Source of the DNA: Proteiniphilum acetatigenes DSM 18083
Lineage (GTDB): Bacteria > Bacteroidota > Bacteroidia > Bacteroidales > Dysgonomonadaceae
Direction of reading: 5' to 3'
Assembly: GCF_000380985.1 (NCBI RefSeq)
Contig: NZ_KB905709.1
Coordinates: 1-64,000 of the forward strand
DNA length: 64,000 bases
Shown: piece after piece, positions 1 to 64,000 of the stretch
How the letters are laid out: each line of letters starts with the position of its first letter
How positions within the stretch are numbered: the first letter of the stretch is position 1
Notes under the pieces: model-generated
Database searches by the model: none
Told to the model about the DNA's origin: nothing
Seen by the model: only the letters and a program-made list of their open reading frames with translations
Made by a program: the position numbers and the translations under genes

Positions 1-89
1 TGAAGCGGACAAACAAAAAACCACGCAAAGACTCTCTCCCCCGGACCCTCCGAATTCACGATTTATCTCTTTTTTTCCTGCCGGACACT

Positions 90-150
90 ATTCCGCGCCT
101 TGTCATGGCAAAACAAGTTTGCCTCTGTCCCCGGCTTATCGAAATAGTTC
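90..150 (-). repeat. Dispersed hairpin repeat, copy 1
   Basis: Read on the minus strand it carries the family words CGATAAGCC and CAAACTTGTTTTGCC. The same core recurs at 33.7, 12.0 and 36.9 kb. No coding role is seen. Confidence 0.6.
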
Positions 151-671
151 CTGTTTTTATTGAACGGGTACCAATTTGATCTCGGCGGCTTAACGCCCCG
201 AGATCCCTTGTATACTCTGCTTTGTCTTCTTTAAAACGTATATGTAAATATCCTAAAGATCGCTTTTTATATTCCGCTTCCCAGTAATTATTTCCTGAAA
301 GCGGGTGCAAAGATAGAGACTTATTTTTAATCTCCAAAACTTTTGAGAAAGTTTTTTCAATATTTTTTCGCATCCGAAACAAAGGAACTGATTTTCAATC
401 GTTACACTTACTTTATTTCAATCTGCTTGTTTCATTATCTCTATAATGACCCCGCTTTTTGAGCGAAAGGGCTACAAAGATAGTAATTCCTAAGAATAAC
501 TTCCAAATATTTCCTCACTTATTTTGAATATTTTTTTACCTGACACTTCTCAGGGAATGAAGGCTAAAAAACAAACAACTAAAGAACAATGCATTATGGA
601 TTGCAGAGTCAAAAGCCAAGATTCAAGAGGCAAGACTTCTCCACGTCTAATTTGACTTCGTCCATTTTCTG

Positions 672-720
672 TCGTCACTCGGCAAGTGCAAGTAAACTTG
701 ACTCAGCACTCGTTTCTAAG
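672..720 (-). repeat. Dispersed hairpin repeat, copy 2
   Basis: Minus-strand words AAACGAGTGCTGAGTCAAG and ACTTGCCGAG match the family layout (AAGCGAG, CAA-rich arm, TTGCCGAG). More diverged than the copies at 12 kb. Confidence 0.45.
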
Positions 721-838
721 GAAATTCTATCTTCTTATTTCTCAATCATCACTACTTCCCGGCAAATCGTTAAATCCTCAAATCATACAACCTTCCCACT
801 TTTTTACTTCTTAATCCATTAGTCTTATTGGCACATTA

Positions 839-2278
839 TTAATATGCCAGAATATGTGAGCTTGCGGTAACTTGAGGTGTTACTGCAAAATTCAGTTCAT
901 TGCCATCCCGCAATACTATTATATTAATGGAGACAGGTGTACTCCAGTCTATATACTGATTAAAATTGAACAGATAGGAAAATGCCGACTTGTAACGCCG
1001 GTTATTGGCGATAGCTGTAGATACTGCATTGTATTGCGCCACATCCCAGAACATACAATCTTTAAAACCATTGGAGTCGGTGTAACGAGTATTTTTATCC
1101 CTGAGATTCATGGTCTCTGCGATAAAACGGCGATATCCCTCCGTAAGAGTTTGAGTGGTATGGTCAAAATTCTGCCCCTGTATATTAATCACCACATCCC
1201 CCGGTAAAATACCCGCTCTTGCGGCCGGAGAGCCGGGATCTACCGATACCACTGTCTTCAGATCATTCATATTATATCCGATACCGGTATAATTGTATTT
1301 CAGATAGTTCACATGATAAGTACCAAACGACTTATTCCCCGAGTTTGGGAATTTCTTCAATAGTAACGGAAGGTTCATTTCGAGATAATCAACCAGATCG
1401 TAATGACTACTCAGGCGCTCCTGGACTTCACTCTCCCAGATCAGCATCATATCTCCCGCCTCAATAAATTTTCTGTCAAAGAAGCGATATCCGAACTCAA
1501 GATTATAAGCGATATCATCCACTCGAACCGCTTCGGAAGGGTTATACAGAGGGAGTCTCACCATTCTGTTGCTTCTTGTGTCGAAGCGCCACACAGGCTG
1601 ATAACTTCCATAAGTGGGCGATCCGGCCTTATACATCGGATTACTCTCATAATTATAATAGGTCTGAATAATAAAATCGGGATCGCCCGGATCATATTGT
1701 AATCCCATTTCAGCCAGAGCACGAATAAAGATAGCATTGATCCGGTCGTCAAGCTGCCGTGTACTCTCATCGGAAGGAGAAAAAGCAAATGTACGGTAGT
1801 TATGAAAGAGTGCATTTTCGTTGACAGTCGTTTTCACCGGTATTAAAAAACGCCTGTTCTGTACATCCTCAAGGCTGTAAAAAGAAAATACCGGTGCCAA
1901 CTGAGCTTCACTGATGGCATTGGCATGACGACAATCTTTTTCGATTGCGACCTCTTTAAAAGCATGTTTGAAATTACGAATGGCAAGGGTCATTGTATGC
2001 GGATCCTGATTGAACCACGACATAATAGTCTGGTATGATTTAAGATAAGTCCCATTCTGATTTACAGAAAGAATGATATCATTCAGTTTTAGTCCTGCTT
2101 TTTCGGCCGGAGAACCGGGAGTAATATCTACAATAACCGGCTCTTTGTATCCCCAACTTCTGTCGTTACTTATCTCAAATGTAAAACCGAGGCTACAGGT
2201 AATATCTGAATTTTGCGCAAACAACCGTCCTGTAAAAATAGAAATGATCAAGAAAATAACCGAAATAATTCGTTTCAT
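839..2278 (-). CDS. Exported protein with two PDZ domains
   Basis: Predicted periplasmic or outer-membrane-facing protein of 479 residues. Residues 1-21 form a signal peptide ending in FAQ. A first PDZ domain lies at about 45-95 (GSPAEKAGL then NDIILSV), and a second at about 335-380 (GSPAARAGILPGD). Between them, about 150-310 resembles the DUF4136 type of lipoprotein domain (DPDFIIQTYYNYE). No protease catalytic domain is visible, so it is a binding or scaffold protein rather than an HtrA protease. It is divergent from the YhcH-like gene, and a minus-strand TATCTTTG box lies just upstream near 2312-2319. Specific role unknown. Confidence 0.75.
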   Translation of the reverse strand: MKRIISVIFLIISIFTGRLFAQNSDITCSLGFTFEISNDRSWGYKEPVIVDITPGSPAEKAGLKLNDIILSVNQNGTYLKSYQTIMSWFNQDPHTMTLAIRNFKHAFKEVAIEKDCRHANAISEAQLAPVFSFYSLEDVQNRRFLIPVKTTVNENALFHNYRTFAFSPSDESTRQLDDRINAIFIRALAEMGLQYDPGDPDFIIQTYYNYESNPMYKAGSPTYGSYQPVWRFDTRSNRMVRLPLYNPSEAVRVDDIAYNLEFGYRFFDRKFIEAGDMMLIWESEVQERLSSHYDLVDYLEMNLPLLLKKFPNSGNKSFGTYHVNYLKYNYTGIGYNMNDLKTVVSVDPGSPAARAGILPGDVVINIQGQNFDHTTQTLTEGYRRFIAETMNLRDKNTRYTDSNGFKDCMFWDVAQYNAVSTAIANNRRYKSAFSYLFNFNQYIDWSTPVSINIIVLRDGNELNFAVTPQVTASSHILAY

Positions 2279-2390
2279 TATGAAATTACTGATTTGTTAA
2301 ACTTAAGTCGCAAAGATATGCATTTTTCTCAATTTTATTTTGTGTACGCTTTTTTACTGTCAAAAATGGAGAGAAATATTTACAATTTCC

Positions 2391-2398
2391 TATCTTTG
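2391..2398 (+). promoter_or_regulatory. -7 promoter box of the YhcH-like gene
   Basis: TATCTTTG matches the Bacteroidota -7 consensus TAnnTTTG and lies 33 bases before the chosen ATG at 2432. It argues against upstream in-frame starts. No clear -33 TTTG is seen. Confidence 0.5.
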
Positions 2399-2431
2399 CC
2401 CTATTGGAATCATAACTTAACAAAAGGAACG

Positions 2432-2881
2432 ATGATTGTTGACAACCTTGCGAATGCAGCTAACTATTATAATTTGCATCCGCTTTTTGAAAAAGCTTTC
2501 GAATTTATCGGAAAATTGGATATCAATAATGTGGAGACAGGCACCACTGAGATTGATGGGAATCTGTTGAAGGCCACCATCGCTGAGGCAAAGCTGAAAC
2601 CGGCCGGAGAAGCAAAACTCGAAACACATAAAAGGTTTATCGATATACAGATACCGGTTACGAAAGCCGAAATGTTCGGATGGAAGTCCCTCTCATCGTT
2701 GTCACAGCCGAAAGAGGGTTACGATGTAAATAATGACATTGAATTTTTCGATGACGATCCGTCGACATTTGTCACTCTTGTGCCTGGTGAATTTATTATC
2801 TTTTCGCCCGAAGATGGACATGCTCCCCTGATTGGTGAAGGAGAGATCAAAAAAATTATCATAAAGGTAGCGGTAATTTAG
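2432..2881 (+). CDS. YhcH/YjgK/YiaL family protein
   Basis: 149-residue cupin-like protein of the YhcH/YjgK/YiaL (DUF386) family, whose members are tied to sialic acid or other sugar catabolism and bind metal through His/Glu residues. Visible family marks are ETHKRFIDIQIPV, the ending PEDGHAPLIGEG with its metal-type histidine, and a closing KKIIIKV strand. The ATG at 2432 is preceded by AAAGGAAC and follows the TATCTTTG box, so the open frame extending 5' to 2213 is not used. It lies 27 bases before glgB and may be co-transcribed with it. The substrate cannot be read from the sequence. Confidence 0.85.
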   Translation: MIVDNLANAANYYNLHPLFEKAFEFIGKLDINNVETGTTEIDGNLLKATIAEAKLKPAGEAKLETHKRFIDIQIPVTKAEMFGWKSLSSLSQPKEGYDVNNDIEFFDDDPSTFVTLVPGEFIIFSPEDGHAPLIGEGEIKKIIIKVAVI

Positions 2882-2908
2882 CTGTTCCCTTTTAATCTGA
2901 TACGAAAT

Positions 2909-4918
2909 ATGCTTAACATTATCAAGAACGATCCCTGGCTCAATCCCTATGCCGAAGCAATTGGAGGGCGCTATAATTTTTATTTGAAACGGCTATCCGA
3001 CCTTACACAGGCAGGACGGATCACCCTTTCTGATTTTGCGAGCGGTTATCTCTATTTCGGATTACACAAAACCGGGGATGGATGGGTATTTCGTGAATGG
3101 GCTCCAAACGCCACCGAAATTTTTCTGGTAGGTACTTTCAATGATTGGCAGCGGCAGGAATCATTCCGTTTAAAACGGATGGATAATGGAGTCTGGGAGA
3201 TAAAGATACCGCCCGGACGTATTCACCACGAAGACCTTTACAAATTGTATGTAAGTTGGGAAGGTGGTTCGGGAGAACGGATTCCCGCATGGAGCAGACG
3301 TGTGGTGCAGGATCAACAAACACTGATCTTCAGTGCACAGGTGTGGGAACCTGAAACCCGATATAACTTTAAACATACCGGTTTTAAACCGGTATGTTCA
3401 CCCCTGCTTATTTATGAAACCCATATAGGTATGTCCACGGCTGAAGAAAAAGTGGGAACTTATAACGAATTCAGGGAAAATATACTACCACGGGTAAAGG
3501 AGAACGGATACAACGCCATTCAGATCATGGCTATTCAGGAACATCCTTATTATGGTTCATTCGGATACCACGTATCCAGCTTTTTCTCACCTTCTTCCCG
3601 CAACGGTACGCCCGATGAACTACGCCAACTGATCGATGCTGCCCACGAAATGGGTATTGCCGTCATCATGGATATCGTCCATTCACACGCTGTAAAGAAC
3701 GAAATGGAAGGGATAGCCAGGATGGATGGAAGCTACGACCTTTATTTCCCCAGTGATCCGAATAGAAGGATACACCGGGCCTGGGATTCGCTCTGCTTTG
3801 ATTATGGAAAAGATGAAGTGTTACATTTCCTGCTTTCCAACTGTAAATATTGGCTGGAGGAATTCAAGTTCGACGGGTTCCGTTTCGATGGCGTTACATC
3901 GATGTTGTATTACAGCCATGGTTTGGAAGAAAGCTTCAGTTCATATGGTGACTACTATAACGGGCATCAGGATCCGAACGCTATCTGTTATCTCACCCTC
4001 GCCAACCAGCTTATTCACGAAGTAAATCCTCACGCTATCACTATTGCAGAAGAAGTAAGCGGCATGCCCGGCCTGGCATTGGATATACAGTCGGGCGGAT
4101 ATGGGTTCGACTACCGTATGGCCATGAATATCCCCGACTTCTGGATCAAGACGATCAAGGAGAAGAGAGACGAAGAGTGGCATCCCAGCGCAATCTGGTG
4201 GGAAACAACCAACCGACGTGCCGATGAAAAGACTATCTCCTACGTAGAGAGTCACGATCAGGCGCTGGTCGGTGATAAAACCATTATCTTCAGACTGATC
4301 GATGCCGATATGTACTGGTTCATGTCGAAGTTGATGAGCAGTTCCTATGCTGTAGACCGTGGTATCGCACTGCATAAGATGATCCGTCTGGTAACGGCAA
4401 CGACCATTAATGGCGGTTATCTCAATTTTATGGGAAATGAGTTCGGACACCCCGAATGGATCGATTTTCCACGGGAAGGCAATCAATGGTCTTACAAGTA
4501 CGCCCGCCGCCAATGGCATCTGGCGGACGACCATAACCTGAAATATCATTACCTGGGTGATTTCGACAAGGCGATGATACGGCTCATCAAGTCCGTCCCC
4601 GATTTCCAGGCGTTGCCCTTAGTGAAGATATGGGATAAAGACGATGATAATATACTGGCATATATGCGGAAAGACCTGCTATTTGTCTATAATTTCAATC
4701 CACAGAAATCATACAGTGATTATGGTATCCTGGTTCCGGCAGGGGAATATGAGATTGTGCTGGATACCGACAACCAACAGTTCGGAGGTTTCGGGCTGAA
4801 CGACGATACTATTCATCATTTTACAATGTACGATCCTCTCTACGCAAAAGATAACAAAGGGTGGCTGCGTCTTTATCTGCCTGCCCGGACTGCCATAGTG
4901 ATGAGACGGATAAATTAA
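2909..4918 (+). CDS. glgB: 1,4-alpha-glucan branching enzyme (GH13)
   Basis: Makes alpha-1,6 branches in glycogen by moving cut alpha-1,4 chains. The 669-residue length and sequence fit the eukaryote-like branching enzymes found in Bacteroidota. A carbohydrate-binding module 48 lies at about 60-150 (REWAPNATEIFLVGTFNDW), followed by the GH13 barrel. Catalytic regions are visible: DGFRFDG with the nucleophile Asp near residue 326, TIAEEVSG with the acid/base Glu near 380, and the SHDQ aspartate near 448. The C-terminal all-beta domain is complete. manA follows about 180 bases downstream. A perfect 27-base palindrome lies inside the coding region at 3372-3398. Confidence 0.95.
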   Translation: MLNIIKNDPWLNPYAEAIGGRYNFYLKRLSDLTQAGRITLSDFASGYLYFGLHKTGDGWVFREWAPNATEIFLVGTFNDWQRQESFRLKRMDNGVWEIKIPPGRIHHEDLYKLYVSWEGGSGERIPAWSRRVVQDQQTLIFSAQVWEPETRYNFKHTGFKPVCSPLLIYETHIGMSTAEEKVGTYNEFRENILPRVKENGYNAIQIMAIQEHPYYGSFGYHVSSFFSPSSRNGTPDELRQLIDAAHEMGIAVIMDIVHSHAVKNEMEGIARMDGSYDLYFPSDPNRRIHRAWDSLCFDYGKDEVLHFLLSNCKYWLEEFKFDGFRFDGVTSMLYYSHGLEESFSSYGDYYNGHQDPNAICYLTLANQLIHEVNPHAITIAEEVSGMPGLALDIQSGGYGFDYRMAMNIPDFWIKTIKEKRDEEWHPSAIWWETTNRRADEKTISYVESHDQALVGDKTIIFRLIDADMYWFMSKLMSSSYAVDRGIALHKMIRLVTATTINGGYLNFMGNEFGHPEWIDFPREGNQWSYKYARRQWHLADDHNLKYHYLGDFDKAMIRLIKSVPDFQALPLVKIWDKDDDNILAYMRKDLLFVYNFNPQKSYSDYGILVPAGEYEIVLDTDNQQFGGFGLNDDTIHHFTMYDPLYAKDNKGWLRLYLPARTAIVMRRIN

Positions 4919-5095
4919 GAGGTGGAAAAGTGGAAAGGTGGTTAGGTGATTTGCACGATAAAAGATAGAAGTGAGGAAGTCAAGAAGTAGAGAAGTTTGA
5001 ATTGGAAATCGACGTAGTCAAATTTTGAAATTCTGAAATATAAAATCTGAAATTTTACTCTAAATAAAAGATCATATAAAAACTAATAATACAAT

Positions 5096-6121
5096 ATGTC
5101 TGATAATAATAACAATACAACAGAAAATTCTTCAATCAATAACGGTACACTTTATCCGTTTAAATTCGAACCGATCCTGAAACCGGTTATCTGGGGGGGA
5201 TCGGATATCTGTCGCTTCAAAAAGATCGAACCTATTCAGAAAGGTATTGGCGAGAGCTGGGAGATATCAGGGGTACGCGGCAATATCTCCCGTATTTCCA
5301 ACGGCTATTTAGCCGGCACATCGCTGGATGAATTGCTCGACCGTTGCGGAGAAGAACTGGTCGGAAAAAAAGTGTATCAAAAATTTGGAAATACATTTCC
5401 CCTGCTCATAAAATTTATAGATGCCCGTGACGATCTCTCCATTCAGGTCCATCCCGATGATGCACTGGGAAAGAAGCGTCATAACTCTTTCGGTAAAACC
5501 GAGATGTGGTATGTCATCAACGCCGCACCGGGAGCATATCTCTACTCCGGATTTAAAGAGAGCATTACCCCCGAAGAATATCCGGAGACTGTGAAGAACA
5601 ATACTTTCACCGATAAACTCATGAAGTATGATGTAAAAGCCGGTGATGTCTTCTATCTTCCTGCCGGACGCGTGCACGCTATTGGCGCCGGATGCTTTAT
5701 TGCAGAGATACAGCAGACCTCTGATATCACCTACCGCATTTACGACTATAACCGTAAAGATGCTGCCGGAAATAGCCGGGAACTTCATACGGAACTGGCA
5801 AAAGATGCGATCGACTTCAAGGTATACGACTCATATAAAACAGAATACGAAAAGAATATAAATCATCCTGTAAAATTAATTACATCACCCTATTTTACGA
5901 CCCACCTGCTGGAAATGGATAGCCAGATGGAACGGAACTATACCGCGCTCGATTCATTCGTAATTTACATCTGCATGGCTGGCCAATGTACCGTGAAAGA
6001 TGATAAAGGGAACAGCGAAACTCTTCGTCAGGGTGAATCGATGCTTATTCCCGCGGATACGCAATTGGTGACGATTATACCCGATGAGGCGTCCAAACTA
6101 CTGGAAACCTATGTAAGGTAA
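5096..6121 (+). CDS. manA: Mannose-6-phosphate isomerase, class I
   Basis: Zinc-dependent interconversion of mannose-6-phosphate and fructose-6-phosphate in the cytoplasm. The 341-residue protein shows type I marks: QVHPDD near residue 118 (zinc histidine), GKTEMWYV, GRVHAIGAGCFIAEIQQ (second zinc histidine and glutamate) and DITYRIYDYNR. Residues 1-18 are Asn/Thr-rich and probably disordered. The 177 bases before it are low-complexity, built from GTGGAAA-type words that recur near 6127, with no clear promoter box. It may provide mannose-derived sugars for the adjacent polysaccharide enzymes (inference). Confidence 0.93.
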   Translation: MSDNNNNTTENSSINNGTLYPFKFEPILKPVIWGGSDICRFKKIEPIQKGIGESWEISGVRGNISRISNGYLAGTSLDELLDRCGEELVGKKVYQKFGNTFPLLIKFIDARDDLSIQVHPDDALGKKRHNSFGKTEMWYVINAAPGAYLYSGFKESITPEEYPETVKNNTFTDKLMKYDVKAGDVFYLPAGRVHAIGAGCFIAEIQQTSDITYRIYDYNRKDAAGNSRELHTELAKDAIDFKVYDSYKTEYEKNINHPVKLITSPYFTTHLLEMDSQMERNYTALDSFVIYICMAGQCTVKDDKGNSETLRQGESMLIPADTQLVTIIPDEASKLLETYVR

Positions 6122-6195
6122 TAGAAGTGAAAAGGTGGAAAGGAAGAGATGGCGATTTGATATGGAATGTAGAACTGATAAACGGGAGACCGGAT

Positions 6196-7161
6196 ATGAG
6201 AGGTATATTATTAATTAATGTGGGGACTCCTGCAAGTACAGAGCCTGGTGACGTAAAGGAATTTATTGCCGCCATGCTTTCGGATCCGCTTCTGACGGGA
6301 AAACCGGAATGGTGGTCAAAATTCCTCGCGAAAAATATAATCGCGCCAGGTAGCGGATCGCGGGTCTCAGAGAAATACAAATTAATCTGGCATAACGAAG
6401 AGACACCGGTCTCCCCTCTGATTTATCATATGCTGAAATTGGCGGAAAAACTGGAAGAGCGAAAAGGTGTTCCTGTCGAGATCGCCATGCGGTACGGGAA
6501 ACCGGACGTTGCTTCCGCTTTCCGGGAATTAGAACGAAAATGCCCGCTGCTTCATGAAGTAATCGTCTTCCCGTTGTATCCCCATTATGCGCAATCTACC
6601 ACGCAGACATCAAAGGATATGATAGGGAATATCTTCTACAAACACCCCCACTCTTTCAGGCTGAAGTTTGCCGAACCCTATTACAATCATCCCGCTTTTA
6701 TCCAGGCACTCACATCTCATGCGAAACCTTATCTGGAAGATATCGATAAAGTGATATTCACCTATCACAGCCTCCCTCTGGCACAGGTGGAAGCCGGATG
6801 GAAAAAAGGAAAGGAATACGACTATGTCTATCAACTGAAAGAGACCAACAGGCTGTTTTGTGAGAAGCGGGATATCGATCCGCATGACACATTCCTTTTC
6901 TACTCTTCGCAGAGAGGTAAAAACTGGTTGAATCCTTTTCTCGACACCGATATCAGTGATCTTCCCAAATTAGGATGGAAAAAAGTAGCCGTAATTGCTC
7001 CGGGTTTTCCGGTCGATAATCTGGAAACACTTTATGATATCGATATCGAAGCACGTAAACTATTCATGGAAGCAGGGGGTGAAAAGTTCACCTTTGTTCC
7101 GGCTCTCAACGGTAGTGATATTTGGGTAGAAGCTATCTGGAAAATTTTAGAGAGAACCTGA
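6196..7161 (+). CDS. hemH: Ferrochelatase
   Basis: Inserts ferrous iron into a porphyrin in the last step of haem synthesis. The chosen start is the ATG at 6196 (MRGILLINVGTP), preceded by GGGAG; a GTG-initiated frame from 6127 only adds low-complexity intergenic sequence. The protein has 321 residues. Family marks are LLINVGTP at the start, YGKPDV, FPLYPHYAQSTT, FTYHSLP with the catalytic His near 190, and PGFPVDNLETLYDI with the conserved Glu near 277. No other haem-synthesis gene is in the window, so it either works with genes elsewhere or uses scavenged porphyrin. It is 13 bases before the next gene. Confidence 0.9.
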   Translation: MRGILLINVGTPASTEPGDVKEFIAAMLSDPLLTGKPEWWSKFLAKNIIAPGSGSRVSEKYKLIWHNEETPVSPLIYHMLKLAEKLEERKGVPVEIAMRYGKPDVASAFRELERKCPLLHEVIVFPLYPHYAQSTTQTSKDMIGNIFYKHPHSFRLKFAEPYYNHPAFIQALTSHAKPYLEDIDKVIFTYHSLPLAQVEAGWKKGKEYDYVYQLKETNRLFCEKRDIDPHDTFLFYSSQRGKNWLNPFLDTDISDLPKLGWKKVAVIAPGFPVDNLETLYDIDIEARKLFMEAGGEKFTFVPALNGSDIWVEAIWKILERT

Positions 7162-7174
7162 TATTTGAAAAATT

Positions 7175-8110
7175 ATGCAGAAGAAGACGTTTCTCCTCAC
7201 CATATTTACTTTCTTTACATTACTGATCCATGTTGAAATATCAGCTCAGCACACTGATATCAGTAGCGAGCTTGTTTTACTGAATGTAGAGACCGGCAAA
7301 GAGAAAGTCATCCTGCATGAACAGCGGCACTTTGAAGCGTCCAACTGGTCGAGGGACGGAAAATATCTGATTATTAATGCCAGGGGAAAGCTGGAGAAAG
7401 TATCAGTGAAAGGCGAGCATATGGGGATAATTGACACCGGTTTTGCCGATAACTGTAATAATGATCACGGATTATCGTTTGATGGAAAATGGCTTATCAT
7501 CAGTCACAATGATTCACGTGTATCCTCTTCGGGAGGCAATTCCCGTATCTTCATCCTTCCGGCTAACGGTGGCGTACCCCGTCTTATCACCAGCAATTAT
7601 CCCAGTTACTGGCACGGGGTGAGCCCCGACAATCAATGGGTGACCTATTGCGCCATGCGTAACGATGAATGGGATGTATATAAGGCACACGTTATTACCG
7701 GTGAAGAGATCAGGCTGACAGATGCTGAAGGACTGGATGACGGTCCCGAATATAGTTACGACGGAGAATGGATCTATTTTAACAGCCACAGGACAGGACG
7801 TATGCATATTTACCGGATGAGGCCGGATGGAAGTGAGCAGACACAACTCACGTTCGACGACTATGACAACTGGTTTCCCCACCCTGGGCCAGATAACAAA
7901 AGTATTGTTTACATCGCTTATATAGAAGATCAGAAAGGAGCACACCCTTTCGGAAAGGATGTAAAACTCAGGTTACTGGACGGAGGGACTGGTGAAAGCC
8001 GTGATCTGACATCTGTTTTTTATGGCGGACAGGGTACTATCAATGTACATAGCTGGTCACCCGACGGTAAACAGATTGCCTTTGTAAGATATAAAAGCGA
8101 GACAGAGTAA
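7175..8110 (+). CDS. Exported TolB-like beta-propeller protein
   Basis: 311 residues with a cleavable signal peptide (about 1-24, ending VEISAQ) and repeated WD40-like/PD40 blades: NWSRDGKYLI, GLSFDGKWLI, GVSPDNQWVTY, EYSYDGEWIYF, HPGPDNKSIVYI and SWSPDGKQIAFV. These are the TolB-type six-blade propeller signatures. No catalytic domain follows, so it is most likely a periplasmic binding protein; many Bacteroidota relatives are simply named TolB family protein. It follows hemH closely and could share its transcript. A true Tol-Pal role is unlikely because no tol genes are near. Confidence 0.8.
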   Translation: MQKKTFLLTIFTFFTLLIHVEISAQHTDISSELVLLNVETGKEKVILHEQRHFEASNWSRDGKYLIINARGKLEKVSVKGEHMGIIDTGFADNCNNDHGLSFDGKWLIISHNDSRVSSSGGNSRIFILPANGGVPRLITSNYPSYWHGVSPDNQWVTYCAMRNDEWDVYKAHVITGEEIRLTDAEGLDDGPEYSYDGEWIYFNSHRTGRMHIYRMRPDGSEQTQLTFDDYDNWFPHPGPDNKSIVYIAYIEDQKGAHPFGKDVKLRLLDGGTGESRDLTSVFYGGQGTINVHSWSPDGKQIAFVRYKSETE

Positions 8111-8207
8111 CCGGTTCTATCCCTGAAAAACAATATAATCCCTGAAGAACAGAGCAATTGCTCAAAAATACCATAATTATGCTATTTCACACCAATAGAA
8201 TACTTCC

Positions 8208-8215
8208 TATTTTTG
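8208..8215 (+). promoter_or_regulatory. -7 promoter box of cysK
   Basis: TATTTTTG fits TAnnTTTG and lies 24 bases before the ATG at 8240. Its position inside a possible TTG-initiated extension (8213) shows that extension is not translated. Confidence 0.5.
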
Positions 8216-8239
8216 TCAAAAATTTTAATATATATAATT

Positions 8240-9187
8240 ATGGGAAAGATAGCAGAAAAGTTAACAGACTTAGTGGGTAACACCCCATTAGTAAAACTCA
8301 ACCAGTTTAAGGAATCTGAAGGAGTTAAAGCCAATCTTATCGCCAAGTTGGAAAGCTTTAATCCTCTGGGAAGCGTGAAAGACCGCATTGCTTTGTCGAT
8401 GGTAGAAGATGCAGAAAAAAAAGGGTTATTGAAAGCCGGTTCGGTAATCATTGAACCGACAAGCGGCAATACAGGTATCGGATTGGCATTTGTTGCTTCT
8501 ATCAAAAAATACCGGCTGATCCTCACCATGCCTGAGACCATGAGTCTCGAAAGAAGAAACCTGCTGAAAGCGTTGGGTGCCGAATTGGTGCTGACACCCG
8601 GTACCGAAGGGATGAAAGGAGCTATTGCAAAAGCATCGCAGTTACAGGCTGAGTTGCCCAATGCCATAATCCTGCAACAATTCGAAAATCCGGCCAATCC
8701 TTCAATCCATTATCACACTACCGGTGAAGAGATATGGCGGGACACAGATGGAAAAGTGGATATCCTGGTGAGCGGGGTCGGCACCGGCGGAACGGTGAGC
8801 GGTGCAGGAAAACGACTGAAAGAACTGAATCCCAATATTAAAGTGGTCGCTGTAGAACCAGCTGACTCCCCCGTCCTCTCCGGCGGTGCACCAGGGCCTC
8901 ACAAGATTCAGGGAATCGGCGCTGGTTTTGTTCCGGGCACCTATAATGCTTCTGTAGTCGATCAGATAATTCCGGTGAGCAATGACGACGCTATTCGCAC
9001 CAGCCGGAAACTGGCCGCGTCAGAAGGATTATTAGTGGGTATCTCATCAGGAGCAGCCGCCTATGCCGCCCTCCAGCTTGCCCAAAAGCCCGAGAACGAA
9101 GGAAAGAATATTGTGGTAGTATTGCCCGATACAGGTGAACGTTATCTCTCGACCCTACTTTACGCATTCGACGAATATCCGTTATAA
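8240..9187 (+). CDS. cysK: Cysteine synthase A
   Basis: Pyridoxal-phosphate enzyme making L-cysteine from O-acetylserine and sulfide. The 315-residue protein has the family's signature blocks: [19 protein letters not shown] with the PLP lysine near residue 46, [12 protein letters not shown] for substrate binding, [13 protein letters not shown] for phosphate binding, and GISSGAAA near the C-terminus. It converges on a trans-sulfuration PLP enzyme; together the pair would serve sulfur amino-acid supply. A strong hairpin (9203-9251) separates the two 3' ends. Confidence 0.95.
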
Positions 9188-9202
9188 AGAGCTAGAGATA
9201 TT

Positions 9203-9251
9203 AAACCAATGGAGGGTGTTGTCACAATGTGATTTCACTCTCTATTGGTTT
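9203..9251. terminator. Hairpin between convergent cysK and PLP-enzyme genes
   Basis: AAACCAATGGAGGGTG pairs with CACTCTCTATTGGTTT (14 of 16 positions) across a 17-base loop. It lies between two converging genes, so it could stop transcription from both sides, although no long T-run follows. Confidence 0.5.
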
Positions 9252-9345
9252 GTAACCGAATCTAATCGGAATTTCAAATATCTAATGATAAAAAAAATGA
9301 CCTCTCTATTTCTATATACCGTCATTTTATATATTACAGACCAAA

Positions 9346-10575
9346 TTATACCAGAGCCTGACAAATGTCATCAAAGAGACTGTCAACGTTCTCCAACCCT
9401 ACCGACAGCCGGATTGTTGTTTCTTTCACATTCATTGCCTCACGTTGTGCTGCGGTAAATGAACCGAAAATGGTACTGGCCGGATGAATGATCAGCGAGC
9501 GGTTATCGAATAGATTGGTGGCGCGGCGGATCAGTTTGAGTTTATTCATAAACCGATAACACTCTTCTCTCGATTCCAGGTCGAATGTGAGCATTGCACC
9601 GGGATAGTCCCCGAATTGCTTTTTACTTACCTCATAGAAAGGATTATCCTTTAGACCGGTATAATTGACTGCTTTTACTTCCGGTAATGTTTGCAACTTT
9701 TCAGCCAATTCCTTACAGGCGACAGCCTGTCTCTCAAAACGTAATTGCAATGTTTCTAAACCGAGCGACTGCTGATAAGCTACTTCGGGAGTCATATAAG
9801 CACCAAGATTCCTGTGCACTTCCTTACGCAGCCTGGTATGAAAAGGCGATTGCGTTGTACCCATGAAGGCTTGTAATGCCGGTGTACGGTATTGATGGAA
9901 TCGTCCGTAATCGATAATCAGTCCCCCGAGGCTGGTTGCTCCGCCCGAAATATACTTGGTACTAGCTACCACCTCGATATCTACCCCGAAATCAATGGCA
10001 CGAAAGACGGGGAAAGGTATAATAGTCGTATCTGCGATCAGTGGTACCCCCCTGTCATGGGCAACTTCACTCAACTCTGCCAGATCAGCCACCTCCATTT
10101 GTGGATTGGTGATTATTTCCAGGAATAAGCCGCAAGTTTTCTCATCTATAGTCTCCGCCACTTCCTTTGGGTTGGTTAGATCACAGAACCGCACCTCCAT
10201 ACCGAATGCATTCAACGTATTTACAAAAAAGGAATAGGTATTACCAAAGAGGTGACGTGAAGTGATAAGATTGCTACCGCTCCATGCCAATGTAATTAAC
10301 GTATTACTAATTGCCGCCATACCTGAATTAAGTGCGGTGACACCATATGCACCGGTAGCTTTCTTCACCCGCTCCTCAAAATGTTGTACCGTAGGGTTGG
10401 TTATGCGGGAATAGGTATGTTCGTCCGTCCGTCCGCAAAAAGCGGCTTCCATTTCTTCTACCGTCTCAAATTCATAGGCAAGCGCATGGTAAACGGGTAT
10501 CGACAGTGCGCCATAAGGATCTTGTTTTGGATAAGGCGTACTCAGTAGTTGAGCTTCATATTCTTTTTCGTTCAT
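9346..10575 (-). CDS. Trans-sulfuration PLP enzyme (MetY-like)
   Basis: 409-residue member of the Cys/Met metabolism PLP-dependent family, most like O-acetylhomoserine sulfhydrylases. Marks: HTYSRITNPTV, ALNSGMAAI, ITNPQMEVADL, PLIADTTIIPFP, and ASTKYISGG with the PLP lysine near residue 206. The ending HPASTIF then RLSVGLENVDSLFDD is typical of the family. The ATG at 10575 is preceded by GGAAAAG; a second ATG 7 codons upstream is possible. It probably makes homocysteine or related thiols, but cystathionine synthase or lyase activity cannot be excluded from sequence. Confidence 0.85.
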   Translation of the reverse strand: MNEKEYEAQLLSTPYPKQDPYGALSIPVYHALAYEFETVEEMEAAFCGRTDEHTYSRITNPTVQHFEERVKKATGAYGVTALNSGMAAISNTLITLAWSGSNLITSRHLFGNTYSFFVNTLNAFGMEVRFCDLTNPKEVAETIDEKTCGLFLEIITNPQMEVADLAELSEVAHDRGVPLIADTTIIPFPVFRAIDFGVDIEVVASTKYISGGATSLGGLIIDYGRFHQYRTPALQAFMGTTQSPFHTRLRKEVHRNLGAYMTPEVAYQQSLGLETLQLRFERQAVACKELAEKLQTLPEVKAVNYTGLKDNPFYEVSKKQFGDYPGAMLTFDLESREECYRFMNKLKLIRRATNLFDNRSLIIHPASTIFGSFTAAQREAMNVKETTIRLSVGLENVDSLFDDICQALV

Positions 10576-10596
10576 TTCTTTTCCAGAGTTTGGCAA

Positions 10597-10931
10597 AGTT
10601 CACACTTTGCTCATATTGCTTATCAAAATAGTTTATTAAAAATAGAATATTTCTCACCATGGCGTAGTCTAAGCAAGCTTGACTCTACTCATTTGGCTTA
10701 ACGAAATAGTGCATCAAAATGTGCCCCCAAAGGTACAACAGAAGATTGGGAAAAGAGTCCGGATTGAGTGTTAAAATGAGAAGGCAGGATCCCGGCAGAA
10801 GTTAGAAAATTAAAAATCCGGAAAACGGAACCTGTCGAAAGGAGATCTCAGCGTCTTTCTATATCTGTAGAGCTGATATGCCCAATAAAGGACAAAGCCG
10901 GTGATAATATTACATTTCAAAGACATAGTGA
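10597..10931. other. Gene-free gap with one repeat copy
   Basis: 335 bases between two minus-strand genes. It holds a diverged copy of the dispersed hairpin repeat (10656-10710) and otherwise no open frame or clear promoter that I can support. Confidence 0.5.
10656..10710 (-). repeat. Dispersed hairpin repeat, copy 3
   Basis: Minus-strand words CTATTTCGTTAAGCC and GTCAAGCTTGCTTAGAC. TTTCGTTAAGC is shared with the copy at 55.2 kb and CTATTTCGATAAGCC with the copy at 0.1 kb. Confidence 0.5.
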
Positions 10932-11900
10932 TTATCTTTTTAGAATCCAGGCATCATTATGCCCGGGAAATTTCTTATGGACTTCTTTTAAATAGACTTT
11001 TGCAGCAGCTTCATCGGTAAATGATGCCGCATATACATCGATACGGTCGGGTCGCTCCAGCCACCCTGTCTGATGAAAGCCCTCATCAAGCAACAATTCT
11101 GTAGTTTTTTGAGCCGACTCGACTCCTTTATATACCCCCATTACGATATAATATCTGGGTAAATCGTCCGGTACGTTCTGTTCAACAGCATCCATAGCAG
11201 GTATATTCATTCCGTTTGAGGTTGTTGAATATTCTTCTGCTTTTTCCGTTTCATTTACTACCAGTTCATCCGTCATGGCAATACGGTTCAACGGTTGTGA
11301 TGCTTTGGGCTGTAACCACCCGGTTTCAGAAAGCATCCGGGCAGATTGCCGGACAATAGTGGTATCGCTTACAGGAAGGATAAACATCAACAGGGCTACA
11401 GCAGCCACGCTGGCGGCAGTAATTGCTGTATTACGGACCCATTTCTGCCTGTTTTCGCTTTTCCGTACCGGTACGGCGGGCTGCATTTGTATCAGCGGTT
11501 TCAGGGTAGCCTGGGTCAATCCGAAAAGTGCGGGCCGGACAAATGCTCCGGGAGTATACACAAAACGCTTATCATCATGCATATCAAACGAACCCAGCTT
11601 TCCCATATCCACACGGTACTGCTCACGCAATCGCCGTTTTAACATCTGTACATCCTGCTCCACTTTTTGCATGGCCGACTCGAATGTCATACTGTCGTTC
11701 TTCATATAGGATTGGGCCAGCAATCCATCATTATGGGTGAGGTCGCGGTTGAATACCAGTTCGCAGACAGGTGCATGAAAAGCTGCTATCCCATCCCTTT
11801 GCGGGGGAATAGTATTTACCACAAAACCGCCAAAATCGGGAATAATCACACAATTGTGATCATGCAGTAAAAATTCAATATGGGATATTAGTTGATTCAT
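10932..11900 (-). CDS. HU-CCDC81 and SPOR domain membrane protein
   Basis: 322 residues in three parts. Residues 1-130 match the CCDC81-type HU-like domain of Bacteroidota (IEFLLHDHNCVIIPDFGGFV and FNRDLTHNDGLL). A single membrane segment lies near 165-190 (AAVALLMFILPV). The C-terminal 80 residues form a SPOR domain (YYIVMGVYKGVESAQKTTELL), which in known proteins binds peptidoglycan denuded at division sites. The protein is therefore probably anchored in the inner membrane with SPOR outside and the HU-like domain in the cytoplasm. Function is unproven in this family. A minus-strand TATCTTTG box lies just upstream near 11903-11910. Confidence 0.85.
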   Translation of the reverse strand: MNQLISHIEFLLHDHNCVIIPDFGGFVVNTIPPQRDGIAAFHAPVCELVFNRDLTHNDGLLAQSYMKNDSMTFESAMQKVEQDVQMLKRRLREQYRVDMGKLGSFDMHDDKRFVYTPGAFVRPALFGLTQATLKPLIQMQPAVPVRKSENRQKWVRNTAITAASVAAVALLMFILPVSDTTIVRQSARMLSETGWLQPKASQPLNRIAMTDELVVNETEKAEEYSTTSNGMNIPAMDAVEQNVPDDLPRYYIVMGVYKGVESAQKTTELLLDEGFHQTGWLERPDRIDVYAASFTDEAAAKVYLKEVHKKFPGHNDAWILKR

Positions 11901-11971
11901 AAGGCAAAGATAAAAAAATTTGTAATTAATTCCTCACAAAATGATTTTTTTCACTCAAGTCCGTCACTTTT

Positions 11972-12041
11972 GGCCTCACGCAATCCATTCCTGCTCGGCA
12001 AACACAAACAAGTTTATGTTTGTTCTCGCTTACCCGCAGGT
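11972..12041 (-). repeat. Dispersed hairpin repeat, copy 4
   Basis: One of two adjacent copies. Minus-strand order: CTGCGGGTAAGCGAGAACAA, a hairpin whose arms are CAAACATAAA and TTTGTGTTTG around CTTG, then GCCGAGCAGGAA and GATTGCGTGAGG. It lies between the SPOR gene and ruvC. Confidence 0.7.
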
Positions 12042-12117
12042 CTTGCTTCACACAATATGCTTCCACTCGACAAAGATAAACGAGTTTATCTTTGTTCTCG
12101 CTTACCCGCAGATTTCA
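12042..12117 (-). repeat. Dispersed hairpin repeat, copy 5, overlapping the ruvC end
   Basis: Minus-strand order: CTGCGGGTAAGCGAGAACAA, then a perfect 9-bp hairpin AAAGATAAA / TTTATCTTT around CTCG, then GTCGAGTGGAAG. Its first 20 bases are identical to copy 4. The start of this copy is read as the last codons and stop of ruvC. Confidence 0.75.
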
Positions 12118-12670
12118 CCTTTTCCGGATTATGGTTCGCATACTCCTTCCAACTCTTGTATTTTTTTTCATCGGTAGAGATATTTGATTGATAGAAGTGG
12201 CACAAAGCCGCGGCGAGACCGTCCGACGCGTCCAATTGCGGAAGCATATTCTCATCAGGGATATGGAGCAGTTTCTGTAACATATAGGCAACCTGTTCCT
12301 TAGCGGCCCTACCATTCCCGGTAATAGCCATCTTTATTTTCAGGGGAGCGTATTCAAAAATGGGAATATCCCTTGATATGGCAGCAGCCATAGCCACTCC
12401 CTGGGCACGCCCCAACTTGAGCATACTCTGCACGTTCTTGCCGAAAAAAGGCGCTTCAATAGCCAACTCATCCGGGAGATATTCTTCGATAAGTCCTATG
12501 ACCCGTGCATAAATCTTTGCCAGTTTCAAATAGTGATCGTCGTATTTGCCTAACTGCATCACTCCCATCGCTTCCAGATAAGGTTTGTTATCAAGCACAC
12601 GGAGGATACCATATCCCATTACTTGTGTACCGGGGTCGATCCCCATTATAATCCGTTCTTTCCGTATCAT
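12086..12670 (-). CDS. ruvC: Holliday junction resolvase RuvC
   Basis: Cuts Holliday junctions as a dimer with RuvAB during recombination repair. The 194-residue protein shows the four acidic catalytic positions in context: [14 protein letters not shown] (first Asp), [10 protein letters not shown] (Glu), and [13 protein letters not shown] (C-terminal Asp residues). The ATG at 12670 overlaps the upstream DUF4286 stop as TGATG, suggesting coupled translation. The last eight residues (SAGKREQR) and the TAA stop are encoded by a dispersed repeat, so the original C-terminus probably ended near NPEKVK. This tail lies beyond the catalytic core and the enzyme is likely functional. Confidence 0.93.
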
Positions 12671-12975
12671 CAACTAATGGTTTGCATCACCGTGGAAAAC
12701 CCAGCCATCTTCTCTCTGAACTTCTCTAACAATGGGGCATAAACGACCCCGCTCTCTTCACTGTTCCACCGCTCCAGTGCTGCCAGATCGACTGCCTGGA
12801 ACTCCATGGCAAAAGAATGACCCGCTTCTTCCTCTTTTCCGAATACACGCGATAAACGGGGTGATGTGAGCAAGCCGCTTTTTGTAGACATGGGAATAAA
12901 ATGCTGCAACATATATTCTACAAATTCTTCATGAATCTCTTCCTCCACATGGAAAGTGGTGTTAAAAACAATCAT
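12670..12975 (-). CDS. DUF4286 family protein
   Basis: 101-residue cytoplasmic protein of the DUF4286 family, which is predicted to adopt a ferredoxin-like dimeric alpha/beta fold. Visible marks: [21 protein letters not shown] at the start (first 20 residues diagnostic), [23 protein letters not shown] and [12 protein letters not shown] at the end. It directly precedes and overlaps ruvC by one base, an arrangement common in Bacteroidales. Function unknown. A minus-strand TATATTTG box lies about 40 bases upstream (near 13013). Confidence 0.8.
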
Positions 12976-13037
12976 ATTGTCGTGATCTTTTAATTTTCTG
13001 AATTATTCCGTTTACAAATATAGCGAAAACCGGGAAA

Positions 13038-13072
13038 AAAGTCAAACTCGTTTGAGCTTGTCCGAGGCGCAA
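13038..13072 (+). repeat. Dispersed hairpin repeat, copy 6 (partial)
   Basis: Plus-strand words GTCAAACTCGTTTGAGC and TTGTCCGAGGCGCAAC match the hairpin and right arm of the family. The left arm is not recognisable. Confidence 0.45.
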
Positions 13073-13112
13073 CTTATATTCTATAAATATAAATAAAATC
13101 CGTAGCTGCGTA

Positions 13113-15182
13113 TCATCCGAAATCGAAACTGTCTTCCAGGTCTATCTCAACAGGTGCTCCATGATATTCCACTATGCTATTGGTTCTATTAGTCAGATTG
13201 ATACTGTTCACCAGTGATGAAGGAAGATTATTAAGAAAATATTTTTCATTCGTTTTCTCCGACTCCTGATTGATAGTGTAAACATGGGCCGATTTTAAAT
13301 TCCTGTAGATATACAGATCATCCATCGCCCTTGTCATCGCTACATATAAACATCGTCTTTCCTCTTCTATGACCGCATTTCCCTGCAGTACTGCCCTCGA
13401 TGTCGGATAAGCGAAAGTGGATACATTGATGATATAGCACTTTTTCGCCTCTAACCCCTTTGCCGAGTGAATGGTGGATATAATTACCCCATCTTCCGTT
13501 TTCCCTTTCCATTTACCAGTCGTTTCGGCTTTAGGATCCAGGACATATTCTGCAATAAAATCGGATATGGAACCCACGGTAGTAGCAAGTTCCTGCAATA
13601 TGGGAAAATCATCTTTCCGCCAGTTCCATTCCTCCTTATAAATATCTTTCATCCTATCGCCCATCAGCTCGACTACCCTTTGCATAGCCTCTCCCGGATT
13701 ATCCTGAAGACCGATAATATTGAGTAGTACGGATGAAACAACTTTTTCCAACCCCTCCTGTATCAGCTTTGCAATGCAATCGTCCAGGGTATTTTCTCCG
13801 ATTATATTATTGATGATCCTTGCCGAGCGGACTTCTCCTACCCCCTGCCACAGCATTAAATACCTCATCCATGCCAGTTCATCTTTATAATTGGAGATAA
13901 TTCTCATGGCTGAGACGATATCCCTCACGTGCTTTGACTTCATAATACCTGAGCCGCCATAGATTACATAGGGTATTTTCTTCTCAATACAGGAGGCTTC
14001 CACTCTTCGCATACCAAAGACAGAGCGCGATAAAACCATATTATCGGAAAACGATAACCCTTCTTCCGTGGTACTTAGCAATATCCTGTCGGTGATATCA
14101 TTCGCTTCTATCCAGTCGCCGTCGCTGTTGATCACTACAGGGATATTCCCTTTCCCCCTCCTTGCCTTAAGCTCCTTATCATAATTATAAATCGACTCGC
14201 TTAAAAGCCAATTCGATAAATCCAGTAATTCCTGCGTGGAGCGGTAATTGATCGTCAGTTTATACTTCTCGGAATCGGGAAAGATATCAGTGAAGTTATA
14301 CATTGTATTGAAATCGGCCCCTCTGAATGAGTAAATCGACTGTGCATCATCCCCTACAAAATACAAACGGCATTTTTCCTGAAAGGAGGTCAATAATTCA
14401 TATTGCAACGGATTGGTGTCCTGCGCTTCATCGACCAGTATGTGATCATACAAACTCGACAGCGCATCCCGGGCGGCTTCATCTTTTTTCAGGGTTTTCG
14501 ACACAATGTTCAGTATATCATCATAATCGAGATATTTACGCTCTTTCTTATATTTGATATACTGTTGTATTATATCCTGATAAAGAGGCTTTACCCGCTG
14601 GATCTCTTTTTCTACTGTCTGTTGAATTTGTAAAGTTTCCGGATCCGAAGCATCCGCTCCCTCTGTGCTCCCCTTCCCAAAACCGTCATATACCTTCTCT
14701 GAAATAGATTGCGAAAGCGGTATGAGTTTATTGACGGCAAACGAATAAACCTCTTTGATCAATATGGGGGATATCAGCTTCTTATTGTAGTTCTTAAATT
14801 TTTTTCCGCAGAGAAATTTAAAAGAACTCTCCCTGTCATCTTCATCTATCACCGTAAAATCGTGGTCTCTGAAAATATTGGGATTGCTTTTGATCATCTC
14901 CATGCACCATGAATGGAAAGTCTGTCCTTTTAAATCGGATGCCAGCGATTTATCTATACCCGATTTTATTCGCTCGACAATCTCATTGGCAGATTTACGG
15001 GTAAACGAGAGGATCAGGATACGTTTCGGCGACACATCCCGGCCGATCAGATATTTTGCACGGGATATAATGGTCTGCGTTTTACCGGTTCCTGCACCTG
15101 CGAGCACCAGCAAATGTTTTCCGTCATACTCTACGGCTTTCCGCTGCTCTTCATTTAATTCAATTGTTCTATTTGTTTCCAT
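13113..15182 (-). CDS. UvrD/Rep-type superfamily I DNA helicase
   Basis: 689-residue 3'-5' helicase of the UvrD/PcrA/Rep type. Motifs in order: VLAGAGTGKTQTI (Walker A, near residue 28), ILSFTRKSANEI (Ia), HILVDEAQDTNP (Walker B), YFVGDDAQSIYSFRGA (III), TINYRSTQELL (IV), STIHSAKGLEAKKCYI (V) and RRCLYVAMTRAMDDLYI (VI). All ATPase motifs look intact. No nuclease domain or UvrD-type C-terminal interaction tail is seen, so it may be an accessory helicase rather than the main UvrD. It stands alone, with a minus-strand TAAATTTG box just upstream of the ATG (near 15195). Confidence 0.9.
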   Translation of the reverse strand: METNRTIELNEEQRKAVEYDGKHLLVLAGAGTGKTQTIISRAKYLIGRDVSPKRILILSFTRKSANEIVERIKSGIDKSLASDLKGQTFHSWCMEMIKSNPNIFRDHDFTVIDEDDRESSFKFLCGKKFKNYNKKLISPILIKEVYSFAVNKLIPLSQSISEKVYDGFGKGSTEGADASDPETLQIQQTVEKEIQRVKPLYQDIIQQYIKYKKERKYLDYDDILNIVSKTLKKDEAARDALSSLYDHILVDEAQDTNPLQYELLTSFQEKCRLYFVGDDAQSIYSFRGADFNTMYNFTDIFPDSEKYKLTINYRSTQELLDLSNWLLSESIYNYDKELKARRGKGNIPVVINSDGDWIEANDITDRILLSTTEEGLSFSDNMVLSRSVFGMRRVEASCIEKKIPYVIYGGSGIMKSKHVRDIVSAMRIISNYKDELAWMRYLMLWQGVGEVRSARIINNIIGENTLDDCIAKLIQEGLEKVVSSVLLNIIGLQDNPGEAMQRVVELMGDRMKDIYKEEWNWRKDDFPILQELATTVGSISDFIAEYVLDPKAETTGKWKGKTEDGVIISTIHSAKGLEAKKCYIINVSTFAYPTSRAVLQGNAVIEEERRCLYVAMTRAMDDLYIYRNLKSAHVYTINQESEKTNEKYFLNNLPSSLVNSINLTNRTNSIVEYHGAPVEIDLEDSFDFG

Positions 15183-15283
15183 CTTGAATAGCTACATCAA
15201 ATTTACGGCTATTTTATAAGAAAAACAAATCATCCGAAAACAAAGAAATCACGGGATAGAATAGATTATTACAGAATAATTAT

Positions 15284-15291
15284 TATCTTTG
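15284..15291 (+). promoter_or_regulatory. -7 promoter box of tRNA-Ala
   Basis: TATCTTTG lies 40 bases before the mature tRNA 5' end and fits TAnnTTTG. Confidence 0.5.
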
Positions 15292-15330
15292 CACCGTCTA
15301 AAACGATAGACAGTTTTTCTACGAATTCAT

Positions 15331-15404
15331 GGGGGTTTAGCTCATCTGGCTAGAGCGCAACACTGGCAGTGTTGAGGTGACCGGTTCGAGTCCGGTAATC
15401 TCCA
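15331..15404 (+). tRNA. tRNA-Ala(GGC)
   Basis: A 74-base cloverleaf. Acceptor arms GGGGGTT and AATCTCC pair with two G-U pairs, one of them G3-U70, the alanine identity pair. The D stem is GCTC/GAGC, the anticodon stem CAACA/TGTTG with loop CTGGCAG (anticodon GGC, reads GCC), and the T arm is ACCGG-TTCGAGT-CCGGT. The discriminator is A and the CCA end is not fully encoded. Confidence 0.95.
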
Positions 15405-15410
15405 CCTCTT

Positions 15411-15450
15411 GGGACAAGTCTACAAAAGATAGATTTGTCCCATTTTTTTT
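15411..15450 (+). terminator. Rho-independent terminator of tRNA-Ala
   Basis: GGGACAA (15411-15417) pairs with TTGTCCC (15435-15441), extended by TCTA/TAGA inside, and is followed by eight T residues. Confidence 0.85.
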
Positions 15451-15555
15451 GTGTTTTAATTCGTTATTATTCTGATAGATAAGAGCGACCGCAGAATTTA
15501 GCACTAAAAATGAACTCTCACTTTAAAATTTAATTTTTACAATAAAAAATAATAA

Positions 15556-15602
15556 TATGAGCCTGTAGGCAAATAATATCTTAGAGGATGTTATTATCTT
15601 TG
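15556..15602 (+). promoter_or_regulatory. Shared-element promoter of the AraC gene
   Basis: TATGAGCC with GCCTGTAGGC lies exactly 39 bases upstream of the -7 box TATCTTTG (15595-15602). The same element-to-box distance is found at two other promoters (16493 and 19763). This position suits an activator site just upstream of RNA polymerase. Confidence 0.6.
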
Positions 15603-15626
15603 CCGATATTCATAAAATCCAATGAT

Positions 15627-16463
15627 ATGTACTCTCCTGAAATGATCAACTATTCCGGTATTATTTTATCATGCTATGCAGATAATAATACATCCTGCGT
15701 ACATGCTATAAAAGATCACTCGCTTATATATACTTATGCCGGCAAACTTCTGATAGAAGACAAAGGAAAAGAATTGACTATTCTTCCGGGTGAATGTGTA
15801 TTCATACGTCGGGATCACAGGGTGCAGTTGACAAAATTATATTCCGATACAGAACAGTACAAAGGAATAACATTTTTATTCAGGCGTAATTTTCTCCGTA
15901 AATTTTATAATAACATAGGGAAAAAAGAAATGTCCAACAATATAAAGGCGCCTGAAGAGAGTGTTTTCAGAATACCTTTAAGACCTGATATCAGTAGTCT
16001 TTTCCATTCATTACTTCCCTATTTTGACTCTTCGGTACAGCCGACAAATGATATTATAAAACTAAAGGAACAGGAGGCTGTCTATTCCCTTTTAAATACG
16101 GATAATCAATTTTCTCCTGTTCTGTTCGATTTCACCGAACCCTGGAAGATTGATATTATTGATTTCCTGAACGAGAACTATATGTATGATCTTTCGATGG
16201 AAGAGATCGCTTCCTATACCGGACGAAGCCTTGCCACCTTTAAACGTGATTTTGCAAAAGTAAGTGAACTACCCCCTCAAAAATGGCTAATAAATAAAAG
16301 GTTGGAAGTGGCATACGATAAGATCGTAAATCAGGATATGAAGGTCAGCGATGTATATGTGGAAGTCGGGTTTAAAAATCTCTCTCATTTTTATAGAGCC
16401 TTTAAAAAGCAATATGGTTTTTCACCAAAAAATAAATACAGTAATACGCCTTTAAAGCGTTAA
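15627..16463 (+). CDS. AraC family transcriptional regulator
   Basis: 278-residue regulator. The N-terminal half (about 1-165) is a cupin-like sensor domain (GKLLIEDKGKELTILPGE). The C-terminal about 100 residues hold two AraC helix-turn-helix units: LSMEEIASYTGRSLATFKRDF and VSDVYVEVGFKNLSHFYRAF (first 20 residues of each diagnostic), then KQYGFSPKNKY. The start at 15627 is chosen because the -7 box at 15595-15602 lies inside the longer open frame starting at 15588. It probably controls itself, the shortened paralogue that follows and the 19.8-kb operon, since all three share an upstream element (inference). Confidence 0.88.
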   Translation: MYSPEMINYSGIILSCYADNNTSCVHAIKDHSLIYTYAGKLLIEDKGKELTILPGECVFIRRDHRVQLTKLYSDTEQYKGITFLFRRNFLRKFYNNIGKKEMSNNIKAPEESVFRIPLRPDISSLFHSLLPYFDSSVQPTNDIIKLKEQEAVYSLLNTDNQFSPVLFDFTEPWKIDIIDFLNENYMYDLSMEEIASYTGRSLATFKRDFAKVSELPPQKWLINKRLEVAYDKIVNQDMKVSDVYVEVGFKNLSHFYRAFKKQYGFSPKNKYSNTPLKR

Positions 16464-16492
16464 AGTGTAAATTGCACCTCTTGACAAAAAAA

Positions 16493-16539
16493 TTTGAGCC
16501 GCGGAGCGAAAATGCTTTGCAGCTTTCATTATAATTTTG
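16493..16539 (+). promoter_or_regulatory. Shared-element promoter of the shortened AraC paralogue
   Basis: TTTGAGCCGCGGAGC starts exactly 39 bases before the -7 box TAATTTTG (16532-16539). The box is only 5 bases before an ATG at 16544, so the next in-frame ATG at 16583 is the likelier start. Confidence 0.6.
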
Positions 16540-16582
16540 CATCATGAAATTAATCAATAACTGTTTGATAAAATATTTATTC

Positions 16583-17158
16583 ATGAGTGCAAAAGACTAC
16601 CAGCATGATCTATCCGACAATCCGGATATTTATTCTGACTATTGGCTACATAGCGGAAAACATTCTTTCGCCAATATCAGGACAGAGCCAACCTTTTGTC
16701 TGGTATACTCCGGAGAATTGATTATCGAGTGCGGTGATGAAACAATATCTATAGGGAAAGGAGATTGCCTGTTCCTGAAAGGAGAACAAATCGTTAATAT
16801 GGAACAGAAAAATTGTGGGCCTGACAAATTCTGCGGAATATTCATCGAGTTCAATCAATCTTTCTTGCTGGATTTCTACAATAATCGCCGTAGAAAGAGA
16901 TATTCAGTCAACAATAAGTGCATCTCCGGCAATATGGTTAAACTTCAGAATATTCCATGCATCCGGAGTCTTTATGTTTCAATGATTCCGTTTCTTGAAG
17001 CAGGAGAGAAACTCCCAAAATATCTTTTGGAATTGAAGCAGTTGGAAGCTGTTTATAGCTTACTGGTCTTGGATAAAAACTTTTATCCATGCCTTTTTGA
17101 TGTATGTGATACCAGTCTTATGAACTTACTGCATGAAAACAATATATGTAAAAACTGA
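16583..17158 (+). CDS. AraC-like sensor domain lacking the DNA-binding domain
   Basis: 191 residues aligned along their length with the sensor half of the AraC regulator just upstream: SGELIIECGDETISIGKGD corresponds to AGKLLIEDKGKELTILPGE, and LKQLEAVYSLLVLDKNFYPCLFD to LKEQEAVYSLLNTDNQFSPVLFD (20 residues or fewer compared at a time). It stops at LLHENNICKN, precisely where the paralogue enters its helix-turn-helix domain. No HTH remnant follows in the 78 bases before the next gene. It may be a decayed duplicate or a stand-alone ligand-binding or dominant-negative partner; the intact frame and kept promoter leave both open. Confidence 0.65.
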   Translation: MSAKDYQHDLSDNPDIYSDYWLHSGKHSFANIRTEPTFCLVYSGELIIECGDETISIGKGDCLFLKGEQIVNMEQKNCGPDKFCGIFIEFNQSFLLDFYNNRRRKRYSVNNKCISGNMVKLQNIPCIRSLYVSMIPFLEAGEKLPKYLLELKQLEAVYSLLVLDKNFYPCLFDVCDTSLMNLLHENNICKN

Positions 17159-17236
17159 AGTAATAAATAACATCAAACCATGGCCGGCATGAATGATGAA
17201 TACAAAATCATTTACGGTCAATAAACATTTATTTTT

Positions 17237-18259
17237 ATGGATAGGAGAAAATTTATCCAAAAGGGGAGTCAGATCGTATTGGGTTCCCTCGCTGTCCCGA
17301 TGTTTGCTTCCTCATGCACTGGGGCAAACAGCGCAAAGGCTGTTAACAACACAAATGCCCTTTTAACTGGGAACGATGAACTACCGAAAGTCTATTTTAC
17401 AAAAGAAATTACTCCCGAATCACTGATGAGGATTTATCAGTCGCTTGGGCGTGAGGCAGTGGGACAAAATGTAGCCGTAAAGGTCACGACCGGTGAACCG
17501 GGAGGCCATAACTTCCTGAAACCTGCATTTATGCGTGATTTTGTTCAATCGGTGAATGGTACGATCATCGAGTGCAATACTGCTTATGGAGGGGGGCGTG
17601 CCTCAACGGAAGATCACCTGAAAGCTGCCCGGGATCATGGCTTCATGGACATTGCCAATGTGGATATCATGGATGCCGACGGCGAGGTGGAATTGCCTGT
17701 CAGGAACGGAACCTGGATTAAGAACGATATCGTAGGGAAGAACTACCTGAATTACGACTTCACGGTTATTCTCTCACATTTTAAAGGACATGCAATGGGC
17801 GGCTTTGGTGGAGCAATCAAGAACATGTCCATAGGTATCGCCTCGTCGCATGGTAAGGCATGGATACATTCTGCGGGAAAGACTACAGACCAGACCGAAG
17901 TATGGAATAATCTCCCCCCGCAGGATGATTTTCTGGAGGCGATGGCAGAAGCTGCAAGTGCCATTGCCGATCATGCGGGAGATAAGATTATTTATATCAG
18001 CGTGATGAATAATCTTTCAGTAGATTGCGACTGCGACTCAAGTCCTGCAGATCCGGAAATGGGTGATATGGGTATCCTTGCTTCGCTCGATCCGGTAGCG
18101 CTCGACAAGGCTTGTGTGGATTTGGTATATGCCTCGCCCGATCATGGCAAAATCCACTTAATCGAACGTATGGAATCACGGAACGGAATTCATACACTGG
18201 ACCATGCTGAAAAACTCGGTATGGGAAGCCAGAAATACAACCTGGTGGATATTGGATAA
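17237..18259 (+). CDS. DUF362 domain protein with Tat-type lipoprotein signal
   Basis: 340-residue exported protein. The N-terminus MDRRKFIQKGSQIVLGSLAV has a twin-arginine pattern followed by ASSC, a possible lipobox. The body matches DUF362: GEPGGHNFLKP, GTIIECNTAYGGGRAST, VILSHFKGHAMGGFGGAIKN, and DPVALDKACVDLV. A CDCD motif lies near residue 258, but the 4Fe-4S ferredoxin cluster domain found in some DUF362 proteins is absent. Biochemical role unknown. It sits downstream of the shortened AraC paralogue on the same strand with a 78-base gap. Confidence 0.82.
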   Translation: MDRRKFIQKGSQIVLGSLAVPMFASSCTGANSAKAVNNTNALLTGNDELPKVYFTKEITPESLMRIYQSLGREAVGQNVAVKVTTGEPGGHNFLKPAFMRDFVQSVNGTIIECNTAYGGGRASTEDHLKAARDHGFMDIANVDIMDADGEVELPVRNGTWIKNDIVGKNYLNYDFTVILSHFKGHAMGGFGGAIKNMSIGIASSHGKAWIHSAGKTTDQTEVWNNLPPQDDFLEAMAEAASAIADHAGDKIIYISVMNNLSVDCDCDSSPADPEMGDMGILASLDPVALDKACVDLVYASPDHGKIHLIERMESRNGIHTLDHAEKLGMGSQKYNLVDIG

Positions 18260-18405
18260 TTGGAGTACGTCAGGAAACCTGTTTTTTGCAGACAAGCGGA
18301 ATATTGAACACATTGACAAAGTCCGTAAAGGACAAACAAAGAGGTTATCGGATAAAGAACGGAAAAAACTGTTCAGCCTATGAAAGAAGATAGCATTGAG
18401 TAGCC

Positions 18406-19488
18406 TTATTCTACTTTTGTAATTTCTCCGGCTATGCAAGTATTCATTCTATGCCTGATCTCTTTTTCTGAAAGTCTGTGACCCAATAGAAACATCAATT
18501 TCGTAACCGCACATTCAGGGGTGCTGTCATATCCGCTAATCACACCTATATCAAGTAGCTGTCTTCCCGTTTCGTAGCGCTGCATTTCTACCATACCGGA
18601 AGTACATTGTGTTATATTGACTATGATGATCCCTCTTTCGGTGGCATCTTTCAACTGATTGATAAACCATTCCTTTTGAGGAGCATTTCCCGCACCAAAG
18701 GTTTTCAATACAACGGCTTTAAGTTCAGGAACATGTAGTAATGAAGTGATAATGCTTTCCTGGATGCCGGGAAAAAGAGTTAACATGACAACATTGGGAT
18801 CAAACAGATAATGGGGAAATAAAGGTCGAATTATGCCCGGATATTGAATAAGATTCTGGGCATATTTTATATGTATACCCACACGGGCCAAGGCAGGATA
18901 ATTAAATGAACGGAAGGCATTGAAGTTTTCTACATTTATTTTCGTAGTTCGGTTACCCCGCATCAAGTGGTTCTCGAAGAAAATACAAACTTCGGGCACG
19001 ATAGCGGTTCCATCCGGATTTTTAGCTGCCGCTATTTCAATGGCAGTAATCAAATTCTCTTTAGCATCAGTCCGAAGCATTCCGATTGGAAGTTGAGAGC
19101 CGGTAAGGATGACCGGTTTACTCAAATTCTCAAGCATAAAACTTAAGGCAGATGCCGTATAAGCCATAGTATCCGTACCGTGGAGAATTACAAATCCGTC
19201 ATAATTGTCGTAATTGGTACTGATAATTTCTACCAGACGGGCCCAATGTACCGGCTCCATATCAGAGGAATCGATAGGAGGGGAAAATTGGTATGTAGAA
19301 ATGTGATAATTGAATTTTTTCAGTTCCGGAATGTATTTCAACAGATAGTCAAAATTAAAACTTTCCAGGGCATTGGTCTCCTGGTTTTTTATCATTCCTA
19401 TAGTTCCGCCTGTATATATTATCAAAACAGAAGTGGTTCCCGTTATCATATTGTCTTTTGTCATATAAATCGGAGGTATGGCCACCAA
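18406..19488 (-). CDS. ansA: Type I L-asparaginase
   Basis: Cytoplasmic asparaginase hydrolysing L-asparagine to aspartate and ammonia. The family threonines are visible in IIYTGGTIGMI near the N-terminus and LHGTDTMAYTASAL near residue 105. Other marks are ILTGSQLPIG, DAKENLITAIEIA, and the C-terminal KTFGAGNAP. There is no signal peptide, which favours type I over periplasmic type II. The start is uncertain: ATGs at 19488, 19464 and 19449 are in frame and all precede the conserved core. A minus-strand TATATTTG box near 19564 would serve it. Confidence 0.92.
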   Translation of the reverse strand: MVAIPPIYMTKDNMITGTTSVLIIYTGGTIGMIKNQETNALESFNFDYLLKYIPELKKFNYHISTYQFSPPIDSSDMEPVHWARLVEIISTNYDNYDGFVILHGTDTMAYTASALSFMLENLSKPVILTGSQLPIGMLRTDAKENLITAIEIAAAKNPDGTAIVPEVCIFFENHLMRGNRTTKINVENFNAFRSFNYPALARVGIHIKYAQNLIQYPGIIRPLFPHYLFDPNVVMLTLFPGIQESIITSLLHVPELKAVVLKTFGAGNAPQKEWFINQLKDATERGIIIVNITQCTSGMVEMQRYETGRQLLDIGVISGYDSTPECAVTKLMFLLGHRLSEKEIRHRMNTCIAGEITKVE

Positions 19489-19838
19489 TAACCTTTACTT
19501 CTCAAAAAATACCATTGCTTTTGTCTACGACTACAATATTTGCGGTGGCTGAACGGTTTTCTGCATACAAATATACATGATATAAATGGATTATCACACA
19601 AATTCATAAAAATGAAGAACTGGACCGAAGAGCTGAACTTGCATATAAGGAATTTTTCATACGTTTTTTGCAGAGTAAGATTTTTCAGTTGGTATTGAAC
19701 TACAATAACAATTATTATAGAAGATAGATACACTTGATAATTTGAGCCTTAGAGCCAAATAATTTGAGCCGTAAGGCAAAAAAAGCAAAAGGCATAATTC
19801 ATAATTTTGCATCGTACAAAATTATACGGCTAAATAAA
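19489..19838. other. Divergent intergenic region
   Basis: Gap between ansA (minus) and the acetyltransferase operon (plus). It contains a minus-strand TATATTTG box for ansA, and on the plus strand two TTTGAGCC words (19741 and 19763) and a TAATTTTG box. No further gene is seen. Confidence 0.5.
19741..19809 (+). promoter_or_regulatory. Shared-element promoter of the acetyltransferase operon
   Basis: Two direct TTTGAGCC copies start at 19741 and 19763. The second (TTTGAGCCGTAAGGC) is exactly 39 bases before the -7 box TAATTTTG (19802-19809), the same spacing as at the AraC gene and its shortened paralogue. Confidence 0.6.
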
Positions 19839-20417
19839 ATGGAGAATAATACGATAGATATTTTTGAACGGCTCAAAAACGGTGAATCCATACCGCCTGA
19901 CGATACTCAGGCATATAAGATGCGTGAGGCTTCGTATGCCACTAAAAAAATACTCCTGCAGATGAATAACTCATCAGACCCGATAGAAATCAGGAATTTA
20001 TTGGGCAAGATCACGGATAGTGAGATTGACGAAAGCGTGGCTATTTTTACTCCTTTATATATCAATTACGGAAAGAATACCAAAATCGGAAAAAACGTAT
20101 TCATCAATTTTGACTGCACTTTTCTGGATTTGGGAGGGATTACAATAGAAGATGGCGTACTATTGGCTCCGAAAGTTAATTTGTTATCGGAAGGACATCC
20201 CTCATCGCCGGAAAACAGGCATACGTTGACGGTGGGACATATCCACATAAAAAAGAATGCGTGGATTGGAGCAAATGCTACCATATTACCCGGCATAACA
20301 GTAGGTGAAAATGCCGTTGTAGCAGCGGGAGCAATTGTTTCAAAAGACGTGCCCGATAATGCGATAGTAGGTGGTATTCCCGCAAAAATCATCAAAACAA
20401 TCACAAATGACGAATAA
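19839..20417 (+). CDS. Sugar O-acetyltransferase (left-handed beta-helix)
   Basis: 192-residue acyl-CoA transferase of the maltose/galactoside acetyltransferase type. An N-terminal helical cap (about 1-55, [17 protein letters not shown]) precedes hexapeptide repeats ([49 protein letters not shown]). A histidine sits in the expected active-site loop ([11 protein letters not shown]). The ATG at 19839 is 30 bases after the -7 box. It heads an operon with an alpha/beta hydrolase (stop and next start separated by one base) and two cyclophilin-like proteins. The natural acceptor is unknown. Confidence 0.88.
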
Positions 20418-20418
20418 A

Positions 20419-21477
20419 ATGAAAAGATTATCAATTCTTGCAGTGGCAGCCCTTATGTTGGTGGGGCAATCCTGCACGCAAAACCAAAGTGTGAACAATC
20501 AGAATGAAGAAGATATGAATAATACAGCACAAACTGAACATTATACTTTTGAGTTGAGTGATAAAGTCACCCGTGAAAAAGTAACTTTCAAAAACCGTTA
20601 TGGAATTACTTTAACAGGCGATTTATACATTCCGAAAGATAGTTCCGGTGAGCCTCTGCCAGCTCTTGCCATTAGCGGGCCTTTCGGTGCGGTAAAAGAG
20701 CAATCTTCGGGACTGTATGCCAATCAAATGGCAGAGCGTGGATTTGCCGTACTTGCTTTCGACCCCTCATATACAGGTGAAAGTGGCGGGGAACCCCGTC
20801 ACGTGGCATCGCCCGATATTAACACCGAAGATTTCAGCGCGGCGGTTGATTATCTTGGAATACAGAATTATGTGGACAGGAACAGGATAGGCATCATCGG
20901 TATCTGCGGATGGGCAGGCTTTGCATTGAATGCCACTGCAGTCGATAAACGTGTGAAAGCCGTTGCAACCACAAGCATGTATGATATGTCGAGAGTGAAT
21001 GCGAAAGGTTATAATGATGCCACAACGTTGGAACAACGTACACAAATATTGGAACAATTAAGCGCACAACGTTGGGTAGATGCAGAGAATGGAGCACCTG
21101 CCGTGGGACCGAAAGGATTAGAGGATTTAACCGATGCGCCACAATTTGTAAAGGAATATGCAGACTATTACAAAACGGAGAGAGGTTTTCACGAACGTTC
21201 CATTAACTCGAACGGCTCATGGACGATTACCAACCCTATATCCTTTATGAATATGCCGATCCTGACATATATAAAAGAAATATCACCAAGACCGGTATTA
21301 CTCATTGCAGGAGAAAATGCCCATTCCCGTTATTTCAGTGAAGATGCCTACAAAGCTGCTGTTGAACCAAAAGAGTTGATGATTATACCCAATGCCGTAC
21401 ACGTGGATTTGTATGACAAGGTGGATATTATTCCTTTTGATAAGCTGGAAACGTTTTTCAAAGAAAACCTTGAATAA
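20419..21477 (+). CDS. Lipoprotein alpha/beta hydrolase
   Basis: 352 residues beginning with a lipoprotein signal (MKRLSILAVAALMLVGQSC, lipidated Cys at 19). A short Asn/Gln-rich linker leads to an alpha/beta hydrolase fold. The nucleophile elbow reads GIIGICGWAGFAL, with Cys where a Ser is usual, as in dienelactone-hydrolase-like relatives; the acid and base would be near GENAHSRYF and NAVHVDLYD. An in-frame ATG at 20407 overlapping the previous gene is an alternative start. Second gene of the shared-element operon. Substrate unknown. Confidence 0.85.
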   Translation: MKRLSILAVAALMLVGQSCTQNQSVNNQNEEDMNNTAQTEHYTFELSDKVTREKVTFKNRYGITLTGDLYIPKDSSGEPLPALAISGPFGAVKEQSSGLYANQMAERGFAVLAFDPSYTGESGGEPRHVASPDINTEDFSAAVDYLGIQNYVDRNRIGIIGICGWAGFALNATAVDKRVKAVATTSMYDMSRVNAKGYNDATTLEQRTQILEQLSAQRWVDAENGAPAVGPKGLEDLTDAPQFVKEYADYYKTERGFHERSINSNGSWTITNPISFMNMPILTYIKEISPRPVLLIAGENAHSRYFSEDAYKAAVEPKELMIIPNAVHVDLYDKVDIIPFDKLETFFKENLE

Positions 21478-21517
21478 GGTTTTCTTTGACGCTCCATCAT
21501 TTTAATAATTGTATAGA

Positions 21518-22108
21518 ATGAAACATTTAAAATATCATATAATTGCTGTTATGGCATTATTTACGGTTGCCATTAGTTTTACAAGTTGCGGTAATGATGA
21601 CGAACCTGTTATAACACGCACCACTCTTACATACAATACGAATGGAGCGACAAGTGGAACAACACCCGCTGCCATTATGCAGGAAACCGGAATGAGCATC
21701 ACACTGAACAGCGGAACAGGATTTAGCCGGGATGGATATACCTTTGCCGGTTGGAACACCAACGCTGACGGTACAGGAACCAATTATGCAGGAGGCAGCA
21801 GCTATACGCTGAATAGCAATGTAACCCTCTTTGCTAGATGGAATACTGCCTCAAGTTCAAATATGACCGAGCATGGCCGTATAGAAAAATTTGCCAGTCT
21901 GCCAAGTACCCCACCGGCCAATCACTCCAATCCCGGTACGATACAAATCGGTGATTTAATGCTATATAGTTCGAGTACGCTGGTGCTTTTTTACACCACG
22001 CACAACACTTCCTACAGTTATACACGAATCGGACGGATTGATAATCCTACCGGATTAGCTGCCGCATTAGGTACAGGAAGTGTAACAGTAACATTTGAAT
22101 TGGACTAA
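21518..22108 (+). CDS. Lipoprotein: InlB-type repeat fused to half a cyclophilin-like domain
   Basis: 196 residues. Signal peptide with lipobox SFTSC (Cys near 24), then one Listeria-Bacteroides InlB B-repeat (YNTNGATSGTTP to YTFAGWNTNADGTG to SNVTLFARWN). The last about 75 residues match only the C-terminal half of the cyclophilin-like protein encoded next door: NHSNPGTIQIGDLMLY versus NSSNPGTIQNGDLMLY. The first beta strands of that fold are missing and replaced by the repeat. Likely surface or periplasmic; ligand unknown. The two genes probably arose by tandem duplication followed by domain replacement. Confidence 0.75.
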   Translation: MKHLKYHIIAVMALFTVAISFTSCGNDDEPVITRTTLTYNTNGATSGTTPAAIMQETGMSITLNSGTGFSRDGYTFAGWNTNADGTGTNYAGGSSYTLNSNVTLFARWNTASSSNMTEHGRIEKFASLPSTPPANHSNPGTIQIGDLMLYSSSTLVLFYTTHNTSYSYTRIGRIDNPTGLAAALGTGSVTVTFELD

Positions 22109-22154
22109 AAAACATAGAAAATGAATAGTATTTGAGCAAATAAAATATTGAGAT

Positions 22155-22637
22155 ATGAAACATCTATTTTTAGTAATGATACTCTTTGCATCAACGTTAT
22201 GCAATGCCGCATCCAGCGACAAGGACAATGATGTTGTGTATTTTGGAAATAATGCGGAAAACAACAAAGGAAAAAACGAAATGGAAACGAATAAAATCAA
22301 AATAACGGTCAATTCACAAACCTTTATGGCCACACTTGCGGACAATAAGTCCGCAAAAGCATTTCAGGAAATACTGCCTTTGACTATCAAAATGGTTGAT
22401 CTGCACAAAAACGAGAAATACTACGATTTGCCTAAAAGTCTGCCGGCCAATTCGTCCAATCCCGGAACGATACAAAACGGGGACTTGATGCTGTACGGCT
22501 CACGTACTTTAGTGCTATTTTACAAGACGTTTTCAACCTCTTACAGTTATACGAGGTTAGGAAAGGTGGATAACCCGGCAGGCCTGGCATCTGCATTAGA
22601 TTCGGGAAATGTTACCGTAACGTTTGAATTGCAATAA
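22155..22637 (+). CDS. Cyclophilin-like fold protein
   Basis: 160-residue secreted protein: signal peptide 1-18 (ending CNAA), an Asn/Lys-rich linker, then a full cyclophilin-like barrel of about 110 residues (KIKITVNSQTFMATLADN, LPANSSNPGTIQNGDLMLYG, SYSYTRLGKVDNPAGLASAL). The family is distinct from true peptidyl-prolyl isomerases and lacks a proven activity; relatives often sit in AraC-controlled operons with hydrolases and reductases. Last gene of the 19.8-kb operon. Confidence 0.82.
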   Translation: MKHLFLVMILFASTLCNAASSDKDNDVVYFGNNAENNKGKNEMETNKIKITVNSQTFMATLADNKSAKAFQEILPLTIKMVDLHKNEKYYDLPKSLPANSSNPGTIQNGDLMLYGSRTLVLFYKTFSTSYSYTRLGKVDNPAGLASALDSGNVTVTFELQ

Positions 22638-23055
22638 ACAAATTGTTCAAAAGTCGGATGAGGCGTTGTATGCCATCATAGCATTGCATCCCGGAAAACA
22701 ATTCAATATTCAGGGTTATCTCAGCAGATTGCCATAGCGTACTACATGCTTCTATTTTTTATCAAGTAGTTTTTCAGATGATGTAAAATAACTCTGAACG
22801 GCAGGTTCGAGTGACGTACCAAGACGTCCACAAAGAAAGGGAGTCTTTTGAAAGGATCCCTTATTTTATAATAAATGCTCTTTCATTGTGTAAAATTTCT
22901 TCAGCCTCTTAAAGGATAATTTTTTTCGTTTCTTTGAACGGTAAAATCATAAAACTGTTACCTTTGAAAACGGAGATTTATCACATTTCAATATGCAATA
23001 ACTTGCGTAAATGTAAAAGAAACAAGGAATAGCAATCACCAAACAAAACAGAATA
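22638..23055. other. Gene-free AT-rich gap
   Basis: 418 bases without a supported gene. A short frame near 22655-22737 translates to DEALYAIIALHPGKQF then IQGYLSRLP and could be the tail of a lost gene, but I cannot name it. G+C falls here and stays low to about 24.7 kb. Confidence 0.4.
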
Positions 23056-23748
23056 ATGTATGACACCGAAACAAAACGAATTTCACGACTGACTGCAATA
23101 CTAACCCAATTGCAGACCAAACGACTTTTGACGGCTACGGAACTTGCCGACAAATTTTCGGTAAGTGTGAGAACAATATACAGGGACATCAGAACATTGG
23201 AACAGGCAGGCGTTCCGATTGTGACCGAAGACGGCAAAGGTTATACACTAATGGAACATTATCGGCTTCCTCCTGTTACGTTTACAGAAAGCGAAGCCAA
23301 CGCCTTGATTACAGCAGAACAATTAGTGCTGAAAAACAAAGATGCTTCATTTATCAAAGCCTATTCAGAAGCCATTGCCAAAATCAAAACCGTATTAAAA
23401 CACAGCGTAAAGGATAAAGCCAATTTACTTGCTGAAAGAGTACAAATTATACAGAACACAAACAACGAAAGAACAAGCAGTAATTTGTCCGCTTTGCAAT
23501 TTGCATTGACCAATTTTCATTTAACGGCAATAACTTACACCAACGAAGCCAACAAGACCACAAACAGAGCCGTTGAACCATTTGCCATATTAAGCACACA
23601 AGAAAACTGGCTTGTGTTAGCGTGGTGTCGTTTACGCAATGAATTTAGATTCTTTCGTCTTGACAGAATAAAAAAATTAGATGTCCTTACGGAAAAATTT
23701 GAGCCACACAAAATGACCTTGCAGGAATATTTTGAAAGGTATTATTGA
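23056..23748 (+). CDS. WYL-domain (YafY-type) transcriptional regulator
   Basis: 230 residues. Residues 5-60 form a DeoR/HTH_11 helix-turn-helix (RLLTATELADKFSVSVRTIY then RDIRTLEQAGVPI). The C-terminal half is a WYL sensor domain (ITYTNEANKTTNRAVEPFAI, WLVLAWCRLRNEFRFFRLDR). This matches the YafY family, where the WYL domain senses a ligand. It is followed by an NmrA-like reductase that it probably controls. Its codon use is AT-rich compared with the flanking core genes, suggesting acquisition. Confidence 0.88.
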   Translation: MYDTETKRISRLTAILTQLQTKRLLTATELADKFSVSVRTIYRDIRTLEQAGVPIVTEDGKGYTLMEHYRLPPVTFTESEANALITAEQLVLKNKDASFIKAYSEAIAKIKTVLKHSVKDKANLLAERVQIIQNTNNERTSSNLSALQFALTNFHLTAITYTNEANKTTNRAVEPFAILSTQENWLVLAWCRLRNEFRFFRLDRIKKLDVLTEKFEPHKMTLQEYFERYY

Positions 23749-23790
23749 TTTTTTGCCTACCCCTGACATACTGTTGTCGTAACCCCATTT

Positions 23791-23798
23791 TAGTTTTG
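23791..23798 (+). promoter_or_regulatory. -7 promoter box of the NmrA-like gene
   Basis: TAGTTTTG fits TAnnTTTG, 28 bases before the ATG at 23826. An upstream TTG (23774-23776) is closer than the usual 19-base gap, so the -33 is uncertain. Confidence 0.4.
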
Positions 23799-23825
23799 CA
23801 GTATCATTCACTAAAAAATAAATAT

Positions 23826-24683
23826 ATGAACATCATTGTAGGAGCAACAGGACAAGTAGGCTCAAATCTTATCAACGAACTAAAAAACAAGGGCTTTCCT
23901 GTAAGGGCAGTAGTGAGAAATCCCGACAAACTTTCGGACAAAACCATTGAAACCCGAACCGCAGATTTGTTTAATTTGGAGCAACTTACAGAAGCGTTTA
24001 ATGGTGGAACGGCTGTTTTTGTTTTGACACCTGAAAATCCAACGTCAAATGACATAATTGAAGACACCAGACAAATTGTTGAGAATTACAAAAAAGCCAT
24101 TCAAGCCACAGGAATTAAAAAAGTGGTGGCTTTATCTTGTGTTGGTTCACATATTGACAGCAATACAGGCAATGTTTTAATGTCGAGAATTTTAGAGCAA
24201 ACATTAGATGATTTGGATATAGAAAAAGTATTTATCAGACCGTCTTATTATTTCAGTAATTGGTTAGGTTATTTGGAAACAGTTGAACAATACGGGGTAT
24301 TGCCAACTTTTTTCCCCGAAGGTTTGAAAATTGAAATGCACTCACCCATTGACCTGGCAAAATTCATTGCCAAAGTAATGACCGACACATCATCGGAAAA
24401 GAAAAGAATTTATGAATTAACAGGACAACAAAAATACAACTCGCTTGATGTGGCAAATACATTTTCAAAATTGTTGAATAAAAACGTAAGTGTTCAATCC
24501 ATACCGCAAGACAAATGGAAAGAAACGCTTATGTCAGTCGGTTTTACTGAAAATACAGCGGCAAATCTTTCGGATATGACAAAAGCCGTTATTGACAACA
24601 AGACTGTTCCTGAACGGCCAAATGACACGATAAAACTTCCTACAACATTAGAAAAATATATTAACGAACAACTGAAGAAATAA
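23826..24683 (+). CDS. NmrA-like NAD(P)-binding reductase
   Basis: 285-residue Rossmann-fold protein of the atypical SDR/NmrA group. GATGQVGSNLI at residues 5-15 is the dinucleotide-binding glycine loop; ALSCVGSHID and FIRPSYYFSNWLG follow in the usual order. It lacks the YxxxK catalytic pair of classical SDRs, so it may be a redox sensor or quinone/NADPH-binding oxidoreductase. The ATG at 23826 begins the conserved core directly. A partner of the WYL regulator upstream and part of the same AT-rich block. Confidence 0.85.
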   Translation: MNIIVGATGQVGSNLINELKNKGFPVRAVVRNPDKLSDKTIETRTADLFNLEQLTEAFNGGTAVFVLTPENPTSNDIIEDTRQIVENYKKAIQATGIKKVVALSCVGSHIDSNTGNVLMSRILEQTLDDLDIEKVFIRPSYYFSNWLGYLETVEQYGVLPTFFPEGLKIEMHSPIDLAKFIAKVMTDTSSEKKRIYELTGQQKYNSLDVANTFSKLLNKNVSVQSIPQDKWKETLMSVGFTENTAANLSDMTKAVIDNKTVPERPNDTIKLPTTLEKYINEQLKK

Positions 24684-24770
24684 CAATGAAATAGAAAAAA
24701 TCAAGAAAGTGTTATCGTCAATCTATCACAAAACTTCTTTTTTATAAATTTGTCGTTTATAAAGGCAGAT

Positions 24771-24923
24771 ATGGCAAAAAACAGAAAACAAGCACACGCC
24801 GTTTACACCATTGGTCATTCTACCCATACCTGGGAAGAATTTTTGGCGATACTTCAATCTTTTGGTATCAAAACATTGAATGCAGGCGATGACAAAGAAG
24901 TGGTACGAGGCAATATGCCTTAG
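24771..24923 (+). pseudogene. DUF488 gene fragment
   Basis: The 50-residue product keeps only the N-terminus of DUF488: VYTIGHSTHTWEEFLAILQS then FGIKTLN. In intact relatives a DVR motif and about 70 or more further residues follow. Here the frame ends in a TAG at 24921 after NAGDDKEVVRGNMP, and the next gene, on the other strand, ends 43 bases later. This is a 3'-truncated remnant at the edge of the AT-rich block. Confidence 0.7.
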
Positions 24924-24965
24924 GGTTTCGGTGGTATAAGAGGACAAATATTATTGACTGAATAT

Positions 24966-26396
24966 TCAATACTTTATATTCTTGAACAGCACCCTGTTTT
25001 CACGTGCTTCGTTGAGCCGTGTTAATATTTTCTCCCGGCTATAATCAGAGAAATCATTGTTCCCGCTACCGGTAATCAAATTGAGCAGGTCTCTTAACTC
25101 CTGATCCGAAAATTGCTCCATAATCTCGTCGAACGGTTCTTTGGAACCAATCTCAAAGCGGATAAAGGCGAGCCTCGATTTTGCAGTCGGGAAATCGGGT
25201 GCAATTTCCAGTAATTCCTGAAGATACCCGGCAGCTTGTTCATATTTCTCCTGTGCCACACTGATATTCGCCAATCTGTCCAACACATCTTCATTGCCTT
25301 CTGAGGCAATGGCAGCTTTCATATACGCTGTTTCGGCTGCAGCAAAATCTCCGTCATGAAAAGCCAGTTCTCCCTCCAGCATAAAATAATCAAGTGTTTC
25401 TCTTTCAGCTTCCGGAATTTGGGCGAAAATCTCTTTCGCACGTTCATAATCATCTTTATTGATGTAAACAAAAGCTCGTTTGGCCATAATACCTTCACTT
25501 CCCAACGCTGCTTCCCTCTTGTCGATAAGATCCATCATCTTATCATACTGCTCCATAGCGCTGTAGGCCTCCAGCAGAGAATCATATATTGCTTCGTCAT
25601 CGGGCGATTTCTGGAGACACTCCTCAAAAAGGGCAATAGCCGCCTGAAGATTATCATTCAGATAAAAAGACAAAGCCTTCATTTTCAATACATTTACATC
25701 ATCCTCATTGATGGTAAGCGCAAAATCAAAAGCATCCACAGCCTTGTCATGCTGCTCATTCATGGAATAGAGCTTGCCTATATTCACCCATCCGTCATAC
25801 GAATAGGGATCAATATCAAGCAGTCGGTTGTTATATTCTATGGCTTTCTCCAGATTTCCCTTCATCTCGTATGCGTAGGCGAGATCAACAATAGCATCGC
25901 TGTTCGAATCATTGATCTTCATGCTCTCTTCGAGAAACGAAATGGCACGGTCGAACTGATCCACATCATTGAACATATATCCCAGTTCAGTAATGAAAAA
26001 ATAGAGATCGTCGATGGGGAGTTCCTGTTTTAGCGTACTATTGATAAGTAGGTCGGCATCACCATGCTTTCCGAGATGCAACAGCGCCTCAATCTTCAAG
26101 AGTGCCAGATCCACCTCGCCATTGTCCGAGATCCACTCCATATAATCGAGTGCATCCTGGTACATCTCCGAATAGACAAGGACCTTTGCCTTCATCAGCA
26201 TCAATTCGGGGCTACCGGGATGCATCTTCAGCCCTTCATTAATGAGCTCTTCCGCTTCCTCGTTATCGCCTTCTGCATTGTAGTACTCAGCAAGCGTGGC
26301 GAACTCGTCGGCATCGAAATATATCTTCCTGCCGAGTGCACGCATGTGTTCGTACTTCTCAATCAATGAATTTATGTCCAGTTCGTTATCTTCCAT
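24966..26396 (-). CDS. Tetratricopeptide repeat protein
   Basis: 476-residue, strongly acidic cytoplasmic protein built almost wholly of TPR units (LAEYYNAEGDNEEAEELINE, LAYAYEMKGNLEKAIEYNNR, YSMNEQHDKAVDAFDFAL, LANISVAQEKYEQAAGYLQE). No signal peptide or other domain is present, so it is a protein-binding scaffold of unknown partner. It is followed on the same strand by nothing and preceded by glnS with a 48-base gap, a pairing that suggests joint transcription. Confidence 0.85.
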   Translation of the reverse strand: MEDNELDINSLIEKYEHMRALGRKIYFDADEFATLAEYYNAEGDNEEAEELINEGLKMHPGSPELMLMKAKVLVYSEMYQDALDYMEWISDNGEVDLALLKIEALLHLGKHGDADLLINSTLKQELPIDDLYFFITELGYMFNDVDQFDRAISFLEESMKINDSNSDAIVDLAYAYEMKGNLEKAIEYNNRLLDIDPYSYDGWVNIGKLYSMNEQHDKAVDAFDFALTINEDDVNVLKMKALSFYLNDNLQAAIALFEECLQKSPDDEAIYDSLLEAYSAMEQYDKMMDLIDKREAALGSEGIMAKRAFVYINKDDYERAKEIFAQIPEAERETLDYFMLEGELAFHDGDFAAAETAYMKAAIASEGNEDVLDRLANISVAQEKYEQAAGYLQELLEIAPDFPTAKSRLAFIRFEIGSKEPFDEIMEQFSDQELRDLLNLITGSGNNDFSDYSREKILTRLNEARENRVLFKNIKY

Positions 26397-26444
26397 TTAA
26401 ATCTCCTGTAGCCGTAGAATGTAGCCGCCTAATAAAACCGGTGA

Positions 26445-28133
26445 TTACTTTTTCCAGGAATCCTTAAGGGCAACCGTACGGTTGAATACTAAAGCATTTT
26501 CCGTAGAGTCGGCATCCACATTGAAATAACCGATCCGTTGAAACTGGAAGCTATCCAGCGATTTTGCCTCTTTCAGGTATTCCTCCACCTTACACCCTTT
26601 TTTCACGATGAGTGAATCGGGATTTAACAATTCCCTGAAATCTTTCTCTTTTTCACCTGCCGGATCCTCTACCATAAAGAGACGGTCATAGAGTCTTACT
26701 TCCGCATCCAGACTGTGAGGTGCAGATACCCAGTGAATGGTTCCTTTTACTTTCCGGTTCGAATCGGGCATACCGCTTTTCGTCATCGGATCATATTCAG
26801 CATATACCTCTGTCACGTTCCCTTCTTCATCCTTCCTGCAACCGGTACATTTCACGATATAGCCATTCTTCAGGCGCACCTCATTACCGGGTGTCAAACG
26901 GAAGTATTTCCTGGGTGCCTCTTCCATGAAATCATCGCGTTCTATCCAAAGTTCACGGCTGAATTTCACTTTTCTGCTGCCCATACTTTCATCTTCCGGA
27001 TTATTGATCGCTTCCATCTCTTCCACTTTCCCTTCGGGATAATTGGTAAGGATCAGTCTGATCGGATCGATGACACCCGAAACGCGGATTGCACGGGCAT
27101 TCAGATCCTCACGCACCGCGTGCTCTAATAGTGACACGTCATTGATGGCGTCGTATTTCGTATAACCTATCTTATCTATGAATTTTCGGATCGCCTCCGG
27201 AGTGTATCCTCTGCGGCGCATACCGGTCAGCGTCGGCATCCGCGGATCATCCCATCCCGAAACCAGTTTTTCCTGTACCAGTTGCAGTAGTTTACGCTTA
27301 CTCATCACCGTGTAGGTGAGATTCAGGCGATTGAATTCGGTCTGCCGCGGACGGTAATCACTGTCGGCCAATTGATCGAGGAACCAGTCGTACAACGGGC
27401 GATGCACTTCGAACTCCAGCGTACAAAGCGAATGTGTCACTCCTTCGAAATAATCGGATTGCCCATGTGCGAAATCGTACATCGGATAAGCCTTCCACTG
27501 TGTACCTGTACGATGGTGGGGAATATGGATCACCCGATAGATAATGGGATCACGGAAATGCATGTTCGATGAAGCCATATCTATTTTGGCTCGCAGCACC
27601 ATCTTCCCTTCGGGGATCTCTCCGCTATTCATCTTTTCAAACAGTTCCAGCGACTCCCCAGTGGGTCGGTCGCGATATGGACTATGCGTTCCCGGTACGG
27701 TGGGCGTTCCCTTTTGTCTGGCAATTTCCTCGGCGGACTGTTCATCCACGTAGGCCTTACCCTCTTTAATCAACTGAATGGCAAAATCCCATAACTGTCC
27801 GAAATAATCGGACGCATAATAGACGTTTTCCCAATGAAACCCCAACCATTTTATATCTTCCATGATGGAATCCACATACTCCACATCTTCTTTCACCGGA
27901 TTGGTGTCATCGAAGCGGAGATTGCAAATACCGCCATATCTTTCCGCGATACCGAAATCAAGGCAGATGGCTTTGGCATGTCCGATATGCAGGTAGCCGT
28001 TGGGTTCAGGCGGGAATCGTGTCTGTACACGTCCACCGTTTTTCCCTTCCTTCAGATCATTTTCCACGATCTGTTCTATAAAATTAAGGCTTTTCCTGTT
28101 CTCTTCAACTGTGGATTTCTCTTTTTCCAACAT
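26445..28133 (-). CDS. glnS: Glutaminyl-tRNA synthetase
   Basis: Class I synthetase charging tRNA-Gln directly. The 562-residue protein has the HIGH motif in [16 protein letters not shown] near residue 50, the family-specific LRFDDTNP, and VMSKRKL as the KMSKS loop. The C-terminal two-barrel anticodon-binding part is complete (about 350-562). Its presence suggests that Gln-tRNA is made directly rather than only through the GatCAB route. Confidence 0.95.
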
Positions 28134-28265
28134 ACGACCGGGTTATTTTCTCTATTAATAATATTCTCTATACTCTTTTCTCAACGCCTCATAGGGTTTT
28201 ATTCATTCAATAATGAATTTATAAACACTTATTATACATCTCGTTTTGGGGACTTATAAACAGGT

Positions 28266-28460
28266 TTATTCACCCTTCAGATTATAACCTGCAAATTTAG
28301 TGAAAAATTCATTATGGAAAAGGTCTTCCTCTTTATATTCTATCTTCGGTTGATTTCGATTCTTCATACACCGAAACAATCGGCGTATCACTAAAAGGTT
28401 TACAAAAACAAGTAAGATGAGTACTAACCCATAATTATCACGACACCAGGAGACCTGCAT
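28266..28460 (-). CDS. Possible small single-span membrane protein
   Basis: 64 residues with one clear hydrophobic segment (GLVLILLVFVNLLVI, residues 11-25) and a charged tail. Its ATG lies 23 bases inside the 3' end of pflA in another frame, which could allow coupled translation. No family is recognised, and chance membership of a real gene cannot be separated from a random open frame by sequence alone. Confidence 0.35.
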   Translation of the reverse strand: MQVSWCRDNYGLVLILLVFVNLLVIRRLFRCMKNRNQPKIEYKEEDLFHNEFFTKFAGYNLKGE

Positions 28461-29163
28461 TCCTAAAAATATTCCGGGCGTTCTCCAGTCGTTCCTGCGA
28501 TAATGGAAGTGTGTTTTCCAGACGGTATTCCATTCCTAACTGTTCATATTTGCGGGCACCCATATTATGATACGGCAGCAGTTCCACTTTTTCGATGCAG
28601 CGATAGGGAGCAAGGTAATCGGCTGTTCTTTTCAATAACTGATCATCATCTGTCCATCCCGGTACAATCACATGGCGGATCCAGGTGGGTCTGTTTTTTT
28701 CTTCCAGATAATTGAGGCATTGCAGCGTATTATCGATCCTCGCCCCGGTCAGTTTTTTATGCTGATCGGCATCGATCGATTTCACATCAAGCAGTACCAG
28801 ATCCACGATATCAAACACCTTGTACACTACTTGTGAGGCGATAGCTCCGGAAGTATCGAGTGCGGTATGGATACCGCTTTCTTTGCACAAGGAGAAAAAT
28901 TCGAGCAGGAACTCCGGCTGCAGCAGGGGCTCTCCACCGGTGACAGTCACGCCGCCTTTGGCTATAAAACTCTTATAACGAAGAACTTCTGTCAGCAGTT
29001 CTTCAGGGGAAAGGACGTATTTTCCGCTTTGCTTCGGATCCCATGTATCGGGATTATGACAATAAAGGCAACGTAAAGGGCAGCCTTGCAGGAAAACCAC
29101 AAAGCGAATGCCCGGCCCATCGACCGTACCGAAACTCTCCAATGAATGAATTCGTCCTAACAT
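28438..29163 (-). CDS. pflA: Pyruvate formate-lyase activating enzyme
   Basis: Radical SAM enzyme that places the glycyl radical on PflB under anaerobic conditions. The 241-residue protein carries the 4Fe-4S motif in LQGCPLRCLYCHNPDTW (CxxxCxxC, Cys near 30-37), GGVTVTGGEPLLQ for SAM binding, and LLDVKSID. It is the third gene of the focA-pflB-pflA order (reading on the minus strand), separated from pflB by a 152-bp palindromic element. Confidence 0.95.
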   Translation of the reverse strand: MLGRIHSLESFGTVDGPGIRFVVFLQGCPLRCLYCHNPDTWDPKQSGKYVLSPEELLTEVLRYKSFIAKGGVTVTGGEPLLQPEFLLEFFSLCKESGIHTALDTSGAIASQVVYKVFDIVDLVLLDVKSIDADQHKKLTGARIDNTLQCLNYLEEKNRPTWIRHVIVPGWTDDDQLLKRTADYLAPYRCIEKVELLPYHNMGARKYEQLGMEYRLENTLPLSQERLENARNIFRNAGLLVS

Positions 29164-29175
29164 ATAAAAGTATGC

Positions 29176-29327
29176 AACTAAGGCGTTCGTCTGACGATGT
29201 TTTGTGACCCGTTATAGCTCTCGTACGCTAAAAGAGTAGAACTCGCTTCGCTCAAACAGCTACTCTTTTTACGCTCACTGCGAGCTATGGGTACCCCACA
29301 AAACATCTAAAGAACTCCGCCTTAGTT
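29176..29327. repeat. 152-bp nested palindromic element
   Basis: Long imperfect inverted repeat filling the pflA-pflB gap. Outer arms AACTAAGGCG / CGCCTTAGTT; next ATGTTTTGTG / CACAAAACAT; then ATAGCTC / GAGCTAT; inner AAAGAGTAG / CTACTCTTT around a loop with CTCGCTTCGCTC. The layout resembles a miniature inverted-repeat element or REP-type hairpin. A related shorter element lies at 63384-63452. Confidence 0.75.
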
Positions 29328-29342
29328 ACAATTATGGAAAAT

Positions 29343-31583
29343 CTATAGTGAATGATTGATCGTCCTGGAGATCACATCCAACTGTTGCTCTTTGGTCAGC
29401 TTCACAAAATTAACCGCATAACCCGAAACACGGATAGTCAGCTGCGGATAATTTTCGGGATGATTCATCGCATCCACCAGCAGATCCTTGTCGAACACAT
29501 TCACATTGAGATGCTGTCCGCCATCTGAAGTGAAGTATCCATCGAGCAGGCCGACCATATTGGTTATTTGTACGTTCCGCTCCTTTCCGAGCGTTCCCGG
29601 AGAAACGGCAAACGTATAGGATATGCCGTCGTGTGCATGCTGGAACGGCAATTTCGCTACCGAAGCCAGTGCGGCTACCGCTCCTTTGGTATCGCGACCG
29701 TTCATCGGGTTTGCACCCGGAGCGAAAGGTGTCCCGGCGGGACGGCCGTCAGGTGTTGCACCCGTCTTCTTTCCATATACCACGTTGGAGGTGATGGTAA
29801 GGATAGACTGTGTAGGAATAGCATTGCGGTATGTTTCGTGTTGACGAAGATATCCCATGAACTTGCGGGTAATATCCACAGCGATCTGGTCGGTTCTGTC
29901 GTCGTTATTTCCGAAAGGTACATAATCGCCTTCCCGTTCGAAGTCTACGGCAATTCCCCGTTCGTCGCGGATCACTTTCACTTTCGTATCGCGGATCGCT
30001 GCGAGCGAGTCGGCCACAATAGAAAGACCCGCAATACCTGTCGCCCGGATGCGTTGTACATCACCGTCATGGAGCGACATTTCAAATGCTTCATAAGCGT
30101 ATTTATCGTGCATGTAGTGGATGATCTTCAACGCATTGACATATACTTTCGCCAGCCAGCGCATCATCTGCTCGAATTTGGCCATTACTTCATCATAATC
30201 GAGGTACTCGGAAGTGATACCCTCAAACTTAGGTGCCACCTGCACACCCGATTTCTCATCACGACCACCGTTGATGGCGTACAACAGACACTTGGCCAGA
30301 TTGGCGCGTGCACCGAACAACTGCATCTGTTTCCCTATCTTCATCGGCGATACGCAGCAGGCAATCCCGTAGTCATCACCATAATCGGGACGCATCAGGT
30401 CGTCATTCTCATACTGGATGGCAGAGGTATCTACCGATACTTTTGAACAGAATTTCTTCCAGTTCTCGGGAGAGTTTTGCGACCAGAGTACCGTCAGGTT
30501 AGGTTCCGGAGCCGGGCCCAGGTTGTAGAGCGTATGGAGGTAACGGAACGAAGTCCTTGTCACCAAAGTACGTCCGTCCACGGTCTGTCCGCCCAGCGAT
30601 TCGGTCACCCATACCGGGTCGCCTGAGAAGAGGTCGTTATAATCCGGTGTGCGCAGGAAGCGTACGATACGCAACTTTATGATAAGCTGGTCTATCAATT
30701 CCTGTGCTTCTTCTTCAGTCAGTAAACCGGCTTTGATATCTTTTTCGATATAAATATCAAGGAAAGTCGAAGTACGTCCGATCGACATGGCCGCTCCATC
30801 CTGGTCTTTTACGGCCGCCAGATAAGCAAAATAAAGGAACTGCACGGCTTCGCGGGCATTCTTTGCCGGTTCGGTCACATTGAATCCATATCCGTTACAC
30901 ATTTTTTCAAAAGCTTTCAACGCTTTGATCTGTTCAGATATCTCTTCACGACGCTGTATTATATCTTCGGTAATTTCCTGGATATCGAGGCGTTTCAGAA
31001 AATCTTTCTTTTCTGCAATCAAAGTAGTTGTTCCGTACAGCGGTACACGGCGGTAATCACCGATAATACGGCCGCGACCGTAAGCATCGGGCAATCCGGT
31101 AATGATAGCCGACCGCCGGGCAGCGACCATCTCGTCGGTATAAGCCGAAAAAACACCTTCGTTGTGCGTCTTCCGATAGCGGGTATAAATCTCTTTGGTC
31201 ATGGGATCGAGTTCGTACCCATATGCGTTCAGTGCGTTTTCTACCATGCGGATACCTCCCTTCGGGAAGATCCCGCGCTTGAGCGGCGCATCGGTCTGCA
31301 AACCGACGATCACTTCGTTATCCTTGTCGATATATCCCGGCCCGTAGGTGTCAATTTCCTGCGGATATTTGGTTTCGGCATCGTACACGCCTTTGGCTTG
31401 CTCTTCCTTGAACATTTCTGTCAACTTGTTCCAGACCTTACGGGTACGTTCGGTGGAAGAAACCAGAAAACTATCATCACCCTCATAGGGTGTATAGTTA
31501 TTCATAACGAAATCCCTTACGTTGATTTCGTTTCTCCATACATCTCCTTTAAAGCCTTTCCAAGATTCATGCTGATTATTCAT
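29343..31583 (-). CDS. pflB: Formate C-acetyltransferase (pyruvate formate-lyase)
   Basis: Glycyl radical enzyme converting pyruvate and CoA to acetyl-CoA and formate. At 746 residues it has normal length. The adjacent catalytic cysteines lie in [12 protein letters not shown] near residues 408-409, and the radical glycine is Gly721 in RVSGYAVNF. The order focA, pflB, pflA on one strand gives a complete fermentative formate module. It indicates mixed-acid-type anaerobic metabolism. Confidence 0.97.
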
Positions 31584-31624
31584 CGTTGATATATTTATTT
31601 TTGTAATGTTGATATATTGTATTT

Positions 31625-32431
31625 TTAATTATGCTTATCTGTTTTTTGCGGTTGATGAAGGAACAGGTACCAATAGACCGTTCCGACCAGTAACATGCCA
31701 CCCACAATATTGCCAAGTGTCGCGGGAAACAGGTTTTTCGAAAGAAAACCGGCCCAGGTGATATCGGCCCCACTATATATCGCCGCCGGAATGAAAAACA
31801 TATTGGCGACAGAGTGTTCGTAGCCAAGCACAACAAAGATCATGATAGGAATCCAGATAGCTATGCTTTTCCCGGTGATGTCCTTCGCCGTGTATCCCAT
31901 AAACATACCAAGGCATACCAGCCAGTTAGCTGCGATCCCCTTTATGAATACACGTACGAAATCCTGATTCACTTTTACTTCGGAATAATGATGCAGATAA
32001 GATTGCCAGGGTTCCTTATCGAATAAACCTACATTGGCAGATAATACGAAAGCAATGAATTGTGCTCCGACGAAATTAAACAGATAGGAAAGTAGAAGTA
32101 TTTTTACCACTTTTACCACCGATACATCCCGCTTCAATAATGGGAAGGTCAGACCGGCACAATCGCTGGTGAACAGATCGGCTCCGGTGAGTGAGACCAT
32201 GATAAGTCCCACCGGGAAGAGTGCCCCTGCCACAAATTTCACCAGTCCCGGATTGGTACTGCCGGTTTCCGGCATTCCTCCGGCGACCATTACAGTCAGC
32301 AACCCGCCGAGCGCAATAAACGCTCCACCAAGGATAGCTGCAATAGCAAAATGTAGAAACGGGAGCTTCGACTTATTAATTGCTGTGATCCTAAACGCTT
32401 CGGCAGCTTCTGCCGGAGTATAATAATTCAT
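31625..32431 (-). CDS. focA: Formate/nitrite family channel
   Basis: 268-residue membrane channel of the FNT family with six predicted spans; it moves formate across the inner membrane. Family signatures: [18 protein letters not shown]-like first span (here [18 protein letters not shown]), [12 protein letters not shown]-type loop ([14 protein letters not shown]), and [11 protein letters not shown]. It is 41 bases upstream of pflB and probably the first gene of the operon; a minus-strand TATCTTTG box lies at 32538-32545. Confidence 0.93.
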
Positions 32432-32537
32432 ATTGCCTTCCTAAAACATAAACCAAGACCGGTAAAGGGAAGTGCTTTATCGCAAGAAAAGTATTTATTT
32501 TCCGTATAACCCTTAACAATCTTAATCAAATCGGGTG

Positions 32538-32545
32538 CAAAGATA
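32538..32545 (-). promoter_or_regulatory. -7 promoter box of focA-pflB
   Basis: CAAAGATA on the plus strand, i.e. TATCTTTG on the minus strand, about 107 bases before the focA ATG. No clear -33 partner at 19 bases. Confidence 0.4.
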
Positions 32546-32612
32546 CGATTTAACCTTTAATTACGGAAATATTTCCACAATTAATTTCCAAATTTTTTAT
32601 TCATCTTCATTA

Positions 32613-33629
32613 TCATATCGATACTCTGGCGTAAGGCACCACATCCGGCGCACAAAATTGGCTATCCAGGTATTTATAATATCCGGAAATGGCGACCATG
32701 GCGGCATTATCGGTAGTATAAGCAAATTTTGGAATATGTATCTTCCATCCATAACGGCGGCTATATTCTTCAAAAGCAGCCCGCAGACCGGAGTTGGCCG
32801 ATACACCTCCGGCTACCGCCACTTCTTTTATTTGCAGGTCTTTGGCTGCATGGTAGAGTTTGTCCATCAGGATCTCGATAATAGTCTTTTGTAGCGATGC
32901 GCAAAGATCTTCCTTGTTCTTTTCAATAAAACCGTCATCTTTTTTCAACTCATCACGAAGAAAATAGAGGAATGATGTTTTCAATCCGCTAAAACTGTAA
33001 TCGTAACCCGCGATATGCGGTTTACTGAATTTAAACCTGTCGGGGTTCCCCAATTTAGCCAGCCGGTCTACCACCGGGCCTCCCGGATAACCCAAACCCA
33101 TCACCTTGGCGCACTTGTCGAACGCTTCTCCCGCGGCATCGTCGATGGTTTGCCCTACAATCTCCATATCGTCATAAGACTTCACCAATATGATCTGTGA
33201 ATTACCGCCCGAAACCAGCAGGCAGAGAAAGGGAAATTCGGGTTGATTGGTATCATGCTCATCCTCTTTGATAAAATGTGCCAGCACATGCGCCTGAAGA
33301 TGGTTGATCTCGATCATTGGAATATTCAGTGCCGATGAGAAGCCTTTTGCGAATGATGTGCCGACCAGCAATGAGCCCAACAGTCCCGGTCCCCGTGTAA
33401 AAGCCACAGCCGAGATCTCCTCTTTTGTGATGCCGGCCTGCTTCAGTGCGTCATGTACTACGGGGATAATATTTTGCTGGTGCGCACGTGATGCCAGTTC
33501 CGGCACTACGCCACCATACCGTTCATGGACTGCCTGACCGGCAATCACGTTCGAGAGGATCACTCCGTCGCGGATAACGGCAGCGGAAGTATCATCACAG
33601 GAAGACTCTATACCTAATATTGTAATCAT
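32613..33629 (-). CDS. tsaD: tRNA threonylcarbamoyladenosine transferase TsaD
   Basis: Essential ASKHA-fold enzyme transferring the threonylcarbamoyl group to A37 of ANN-decoding tRNAs. The 338-residue protein from the ATG at 33629 shows ILGIESSCDDTSAA, the metal-binding NHLQAHVLAHF (HxxxH), LLVSGGNSQII, and the C-terminal VAGGVSANSGLR and TTDNAAMVA. A longer frame adds only MNQ. It stands alone between focA and an EamA transporter; a TAAATTTG box precedes it near 33660. Confidence 0.95.
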   Translation of the reverse strand: MITILGIESSCDDTSAAVIRDGVILSNVIAGQAVHERYGGVVPELASRAHQQNIIPVVHDALKQAGITKEEISAVAFTRGPGLLGSLLVGTSFAKGFSSALNIPMIEINHLQAHVLAHFIKEDEHDTNQPEFPFLCLLVSGGNSQIILVKSYDDMEIVGQTIDDAAGEAFDKCAKVMGLGYPGGPVVDRLAKLGNPDRFKFSKPHIAGYDYSFSGLKTSFLYFLRDELKKDDGFIEKNKEDLCASLQKTIIEILMDKLYHAAKDLQIKEVAVAGGVSANSGLRAAFEEYSRRYGWKIHIPKFAYTTDNAAMVAISGYYKYLDSQFCAPDVVPYARVSI

Positions 33630-33670
33630 CTGGTTCAATTGTTGTTCAAATTACTTTGCAAATTTAGATG

Positions 33671-33728
33671 TTTCCTACGCTCAACAGAGTCAAAACAAGT
33701 TTTACCTCTGTATTTACTTATCGAAAAC
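33671..33728 (-). repeat. Dispersed hairpin repeat, copy 7
   Basis: Minus-strand words TTTTCGATAAGTAAATACAG, AAAACTTGTTTTGAC and TGTTGAGCGTAGGAAAC. The central AAACTTGTTT and the CGATAAG start match copies 1, 4 and 8. Confidence 0.55.
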
Positions 33729-33779
33729 ATTCAGTTGTTATATGAAGCGATTCACGTGAACTCAACAGGTGAATAACAC

Positions 33780-34775
33780 TTATATATTGTTTGCTGTTCT
33801 CCGGAATTTTATATTTGTAAGCACGATGGCAAAGAGGATAAGGAATACTCCTACCCATTGAAGCGCCTGTACATTCTCCTGAAGGATAAAACTGGAAGAG
33901 ACCACTGCGACCGGCAACTCTGCTGCGCTAAGGATAGCGCCCAGCGAAACTCCGGTACGCGGCATGCCGAAAGAAAAAAACAGAGGAGGGATAACGGTTC
34001 CAAGCAATGCCAGCATCAATCCCCATTTATAAAGTCCGTCGAAAAACAGTCCATCAAACAAAAATAACGGTGGAAAAATCATCCAGGTGACAATACAGGA
34101 GCCGGTAATCATCAATGCCCCTTTTTTCAAAACCGGCAGATCATTCCCTACCCTGCCGCTTGCTATCAGGAACAGGGCATAACAAAATGCAGCCAACAAG
34201 CCAAATCCTATCCCTTTTATATTTAAAGTCACAGCCTCGTTAAATATACCTGCCGCGAACACCGTGCCGACAAGCACTATTGAAGCGGCAATCAGTTGCA
34301 TTCTATGCGGTTTTTTTCTGAACAGGACCGCTTCAATCAAAATGCTGATCCACAGATATTGCATCAACAGGATAATGGCAATGGATGCGGGTAATAGTTT
34401 TACGCACTGATAGTAAAAAATACCAACCAATCCTGTGAAGATCCCGGCAAAAGCCACTTTCCACCAGGCGGTCCGGCCTGGAGAACTATTGTCACCAGCA
34501 AGCGACCGGAGGAACTGTTCTCCGCTACGCACTATCCGGCCTGAGGAAGCGTTTCCAGCAGCTCCCAAAGGAGTGCGGTTCCCTGCCCCGAACAGAAACT
34601 TTTGCAAGGAATAGAGCGCCCACAACATCACCATTCCCAGGAAAGCCTGGCTTCCGGTTATTTGTCCGAGGGTGTAACCTTCCTCATACGCATTTTTTAC
34701 AATCGTCGATAGAACTCCGAAGCTGCATGCCCCAAGAAAAACAAAAATACCTCCAGTGAATTTATTCCGATTCAT
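33780..34775 (-). CDS. EamA/DMT-family transporter
   Basis: 331-residue inner-membrane protein with about ten hydrophobic segments arranged as two EamA halves, typical of the drug/metabolite transporter superfamily. First half starts GGIFVFLGACSFGVLSTIVK; second half holds GIGFGLLAAFCYALFLIASG and LLGTVIPPLFFSFGM. A polar, GC-rich stretch at about residues 68-100 (GAAGNASSGRIVRSGEQFL) enlarges the loop after the second span and is unusual for the family. Substrate not predictable. Confidence 0.85.
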   Translation of the reverse strand: MNRNKFTGGIFVFLGACSFGVLSTIVKNAYEEGYTLGQITGSQAFLGMVMLWALYSLQKFLFGAGNRTPLGAAGNASSGRIVRSGEQFLRSLAGDNSSPGRTAWWKVAFAGIFTGLVGIFYYQCVKLLPASIAIILLMQYLWISILIEAVLFRKKPHRMQLIAASIVLVGTVFAAGIFNEAVTLNIKGIGFGLLAAFCYALFLIASGRVGNDLPVLKKGALMITGSCIVTWMIFPPLFLFDGLFFDGLYKWGLMLALLGTVIPPLFFSFGMPRTGVSLGAILSAAELPVAVVSSSFILQENVQALQWVGVFLILFAIVLTNIKFRRTANNI

Positions 34776-34923
34776 TTCTTTCTATTTCCAACTCACGAAA
34801 ATCCTAAACACATTTCAAAAATAGTAGTAGCCTTTTTGATAAAACGGATGCAAAGATAATGGAAAAGAATTTAGTAATCGTTTTTTAGCTTTCCCGCTTA
34901 CAAAGAGTTCAGTCAAATAAATC

Positions 34924-34954
34924 TTGTAAATTTGGGAGTAAAGTCTTATTTTTG
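34924..34954 (+). promoter_or_regulatory. Promoter of the MNT-domain gene
   Basis: CTTG, 20 bases, then TATTTTTG (34947-34954): close to the Bacteroidota TTTG-N19-TAnnTTTG layout, 24 bases before the ATG. Confidence 0.5.
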
Positions 34955-34977
34955 TAGGTATTAAAAGCTATATAGCA

Positions 34978-35271
34978 ATGATGACTACCGATGAATATTT
35001 GCAGAAACTGAAACAGTTTAAATTGCAATACGCCGAAGAGTACGGCATAGAGCGTATTGGAATTTTCGGTTCTGTGGCACGCGGCGAACAGACCGAAGAC
35101 AGCGATATCGATATTTATTACGAAGGCAAGTCGTTGGGATTGAAATCGCTGGTAAGCTTTCCCGCCGAACTCGAAAAGTTTTTCGATATGCCTGTTGATG
35201 TTGTGCGCAAACACAAGAACCTGCGTCCTTCTTTCCTTAAACGCATTATGAGTGAGATTGTGTATGCATGA
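34978..35271 (+). CDS. MNT-type nucleotidyltransferase (antitoxin of MNT-HEPN pair)
   Basis: 97-residue minimal nucleotidyltransferase. The catalytic signature is complete: GIFGSVARGEQTEDSDIDIY (GS, then DxD near residues 30-42) and a third acidic residue in MPVDVVRK. In MNT-HEPN (MntA-HepT) systems this enzyme adds AMP to the HEPN RNase and silences it. Its stop codon overlaps the start of a HEPN gene that is badly deleted here, so the pair is no longer a working toxin-antitoxin unit in this strand of the locus (inference). Confidence 0.88.
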   Translation: MMTTDEYLQKLKQFKLQYAEEYGIERIGIFGSVARGEQTEDSDIDIYYEGKSLGLKSLVSFPAELEKFFDMPVDVVRKHKNLRPSFLKRIMSEIVYA

Positions 35272-35460
35272 TAAGTTTTTGATAATTGAGACATTAGGGC
35301 AAGTTGAAACGACGATTGAAAATTTGCTCAAAAGTACGGCTCACATTAAGGATATAGATGAATTGACAAAATCCGCAGATGGAATGTTGCGAACGATATA
35401 CCTCCACTTTTAGCCGTAATAAAACAAATGAAAAAAGACATAAACGCTGTATCAGAATAA
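35264..35460 (+). pseudogene. HEPN toxin (DUF86/HepT type) with internal deletion
   Basis: Starts 8 bases inside the MNT gene. The first 49 codons (stop at 35411-35413) keep the HEPN N-terminus: MHDKFLIIETLGQVETTIEN then LTKSADGML. In the adjacent frame, 35386-35460 encodes ANDIPPLLAVIKQMKKDIN, which fits the normal C-terminus of this family. The about 50 residues between, including the RNase motif Rx4-6H, are absent, and the two ends are joined out of frame near 35386-35391. The toxin is therefore inactive. Confidence 0.75.
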
Positions 35461-35475
35461 CGTTACTTTTTTGTA

Positions 35476-35671
35476 TTACGCGTCTCTCTTTTCTAACACC
35501 CACCTCAGGAAGGAGGTGTATTTCAACTCGATTTTCGCGGGAAAAGTAAAGGGCGCCGGTATCTTAATGGCCTGCCCGTCGTGGTCCACGGGATAGACCT
35601 CCACTTCGTACCAGCCTCCCGAACGGGAAACATATAGTGTTTCGGGAACGTCTTAAAAGATGAAACGCACC
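35476..35671 (-). pseudogene. Partial second copy of the short HlyD-like gene
   Basis: Bases 35521-35671 match 36361-36511 at a constant 840-base offset with no gaps; I count 139 identical of 151. It corresponds to the last about 60 codons of the secretion-type gene at 36319-36804. An in-frame stop (35653-35655) and loss of everything upstream show it is dead. Its end differs (RWVLEKRDA instead of KWIVRKVE), so it came from a related rather than identical copy or has diverged. Confidence 0.85.
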
Positions 35672-35691
35672 CATCATCAATTCATGAATAT

Positions 35692-35731
35692 TTTGCTAAT
35701 TGGGAAACATATATTACATTTGTAATACAAA
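35692..35731 (+). promoter_or_regulatory. Promoter and operator of the YafQ-type toxin-antitoxin pair
   Basis: TTTG (35692-35695), 19 bases, TACATTTG (35715-35722): exact Bacteroidota promoter layout. Overlapping the -7 box is a perfect inverted repeat TTTGTA-A-TACAAA (35719-35731), a likely binding site for the ribbon-helix-helix antitoxin. Confidence 0.7.
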
Positions 35732-35760
35732 GTAAATAGATATATAACACAAATGTGATT

Positions 35761-36018
35761 ATGGAAACAAGAGTGGCAAAAAAGCAAACGGCTTTTAGGC
35801 TGAATGAAAACTTAGTTAGCAGACTGAAAGCAGAGGCAAAAAGAACGAATAGAAGCTTAAGTAACTATGTAGAATGTATTCTCATGGAGAGCGTTTATAA
35901 CGAGCCGAACGATGAGACAAAGGCAGCCATTAAAGAGGCAAAAGCGGGCAAGTATGCGGGGACTATCGACATGAAAGATTTTGATTCTTTCATGAAATCC
36001 GTAAACGATATCGAATGA
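35761..36018 (+). CDS. Ribbon-helix-helix antitoxin
   Basis: 85-residue antitoxin. Residues 5-45 form a ribbon-helix-helix DNA-binding region (KKQTAFRLNENLVSRLKAEA then RTNRSLSNYVE). The C-terminal tail (AKAGKYAGTIDMKDFDSFM) is the usual toxin-wrapping part. The ATG at 35761 is preferred over a GTG two codons upstream. It overlaps the toxin start as ATGA, and expected repression is through the operator at 35719-35731. Confidence 0.82.
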   Translation: METRVAKKQTAFRLNENLVSRLKAEAKRTNRSLSNYVECILMESVYNEPNDETKAAIKEAKAGKYAGTIDMKDFDSFMKSVNDIE

Positions 36019-36284
36019 AAGAGCTTCGTTATAGTACCAAAGCAAAGAAAGACTTAAAGAAGTACAGGAACAATCCCCGTAAGATGGAGAAACTGTATCA
36101 AGTCTTATACATGCTCATTAATGATATTGAAATCCCTGAGACTTTCATACCTCATAAACTGATAGGACAGTACAAGGGCTGCATGGAATGTCATATTGAT
36201 CCCGATTTTTTGCTCATTTGGTTAGACGAGAACAATGAATATATACAGATTGTTCGGATTGGCAGCCATTCGGAATTATTTTAA
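36015..36284 (+). CDS. YafQ/RelE-type toxin
   Basis: 89-residue toxin of the RelE/ParE superfamily, YafQ branch; such toxins cut mRNA on the ribosome. Marks: YSTKAKKDLKKYRNNPRKME, PHKLIGQYKGCMECHIDPDF and LLIWLDENNEYIQIVRIGSH. The His-Asp-His type residues of YafQ (HIDPD and the final GSHSELF) are present, so it looks active. The pair sits between a dead and a live copy of the short HlyD-like gene, as if inserted into or carried by a duplication. Confidence 0.87.
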   Translation: MKELRYSTKAKKDLKKYRNNPRKMEKLYQVLYMLINDIEIPETFIPHKLIGQYKGCMECHIDPDFLLIWLDENNEYIQIVRIGSHSELF

Positions 36285-36318
36285 AGATTTTACCGGAAAA
36301 TGAATGGAAAGCCACGGT

Positions 36319-36804
36319 TTATTCCACTTTTCGTACAATCCATTTCAAAAAAGTGGTGTATTTCAACTCTATTTTCGCGGGAAAAGTAAAGGGCGCCGGT
36401 ATTTTAATGGCCTGCCCGTCGTGGTCCACGGGATAGACCTCCACTTCGTACCATCCTCCCGAACGGGAGACATGCAGCGTGTCGGGCACGTCATGGAAGA
36501 TGAAACGCACCGGCATGGGGCCTTCCACCGGGGGGCTGCCTGCGATAAATGCGATTTTGTCCCGTTGCGCCATCGCACGCTGCGGTATCCGCGCCGTATA
36601 ATGCACCTTACCCCTTTCATCCTGCGCAACACCGATCTCAATGGAGATCTTCGGCTGGTACGGGACAAAGGCGGCAATACCTGCCAGTACCAGTAACGCG
36701 GCAACGATCATGACTGTGCCGTACCGCACCAGTACAGGTGGCATCCGCCCGATAATGTTCCGCACCTTTTCGCTGCGCAATTCTATTGGTTTATTCTCTT
36801 CCAT
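36319..36804 (-). CDS. Short HlyD-like membrane protein of the peptide exporter
   Basis: 161 residues. The start (IELRSEKVRNIIGRMPPVLV then RYGTVMIVAALLVLAGI) matches the cytoplasmic and membrane segment of HlyD-type fusion proteins that accompany C39 ABC exporters in Bacteroidota. The usual long coiled coil and lipoyl domains are absent; the remaining 110 residues look like one beta-rich domain (FIFHDVPDTLHVSRSGGWYE). It lies downstream of the exporter gene on the same strand. It could be a reduced adaptor or partner of a full HlyD encoded elsewhere. High G+C, like the exporter. Confidence 0.6.
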   Translation of the reverse strand: MEENKPIELRSEKVRNIIGRMPPVLVRYGTVMIVAALLVLAGIAAFVPYQPKISIEIGVAQDERGKVHYTARIPQRAMAQRDKIAFIAGSPPVEGPMPVRFIFHDVPDTLHVSRSGGWYEVEVYPVDHDGQAIKIPAPFTFPAKIELKYTTFLKWIVRKVE

Positions 36805-36896
36805 CTTTACTCATGGGTTTGCAATTATCTCATTATCACTACTTACCGAAGAATCGGAACAAGTTATCCCGACTTGTCGGGATCCACTAACCGGCA

Positions 36897-36984
36897 CATT
36901 AGTATTTTCACTCCGTGCAATCTGCTCCCGCCCGGCAAACTTAAGTAAACTTGTTTGCCCCCACTTACCCGCAGATTTCACTTT
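36897..36984 (-). repeat. Dispersed hairpin repeat, copy 8
   Basis: Minus-strand order: GTGAAATCTGCGGGTAAG, hairpin with CAAACAAGTTTACTTAAG and TTTGCCGGGCGGGAGC, then AGATTGCACGGAGTGAAAA. Its flanks align with copies 4 and 5, which defines the longer form of the element. Just beside it (36867-36884) is a separate palindrome ATCCCGAC-TT-GTCGGGAT. Confidence 0.65.
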
Positions 36985-37025
36985 TAGTTTTTAGTTTTCA
37001 GTTTTTAGTTTTTCACTTTTAACTG

Positions 37026-39224
37026 TTAATTCCCCAGCTCCAACTGGTTCTTCACCAGTTCGTAATACTTTCCCCGTTTCCCAGTCAGTTCCCCGTGGGT
37101 TCCCGTTTCGGCGATGCGTCCGCCGTCGAGTACCACGATCTGATCCGCATTTTTTACCGTGCTGAGGCGGTGTGCTACTACGACCACCGTTTTGTCCCGG
37201 TAGAAGGCTTCCAGGTTCTCCACGATGGTCCGCTCATTGTTCGCGTCCAGCGAGTTGGTCGCCTCGTCGAGGAAGATGAACGGCGGGTCCTTGTACACCA
37301 CCCGCGCGATAAGGATGCGCTGCCGCTGCCCCTGGCTCACGCCCTGACCGTCCTGCCCGATCCTCGTGTTGTAGCCCAGCGGCAGGCGTCCGATATCTTC
37401 CGCAATGTTCGCTATACGGGCGGCATGGCGCAACCGCTCCACATCCACCTCGTCGCCCGCCACGGCGATGTTGCGGGCGATGGTGTCGGAGAACAGGTAA
37501 CCGTCCTGCATCACCGCCCCGCATTGGGTGCGCCACCAGGTCAGGTTCATGTCTTCCAGTCCGGTTGTCCCAACGGTGATCTGGCCTTCATCGGGGGCGT
37601 AGTAGCCCAGTAACAGTTTTACCAGTGTGGTCTTCCCGCTGCCGCTCGCACCCACGATGGCTGTCACCTTCCCTTGGGGTATAACCAGGCCGATGTTGTC
37701 CAGCACGTAGTCCGGCCGCGCACCGTCGTATTTGAAGCATAGGTGTTGAACATGGATGGAACGGTCTATGGGCAACTCCGCCACAGTCCGGTGCTCGTCC
37801 TCCTCGTTGCGCTGCGTGTGGATCTCGTTCATGCGGTCGAGGCTGATGCCCACGTCCTGCCACTGGTAGATGAAGTTCATTATCTGTTCAACCGGGCTGT
37901 TCAACTGACCGATGATGTACTGGATGGCCAGCATCATCCCCAGGGTAAGGTTCCCGCTTATGACGGCGGTGGCCGCCAGCACCGTCACCAGAACATTTTT
38001 TAACTCGTTGATTAGAATGCTACCCGCCTCCTGATTCTGTCGCAAATTGAGCGATTGCAGGTTCACGTCGAACAGGTCCGCCTGCACGTCTTCCCACTCC
38101 CAGCGCTTGCGCTGTTCGCACCCCTGGAGTTTGATCTCCTGCATGCCGGTGATCAACTGGCACGTCACGTTCCGGTTGATGCCCTGTTGCTCGAACATCT
38201 TGTAATCCAACACGCGCCGCTTTTTCAGGAATACCATGATCCACAGGCCGTAGAGGATGCTGCCGGCGAGGAACACGGCGAAGACGGGCACATTGTAGAT
38301 GAACAGCACCACCGAGAAGATCACGAAGGTAAAGGCGGAGAACAGCACCGTGATGGTCTGGTTGGTGAGGAAGTTCTCAATGCGGCGGTGGTCTTCGATG
38401 CGTTGCAACAGGTCGCCCGTGAGCTTGGTGTCGAAGAACTTCATGGGCAGTTTCATCAGTTTGATAAAGAAGTCGGAGATGAGGGAGACGTTGATGCGGG
38501 TGCTGATATGCAGCAGTATCTTGCGGCGGATGAAGTCGATTGCGGTGCGGCTGAACAGCAGCATCATCTGGGCGATGAGCACCAGCCAGATAAAGCCGAT
38601 GTCTTTCCCGGAGATGCCAGTGTCCACGATGGCCTGGGTAAGGAACGGGAAGATGAGTTGCAACAGGCTGCCGATAAACAAGCCGAGGATTAATTGCGTG
38701 AAAAAGCGTTTGTATTTGAGCAGGTATTTCCAGAGGAACTTCAGGCGGTTTTGCGTTGGGGCGGCATCTCCTTCCTGTTCATAAAAGAGGCTGGTGGGTT
38801 CCAGCAGCAAGGCTACCCCTTTTTCCTCACCACCCGTACGGGTACTGACCCACCGGTCGCAGAACTCTTCGCGTGAATAGATAAGTAGGCCCTTGCCGGG
38901 GTCGGCTACAGAAATTTTATAGCCCTTTTTGTTTTTCCTTATCCCGTACACCACCACGAAATGTTCCTGGTTCCAGTGGACGATGCAGGGCAGTGGCGCT
39001 TTCTCAGCTAGCTTGTCGAAGGTAAGACGCCCTCCCACGGTATGAAAGCCAAGTTTTTCCGCGGCGCGGCTGATACCCAACAACGAGACCCCGTCACGGC
39101 CGATAAAGCAGTTTTCGCGCAGGTGCTCCAGCGTGTACCGCTTGCCGTAATGCCCGGACACCATCCTCAGGCAGGCGGGGCCGCAGTCCATTGCGTCGGG
39201 TTGTTGGGTGAAGGGGAAAGGCAT
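37026..39224 (-). CDS. C39-peptidase ABC exporter
   Basis: 732-residue exporter that removes double-glycine leaders and pumps the mature peptide out. Residues 1-140 are the C39 peptidase: AMDCGPACLRM (catalytic Cys14), VHWNQEHFVVVYG (His) and VADPGKG (Asp). Six-span transmembrane domain at about 165-450, then the ATPase with GASGSGKTTLVK (Walker A), GVSQGQRQRILIARV (signature, with SQGQ for SGGQ) and FIFLDEATNSLD (Walker B). It lies with precursor peptides ending in GG, a maturase and an outer-membrane barrel. A 60-base sample (37321-37380) is 70% G+C, far above its neighbours. Confidence 0.92.
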   Translation of the reverse strand: MPFPFTQQPDAMDCGPACLRMVSGHYGKRYTLEHLRENCFIGRDGVSLLGISRAAEKLGFHTVGGRLTFDKLAEKAPLPCIVHWNQEHFVVVYGIRKNKKGYKISVADPGKGLLIYSREEFCDRWVSTRTGGEEKGVALLLEPTSLFYEQEGDAAPTQNRLKFLWKYLLKYKRFFTQLILGLFIGSLLQLIFPFLTQAIVDTGISGKDIGFIWLVLIAQMMLLFSRTAIDFIRRKILLHISTRINVSLISDFFIKLMKLPMKFFDTKLTGDLLQRIEDHRRIENFLTNQTITVLFSAFTFVIFSVVLFIYNVPVFAVFLAGSILYGLWIMVFLKKRRVLDYKMFEQQGINRNVTCQLITGMQEIKLQGCEQRKRWEWEDVQADLFDVNLQSLNLRQNQEAGSILINELKNVLVTVLAATAVISGNLTLGMMLAIQYIIGQLNSPVEQIMNFIYQWQDVGISLDRMNEIHTQRNEEDEHRTVAELPIDRSIHVQHLCFKYDGARPDYVLDNIGLVIPQGKVTAIVGASGSGKTTLVKLLLGYYAPDEGQITVGTTGLEDMNLTWWRTQCGAVMQDGYLFSDTIARNIAVAGDEVDVERLRHAARIANIAEDIGRLPLGYNTRIGQDGQGVSQGQRQRILIARVVYKDPPFIFLDEATNSLDANNERTIVENLEAFYRDKTVVVVAHRLSTVKNADQIVVLDGGRIAETGTHGELTGKRGKYYELVKNQLELGN

Positions 39225-39241
39225 GGCTTTGTAGCTTTGAA

Positions 39242-41515
39242 TTATAAAGAAATTCCTTCTTCTTTGCTATTTACAACATTATCCAATTTGATTTTTTGTT
39301 TACTGTTTTTTCTGAAAGTATAGCGGAGTAAAATCCAAGGATGAGATGAAGCATCTATCATCCGAATCTTATAGTATGAGTTGTATGTCCCGACTTGGGT
39401 TATAGTTTCTGTACTGAGTTTACCAATAAAATAAGGTATTGCTACAGCTACATAAAAATCTTTTGTAAAATTGTAATTTACCTGAAACTGAGAGTATGCG
39501 GGGGTTAATTGTTTTATCCTAGAAGTTGGACTAAAAACATAATTTCTATAATTAACATCTCCGCCGAATATCCATTTTTTATAATACACCCATATACCTC
39601 CGCTTAAAGAGAAGCTTTGTTTTGCACTCATTTCTTCAAAATAATCGGTATGATGATAAGCCCCTATATAGATATTTCCTCTATTTTCTTTAAAGCGATA
39701 AGTAATATTCCCTCCAGTAGAAAGTGACTTATATTTACCCATATTATTGAATGTATTCACAAATGTTCCATTTTCTTTATATCCAAAAGGTTCAATTATA
39801 TCGTTAGAAAGATTATAAGTAATGGATGGTGTAAAATAAAATCCTTTTGTGTTAAGAGTATAAGATGCTTCTATCTTATGAGTTTGCTCCGGCAGAAGTT
39901 TAGGATTTCCCTTAATTATGACTAGAGGATCAGTCGAAGTATTATACGGATTCAATTGTCCGACGTTTGGTGTCTGGTTAGTTAAAGTATAACTAAATCT
40001 CGTAGAGTTATTGGAGTTGATTCTGTATGTTCCACTTAATGATGCGCGTGGCCTTACATACTGATTCGAAGATTCACCCGCTTTTAACATGATACTTTCT
40101 AATCCCGCCGAAACCATATAAAGAAGATTACCCGCTTTACTACTAAAAGTGGCATATAGGTATTCATTCCATGCTTTATGGTGAAAGACTGGTACATTAT
40201 CGCTAATCTTATTGATATTATCATTAATATAGTTGGTCGCACTACCGATATTTAAACTGTTTACTTTATTCCACTGCCATGAATAATCAATATTAAGGTT
40301 AGCAGAAGAACGATCACTCCTATACTCGAATAGATTATTGTATAAATCATGAGGGTAAGTCTCGGATCGTTCTCCTTTGTTGTTATCACTGTTTTTATTA
40401 TATGCCAAAGTAGCTTCCAGGGTCTTTTCAGGAGTAAAATCGTGTTTATAATATAAACTTGCTGTTTTGATATCAGCTACATTATTATCGGCAGATGTCA
40501 AGGAGAAATTCTCCTTTTGATCCCGATCAAAAATACCTTCGCCCCAAGTTTTTGTATTCTTGTCATTCCATTTTCCATAAACATGAGCTGCTATATAATC
40601 GTTTTCGGTTACACTCCATTTAAACAATAGTTCCCCTATACTTACTTTGTTATTGGTTTGTGAATCTCCAGCACTCTCTTTAAAGTAATCAATATCTTTT
40701 TGCCATGTACTGAATTCACTATCATCTTTAACTGTTCTGTCTAGGGCTCCTCTTCCATATAACGAATATTTTGGATTGCCAACTTCAAAATAAACCACAC
40801 CCATACTATATCTCAAAGGAACATCATGTCTTGTTGCTGTTTGGAAGAATTGGTATGGTTCACGTTTGGGTTTTAGTTTAATGTTAAGTATGTTCTTCAC
40901 ACCCATTCTCATATAACGTGCACTTACTACATCAATAACCTCAACCGATTCAATATCTTTAGGATCAATGGGAGTAATTCCGGTGTTAATAATTTTACCA
41001 TCAATCAGCACCAATAATTTACCTCCATCTATCATGCTTACCGTTTGTAAAGATTCATTTACATTTAATCTTGGAATTTCACGTAAAGCGCGATATGGAT
41101 CTCCACTGTTTTTTGCACTTTCTGAAAGGTAGAAAATTTCACCAGTAGCCGTTCTTCTCACTAAATTAGTTGGATCAGCCGTTATGATAACGTCGTCCAA
41201 TTCAATATCCATTTCTTCAACTAATACAAATTCAGCATTTATATTTTTAAAGATATCTCTTTGTTCTTCGATAGGAGTAAAACCAGGATATAATATCTGT
41301 AATGAATATTCAGCTTTTGGGAGATTTCCAATGCTGAATTGTCCACGCTCATTAGTTAGACTAACTGCAAATAGTGAATCATTCTTCGACAGAATTATTT
41401 GAACTCCTGCCAGTTGTTGATTATTTTTATCTGTAACTTTACCCGAGAATGAATATTGGGCATTCATCAACTGAGAGAGTATAAGAAATGACATTATAAG
41501 GGTTATATTTTTCAT
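39242..41515 (-). CDS. Outer-membrane beta-barrel protein of the peptide locus
   Basis: 757 residues: signal peptide 1-19, a carboxypeptidase-regulatory-like beta-sandwich (about 22-100, FSGKVTDKNNQQLAGVQII), a plug-like segment (about 110-215, LREIPRLNVNESLQTVSMID, VLIDGKIINTG, IESVEVIDVVSARY) and a long barrel. It belongs to the outer-membrane beta-barrel family related to TonB-dependent receptors, but I see no clear TonB box. Located between maturase and exporter, it may export, import or protect against the peptide. AT-rich, in sharp contrast to the exporter 17 bases downstream. Confidence 0.82.
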   Translation of the reverse strand: MKNITLIMSFLILSQLMNAQYSFSGKVTDKNNQQLAGVQIILSKNDSLFAVSLTNERGQFSIGNLPKAEYSLQILYPGFTPIEEQRDIFKNINAEFVLVEEMDIELDDVIITADPTNLVRRTATGEIFYLSESAKNSGDPYRALREIPRLNVNESLQTVSMIDGGKLLVLIDGKIINTGITPIDPKDIESVEVIDVVSARYMRMGVKNILNIKLKPKREPYQFFQTATRHDVPLRYSMGVVYFEVGNPKYSLYGRGALDRTVKDDSEFSTWQKDIDYFKESAGDSQTNNKVSIGELLFKWSVTENDYIAAHVYGKWNDKNTKTWGEGIFDRDQKENFSLTSADNNVADIKTASLYYKHDFTPEKTLEATLAYNKNSDNNKGERSETYPHDLYNNLFEYRSDRSSANLNIDYSWQWNKVNSLNIGSATNYINDNINKISDNVPVFHHKAWNEYLYATFSSKAGNLLYMVSAGLESIMLKAGESSNQYVRPRASLSGTYRINSNNSTRFSYTLTNQTPNVGQLNPYNTSTDPLVIIKGNPKLLPEQTHKIEASYTLNTKGFYFTPSITYNLSNDIIEPFGYKENGTFVNTFNNMGKYKSLSTGGNITYRFKENRGNIYIGAYHHTDYFEEMSAKQSFSLSGGIWVYYKKWIFGGDVNYRNYVFSPTSRIKQLTPAYSQFQVNYNFTKDFYVAVAIPYFIGKLSTETITQVGTYNSYYKIRMIDASSHPWILLRYTFRKNSKQKIKLDNVVNSKEEGISL

Positions 41516-41540
41516 CAGAATATATTTATATCCAATATTT

Positions 41541-42853
41541 TTAAATCTGGTGTGCGACTTGATTTAATTCCTCTTTTAGTAAATGGTATTTAAAAGAATA
41601 CATTAGATACTCCTTGGAATCCATGTTCATAGAATCAAAGGTGCATATAAATTTCCCTGTATGAGCTAGCAATTGTTTGTTACATGGACCAAAACATGCT
41701 GGAAACCATTTACACTCCTCACATTCTTTTTGAGTAATGTCCTTGAACCAATTTGCCATCTTGGTTAAATCCCACTTTATTTGTCCAGTCTCAAAATTCA
41801 ATTTTCCAAGTGATTCTTTTTCATCAAAAGATGAGACGGTTGAACATTTAAATACTTTACCGTCGTAATTGAATAATGTATGTCTTTGCCTTTCTGCAAA
41901 ACATAGATACCCTTTAGGCATAATATAGTAGTCGAGTAAAAATTTCTTATCGAAAAACTTTTGAATAGCCGAGTGAAGAAGCTCTCTATCAACTTTGTTA
42001 GTTGGAATTTGCCATACCTTTTTTAAAATTACAAATGTTGATTTTCTATCCATGAAATCAATGTCATTTATAATTTCATCGATTTTTCTTAAGGCTCGAT
42101 TATCAAAATTAACTCTGACTGCCACTCCTCGATTTGGTATTTTAGAGTTAATCAAACGTAAAGCTTCTATTGTCTTTTGGTAGGTATCTGTTGATGGATT
42201 TAGAATATCCTTTTTGATTGAATTATGGACTTTCCTGTCGCCGTCGAGTGTTATTTGAAAAGATGAATTGAAACTTTTTAGATAATCCACCTTTTCTTCA
42301 TTTATTAAGGTTGCATTCGTTGTGAATTCAGTAGTAAGAGCGATCTCTTTATTATCGCAGAATTCTTTGGCATAATCCAGTATTTTTTTTACACCTTCAA
42401 AATAAAGTAAAGGTTCTCCTCCAAAGAAAGAAACCTTTAAGGTATTATATCTTGCTGATTGATATTCATATTCAATGTTTTTTTTAATCGCTTTTATTGT
42501 GTCTTCATTTAAATAGCTCTTTGAAATTCGATTTTCATAACAGTACCAACAATTCAAATTACAATCCAAGGTTGTATTTATCATAATCTGATACATATTG
42601 GAATTATATTGCATTTGTCTTTTTAGGTTTTTCACTACCTCAAACTCATCAAAATCATCGGGAACAATGAAATAATTCTCTAATAATTTATTATAAAGAG
42701 AATTATCAAATTTCTCAATATCCTCACAATTATATTATTGAAAATCTCATGTTTAGTTTTATTCAATAAAAGAAATTCATTGCTAAAAGAATTGTAATGC
42801 AAATAAATTTGTGGCGAGATTTCCTCTTGAAACAAGTAAAAATTCTTTTTCAT
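41541..42853 (-). pseudogene. Radical SAM/SPASM peptide maturase with a frameshift
   Basis: About 437 residues if restored. Start ATG at 42853 (MKKNFYLFQEEISPQIYLHY); this frame hits TAG at 42680-42682. The remainder is one base out of phase: from about 42728 the other frame reads CEDIEKFDNSLYNKLLENYF then IVPDDFDEFEVV and runs on to 41541. The core has TLDCNLNCWYCYEN (SAM 4Fe-4S), SFFGGEPLLYF, and a SPASM region with CFAERQR, FKCSTVSS, CEECKWFPACFGPC. Internal initiation at the GTG near 42635 would still give the radical SAM core but lose the likely leader-binding N-terminus. A sequencing error is possible. Confidence 0.8.
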
Positions 42854-43033
42854 TTCTATTCTATTTATTTTGCTGATATACTTATATAAATGGGTATACC
42901 GTTAATTCTCATTTCGTATCTTCGATTCTTTGTTTATTTCTCTACTTTGACATTACATTCAGTTATCCATTATTTAATAAATATCTGTTTGTAGTGAATA
43001 AATAATTGCGGGGACAAATTATCCATAAGGCAA

Positions 43034-43060
43034 TAAAGCAAGGGATTTTCCCTTGCTTTA
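43034..43060 (-). terminator. Perfect hairpin after precursor gene 1
   Basis: TAAAGCAAGGGA and TCCCTTGCTTTA form a 12-bp perfect stem with a 3-base loop, 23 bases after the precursor stop. On the minus strand it is followed by TTGCC, not a T-run, so it is probably a partial terminator or 3' stabiliser giving more precursor than maturase mRNA. Confidence 0.65.
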
Positions 43061-43082
43061 CCGGTTCATTTTCATCGATCAA

Positions 43083-43262
43083 TTATTCAGCTTGCTCTAT
43101 AGGCTTGCATGTGCCACTGCCATTATTTGGGCCACCATAGCAAACTCCGTCACCGTTATTTACAGCAGCAACACTAGCTCCAGAGCCACCATGTAAAAGC
43201 ATCATTTCATCCACGTTTAACTGATCTATAATGTCGATTGATAAAGTCATTAAAGTATTCAT
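43083..43262 (-). CDS. Double-glycine RiPP precursor peptide 1
   Basis: 59-residue peptide, too short for routine gene calling. Leader MNTLMTLSIDIIDQLNVDEM, then MLLHGG: a helical leader ending in Gly-Gly, the cut site of C39 exporters. The predicted core of 33 residues starts SGASVAAVNNGDGVCYGG and has two cysteines (residues 41 and 52), many Gly and Asn, and ends KPIEQAE. This is the layout of the GG-Bacteroidales natural-product precursors targeted by radical SAM/SPASM enzymes. The maturase, barrel and exporter follow on the same strand. The modification is unknown. Confidence 0.82.
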   Translation of the reverse strand: MNTLMTLSIDIIDQLNVDEMMLLHGGSGASVAAVNNGDGVCYGGPNNGSGTCKPIEQAE

Positions 43263-43476
43263 AATTATATTTTTTTAATTTTTTATACTCATCTCGTTTT
43301 TCGGAATGACTTCCGATTATTATTCACTAAAATTTCATCAGATAGTTATATCTCTTCACGAGGCATATCTTATCGAGCATATCACAAACATACTGTTTTT
43401 TTTCGCCTCTTAGCTACTTCCCTTCACTGTCCCGGCGGCTTCCGGTAAAAATCTGTTATACCCAAACCCCTGGGTG

Positions 43477-43507
43477 TTTGAAATTACCGTGTGTTGTGTT
43501 AACTTTG
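43477..43507 (+). promoter_or_regulatory. Promoter inside the peptide locus, opposite strand
   Basis: TTTG (43477-43480), exactly 19 bases, TAACTTTG (43500-43507): full match to the Bacteroidota TTTG-N19-TAnnTTTG promoter, reading away from precursor 1 and toward precursor 2. Confidence 0.7.
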
Positions 43508-43512
43508 CAGTG

Positions 43513-43596
43513 CCTTTTCTTGTAGGTTTAGTTAAACATCAGGGTTGATTGGTCTCAATTTGGTTGTTCGCTTTCCTGGCAAGGGAAGGCTTTTTT
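43513..43596 (+). ncRNA. Candidate small RNA between the two precursors
   Basis: About 84 bases from the expected transcription start of the promoter at 43477-43507 to a rho-independent terminator. It has no open frame of note, contains a small hairpin GTTTA-GT-TAAAC, and ends in the terminator stem 43570-43590 with T6. It lies antisense to the spacer between precursor genes 2 and 1, so it could base-pair with a read-through transcript of that pair (inference). Confidence 0.55.
43570..43596 (+). terminator. Rho-independent terminator of the candidate small RNA
   Basis: GCTTTCC (43570-43576) pairs with GGAAGGC (43584-43590), one G-T pair, 7-base loop, then six T residues. Confidence 0.75.
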
Positions 43597-43678
43597 CCTG
43601 CTACCGGCCTTTTTTGGCCCTTAGCATTAGGCTTCCCGGGTTCTGAATCCGTTTTACCGTCGTTGGTTTTTGTCTTTA

Positions 43679-43873
43679 CTAAAGCGGTTTCATTTCAATA
43701 ATTTGTCCTGCACTGTTTCTTCTAACCAAATAGGGTTTTCCGTCAATATAAACTATGTCATACTCTTCTTCAGCACTTGTCGTACCTCCTTTTAGTTGTG
43801 CCATAGCTGCACTCTGTAATACATCGGCACATGGCATGCACATGTGATCGATACTTGTTTTCCGGTTCTTCAT
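43679..43873 (-). CDS. Double-glycine peptide 2, possible second precursor
   Basis: 64 residues: MKNRKTSIDHMCMPCADVLQ, SAAMAQLKGG, then a 34-residue tail TTSAEEEYDIVYIDGKPYLV then RRNSAGQIIEMKPL. The GG at 29-30 after a hydrophobic, helical stretch fits a C39 leader cut site. The tail has no cysteine and is rich in Tyr, Asp and Glu, quite unlike peptide 1; cysteines occur only in the leader. It is 416 bases upstream of precursor 1 on the same strand. It could be another exported peptide or a processed signal for the adjacent sensor kinase. Confidence 0.6.
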   Translation of the reverse strand: MKNRKTSIDHMCMPCADVLQSAAMAQLKGGTTSAEEEYDIVYIDGKPYLVRRNSAGQIIEMKPL

Positions 43874-44091
43874 ACGTTATTCTTTAATAGTTCTTTAATG
43901 GAGTAAAGTTGGAGCCTTTTTTTGGAACCGTTTCTAACAAATCTCTAACATTTGTCTAACCAATCTAACAAAACAAACACTATTATGCTTTTTTAACTAA
44001 TATTCCTCCTTCTTGTGTGTGTTTTACTTTATATGGCACATCTGTATTCCTGTTTTTCTTTTTAAATTTGCACAAGGTGCTATAATTGTGT

Positions 44092-45456
44092 ATGAAACGA
44101 GTCATGAAAAAATATTTGCTGCTCATCATATCCTTATTGGCAATAGTCTTGCTCATTGTATCACAGATAGTGTGGGTAAGGCAACTGATGATACGCGACA
44201 AAGAGCGCTTTGAAACAGATTTGCAGCACAGCTTAAGAAGTATTGTGCCGTTCTGCCTTTCCCGGGAATTAAGTAAAAAAGGAGATGCGAATAGACAGAG
44301 CTTCGAACTTATTCCTCTCGATCCTTCTAGCCTACCTCCGGGAGGAATTATCAGGGGCTCTTTCGATACCAAAGAGTACCGGTCGGATAAAAACCTGGGC
44401 AATTTCCTGGTAGGCGCCTTTGCCGAAGAGTTATTGCATGATAACAAAATACCGCTGGAACCTATCGACTCCCTCTTCAGAAAAGAATTTATACATTATC
44501 CCGAAATCGCGGACTATTCCATGAGTTTGCTTATGAACGACTCCGTGATGCGCGAATTACATGCGGACAGGAAAGCCCATACAGTCTTAAAAAATAATGA
44601 TACGGGTATTACCGTAAATATTCCGTTAGGAGAGACCGGAACTTACCGCTATATGGCTCACGTAGTGTTCAAACCGGCGGTGTATATACAACGGCTGCGC
44701 TCCACTACAACGCTTTCGGCCGTAGCGGTCGTGCTTATTTCCCTGCTTGTGCTGTACCAACTGATGCAGCTGAAGAAAAGAACAGAAGCGCTGGAAGCAC
44801 ACACACAGGCGGTGAGCGGCATTGTGCACGACCTGAAATCACCCCTCTCGTATGTGTATACCATGCTGGGGATATTTGAAAAAAATGAACCGCTTGCCGC
44901 AAAGAAAAACATGCTGCACACCGCGAAAACAAGGGTGAAATATCTTTCGGACAAGATTGGCGTATTGCTGACGACCGTAAAAAACGAAAATAACGTCTTG
45001 CAAATAGATCCCGCTGCTTACCCTTTCTCCCGGCGGTGCAACGAAATAATACAAGAACTGGAGGTGGTGTATGCCGATAAAAAAATCGCCTGTTCCATTG
45101 AACCGGAAACGGAAGTAACGATACAGGCCGACCCGGTTTATTTTGACGGCTGCGTACGCAACCTGCTCGATAATGCCATAAAGTATTCGGGTGAAAAGCC
45201 CGAGGTGAGGATCACCGCGGAAACAACCAAAGGCAAGGCAATCCTTACTTTTACCGATAACGGTAAAGGGATGGAAGAAAAAGAACGGAAAAAAGTATTC
45301 AGGGAATTTTACCGCTCCGGTACGGGTTCCACGTTAAAAGACCACGGCATCGGGTTGACTTTTGTAAAACAGGTGGTCAATGCGCATAAAGGAAAGATCA
45401 CCCTGGAAAGTTCACCGGGAAAAGGCAGTACTTTTACGATCATCTTATCTCAATAA
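44092..45456 (+). CDS. Sensor histidine kinase
   Basis: 454 residues. A first membrane span (about 7-27, YLLLIISLLAIVLLIVSQIV), a periplasmic sensor of about 175 residues without a known domain, and a second span (about 205-225, AVAVVLISLLVLYQ). HisKA with the phosphorylated His near 245 (IVHDLKSPLSY), then HATPase_c (NLLDNAIKYSG, FTDNGKGMEE, GIGLTFVKQVV). ATGs at 44092 and 44104 are both possible; a TTG further up is unlikely. It forms an operon with the response regulator and is divergent from peptide gene 2, so it may sense the peptide or control the locus (inference). Confidence 0.92.
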   Translation: MKRVMKKYLLLIISLLAIVLLIVSQIVWVRQLMIRDKERFETDLQHSLRSIVPFCLSRELSKKGDANRQSFELIPLDPSSLPPGGIIRGSFDTKEYRSDKNLGNFLVGAFAEELLHDNKIPLEPIDSLFRKEFIHYPEIADYSMSLLMNDSVMRELHADRKAHTVLKNNDTGITVNIPLGETGTYRYMAHVVFKPAVYIQRLRSTTTLSAVAVVLISLLVLYQLMQLKKRTEALEAHTQAVSGIVHDLKSPLSYVYTMLGIFEKNEPLAAKKNMLHTAKTRVKYLSDKIGVLLTTVKNENNVLQIDPAAYPFSRRCNEIIQELEVVYADKKIACSIEPETEVTIQADPVYFDGCVRNLLDNAIKYSGEKPEVRITAETTKGKAILTFTDNGKGMEEKERKKVFREFYRSGTGSTLKDHGIGLTFVKQVVNAHKGKITLESSPGKGSTFTIILSQ

Positions 45457-45464
45457 TTTTTATT

Positions 45465-46148
45465 ATGACAGATCCCATTAAAGTGATACTGGTTGACGAT
45501 GATACCGACCTGGGAAATCTGGTAAGCACAGCGCTTGCCGCTGACGGCTACAAGGTACATTTTCAAAATTCGCTTGCCGGCATCAATAGTATCATTGAAG
45601 AGTTCAAACCCTCCATCCTGGTATTGGATGTGGAGATCGGTGAAGAGGACGGCATTACATGTGCCGAAGATATTCTTAAAATCTATCCGTCGCTTCCGGT
45701 GTTGTTTATTTCTTCGCATACCGATACCAAGAGCGTGGCCCGGGGGGTACGTACTGGTGGCGTAGGATATATCCGTAAACCGTTCGACATGGAGGAATTA
45801 AAAGTGTTCATTGACCGTTTTGCACATCCCGGAGAGGATCATTCAGGCATTCAGATAGGCCGTGACTATTCTCTAAACGTTAAAACGAGGGAATTGCGTT
45901 ATCGGGCAACTCCGGTAAAGCAATTGAGCCCTCATGAATTTGAGACTTTATTGTTTTTTGTACAAAACAGGGATAACGTAATATCTTATGAAACACTGTC
46001 GGGAAAAGTATGGAGAAAAGAATATTCCGAAACCGAAGCATCCATGAACAATCTGGTCTCCAGATTGAGAAAGATATTGGGAAACGATCCCTGTATACAT
46101 ATTCAAACCGTAAAAAATAGAGGATATCTGCTAATTATTGATCTGTGA
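45465..46148 (+). CDS. OmpR/PhoB-family response regulator
   Basis: 227 residues. Receiver domain 1-120 with acidic pocket VDDDTDLG, phosphorylated Asp near 54 (LVLDVEIGEEDG), and lysine in IRKPFDMEE. The C-terminal winged helix (about 128-227) shows LSPHEFETLLFF, VWRKEYSETEASMNNLVSRL and TVKNRGYLL. It begins 8 bases after the kinase gene and is the cognate partner. It converges on the FUSC-family gene with a 17-base gap. Confidence 0.94.
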   Translation: MTDPIKVILVDDDTDLGNLVSTALAADGYKVHFQNSLAGINSIIEEFKPSILVLDVEIGEEDGITCAEDILKIYPSLPVLFISSHTDTKSVARGVRTGGVGYIRKPFDMEELKVFIDRFAHPGEDHSGIQIGRDYSLNVKTRELRYRATPVKQLSPHEFETLLFFVQNRDNVISYETLSGKVWRKEYSETEASMNNLVSRLRKILGNDPCIHIQTVKNRGYLLIIDL

Positions 46149-46165
46149 TTTTTTCAAAAAACATA

Positions 46166-48316
46166 TTATACCTCATACAGTTTCACAATCCCTTTTGCCT
46201 CTGCCAGCAACTCACGTGAAACATGGGCGATATTGTAGATAAGCCTTACCCTGTGGTTTCCGGCATCATCCATCATTTTGTCGATCTGTTCGTCCCAACA
46301 GTTTGCTTTCCGGAAACTGTCCTCAATCTGCTTTTCATCGGCGTTGTTGGTTAACATCTCCGAAACCAGGCGGAGTACATCGCTCACATCACGGCAAAGG
46401 GCAAGTTCTGTTTCCGAGAGATCACCGGCCGACTTATGGACACCGAAAGCGGAGATATAGGACAGCAGGGCATGGTTCAGGTTAGTGAGGTTAAAAGCCT
46501 TATCCTGATACCCGCGCCTGTTCTTGGGTTCCAGCCGCATCCATTTCCAGGCGGAAGTCAAGGCGTTGTCGGCATTGTAAGCGGTACGCCGGTTGTGAAG
46601 ATAATCCTCCTCGGAGACGGAACCGTCATAGATGCTCTCGAAATAACGCCTGTTTTTTGCCACCGCATTCAGCATCAGCCCCGGGAGCTGCTTATACTGC
46701 CAATCGGGCCAGATAAAGCGTACAGCCATATAGGCGAGCGTGCCGCCCACCAACGTATCGATGATACGGGGCATCATTACGGCTACTCCCTGGTTAGAAA
46801 GCAAATTGAAAGCTGCCAGCACGAAGATAGTGATAAAGACGACAGCGATCGTATAGTTTTTCTTCAGCCAGTAAAAGAAGAAGTAAATGGAGGTGAGCAA
46901 CAAGAGTATCTGTCCCGGAGTGGTGGGCAGCAGTTGTGCCAGGGCGACCCCTCCAACAACTCCCAGCAAGGTACCGAACACGCGGTGGAAAAGCCGGATA
47001 CGCGTGGCGCTATAGGTTTGCTGGACAACAATCAGCGATGTCATCAGTATCCACGAACCCTTCCCGAAATTCAAATAAAGCATGATTCCGTATCCCAGCA
47101 TCCAACACAAGGTAAGCCTCACTGCAAAGCGAAAACGGGGATGAGTGGCATGCAACAGTGATTTCAAACCGGTTCTCTCCGGCTTCCGGGAATGAAAGAC
47201 CGTCACATCTATCTGGTCGATGGTTTTTTCATTCTCCCGGAGATTTTCTTCCAATCCCGTCAGGTTTCTCAGCAGTAACGACAAAGTAAGATAATAGGGT
47301 TCGTCTTTCTCCGCATCGAGCATTGCCCGTAGCGCCGTTATCGTCCATTTCAACGAGAATGGATGCCTGTAAGGTCGTTCGGTCAGCAAGGAGTCGGCAT
47401 AGAGACGAACTGCTGCTGCAATCTCCCTCATCAGTTTTCCGAACCCTTCCAGCAAATCGCTGCTTTTCACCTGGCGCGATAATAAATCGTACTGCTCATG
47501 GCTCGATATGGCCCTTTCCTGCATGGCCTGCAACAAAAACCATTGGCGATAGTAATGATCCGCCACCGGAAGTGCTTCAGGACTGCATTCTTCCGAATAG
47601 CTGTAAAGATCGTTCTTGCATGCTTCGATCTGTTGCGCCAGATTTATATTTTTTTGTGCCAGTTGGGTCCTGATCACTTTTTGTACCTGAGGATCGCTGG
47701 GGAATAGATTTGCCTTCAGGTCGATATATTCTGCCAGGAAGTGAAACCCACGGGCAAGCTGTTGTTGCAATAGCCGATAAGGCCTGAAGTAAAGTAGCAG
47801 GATAGAGATCACGGCATAACAAAAGGCTCCAAGGGTGAAAAACAGGGGGAGATAATACCATTTTTCACTGTTTTCAGCCGCCAGCATGGAATAGACCAAA
47901 ATAAGCATTGTCCCGAAAGTAACTCCCTGCATCCGTGAATCGATACCTCCAATCAAAAGGAGGGAAAAGGAGAGAACAAGCAACACAATAGCAAACCAGG
48001 CCGGCAGAGGTAGAAAGATAGCCACTAAACTACTGGTAATTACGTAAAGTATTAGCGCTATGGAGGAAGATTTGATCCTTCCTTTCGGATGCACATCGGT
48101 TTCTCCCAATGCCATCGCCACCACTCCCAGTGCCAGAGTCGTACCAAAAAAGGAGTTATGGAATATCAACTCGGTGGGGATCAGCAGGAAAGCAATGGAT
48201 ACGGTCACCTTCAATGCCCACAAATGATCGGGGCTTTTCCAGAACACATTGATCCAGATGTCGGCTATCCTATCTTTTATCGGTTCTACTCCATTACTCA
48301 TCTTATCTTTTGGCAT
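46166..48316 (-). CDS. FUSC/YccS-type inner-membrane protein
   Basis: About 716 residues from the ATG at 48316 (MPKDKMSNGVEPI). It has two sets of membrane spans (about 30-190 and 385-520) separated and followed by cytoplasmic regions, the architecture of YccS/YhfK and aromatic-acid exporter (AaeB-like) proteins. Marks: FHNSFFGTTLALGVVAMALG in the first set and YSATRIRLFHRVFGTLLGVV in the second (FUSC signature). Probable efflux function; substrate unknown. ATGs at 48337 and 48301 are alternatives. Confidence 0.83.
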   Translation of the reverse strand: MPKDKMSNGVEPIKDRIADIWINVFWKSPDHLWALKVTVSIAFLLIPTELIFHNSFFGTTLALGVVAMALGETDVHPKGRIKSSSIALILYVITSSLVAIFLPLPAWFAIVLLVLSFSLLLIGGIDSRMQGVTFGTMLILVYSMLAAENSEKWYYLPLFFTLGAFCYAVISILLLYFRPYRLLQQQLARGFHFLAEYIDLKANLFPSDPQVQKVIRTQLAQKNINLAQQIEACKNDLYSYSEECSPEALPVADHYYRQWFLLQAMQERAISSHEQYDLLSRQVKSSDLLEGFGKLMREIAAAVRLYADSLLTERPYRHPFSLKWTITALRAMLDAEKDEPYYLTLSLLLRNLTGLEENLRENEKTIDQIDVTVFHSRKPERTGLKSLLHATHPRFRFAVRLTLCWMLGYGIMLYLNFGKGSWILMTSLIVVQQTYSATRIRLFHRVFGTLLGVVGGVALAQLLPTTPGQILLLLTSIYFFFYWLKKNYTIAVVFITIFVLAAFNLLSNQGVAVMMPRIIDTLVGGTLAYMAVRFIWPDWQYKQLPGLMLNAVAKNRRYFESIYDGSVSEEDYLHNRRTAYNADNALTSAWKWMRLEPKNRRGYQDKAFNLTNLNHALLSYISAFGVHKSAGDLSETELALCRDVSDVLRLVSEMLTNNADEKQIEDSFRKANCWDEQIDKMMDDAGNHRVRLIYNIAHVSRELLAEAKGIVKLYEV

Positions 48317-48437
48317 ATCTATGTAGGAAATTACCAATTGCCAATTGCCAATTGCGAATTACTAATTACCAATTACTAATGACTAATTAATTGGTACGCC
48401 AAACATCAACAAATCATCAAATCACCACATTAACAAA

Positions 48438-50039
48438 TCATAACGTTACGTCTACCCTAAAAGCACCGAGAAGGGCATCGGGATGATCCCGATAGGTGAA
48501 ACGATGAACATACTCCACACGCAAAAGCCCGAGAATATTGGTGATACCGATGGTTCCCTCCACATAAGGAACATTGTCGTATCGATGTGAAACGGATGGA
48601 AAGTGATACAGTCCATTCGGAGAAACCGCCGGATTGTTCTTATCACTCAGCCGGCCATGGGCAACCCTCAATGAGGCCAGTTCCCTTAATTGCAATATGT
48701 CCGCGACAGGCATTTTTGCCAACAGGAGGTCATCTCCTACAAAAGTCATCCGCAGGGTGTATTGCTCGTCGGCCACAAATTCCAATGCCCGGTTCAGGAA
48801 AAAGAAGTTATTCTCAATCTGATAGCGGTAGCGTTGATTAGGATATACCAATAAAGGAAAAGGAACCTTATTCCATACTTTCATTATCTCTCCGACAGCA
48901 TCCAAACGGCCGGCACTCCCCAGTAAAAAACGCTTCTGGGCTGAAAACTCAGACCTGTGATAGGCTACTTCACCGCCTATGAAACCATTGACACCCATCG
49001 TATGGGAAAGAAAAAAGACCGGAGAAGTTATTTCCAAAGGTATTCTTTTCCGTTTTTGCTGATGATAGGCCTCTCTCACCGAGTAGCGTAATAGTACACC
49101 TACATCGGTAGTATGTAATTCACCATTCGTGAGGACTATACCCTCCTCAAAATCCTGGTCGAACTGCAACTTTCCCTGGGGAACTAACCGTGACCGTCTC
49201 ACCCGCAACGTGTGTGCCAGTCCGTTTTTATACTCTCTCTCATAATTAAGCTCTGCAAAATTCCGATAGGTCGCTTCGTTCATCGAACGCCTGTAAGTGA
49301 TCAGCAGCAGGTCGTTCAGGGCATAGGGATGCATTTCCCCCGGAGAATAGAGATCGTTTTCATACACCAATCTCAGGTTATTTTTCGGGAACTCATCCTC
49401 ATGATAGGCTTTTTTGTTGAATGAGTAGATGGCCTCACCACGGTATTTGAATCGCTGATCTTTAAAACCATAGGCTGCATATCCTCTCACAAAAAAATGG
49501 GGGCTCAACCTGGAATTGGAGGCAATGCCCGCCCTGAGCCGGATTCCTTCAATAGGGTTATAAGTGGGAATAGTCTGAATCCTTCCAAAGTCGAACCAGT
49601 TGGTTTCCGGATCTCCAAGCGGAATCCAGTCGTTTGTCACGAACTTTACCGCTCTGGCAAGAAACGCACCGAAGGCTCCTGAATTCACGGCTATACTGTC
49701 CTGTATCGCACGAACTCTATCCACATGATCGTCTGGTTCCAGCGCCACGATCAGTCTCTCCGTCTCACGCTCATCCAAAGAAAGAGACATCAGTTGGAAT
49801 CCCTCTCTCGCGACCATCAGTCGCCTGTCGGTAATTGAATCGGGAACAGAAAGCGAAAATTCTCCTGTATTATCGGCTACGGTTCCGATAGAGGTTCCCT
49901 GGATAAAGAGTGCTGCGTAAGGTACCGGAGTGTGATACTTTGCATCCGTCACCACTCCTTTGAGTAGCGTGTTTTGTGCAAATACCGAAACACCGGCACT
50001 CATCAAAAACAGGAAAAACAGTATTGAAGTTTTTTTCAT
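48438..50039 (-). CDS. DUF5686-type outer-membrane protein
   Basis: 533 residues from the ATG at 50039: signal peptide 1-22 (ending VFAQ), a carboxypeptidase-regulatory-like domain (about 25-105, LKGVVTDAKYHTPVPYAALF), then a beta-rich region in the style of DUF5686 (IRLRAGIASNSRLSPHFFVR, AYGFKDQRFKYRGEAIYSF, ELNYEREYKNGLAHTLRV) ending VDVTL, a barrel-type C-terminus. Most DUF5686 proteins I know of are longer, so this is a compact form. Probably an outer-membrane barrel of unknown function. Confidence 0.72.
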   Translation of the reverse strand: MKKTSILFFLFLMSAGVSVFAQNTLLKGVVTDAKYHTPVPYAALFIQGTSIGTVADNTGEFSLSVPDSITDRRLMVAREGFQLMSLSLDERETERLIVALEPDDHVDRVRAIQDSIAVNSGAFGAFLARAVKFVTNDWIPLGDPETNWFDFGRIQTIPTYNPIEGIRLRAGIASNSRLSPHFFVRGYAAYGFKDQRFKYRGEAIYSFNKKAYHEDEFPKNNLRLVYENDLYSPGEMHPYALNDLLLITYRRSMNEATYRNFAELNYEREYKNGLAHTLRVRRSRLVPQGKLQFDQDFEEGIVLTNGELHTTDVGVLLRYSVREAYHQQKRKRIPLEITSPVFFLSHTMGVNGFIGGEVAYHRSEFSAQKRFLLGSAGRLDAVGEIMKVWNKVPFPLLVYPNQRYRYQIENNFFFLNRALEFVADEQYTLRMTFVGDDLLLAKMPVADILQLRELASLRVAHGRLSDKNNPAVSPNGLYHFPSVSHRYDNVPYVEGTIGITNILGLLRVEYVHRFTYRDHPDALLGAFRVDVTL

Positions 50040-50182
50040 CTTTTCCGGTTTTAAAACCAAGAACCTATTTTGATTTACTGATGTAACGATTTGTAGATTT
50101 ACTGATGATTACTAATTCTCAAATTGGCAAATCGTTAAATCATCACATTGCCTCCTTAATCAGTACACCTTTCCACCTTCTA

Positions 50183-51862
50183 TCACAATTTCCTGTAACG
50201 CACCCTTTTCGGCTCCACGTTCCCGAGTCGCATCTTCTTGTTTTCCTCATACTCGCTGTAGGAACCCTCGAAATAGAATACCTCAGAATTGCCTTCGAAA
50301 GAGAGGATATGGGTACAGATACGATCCAGGAACCAACGGTCGTGCGAGATCACCACGGCACATCCTGCAAAGTTCTCCAGACCTTCTTCCAATGCACGCA
50401 AAGTGTTCACGTCGATATCATTGGTCGGTTCGTCGAGCAACAATACGTTGGCACCAGCTTTGAGAGTCAGCGCCAGATGGAGACGGTTCCGCTCACCACC
50501 CGACAGCACACCGCACAGTTTTTCCTGATCGGCACCGGAGAAGTTAAAACGGGAAAGATAGGCACGGGCATTGATCTCTTTTCCGCCTACGCGTACAAAT
50601 TCCGAACCGCCGGACACTACCTGGTAAACCGTTTTTTCCGGGTCGATAGCTTCGTGTGCCTGATCCACATAAGCCGTTACTACGGTCTCCCCCACTTCAA
50701 ATTTTCCTGCATCGGGAGTCTCTATTCCCTGAATCAGCCTGAAGAGAGTCGTCTTTCCGGCACCGTTGGGACCAATTACCCCTACAATACCGTTGGGGGG
50801 CAACATAAAGTTCAGGTTATCAAACAACAACTTGTCGCCAAATGCTTTTTTCACGTTGACCGCTTCAATCACTTTATTACCCAAACGGGGACCGTTCGGA
50901 ATAAAAAGTTCCAGTTTCTCTTCCCTCTCCTTCTGATCCTCATTCAACAGCCTCTCGTAAGAATTCAGACGCGCTTTTCCTTTCGCCTGGCGTGCCTTGG
51001 GCGCCAGATTGATCCATTCCAACTCCCGTTCCAGCGTCTTACGCCGCTTACTCACCTGCTTCTCTTCCTGCTCCATCCGCTTGGTCTTCTGTTCGAGCCA
51101 TGAGGTATAATTTCCTTTCCAGGGTATCCCTTCGCCGCGATCCAGTTCGAGGATCCAGCCAGCTACATGATCGAGGAAGTAACGGTCGTGCGTAATGCAG
51201 ATCACCGTACCCTTGTATTGTTGAAGGTGCTGTTCCAGCCAGTCGATCGACTCGGCATCAAGGTGGTTGGTCGGCTCGTCGAGCAACAGCACATCCGGTT
51301 CCTGCAGCAACAACCTGCAGAGTGCCACACGACGGCGTTCACCTCCCGACAGTTCACGAATCGGTTGTTCTTCCGGGGGGCAGCGCAAGGCGTCCATTGC
51401 CCGTTCCAACCGGTTATCTATATTCCATGCATCGACAGCATCCAGTTTATCCTGCAATTCGGCCTGACGAGCGAAAAGGGAGTTCATCTTATCTTCATTT
51501 TCATAATACTCAGGCAATCCGAATTTCAGGTTGATCTCTTCATATTCATTCAACAAGTCCATCACGGGTTGCACTCCTTCGCGGACAACTTCGATCGCCG
51601 TTTTATCCGGATCCAGCGCCGGATCCTGCTCAAGGTATCCCACCGAAAAACTCTTATCGGACACCACTTCGCCCTGATACTCTTTCTCGATCCCGGCAAT
51701 GATTTTCAACAGCGTCGATTTTCCCGAGCCGTTCAGACCGATAATACCAATTTTAGCACCATAAAAAAAGGATAAATAAATATCTTTCAATACCTGTTTG
51801 TGTGGCGGAAACATTTTGCTCACGCCAACCATGGAAAAAATAATCTTTTTATCGTCGGACAT
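50183..51862 (-). CDS. ettA: Energy-dependent translational throttle EttA (ABC-F)
   Basis: 559-residue ABC-F protein that binds the ribosomal E site and gates the first elongation step according to ATP/ADP. Two ATPase halves: GLNGSGKSTLLKII and GPNGAGKTTLFRLI (Walker A), LSGGERRRVALCRLL and LSGGERNRLHLALTL (signatures), LLLDEPTNHLDAES and LLLDEPTNDIDVNT (Walker B), joined by the basic linker (KRRKTLERELEWINLAPKAR). EttA arm features and the end GSYSEYEENKKMRLG fit the EttA subfamily. A minus-strand TATCTTTG box lies near 52025. Confidence 0.94.
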   Translation of the reverse strand: MSDDKKIIFSMVGVSKMFPPHKQVLKDIYLSFFYGAKIGIIGLNGSGKSTLLKIIAGIEKEYQGEVVSDKSFSVGYLEQDPALDPDKTAIEVVREGVQPVMDLLNEYEEINLKFGLPEYYENEDKMNSLFARQAELQDKLDAVDAWNIDNRLERAMDALRCPPEEQPIRELSGGERRRVALCRLLLQEPDVLLLDEPTNHLDAESIDWLEQHLQQYKGTVICITHDRYFLDHVAGWILELDRGEGIPWKGNYTSWLEQKTKRMEQEEKQVSKRRKTLERELEWINLAPKARQAKGKARLNSYERLLNEDQKEREEKLELFIPNGPRLGNKVIEAVNVKKAFGDKLLFDNLNFMLPPNGIVGVIGPNGAGKTTLFRLIQGIETPDAGKFEVGETVVTAYVDQAHEAIDPEKTVYQVVSGGSEFVRVGGKEINARAYLSRFNFSGADQEKLCGVLSGGERNRLHLALTLKAGANVLLLDEPTNDIDVNTLRALEEGLENFAGCAVVISHDRWFLDRICTHILSFEGNSEVFYFEGSYSEYEENKKMRLGNVEPKRVRYRKL

Positions 51863-52104
51863 ATTATTTAATTACTAATTATTAATTACAAATTACTAAT
51901 TACCAGCAGATTACGATTGGCATCTAATTGATTTTCTAATATGATTTGTTTCGATTGATTTATAATCCTCATTCACGTGGCATGTGAACCAAATAACCAC
52001 TGGACACAAATCTGAAACGGAGCACAAAGATAATGAACATTTTCGTTATTCTGTTAAGTCAAACGGGAAGAGAGTAAGCTTGTGATTCAGTAACCCTCCA
52101 TCAA

Positions 52105-52356
52105 TTAAGGACATATTATTAAATCTGAATTATTGATTATATCATATTCTATCATGTCCACTCTGCCGGTAAATACAGAATCCTTTAACTCCATATGAAT
52201 ATCCAAAGAATTTATATAGTCTTCCAACTTTTCGCTCTCGCTGATAGCTTTTCCCTGATCCGACAAAACTGTTGATTCCTTTTGCCCGGAAACACAACCT
52301 ATCGACAAGACAAAACAAAAAGCAGAAGCAAAAAATATTAGTTTTTTTAATCTCAT
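52105..52356 (-). CDS. Small hypothetical lipoprotein
   Basis: 83 residues starting at the ATG 52356 (MRLKKLIFFASAFCFVLSIG, lipidated Cys at 21). The remainder is a short acidic tail (ESEKLEDYINSLDIHMELKD) with no known domain. A longer open frame upstream reads through a dispersed repeat copy and is not used. Function unknown. Confidence 0.6.
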   Translation of the reverse strand: MRLKKLIFFASAFCFVLSIGCVSGQKESTVLSDQGKAISESEKLEDYINSLDIHMELKDSVFTGRVDMIEYDIINNSDLIICP

Positions 52357-52834
52357 ATCTAAGTAGTGTATATCATCTTTATTCATAGAATATAAGATGC
52401 ACCTCGGATAAGCACAAGCAAGCTTGGCTCTTCCCTCGGCTTTCATTATATTTTACAAAAGTAAAAAATAGAACGATAGCACTGGTTACTATCTCCGTAT
52501 ATTTCACAGAGAACCGGATGAGACTGTATAAAAGTACGTTTTATCATGCTACACTGAATTTTAATGGGTAAATATAGCCATAAAAAATACTACCCTAAAG
52601 TATAGTTTCCTTTTTTTCTTAGAGAAAAGAATTCATCTTTGTACAATACTAATATTTAATAATAAAGAACATTGAAAAAAGAGGAAATCGCATCAAATAA
52701 TCAAAAAACGATGCAACGTTTTTTTCTTTTTTTCATCTTTATTAATGGAAGGATATTAATTCCGAATTACTAAATATGCAAACCAGCATATTTGGAAGAC
52801 AGATGGGTGCGATGTCAATTTTATTATTAATATT
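52357..52834. other. Gene-free divergent gap
   Basis: 478 bases, AT-rich. It holds repeat copy 9 (52398-52447) at its left end, several long T-runs (for example 52612-52619 and 52712-52733), and a palindrome-like word near 52776-52793 (ATATGCAAACCAGCATAT). Leader of the PstS-like gene; a CATCTTTG word near 52634 is close to a -7 box but not exact. Confidence 0.45.
52398..52447 (-). repeat. Dispersed hairpin repeat, copy 9
   Basis: Minus-strand words AAAGCCGAGGGAAGAG, CCAAGCTTGCTTG and GCTTATCCGAGGTGC. Same AAGCTTGCTT centre as copy 3. Confidence 0.5.
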
Positions 52835-53779
52835 ATGAAGAAAACAATTAAGGCTATTATGCTATCCCTATGCATTTTAATGGGATGTGCGAAAGATGAA
52901 GTACCTGATCCATTCCTGATCGAAGGTATTTCCATGGAAAATTATCCAAAAGTGGACTGTTCCACTTCAACACAAATTCTCCAATCGCTCATCGCTTGCA
53001 AATTATTGGGTGTGGGTTATGATTGGAAGGAAAACATGCTATTCGGGGGATATTACGATTTAAATATTCAATATGATGATCTGCCCGGCTCCCTTGAGTT
53101 CTTTAAGAATCTACGGGTTTCTACCACGCATGGTGCATTCACGAGTCTTATCGACCGGGAAGTTGACCTGATCGTTACTTCCCGCAGCATTTCAAGGGAT
53201 GAAAAAGCCTATGCCGACGAACAGGATGTCACACTCGATGAAACACCCATTGCCCTGGATGGATTTATATTCATTACCCACAAGAATAATCCCGTCAAAT
53301 CGCTCACAAAGAAACAGATACAGGATATCTATATGGGAGAGACCACCAATTGGAAAGAAGTCGGCGGAAGAGACCTTGCCATTACTCCTTATATAAGGGA
53401 ACCCAATTCCGGAAGTCAGGAAAAAATGGAAACAATCGTCATGAAAGGGCTTGAAATGCCAAAATGGGAATTCACACCTTTGCTTGGAATGGGAGGCCCG
53501 TTTGACCGGCTTCGATCCGATGAAAGCGGAATATGCTATTCGCTTTATTATTACAATCAATTTTTTGTGGAACCCGAGCTTGTCAATCAACTGGCAGTCG
53601 ATGGAATTACACCGACCCAACAAGCGATCAGAAACCGGACATATCCCTATACAACCGAGGTCTATACGGCAATCCGTTCAGATACGGACAAAAACTCGAT
53701 GGCATACAAATTATACCGGCTAATTTGCTCTGATAAGGCGAAAAAAATCATTGAAGAGAGTGGTTATGTGCCAAAATAA
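52835..53779 (+). CDS. PstS-like phosphate-binding lipoprotein
   Basis: 314 residues with a lipoprotein signal (ILMGCAKDE, Cys at 18). The body is a PstS/PBP-like type 2 binding fold: KVDCSTSTQILQSLIACKLL, VDLIVTSRSISRDE, KNNPVKSLTKKQIQDIYMGE then TTNWKEVGG, IREPNSGSQEKME, and DKAKKIIEESGYVP at the end. These are the phosphate-loop regions of PstS. No pstCAB permease genes are near, so it is a stand-alone binding lipoprotein, as often found beside TonB-system genes in Bacteroidota; a TonB remnant lies about 1.2 kb downstream. Confidence 0.82.
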   Translation: MKKTIKAIMLSLCILMGCAKDEVPDPFLIEGISMENYPKVDCSTSTQILQSLIACKLLGVGYDWKENMLFGGYYDLNIQYDDLPGSLEFFKNLRVSTTHGAFTSLIDREVDLIVTSRSISRDEKAYADEQDVTLDETPIALDGFIFITHKNNPVKSLTKKQIQDIYMGETTNWKEVGGRDLAITPYIREPNSGSQEKMETIVMKGLEMPKWEFTPLLGMGGPFDRLRSDESGICYSLYYYNQFFVEPELVNQLAVDGITPTQQAIRNRTYPYTTEVYTAIRSDTDKNSMAYKLYRLICSDKAKKIIEESGYVPK

Positions 53780-53934
53780 GAATTGTAACAGCCTCTGATC
53801 CGGGATGCGATGCAGAAAAAATATATTGTCTAAATATCTAAAGATATTTGATGTAAATAATTTTTATTGTGTTTTTGGAAGCGAATTTTGGTGTGAAAAA
53901 CTATTTATCTTTAACAATTAAAATTTAAGGTATT

Positions 53935-54447
53935 ATGAAGGCATGTAGCATTATGAATGTTATCCTATTTTGTGTGCTCTTCACATTCTCTTCATGTGAA
54001 GACAATTCACCGGAACAATCGTCTTTGATCACGGTGACGGGTGAAGCCAAAACAAAATCATCATCCGAAAATGGAGAAAATCCTAATGATGTTGCACCTG
54101 TTGTATTTACCGGCAACGATATCGCATGGTTTAATTCAAAAACAGGGGAAATCAAATTCAGGGAAAGTTTCAATCCCAACGATCTTGAGCTTTATCAGAA
54201 TTTACACTTTTACCTTGCGGGTGACCATCTTTTCACCGTCGTTACGTATGTACTACCTATTCACAGTTTTGCGTCAAATGATCTGGTCTTGTATATTGAT
54301 GCCGATGGGAAGTGTTATCTACACGATTGCTATCCCCTAAGCCTGATGGAAATCCTACCTGAAGTCAAGGAAAACAAGCAAAAGCGGGAAGTTGCCTGGA
54401 ATAAATTCATCAATCAACTTAAAAACGAGAAGAAATTAAAGAAGTAA
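53935..54447 (+). CDS. Hypothetical lipoprotein
   Basis: 170 residues; signal with lipobox TFSSC (Cys near 21), then a Ser/Asn-rich linker and a compact domain (VVFTGNDIAWFNSKTGEIKF, YLAGDHLFTVVTYVLPIHSF, ASNDLVLYIDADGKCYLHDC) ending in a basic helix. I do not recognise the family with certainty. Second in a series of three plus-strand lipoprotein genes. Confidence 0.7.
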   Translation: MKACSIMNVILFCVLFTFSSCEDNSPEQSSLITVTGEAKTKSSSENGENPNDVAPVVFTGNDIAWFNSKTGEIKFRESFNPNDLELYQNLHFYLAGDHLFTVVTYVLPIHSFASNDLVLYIDADGKCYLHDCYPLSLMEILPEVKENKQKREVAWNKFINQLKNEKKLKK

Positions 54448-54508
54448 TTCCACACGAGTGGTTAAGACAGTTGTTTGTAAATGGCATAACTTCTAATAAA
54501 TCAAATAT

Positions 54509-54994
54509 ATGGAAAGAAATAAACACTCTCTTTTAAAAATAATTTTTTTAAGTTGTTCATTATTCATGTTAAGCATAGGTTTCATAGCTTGTGAAAAAGA
54601 CAACCTTGGAGAGCCTGAACTTCCCCGTCTCACTGGGCAATTCATACACATGGACAATACCTACGAACTGGATCACGGAATCATGTACAGGAGTGCCGGC
54701 TATACTGGAATTCACGGTATTTACCTCTTTTCGGAAGACGAGCGCAATAAAGTGGATGTGTCTTTTATCGTACAGAGTTGGCCGTCCGAAACAGGGCCAC
54801 CTGTTGCAAGTGACAGGTTACTGCCGGGATGGTATCAATTTATGAACGAAACGGGGCAAACAGTTGGTGACAGGATGAGTGCCAAACTTAGTCTCGCTTA
54901 TCGTTGCGATTTTTCTGAACGTTTCGAGGACTCATACCCACACTACGGTGTTGAAATTGAAAAAGAGAAAGATGGTAGTGGTTACTATCTTTGA
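54509..54994 (+). CDS. Hypothetical lipoprotein
   Basis: 161 residues; lipobox GFIAC (Cys near 28). The mature part has a beta-rich pattern (GQFIHMDNTYELDHGIMYRS, VDVSFIVQSWPSETGPPVAS, GVEIEKEKDGSGYYL). Possibly one of the small DUF50xx Bacteroidales lipoproteins, but I cannot name it. A TonB C-terminal remnant begins, in another frame, right at its stop codon. Confidence 0.68.
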   Translation: MERNKHSLLKIIFLSCSLFMLSIGFIACEKDNLGEPELPRLTGQFIHMDNTYELDHGIMYRSAGYTGIHGIYLFSEDERNKVDVSFIVQSWPSETGPPVASDRLLPGWYQFMNETGQTVGDRMSAKLSLAYRCDFSERFEDSYPHYGVEIEKEKDGSGYYL

Positions 54995-55166
54995 AGAAGA
55001 TTTTATACATTTTGAACATTCTCCTGAATTCCCTGAAGGCAATGCTGCATTAATGAAATTTTTGTCGGACAGTATGAGATATCCGGTGATTGCGATGAAT
55101 AACGGCATACAAGGCCTGGGTGATAGTCAATTCTACCGTAAAGGCGACTCAAAACGACTGATGAAA
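54991..55166 (+). pseudogene. TonB C-terminal domain remnant
   Basis: The frame reads FEEDFIHFEHSPEFPEGNAA, LMKFLSDSMRYPVIAMNNGI, QG. The order PEFPEGNAALMKF, YPVIA, NGIQG is the signature of the energy-transducing TonB C-terminal domain of Bacteroidota. There is no TonB N-terminus or membrane anchor upstream, and after QG the sequence degenerates (GDSQFYRKGDS) and runs into a dispersed repeat. A dead fragment. Confidence 0.7.
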
Positions 55167-55230
55167 TCGAACATTTTCGTTAAGCGAGGGCAAAGTGAAT
55201 TTATTTATTTTGCCGAGCGCAGAAAATGCC
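55166..55230 (+). repeat. Dispersed hairpin repeat, copy 10
   Basis: Plus-strand words GAACATTTTCGTTAAGCGAG, GGCAAAGTGAATTTATT and TTTTGCCGAGCGCAG. Its first 17 bases recur at 55240-55256, giving a 17-base direct repeat 72 bases on, and GAACATTTTCGTTA also occurs near 52034. Confidence 0.6.
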
Positions 55231-55274
55231 TAATGTAATTGAACATTTTCGTTAAGCTAAGAAAATATCCCGTT

Positions 55275-56132
55275 TCATTTGTGAAGGCGCTCGTTGAGCA
55301 GTTCATAGGATCGCAGCGTACTGTCCGGATTGAGGTAACGATGACGTACCTCTTCGTATTGTTTCAGTATCTTTCCGGCCTTGTAATAAATAACGGAATC
55401 GACATGGGCAGTAGGCATATGATCTTTGGGATAAGCATATACAAAGTATCCTTCTTCGTTGGAATAAACAGGGATTTGGAAAAAATTCCGCTCAACGAAC
55501 TCACCGGTAGAATCTGATTCATGAAAAGCCTTCACGAAAAAGTCGATCGCATAATCGGGGTAACCAAACAGGTAACCGTACCCCCTTAACCGCTCATAAC
55601 GGTCGTTGAACTCAATAGTATTCAATACGATGGCCGGATCGGTTCCCGGTATCAGTCCGAACTGACCGAAAAAACTTTCCTGCGCCTTCAGCAGGCTGTC
55701 GAGTGCACTTACCCGGATCACGTTGACCTGCATAATCCGGTCGCCGCTATAGGACGCCCTGTAAGGAGACATAATAAAACGCAGATCGGGCAGGGACACC
55801 TTGTTCAATGCTTGCTGGATTTCATACAGGCGATCCAGCCATACTCCCTGCTCTTCCCTGTTCACAATATCTCTCCTTACCGACGACACCGTATCGGCAT
55901 TGGCGATGGGAAAAGAGAAAGATACAAGGGAGCTCATCGGTTTAATATCCCCACACATCGTATATAATACTTCATGATCGAGGCCGTATTGCAATATGGA
56001 ATCGATAAGGAAATATTGATATGTTGCCTCCGGCTCAGGGGTCCGTGGCTGTACGATCTGTTGCGGCGCACGGCATCCCCACAGGAAAAAAATACCGGCT
56101 ATAAAGATTATATAATGATTATTGCGTTCCAT
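55275..56132 (-). CDS. Hypothetical lipoprotein
   Basis: 285 residues with lipobox FLWGC (Cys at 20) and a Pro/Glu-rich linker. The body is mixed alpha/beta (SSLVSFSFPIANADTVSSVR, GFGLIPGTDPA-type segment here QFGLIPGTDPAIVLNTIEFN, LFGYPDYAIDFFVKAFHESD). No known domain recognised. It lies upstream-adjacent in the sense of the minus strand to nothing clearly related; the DUF6850 gene is 137 bases away and reads the same way, so it may be the last gene of that operon. Confidence 0.68.
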   Translation of the reverse strand: MERNNHYIIFIAGIFFLWGCRAPQQIVQPRTPEPEATYQYFLIDSILQYGLDHEVLYTMCGDIKPMSSLVSFSFPIANADTVSSVRRDIVNREEQGVWLDRLYEIQQALNKVSLPDLRFIMSPYRASYSGDRIMQVNVIRVSALDSLLKAQESFFGQFGLIPGTDPAIVLNTIEFNDRYERLRGYGYLFGYPDYAIDFFVKAFHESDSTGEFVERNFFQIPVYSNEEGYFVYAYPKDHMPTAHVDSVIYYKAGKILKQYEEVRHRYLNPDSTLRSYELLNERLHK

Positions 56133-56268
56133 TCAATTAAAATTTAGACACAAGAGCCAAGAATCAAGACACAGGATATTTTAATTATATTCTTATGCGA
56201 GAACGGTCTCATGCTCGTTTTATACAATTAAACTTTTTAGAAATTATTTTTTATTTTGAATTTCTTTT

Positions 56269-57858
56269 TTAAAAATTACAACCAATACTAAAGTGTATAT
56301 GGCTTCGGTTACCCGAATTGAAATCGTTGGTATGCGAATAAGAGAAAGCTGCTTTGGCAAAGGCAGTCACGCCGGAACGGTCATTCACACACTGTGAATA
56401 TACAGCCGAGAGGCCGGCCGAGTAAAAACTACTTGACAGATACTCGTAATCGGACTGTTGCAATCCCGTTACCGTAATATATTCCGGGAAGTTGCCGCCA
56501 TAGCGGTAATGCCCCGAGAGGTTGGCGTTATACCGGGCGTCGGCGCCCAGCAGCAATCGTTTCGAAAGACGGGACGAGAGCAGGATATTCTTTTTGACCC
56601 GCAATGCAAAGGAGATGTTTTCATACGCCATTTGAGAGGCCGGAAGCAGGTAATCGTCTTTCTTTTTCGTATAAGCTATTTCACCACCCAAGAGCCAGTC
56701 GTACCCGTCGGCACCGTTGGCAAATAAGGTGTAACCGGCTGTCGCCTGCCGTGTACGGTATTTCGAGCGGATATCGCTGTGCAGTATCTCCCATCCGGTG
56801 GAATCGTTCAGCAAGGTCACATATTCTATCCCGTCAATATGCCTGTACGCATACTCGAATGTCAGCGCGTGCGAGTAGCGTAGCCCCTGATGAAAAGCCT
56901 GGAGACGCGTAACCCATTGCACATCTTTCACCGTACCCTCGTCACGGGGAAGCGTCTGCCCCACCTGTGCATCTTCCACTTTCTTGTCCCACTCCGAAGT
57001 GAGCAGTACCTGTACCGGACCATTATACGAATATTGTACGCCCGCTCCTATATTATTACCGATATAAACGCCTTCACGCCCGTTATCTATGCCGGCAGTG
57101 CGGCGGGCGTTGCCCAAACCGTACATTTCGTAGGCGTTCTGAAGGATATACAGGTTCAGGATACTCATGTCGGAATACTCCTTCAGGTTGTAATAATGCA
57201 GGTTCGCGCCGATATGATGGCCGGGAGCGACGGAATAGACAATGGAGGGCTTCAGATCAACCGTATAGAGGCGGGAGTCCACGCGGATGTCCCTTTGTTT
57301 GGCGCCGATCCATGCACGATAAGCCCCTTCGATTCCCAGCATGACTTTCGAAGAAACCGGATGGGCCGCTTTGAATGCAAGGTCGTAACGCTGGTTACTC
57401 CAGTTACTGGCATTCTCGTCGATCACATAATAGGGCATACCCCGAAAGGGATCCACAAGTGAAGCGTTGTATTGGGCATCGCCTATCGTTTGACGCAAAT
57501 AATCGAATCGACCCCACACGTAGGTATTCTTCAATTTTTCCACCCCTTCGGCAGAAAAATTAAGGTTGTTTTCCCTTTCACCCTGTTCGGGCTGGCGGAA
57601 CGATCCGCGGTAAGTATCGTATGCCGCCGACAGTTCGGCGTACCGGACAGTGTCATCAAGTAATAACCCTGCGGCATTGGAGGTCTGCCTCCAGAGATTG
57701 GTCGTCTTTAACCATTCCATCGCAGCGGGTGAAAGTGCCTTACCGGGCTCCTGCGACCGGATACCCGGGGAGAAGAGCGCAAGCAGGGCACCTGTCAGGC
57801 AGTAATATCGTATTATTATCATTTTTCCGTTCATTTCTATACGGTTATTTTTTTTCAT
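56269..57858 (-). CDS. DUF6850 outer-membrane beta-barrel protein
   Basis: Up to 529 residues; the signal peptide runs to about IRSQE (residue 36), and ATGs at 57858, 57834 and 57822 are all possible. The mature part is a barrel with alternating aromatic strands (VWGRFDYLRQTIGDAQYNAS, VDPFRGMPYYVIDENASNWS, YDLAFKAAHPVSSKVMLGIE) ending HFSIGCNF. Together with a DUF4876 lipoprotein and a TonB-dependent receptor this forms a set seen repeatedly in Bacteroidales. Function unknown; likely accessory outer-membrane component of the uptake locus. Confidence 0.8.
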   Translation of the reverse strand: MKKNNRIEMNGKMIIIRYYCLTGALLALFSPGIRSQEPGKALSPAAMEWLKTTNLWRQTSNAAGLLLDDTVRYAELSAAYDTYRGSFRQPEQGERENNLNFSAEGVEKLKNTYVWGRFDYLRQTIGDAQYNASLVDPFRGMPYYVIDENASNWSNQRYDLAFKAAHPVSSKVMLGIEGAYRAWIGAKQRDIRVDSRLYTVDLKPSIVYSVAPGHHIGANLHYYNLKEYSDMSILNLYILQNAYEMYGLGNARRTAGIDNGREGVYIGNNIGAGVQYSYNGPVQVLLTSEWDKKVEDAQVGQTLPRDEGTVKDVQWVTRLQAFHQGLRYSHALTFEYAYRHIDGIEYVTLLNDSTGWEILHSDIRSKYRTRQATAGYTLFANGADGYDWLLGGEIAYTKKKDDYLLPASQMAYENISFALRVKKNILLSSRLSKRLLLGADARYNANLSGHYRYGGNFPEYITVTGLQQSDYEYLSSSFYSAGLSAVYSQCVNDRSGVTAFAKAAFSYSHTNDFNSGNRSHIHFSIGCNF

Positions 57859-57970
57859 TTTGATGTATATCTCAATTCAATTAATTGATTTACTGATCCG
57901 TTGATTAAATAATTATCAAATCGTCACATCATCTCATCATCAAATTGAACTGGGTTTATTTTTATTTCCT

Positions 57971-59218
57971 TTATTTCCCTGTTAACGTGTGGTTCCACAC
58001 GGGCATTTTCGATCCGTAACGGCGGAATTGCGGTGTCACGCCACGCTCAAAATCGTTGGTGCTGTTATTGGTATCCTGTAGCAAGGGTGTGCCGTCAGGA
58101 CGCTCTCCCCTCTTTTTGCGTGCCACGCCCAAAGAGTTGTAAATATCGCCCACATAGGTCATGCCGGCATCCAGTACGCCGGGCACCCGTTTGCCGTTGA
58201 TCTCCGATTCGTTGGGTCCGGCCTCTACCGCATCCCAGATATAAGAGTATGGAATTTTGGCATATATCTGGGCAAAATAATCGTCCTGGTCTAACGCCTG
58301 CAAACTCCTGTCGTTGACCGGATCGTACGTCTCTCCCTCCAGCGGCTTGAACAGTACGAATGCACCACCGAATACCGGGGTCAGGTATTGCGGCATTCCC
58401 CCTTTACCTGCTTTGCCGTCATAAAAGACATGTACCATATCAGGCGCAGGTTGATCCGGGTAGTTAGGGTTATCCATATTGAACTCGAACTCCGATGAAG
58501 AGCCGTCGATGGGCGAGTTGGGATTGTACTGCGGCAGCTTGTGATTAGCGGCGAACTGCGATATCACACATGATTCCCCCGGTGCCAGCGGGTAATCAGT
58601 GCCATTGCCGGGAAATTTCCATATACGTGCACCATATACGTAGTCACCCTTGTCCTGTTCCCTCCATACGGGACGGACAGTGGTAGCATTGGTAGGATAC
58701 AGGTCGGCGAAATGTACTCCGTCGAGATAGACGGTCTCTTCCGAGTTATTATAGATCTCGTAAAACTGGTTACGGAAATAGAAGTTGGCTGTGCCCGAAT
58801 AGAAGAGTTCCTTAAAGATAACCGGCCCCAGGAGCGAACCTTTCATATCCATTTCAATCTTTTTATTGTCCTCGATGATCGGGTAATTGGTCTGCTCTCC
58901 GTTAAGGTAGATATTATTTCCTTCCGTATCTTCGGTAGCACCGAAAACCGACAGGTTGTAGATGCCCGGCAAAACATTATCGACCGACATAGTCAATCCA
59001 GTAACCGATTTTTCGATCACAGTACCCTTATTTATTTCAGTCAGCGTAAGGATCAGCCCTTCACCGCTCGTTTCATATACTTCCGAGGTAATGTTTATCT
59101 CCACACTAAGGGGAGCGATATCATCCGCCTTGTCTGCCTCCTGGAATGATTCACAACCGGCCAATATACCCGTCAGCCAGGCAGCAATCAATATATAGAG
59201 AATGTTTTGTCTTATCAT
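57971..59218 (-). CDS. DUF4876 lipoprotein
   Basis: 415 residues; lipobox GILAGC (Cys near 22). An N-terminal Ig-like domain (about 35-125, LSVEINITSEVYETSGEGL) precedes a region resembling lamin-tail folds (FKELFYSGTANFYFRNQFYE, YNNSEETVYLDGVHFADLYP, APGESCVISQFAANHK). Likely tethered to the outer membrane and paired with the TonB-dependent receptor 20 bases upstream, in the position a SusD-type partner would occupy, though it is not SusD. Confidence 0.85.
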   Translation of the reverse strand: MIRQNILYILIAAWLTGILAGCESFQEADKADDIAPLSVEINITSEVYETSGEGLILTLTEINKGTVIEKSVTGLTMSVDNVLPGIYNLSVFGATEDTEGNNIYLNGEQTNYPIIEDNKKIEMDMKGSLLGPVIFKELFYSGTANFYFRNQFYEIYNNSEETVYLDGVHFADLYPTNATTVRPVWREQDKGDYVYGARIWKFPGNGTDYPLAPGESCVISQFAANHKLPQYNPNSPIDGSSSEFEFNMDNPNYPDQPAPDMVHVFYDGKAGKGGMPQYLTPVFGGAFVLFKPLEGETYDPVNDRSLQALDQDDYFAQIYAKIPYSYIWDAVEAGPNESEINGKRVPGVLDAGMTYVGDIYNSLGVARKKRGERPDGTPLLQDTNNSTNDFERGVTPQFRRYGSKMPVWNHTLTGK

Positions 59219-59238
59219 TGTTTCTGCTTTTTTAATGA

Positions 59239-62085
59239 TTATAATTTCAGCGACAACTCCAGCCCGAAGAAAAACGGTTTGTTGTACGTGTAATATTGCC
59301 TCGTGTATCGTTGTGATTCCCTCTGCGGGTAGCTGCTGAAGAGGTTATTGGCGAAGAACGAGAGGCGCATGTTGTCCCGTATCTCCTTCGTCAGGTGCAG
59401 GTTGAAGCAAAAAACAGGCGAAGAGAGGTATTCCCTGATCTTTAACCGGTCGTCCACTGTACGCATAATACCTGTAAATTCATCTTCATCTCTTTTATCG
59501 GGATCAAAAGGATAGACTTGTCCGTCCCCTTTCGAGAGATATTGCATTGGGATCGAGTCGTTTCCAAAGCTGTACCATTTCGAGTCCTGCCAGATAACCT
59601 CGGTGGTCAGGGTAACCACAAATCCCAGTTCGGGAATATTGTGCGTGATCCTCAGCGCACTGACATGCCCCTCGGTGTATGCTTTCTGCATTCCTTTTTC
59701 ATAAAGCCCTACGTGAGTCCTGTCCGCCGCGCCTATACCGCTGTAATCGTCAAAGAAATACCAGTCTTTGTTGTAAGTCAGTCCCCTCATCCACGCCCCG
59801 TTCAGGTTGAAGGAGGTCCGGATGGCATCGATCCTGCCCAGGTCGAGATCATATTCTATTCCTTTGGTTTCGATCACCCGGTTATTCGTCGGGGTATAAT
59901 AGCCCGCCAGTACGGGATTGCTTGATACCAGTTCGAAAACCGGCTGTGACCCGTCTCCTGCCCGGCGGTACTGGTTGAATGTAAACGGTTGAAAGGTGTT
60001 TACCGTGCGCGACATGGTGTAACCGTTCTTTATTTTATCGTCAAAACCGACGACCGATAGACGTGCTTTACCGATTGCAAGGTCGAATCCCACCTCTTTC
60101 CGGCTGTTTTTAGCGACCTCCAGCTCTTTATTCTGTGTGTCGTAGACTTTGGTAGTCGTCACATATACCCGTTCCTCTTCGGGAATGTCGGTGTTCGCCA
60201 TCTCGTTGATATTGACATATTCAAAATAGGCCTGTTCGGGATAGAGATAGAGTTGTGTAGGGCCCTTGGCCATCTCCCCGAAACCGGCTCGCAGAGTGAA
60301 GATATCCGGAATTATATCGAGCGAGGCGTTAAAACGGGAGGTGAAAAGGCCTTTCACCACCGAGTAGTCGTCGTACCGGATACCGGCTTGCAGGAGCAGA
60401 TCACGCCCGGCAAAGTTGTACCGGAAATTCTCTTCGGCATATAATCCGAATTGTCTTACCGCAGGGATATCACGGTAAGAGCGGGGGCGGAACGTAGCGT
60501 TCATCGCCCTTAGTTCACGGTAGGGAGGCGCTTCCGGAGTGAATACCTTTCCCCGGCCGTAGTTCTTGTCCAAACGGCCATCCGACCCCACGATCAAGCG
60601 ATGATGGGTATTACCGAAAGTCCTGAAGAAGGTGCCGTTGACCTTATAGAACAGGTTCAGTTCCCTGCCGTATATCTGGTCTCGTCCCAGATATACGGCA
60701 GGCAGATAACTGGCATATTTATGCTGATCTTCTGACGGGATATTGGTGATCTTGTTTCCATCAGTGTCATAAATATCCACTCCCGGCTTGTTCGAGAGGA
60801 TAGCACCGTCGGTGACACTCATCGAATAGGGAGCATTGGCAGAGGTATGCAGTTCACTGTGCCAACTGTCTTCAGCCGTATAACTTGCCGCGGCAGTATA
60901 GTTAATGTTCTTCAGCCATCCCGCATCCAGGCGGAAAGTACCGTTGGTGTTCAGCGCCACACCCACGTCTTTGCCTTGTGAGGAACGTTGCATCTGCTCA
61001 TCGTCAGGATTCAGCCGCCGGGTATCGTTCCCGTAAAAGAGTCCCAGGCTGGTATTTGTGCTCCATCGGTTGTTCAGTAAGTCGTTCGAATACATGGCCC
61101 TGGCCGTTGCCCGCCGGTAGTATAGATAGGACTGGGTAGTAGAGTTTGTATTATGTGCGTAATCGGCACTTAGATTAAACGCTCCTTTCTTCCCGTCGAG
61201 GAGAAACCCTTTGCCAGCTGAAAACTGATAGACATTAGGGTTCGCTTTCACCCTGACCCGAAGCGGCTCCCGTCCTGCTTTGGAACGTACAAGCACCGCA
61301 CCCGAAGTCAGTTCGCCGTATTGCACCGAAGGAACTCCCCGTATCACTTCCACCGATTCAATATTGTCGGTGGATATTTGTCGTGCATCGGGACCGCCGA
61401 AGGGCACATCCTTGTACAGGCCGGCAACGGAACCTGCCACTACGGGATGCATCGTCTGCAGGTTGGCATTGTTGGACAGTGGTGCCTCATCCACGATAAT
61501 GGCAGTACCCAACCCGATCATATCCTGGCTCGCAGTGTTGCTCATATTGTTGCGGAGAGAGAGTTGCTGGGGATCACTCAAGGTAGGGTTCCGGGTCAGT
61601 TCACCCGGCAACAGCCGCATGACATCTGCCAGGCTTGTAGCCTGCATATGATCCATTGCCGTACGGGTAATCAACGATGCTGTCGATTGTCCCGACCTGC
61701 GCGTTTCGGCGGTCACCACAATCTCCCTGATACGGAAGTTGTCTTCCTGCATGACAAAATCCAGATTCGTATCGCCCGTTACATAAATGACAGTATCTAT
61801 CGGTATCTTACCCAGAAAAGAGACAGTGATTCTTACCCCTCCCTCCGTTATATTGCCGATATTATACTTTCCCTGTTCATTTGTTACGGCCGATAACCCA
61901 TTGTCGGGCACACGAAGGACGGCATACGGTAAGGGTACCTTGGTTCCATTGCTCTGTTCATATACATGCCCGGATATATGATGTGTCCGGATTTCTCCCG
62001 CGCCAGCCCTTTGCGCACATAAATAGTCATTGCCGCAAAGCAACAGGATAACGATCCATACATGTGTAAGAAAACGGTTGTTCAT
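59239..62085 (-). CDS. TonB-dependent receptor
   Basis: 948-residue outer-membrane receptor: signal peptide 1-24, a carboxypeptidase-regulatory domain (about 33-118, ISGHVYEQSNGTKVPLPYAV), a plug (about 120-260, IREIVVTAETRRSG, ADVMRLLPGEL, VEVIRGVPSVQYGELTSGAV) and a 22-strand-type barrel ending FFFGLELSLKL. It takes in a bound nutrient using TonB energy. The COG0523 GTPase and CobN-like chelatase immediately upstream point to a metal or metal-tetrapyrrole cargo rather than a glycan (inference). Confidence 0.92.
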   Translation of the reverse strand: MNNRFLTHVWIVILLLCGNDYLCAQRAGAGEIRTHHISGHVYEQSNGTKVPLPYAVLRVPDNGLSAVTNEQGKYNIGNITEGGVRITVSFLGKIPIDTVIYVTGDTNLDFVMQEDNFRIREIVVTAETRRSGQSTASLITRTAMDHMQATSLADVMRLLPGELTRNPTLSDPQQLSLRNNMSNTASQDMIGLGTAIIVDEAPLSNNANLQTMHPVVAGSVAGLYKDVPFGGPDARQISTDNIESVEVIRGVPSVQYGELTSGAVLVRSKAGREPLRVRVKANPNVYQFSAGKGFLLDGKKGAFNLSADYAHNTNSTTQSYLYYRRATARAMYSNDLLNNRWSTNTSLGLFYGNDTRRLNPDDEQMQRSSQGKDVGVALNTNGTFRLDAGWLKNINYTAAASYTAEDSWHSELHTSANAPYSMSVTDGAILSNKPGVDIYDTDGNKITNIPSEDQHKYASYLPAVYLGRDQIYGRELNLFYKVNGTFFRTFGNTHHRLIVGSDGRLDKNYGRGKVFTPEAPPYRELRAMNATFRPRSYRDIPAVRQFGLYAEENFRYNFAGRDLLLQAGIRYDDYSVVKGLFTSRFNASLDIIPDIFTLRAGFGEMAKGPTQLYLYPEQAYFEYVNINEMANTDIPEEERVYVTTTKVYDTQNKELEVAKNSRKEVGFDLAIGKARLSVVGFDDKIKNGYTMSRTVNTFQPFTFNQYRRAGDGSQPVFELVSSNPVLAGYYTPTNNRVIETKGIEYDLDLGRIDAIRTSFNLNGAWMRGLTYNKDWYFFDDYSGIGAADRTHVGLYEKGMQKAYTEGHVSALRITHNIPELGFVVTLTTEVIWQDSKWYSFGNDSIPMQYLSKGDGQVYPFDPDKRDEDEFTGIMRTVDDRLKIREYLSSPVFCFNLHLTKEIRDNMRLSFFANNLFSSYPQRESQRYTRQYYTYNKPFFFGLELSLKL

Positions 62086-62119
62086 TGTTGTTTATTTATT
62101 GTGCATTGTTTATTTCGGT

Positions 62120-63319
62120 CTATAAAAAATCCCAGCTATGATCGGTTAACAGCTCATTCTGATATGCATTGTATTCGATATCCGTACAGAGGCAGTATTC
62201 CATTTCAGACCGGATCTTTTGTTCGTCCATTCCCTGTCCGATAAACACGATCTCGTTCATCCTGTCGCCCCATTTCTCATCCCAACGGCCCAGAATATAT
62301 TCTTCGTTCGCCTGGAAAGAGGGATGTTGATTCCGTTCTATTAGAGGAAAAGAGGCCCACCAGACGCCTACCCTTTCCACCACAAAAGAGCCTCCGGCCT
62401 GGCTCAGCAGCATGGCTTCGTTTTTGCGGTTCGCCAGCCAGAAAAATCCTTTGCTGCGGACAATGCCCGGATCCCACCCTTTGCTTAAATATTCCTTGAA
62501 CCGCTTGGGATGCAGCGGGCGATGCTCCCGGAAAACAAACGACCCTATACCGTATTCATCTGTTTCAGGAATATGCTTGCTCTGTAACTCTTTTTGCCAA
62601 CCAGAACTCTGGGCAGATTTGACAAAATCAAACGAACGGGTATTGAGAATTTCTTTCGGGTCAATCTTTCCATGAACCGCCGGAAGAATTTTTGCTTCCG
62701 GATTCAGTTTCCGGATGATCCGTCTTAACTCCTCCTGTTCATCCTGAGAGATCAGGTCGATCTTATTCAGCACGATCACATTGGCAAACTCGATCTGCTC
62801 TACCAGAAGGTCTACAATAGAACGATCGCTGGCGGTATTTTTGGGATCTCTGTCAACCAATGTGTCCGAAGAACCGAAATCGTTGTAAAAATTAAATCCG
62901 TCTACCACGGTGACCATCGTATCGAGACGGGAAATCCGGGTAAGGTCAATGCCCAAATCTTCAAATGCATAGCTGAATGACTGGGCAATGGGCATCGGCT
63001 CGGCAATACCGGTACCTTCAATCAGCAAATAGTCGAAGCTCCCGTTCTCAACCAGTTTCGTAACTTCTTTCACCAGATCGTCCCTGAGTGTACAACAGAT
63101 ACACCCGTTGCTTAACTGAACCAGTTTCTCTTCCGTGCGCGAAAGGGTCGCTCCTTTCTCCACGAGTTGTGCATCGATGTTCACTTCACTCATGTCATTC
63201 ACGATGACAGCCACTTTCATATTCTCCCTGTTATTGAGAATATGGTTCAATATGGTGGTTTTACCGGATCCCAGAAAACCACTGAGGACTGTGACCGGTA
63301 TACGCTTGTTATTCATCAT
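62120..63319 (-). CDS. COG0523 (CobW-like) GTP-binding metallochaperone
   Basis: 399 residues. GTPase motifs: [17 protein letters not shown] (Walker A), the metal-binding [11 protein letters not shown] (CxCC), [12 protein letters not shown] (Walker B), and NKIDLIS (guanine specificity). The C-terminal CobW domain (about 250-399) holds [14 protein letters not shown] and [16 protein letters not shown]. Members load Zn, Co or other metals into client proteins, many under Zur control. Its position between the receptor and a CobN-like chelatase supports a metal-delivery role; the metal cannot be told from the sequence. Confidence 0.92.
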
Positions 63320-63383
63320 TTTTTTACTCTTTTTGTTTATTAGACATTATATCTTACCAAACTTTCGCAAGTCGTACGATTGC

Positions 63384-63452
63384 AATTAAAGTATTCGTCT
63401 GGCGATGTTTTTCGACCCGTTATAGCTCGCATTCACTATCGAAGGATACTTG
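63384..63452. repeat. Shorter relative of the 152-bp palindromic element
   Basis: Shares TTCGTCTGnCGATGTTTT and CGACCCGTTATAGCTC-like words with 29183-29220 (TTCGTCTGACGATG, GACCCGTTATAGCTC). It has its own closing arm: AAGTAT and CGAT at the left pair with ATCG and ATACTT at the right, as if the interior had been deleted. Confidence 0.65.
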
Positions 63453-63463
63453 CAAAAATCCAA

Positions 63464-64000
63464 TCACTTACTTATTTTTTTGCGGGTTCTTCTTTTCTGT
63501 AACAGAAACAGAAGCGCTACAAATACGACCAACACTCCCGACACCACAAGGATGCCGTTCAGACCGGTTGTTTCGCCTTCCTGAGGAACATCCCGGGAAA
63601 GGCTTTGCTTTTTAAGCACCATGCCGTTATTGTCCGTGCCTGCCGGGACTTCAGCACGATTCATTTTCCGCAATTCCTGCCGGTATAAACCTGCGTTTCC
63701 GGATGCTTTTTCCGCAATGAAATCCTGCAATTTCGTATTGCCACCCGAAAAACCTGCGCCACTGTGCCCGAATTCTGCCACAATATCGGTATGCAGGCGG
63801 GCAACGTCTGCCAGTTGTCGGTCGGTAGCCTTCCACATGCCTTTACGCGCGGTTTCGAGCATGACAGCCGTCATCTCCTCCAGCGCCGCAGGGTTGGCGC
63901 GTTTAAAGAAATCCCGCACTCCCAGGTCATGCGCATCCATCACATAGACCTCGTAAAACCGGTCCCATACTTCATTATCGATGGCTTCGGGTTTCATCAC
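63464..64000 (-). CDS. CobN/HmuS-like chelatase, C-terminal part
   Basis: The last 178 residues of a minus-strand gene cut by the window edge. It begins in the terminal CobN domain (DNEVWDRFYEVYVMDAHDLG, RANPAALEEMTAVMLETARK, VARLHTDIVAEFGHSGAGF) and ends with a membrane span (GILVVSGVLVVFVALLFLLQ) and a basic tail. CobN proteins of vitamin B12 synthesis lack this anchor; membrane-anchored CobN relatives in Bacteroidota include HmuS of haem uptake loci. So a role in metal removal from, or insertion into, an imported tetrapyrrole is likely (inference). Confidence 0.82.
   Translation of the reverse strand: MMKPEAIDNEVWDRFYEVYVMDAHDLGVRDFFKRANPAALEEMTAVMLETARKGMWKATDRQLADVARLHTDIVAEFGHSGAGFSGGNTKLQDFIAEKASGNAGLYRQELRKMNRAEVPAGTDNNGMVLKKQSLSRDVPQEGETTGLNGILVVSGVLVVFVALLFLLQKRRTRKKISK

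What the first reader, a model, noticed from the sequence alone, without database searches (positions are those of the whole stretch)
36319..43873. Compact RiPP locus with an unannotated Cys-containing double-glycine precursor
A 59-residue gene (43083-43262) encodes a leader ending LLHGG and a Gly/Asn-rich core with two Cys. On the same strand follow a radical SAM/SPASM maturase, an outer-membrane barrel, a C39-peptidase exporter and a short HlyD-like protein. Known: GG-leader plus radical SAM/SPASM plus C39 exporter loci occur in Bacteroidales as predicted natural-product systems. New here: the particular core sequence and a dedicated outer-membrane barrel between maturase and exporter. The product could be a bacteriocin or signal.
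Basis: partly seen in the sequence, partly recalled or inferred. Interest (0 to 1): 0.85.

Follow-up and report, generated by a model that had tools for sequence, protein, structure and literature searches.

The report
Swappable peptide-weapon cassette beside fixed exporter
A Bacteroidales bacterium carries a gene set that looks built to make, modify and export a small cysteine-containing peptide, and comparison with relatives shows that the peptide-making part is swapped like a cartridge in front of an export machine that stays nearly the same.

Summary
The small gene is real. Its core carries NNGxGxC twice; homologous cores sit beside homologous maturases in Parabacteroides distasonis (three repeats) and other Bacteroidales.

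Two corrections. The maturase is not one open frame here: the frame is lost within 42719-42746, so this copy may be dead, or the assembly wrong. The barrel is not new: 10 of 17 related loci have one beside the maturase, and published surveys report such barrels.

Tree tests reject a shared history. Four genomes keep stray fragments of an exporter's 5' end behind barrel genes.

A conserved second GG peptide (43679-43873) sits beside a histidine kinase and response regulator.

Best reading: an exchangeable bacteriocin-type cassette served by a fixed exporter, organised like the pneumococcal blp locus. Product, activity and signalling are inferred. Nine paper searches showed no description of this swapping.

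The parts
43083..43262 (-). RiPP precursor, 59 aa, leader ending LLHGG, core with NNGDGVC and NNGSGTC
   Evidence: homologues L023, L024 and P. distasonis L079
42680..42853 (-). N-terminal fragment of the maturase (57-aa ORF)
   Evidence: 53% identical to residues 1-36 of the P. distasonis maturase
42719..42746 (-). stretch in which the maturase reading frame is lost relative to intact homologues
41541..42635 (-). radical SAM/SPASM catalytic part of the maturase (364 aa from an internal GTG)
   Evidence: Pfam PF04055; 66% identical to L022, 62% to P. distasonis
39242..41515 (-). outer-membrane barrel with TonB-dependent-transporter fold: CarboxypepD_reg domain, plug, barrel
   Evidence: Pfam; profile search; model (pLDDT 80, pTM 0.68); fold search
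37026..39224 (-). C39 peptidase-containing ABC exporter, the constant part of the slot
   Evidence: Pfam; 89-93% identical in three congeners
36319..36804 (-). short HlyD-like accessory protein (161 aa) with N-terminal IELRSEKVRNIIG and a hydrophobic stretch
   Evidence: alignment; relatives of 62-244 aa
43268..43595 (.). non-coding region upstream of the precursor, conserved at the left border of the cassette
   Evidence: no Rfam match at gathering score
43679..43873 (-). 64-aa GG-leader peptide without Cys in its core, conserved across loci; candidate pheromone
44092..45456 (+). histidine kinase, divergently transcribed
   Evidence: Pfam HATPase_c
45465..46148 (+). OmpR-type response regulator
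   Evidence: Pfam Response_reg and Trans_reg_C
33780..34775 (-). right flank of the slot: EamA-type transporter (name recalled), then TsaD, formate channel and PflB (names recalled)
46166..48337 (-). left flank of the slot: FUSC-like inner membrane protein
   Evidence: Pfam

Best explanation
The interval is an exchangeable RiPP cassette (precursor, radical SAM/SPASM maturase, TonB-dependent-transporter-like barrel; about 39225-43267) in a conserved export slot. The constant parts are the C39 ABC exporter, a shortened HlyD, a conserved upstream region and, in part of the lineage, a GG-leader peptide next to a histidine kinase and response regulator. Proposed working: the kinase senses the secreted peptide of the 64-aa gene and switches the cassette on; the maturase installs cross-links at the repeated NNGxGxC Cys; the C39 exporter cuts both peptides at GG and exports them; the cassette's own barrel carries, or recognises, the mature product at the outer membrane. 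The product is most likely a bacteriocin-type peptide. New cassettes enter by homologous recombination between the upstream region and the exporter's 5' end, and sometimes leave older cassettes stranded with an exporter fragment. Shown here: gene content, the slot, exchange, stranding, conservation of the second peptide. Inferred: the recombination route, chemistry, activity, signalling, role of the barrel. This copy may be inactive, because its maturase frame is broken.
For: Exporter 93, 92 and 89% identical in G013, G010 and G012, while the adjacent maturases are 20, 17 and 23% and the barrels 17, 18 and 14% identical to the window's. blastn homology ends at 39218-39225 (exporter ATG at 39224) and resumes at 43268 (L039), 43286 (L040) and 43413 (L041), upstream of the precursor ATG at 43262. 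GC 56.9% in the exporter against 33.4% and 30.9% in barrel and maturase. AU tests: maturase data reject the clade that the exporters form (p 3e-5); exporter data reject window plus P. distasonis, which the maturase tree supports at 100/99. Exporter 5' remnants behind barrel genes: three in G013 (61, 20 and 63 residues), two in G268 (83 and 76), one in G466 (28), one in L035 (207). Two G013 remnants share the same junction to a spacer that also precedes the upstream region in L050. Constant peptide beside HK/RR in 8 of 9 loci seen. The kinase's sensor part is as conserved as or more than its kinase part where the peptide is alike (window vs G001 63 vs 50%) and less where it differs (window vs G010b 17 vs 31%). 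Same gene order in P. distasonis.
Against: The maturase frame is broken in this genome. The conserved upstream region also occurs in G012 and G013, which lack the peptide and have a TPR regulator instead of HK/RR at the site; in G013 only a piecewise match to the kinase exists elsewhere (50 and 34%, two frames), and G012 is 59% complete. So the region is not tied to this kinase. G466 has the constant peptide with no HK/RR in the ORF list of the stretch fetched. Some exporter remnants do not fit the 5'-end rule: an inner fragment in L043 (residues 424-479) and 3' parts in L038 and G038; the L035 remnant lies downstream of an intact exporter. TonB-dependent-type barrels usually import (recalled). 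No immunity gene was recognised. No expression, mass or activity data were available.
Confidence: 0.72

Rival explanations
1. Decayed locus: the cassette in this genome is a pseudogene on its way out, as in G038 (exporter truncated) and G003 (exporter gone, transposase in place), so nothing is made.
For: Maturase frame break; G038 keeps only the exporter's 3' part at the site; G003 has flanks at 97.0 and 94.0% nucleotide identity with 2.65 kb between the EamA-type and FUSC genes, an ISL3 transposase and remnants of the short HlyD and the response regulator.
Against: Precursor, barrel, exporter, accessory protein, kinase and regulator are all open here. A single break in a 37-contig draft can be an assembly error.
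Confidence: 0.4
2. The product is a signal or a metal- or nutrient-scavenging peptide, and the TonB-dependent barrel takes it back up, rather than a bacteriocin.
For: The barrel folds as a plugged TonB-dependent transporter: the profile hits Cir, PfeA-type and FepA receptors, Foldseek hits PirA, Cir, FepA and BtuB. Two-Cys cores could bind metal.
Against: Core, maturase and barrel are replaced as a set with little sequence kept, and stranded copies accumulate; a house-keeping scavenger would not be expected to vary so. Cir is also bound by microcin V (title of 9nn6), so the fold does not exclude a bacteriocin.
Confidence: 0.25
3. The barrel is an immunity or self-recognition protein and not an export channel.
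For: It is exchanged together with the precursor; some stranded cassettes keep the barrel without a maturase (L039 12593-14953, L077 9788-12196), as orphan immunity genes are kept in CDI arrays (PMC3150448 passages).
Against: A barrel next to the exporter and a full-length HlyD exclude each other in the loci fetched: 0 of 19 with barrel against 7 of 10 without, Fisher p 8e-5, not corrected for relatedness and not a random sample, which fits a role in outer-membrane passage.
Confidence: 0.35
4. The 64-aa peptide is a second, constant effector and not a pheromone.
For: It lies in the same orientation as the cassette, and it occurs in G466 with no HK/RR in the stretch fetched.
Against: Eight of nine loci have it beside HK/RR; no Cys in the core in 8 of 9, so it is not an evident maturase substrate; its core and the kinase sensor stay alike together.
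Confidence: 0.3

Closest known systems
Parabacteroides distasonis TSDC17.2-1.1 locus on NZ_OY725790.1 (L079; record labelled plasmid), annotated as hypothetical proteins, radical SAM protein, outer membrane beta-barrel protein, peptidase domain-containing ABC transporter
   Same: HK and RR divergent, small GG peptide, NNGxGxC precursor, maturase (62%), barrel, C39 exporter (62%), short HlyD-type protein, in the same order
   Different: Maturase intact; three repeats instead of two; the small GG peptide is only loosely similar; accessory protein only 62 aa
Bacteroidales RiPP clusters BGC1-9 of PMC10352776 (abstract, section 3.2 and found passages read)
   Same: GG precursors, rSAM in 8 of 9, C39 exporter in most, outer-membrane protein without membrane fusion protein in BGC6-9; HK/RR in BGC5, TPR proteins in BGC2 and 9
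   Different: No cassette exchange, stranded copies or constant GG peptide in the parts read; BGC6-8 also have YcaO. Whether their BGC1 or BGC2 belongs to this set was not tested
Pneumococcal blp locus (PMC4860687, passages read)
   Same: Two-component system, GG pheromone, ABC exporter pair that handles signal and bacteriocins, conserved regulatory region, variable bacteriocin genes
   Different: Gram-positive, class II peptides, no radical SAM maturase, no outer-membrane protein; only the organisation is alike
CDI/Rhs orphan toxin-immunity modules (PMC3150448, passages read)
   Same: A conserved carrier sequence with exchangeable modules and arrays of displaced copies that often keep a piece of the carrier gene
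   Different: Protein toxins with immunity genes; here small modified peptides, and the retained piece is the exporter's 5' end
CteB/SCIFF, PapB and CefB-type radical SAM/SPASM maturases
   Same: Radical SAM and SPASM Cys motifs; 5wgg (CteB; name recalled) is the only solved relative at E<=1e-10
   Different: Scores far under the NCBIfam equivalog cut-offs shown; the substrate motif NNGxGxC differs from theirs as far as I recall

Membership tests
RiPP biosynthetic locus with C39 export | short ORF with double-glycine leader next to a modifying enzyme and a C39 transporter | tested here: met
RiPP biosynthetic locus with C39 export | precursor conserved next to homologous maturases elsewhere | tested here: met
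   L023, L024, L079; GG candidate ORFs near 12 of 17 related maturases
RiPP biosynthetic locus with C39 export | intact modifying enzyme | tested here: not met
   frame lost within 42719-42746 in this genome; cannot be told from an assembly error
NCBIfam TIGR04148 GG_samocin_CFB maturase | whole-protein score of at least 300 bits | tested here: not met
   65.3 bits for the catalytic fragment; intact relatives L022, L023, L024, L025 score 54-65
Ranthipeptide or sactipeptide | maturase model above cut-off (PapB, SCIFF, CefB and others) | tested here: not met
   best NF038107 122.9 of 600 and NF047865 99.7 of 340 bits
Ranthipeptide or sactipeptide | thioether from Cys sulfur to a beta/gamma or alpha carbon | not testable with these tools
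   needs mass spectrometry
HlyD-TolC type I secretion | full-length membrane fusion protein with lipoyl and hairpin parts | tested here: not met
   161 aa only, no Pfam hit; full-length 433-456 aa forms occur at other loci
TonB-dependent transporter fold (barrel protein) | plug domain with a beta barrel | tested here: met
   model, Foldseek, profile; Pfam Plug only 17.8 of 23.9 bits
blp-like three-component peptide signalling | GG peptide gene adjacent to a histidine kinase and response regulator | tested here: met
   8 of 9 loci
blp-like three-component peptide signalling | peptide activates the kinase | not testable with these tools
   needs reporter assay

The most novel reading that the evidence does not exclude
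A Gram-negative counterpart of blp-type loci: a peptide-pheromone-controlled export slot in Bacteroidales into which whole peptide-warhead cassettes of different chemistry (several radical SAM subfamilies, apparently also VKOR/disulfide types) are loaded by recombination and stacked when displaced, with a TonB-dependent-type barrel supplied by each cassette in place of the HlyD-TolC conduit, so that the outer-membrane step is product-specific.
Probability: 0.3. Interest if true: 0.85.

Novelty: new variant of a known kind. Interest (0 to 1): 0.62.

Why it matters
It turns a list of uncharacterised Bacteroidales RiPP clusters into one comparable system: a constant exporter gives a handle for finding the variable warheads, stranded cassettes record past ones, and the exclusion between barrel and full-length HlyD makes the open question of how these peptides cross the outer membrane (raised in PMC10352776) directly testable. 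The conserved GG peptide beside HK/RR gives a concrete candidate for secreted-peptide signalling in Bacteroidales. P. distasonis offers an intact, named locus to work on.

Tried and rejected
Known maturase and precursor families: NCBIfam shows no equivalog above cut-off, among the best 25 listed per protein, for the window, for four intact relatives (L022, L023, L024, L025) or for seven cassette maturases; the general SPASM domain model TIGR04085 is passed by some. Eight cassette precursors and the 64-aa peptide were scanned (at E limits of 1, 0.1 and 1e-5): the only hits listed are sub-threshold ones to acetate kinase for the 59-aa peptide, taken as chance. Structured RNA in 36000-48500: none at gathering score. 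A second copy of the upstream region in the own genome: none. A programmed frameshift in the maturase: I looked by eye for a slippery heptamer and saw none; not pursued. Plasmid spread: of 450 plasmid records with a maturase match, only the P. distasonis record is at 60-80% identity. A structure model of the short HlyD was not obtained and not asked again; its profile has no PDB match at E<=1.

Caveats on counts. The barrel/HlyD table covers 29 exporters that I had fetched, not a random draw. Its automatic barrel label failed for several rows, which I assigned by length (650 aa or more) and position; Pfam was run on only four of these barrels (window, L039 and L079) or stranded ones (L077 9788-12196). 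The script missed the 225-aa accessory of L085 seen and the HlyD of L049, which lies upstream. Of the 10 exporters without barrel, 7 have a full-length HlyD, L042 a short one, L032 none, and L029 ends with the contig. Of the 19 with barrel, 11 have a short accessory, 7 show none, and L080 has a damaged exporter end. L084 was left out because its exporter is broken. Leader pattern: 23 of 23 peptides fit, but 6 of them (G447, G435, G481, G466 twice, G449) had been picked with that very pattern, so only 17 are a test. G268 was left out of the AU tests because of its long branch. The clades tested were named after seeing the identity tables. Gene identities in L022-L038 were judged from ORF length, order and sequence, with tblastn for exporter, HlyD, kinase and TPR; the Clostridia locus L036 was not examined further.


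Full report
WHAT IS THERE. The 59-aa ORF at 43262-43083(-) exists with the leader and two-Cys core described. It is one of two ORFs among 330 of 40-110 aa in the window with the leader pattern; that pattern alone is near chance (0.97 per simulated window), but NNGxGxC twice is not (one occurrence in 30 simulated windows). A scan of GTDB genomes with the maturase's catalytic part returned 17 loci confirmed by tblastn. A GG-type candidate precursor was seen near 12 of 17 and a barrel-type ORF next to the maturase in 10 of 17; seven of 17 (L024, L025, L027, L030, L033, L034, L035) have precursor, maturase, barrel and at least the start of a C39 exporter. L036 was not examined. L023 has four repeats NN(G/A)xGxC; L024 has NNxxxC three times. 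The closest named locus is on a 278-kb record of Parabacteroides distasonis, where the precursor has three repeats (the third NNSSGRC) and the order of genes is the same.

THE MATURASE IS BROKEN HERE. Residues 1-36 and 46-430 of the P. distasonis maturase match different frames of the window, with the change between 42746 and 42719. The catalytic part keeps the radical SAM and SPASM cysteines. The damaged part is the N-terminal region, which in such maturases usually binds the leader (recalled). L022, L023, L024 and P. distasonis have one open frame. I cannot tell mutation from assembly error.

A SLOT WITH EXCHANGEABLE CASSETTES. Searching 39 genomes of the genus with the exporter found it at 93% (G013), 92% (G010), 89% (G012, 59% complete) and 82% (a second locus of G010). 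The maturases beside the first three are only 20, 17 and 23% identical to the window's and the barrels 17, 18 and 14%; the second locus of G010 has no cassette. DNA homology of the window covers the short HlyD and the exporter, stops at 39218-39225, and resumes at 43268 (L039), 43286 (L040) or 43413 (L041) (exporter start 39224, precursor start 43262); in the G013 contig end L050 it reaches 43241. Flanking genes are the same on both sides in G010 and, over separate contigs, in G013; in G012 only the FUSC side is on the contig. GC falls from 56.9% in the exporter to 33.4% in the barrel and 30.9% in the maturase; a similar step is seen in L039, L040 and L041, a smaller one in P. distasonis (46.6, 41.2, 29.1). 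In trees of 20 loci with adjacent exporter and maturase, the window's exporter groups with its congeners and its maturase with P. distasonis (100/99). Holding the four congeners together costs the maturase tree 195 log-likelihood units (AU p 3e-5); holding window and P. distasonis together costs the exporter tree 106.

STRANDED CASSETTES. In G013 the stretch upstream of the working cassette and further contigs hold more precursor, maturase and barrel genes, and barrels followed by the first codons of an exporter: 61 residues at L039 12583-12407, 20 at L039 15162-15103, 63 at L044 395-213. Two of these end at the same junction; the spacer that follows is also found upstream of the conserved region in L050. 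In a second genus, G268 shows two stranded barrels with 83 and 76 residues of exporter, plus a decayed copy of the constant peptide. G466 has a 28-residue remnant and the Bacteroidales MAG L035 a 207-residue one, there downstream of an intact exporter. Not every fragment is a 5' end: L043 has an inner piece, L038 and G038 3' pieces. The maturases in these slots lean to different NCBIfam models: PapB/nif11-like in G013a and G010, TIGR04463/Clo7bot/CefB-like in four other G013 cassettes, MoaA-like in G268; none passes an equivalog cut-off. A VKOR/C39-peptidase/thioredoxin protein was identified by Pfam in L069; ORFs of like length and place precede the exporter in L080 and the remnant in L084, which I read as another chemistry. 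The slot can be lost: G003 has nearly identical flanks with 2.65 kb between them, an ISL3 transposase and remnants of the short HlyD and the response regulator; G038 keeps the exporter's 3' part.

CONSTANT PEPTIDE AND HK/RR. The 64-aa ORF at 43873-43679(-) has a GG leader and a core without Cys, YxIVxIDGxPYLVxRNSxGQIIExKP(L/I) in the closer relatives. Within the genus it is found in G010 twice, G001 and G024 (39 genomes; the G022 hit at E 0.057 lies inside a 1184-aa frame and was dropped), and in 3 of 393 genomes drawn from the order, G000, G268 and G053; P. distasonis and G466 have a positional equivalent. It lies beside a kinase and regulator in 8 of these 9 loci; none was seen in the G466 stretch. 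The sensor part of the kinase is well kept where the peptide is kept. G012 and G013 have no such peptide and carry a TPR regulator at the site instead; the G013 one is weakly BT3442-family-like (109 of 940 bits) with a LuxR-type domain.

BARREL AND SHORT HlyD. The AlphaFold2 model of the barrel (9-row alignment, pLDDT 80, pTM 0.68) has an N-terminal beta domain, a plug-like part and a barrel; the best PDB matches are TonB-dependent transporters (PirA, Cir, FepA, BtuB; TM-scores 0.4-0.6), as in the profile search. Of 29 exporters in the loci fetched, 19 have a barrel-type ORF of 650 aa or more just upstream; none of those has a full-length HlyD, whereas 7 of the 10 others do (Fisher p 8e-5, not corrected for relatedness). 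Eleven of the 19 have a short accessory protein of 62-244 aa with an N-terminal IELRSEKVRN-like motif that resembles the start of the full-length forms; two longer ones still match HlyD_3. I infer that the barrel takes over the outer-membrane step, but an immunity or receptor role is not excluded.

LITERATURE. I made nine paper searches of the PMC library (one search failed on a term). In PMC10352776 I read the abstract, section 3.2 and found passages; in PMC8939145, PMC4860687 and PMC3150448 passages only; the rest are listings. Pairing of C39 exporter with outer-membrane proteins in Bacteroidales RiPP loci is in print. In those searches I saw no report of cassette exchange or stranded cassettes at a fixed exporter in Bacteroidales RiPP loci, nor of this peptide with HK/RR; subscription papers and preprints are not covered.

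VERDICT. A real member of a known kind of locus, with a broken maturase in this genome; what lifts it is the slot-and-cassette behaviour and the peptide/HK/RR module, which make it a new variant organised like blp. Function remains inferred.

Noticed in passing
window 35488-35671 and 36327-36511: 185-bp direct repeat (88%) of the 3' end of the short HlyD gene on either side of a ribbon-helix-helix antitoxin-like ORF (35755-36018) and a YafQ-type toxin (36015-36284).
   Followed up: partly
window 34978-35413; L079 13799-14565: Nucleotidyltransferase-like ORF (by eye) with a short second ORF beside the exporter; the P. distasonis locus has an annotated substrate-binding protein/nucleotidyltransferase pair on the same side of its exporter.
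   Followed up: no
L041 5081-7873: Group II intron reverse transcriptase (RVT_1, GIIM) reads in one frame into the cassette maturase of G012.
   Followed up: partly
L072 6718-7584: ISL3-type transposase sits where the slot is missing in G003; the last 26 residues of the response regulator remain identical.
   Followed up: partly
L069 12618-17602, L080 84-4309, L084 2412-6685: VKOR/C39-peptidase/thioredoxin protein (Pfam in L069 only) with an 868-876-aa barrel-type ORF near GG peptides or the exporter: possibly a disulfide-type cassette.
   Followed up: partly
L025, L028, L041, L050 (tblastn); L082, L083, L085 (by eye): TPR-type regulator of 559-619 aa upstream of the cassette as an alternative to HK/RR; the L050 copy ends in a LuxR-type domain.
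   Followed up: partly
L047 (G000:C19) 1940-5561: The window's genome has a second C39 exporter (53%) with a full-length HlyD and no adjacent barrel.
   Followed up: no
L077 940-1128: A copy of the stretch upstream of the precursor (8809-8998, 95%) lies downstream of the HlyD-like gene in G268.
   Followed up: no
L043 3217-3447 and L050 1-231: 98% identical 231-bp overlap of two G013 contigs near cassette genes: a repeat or an assembly joint.
   Followed up: no
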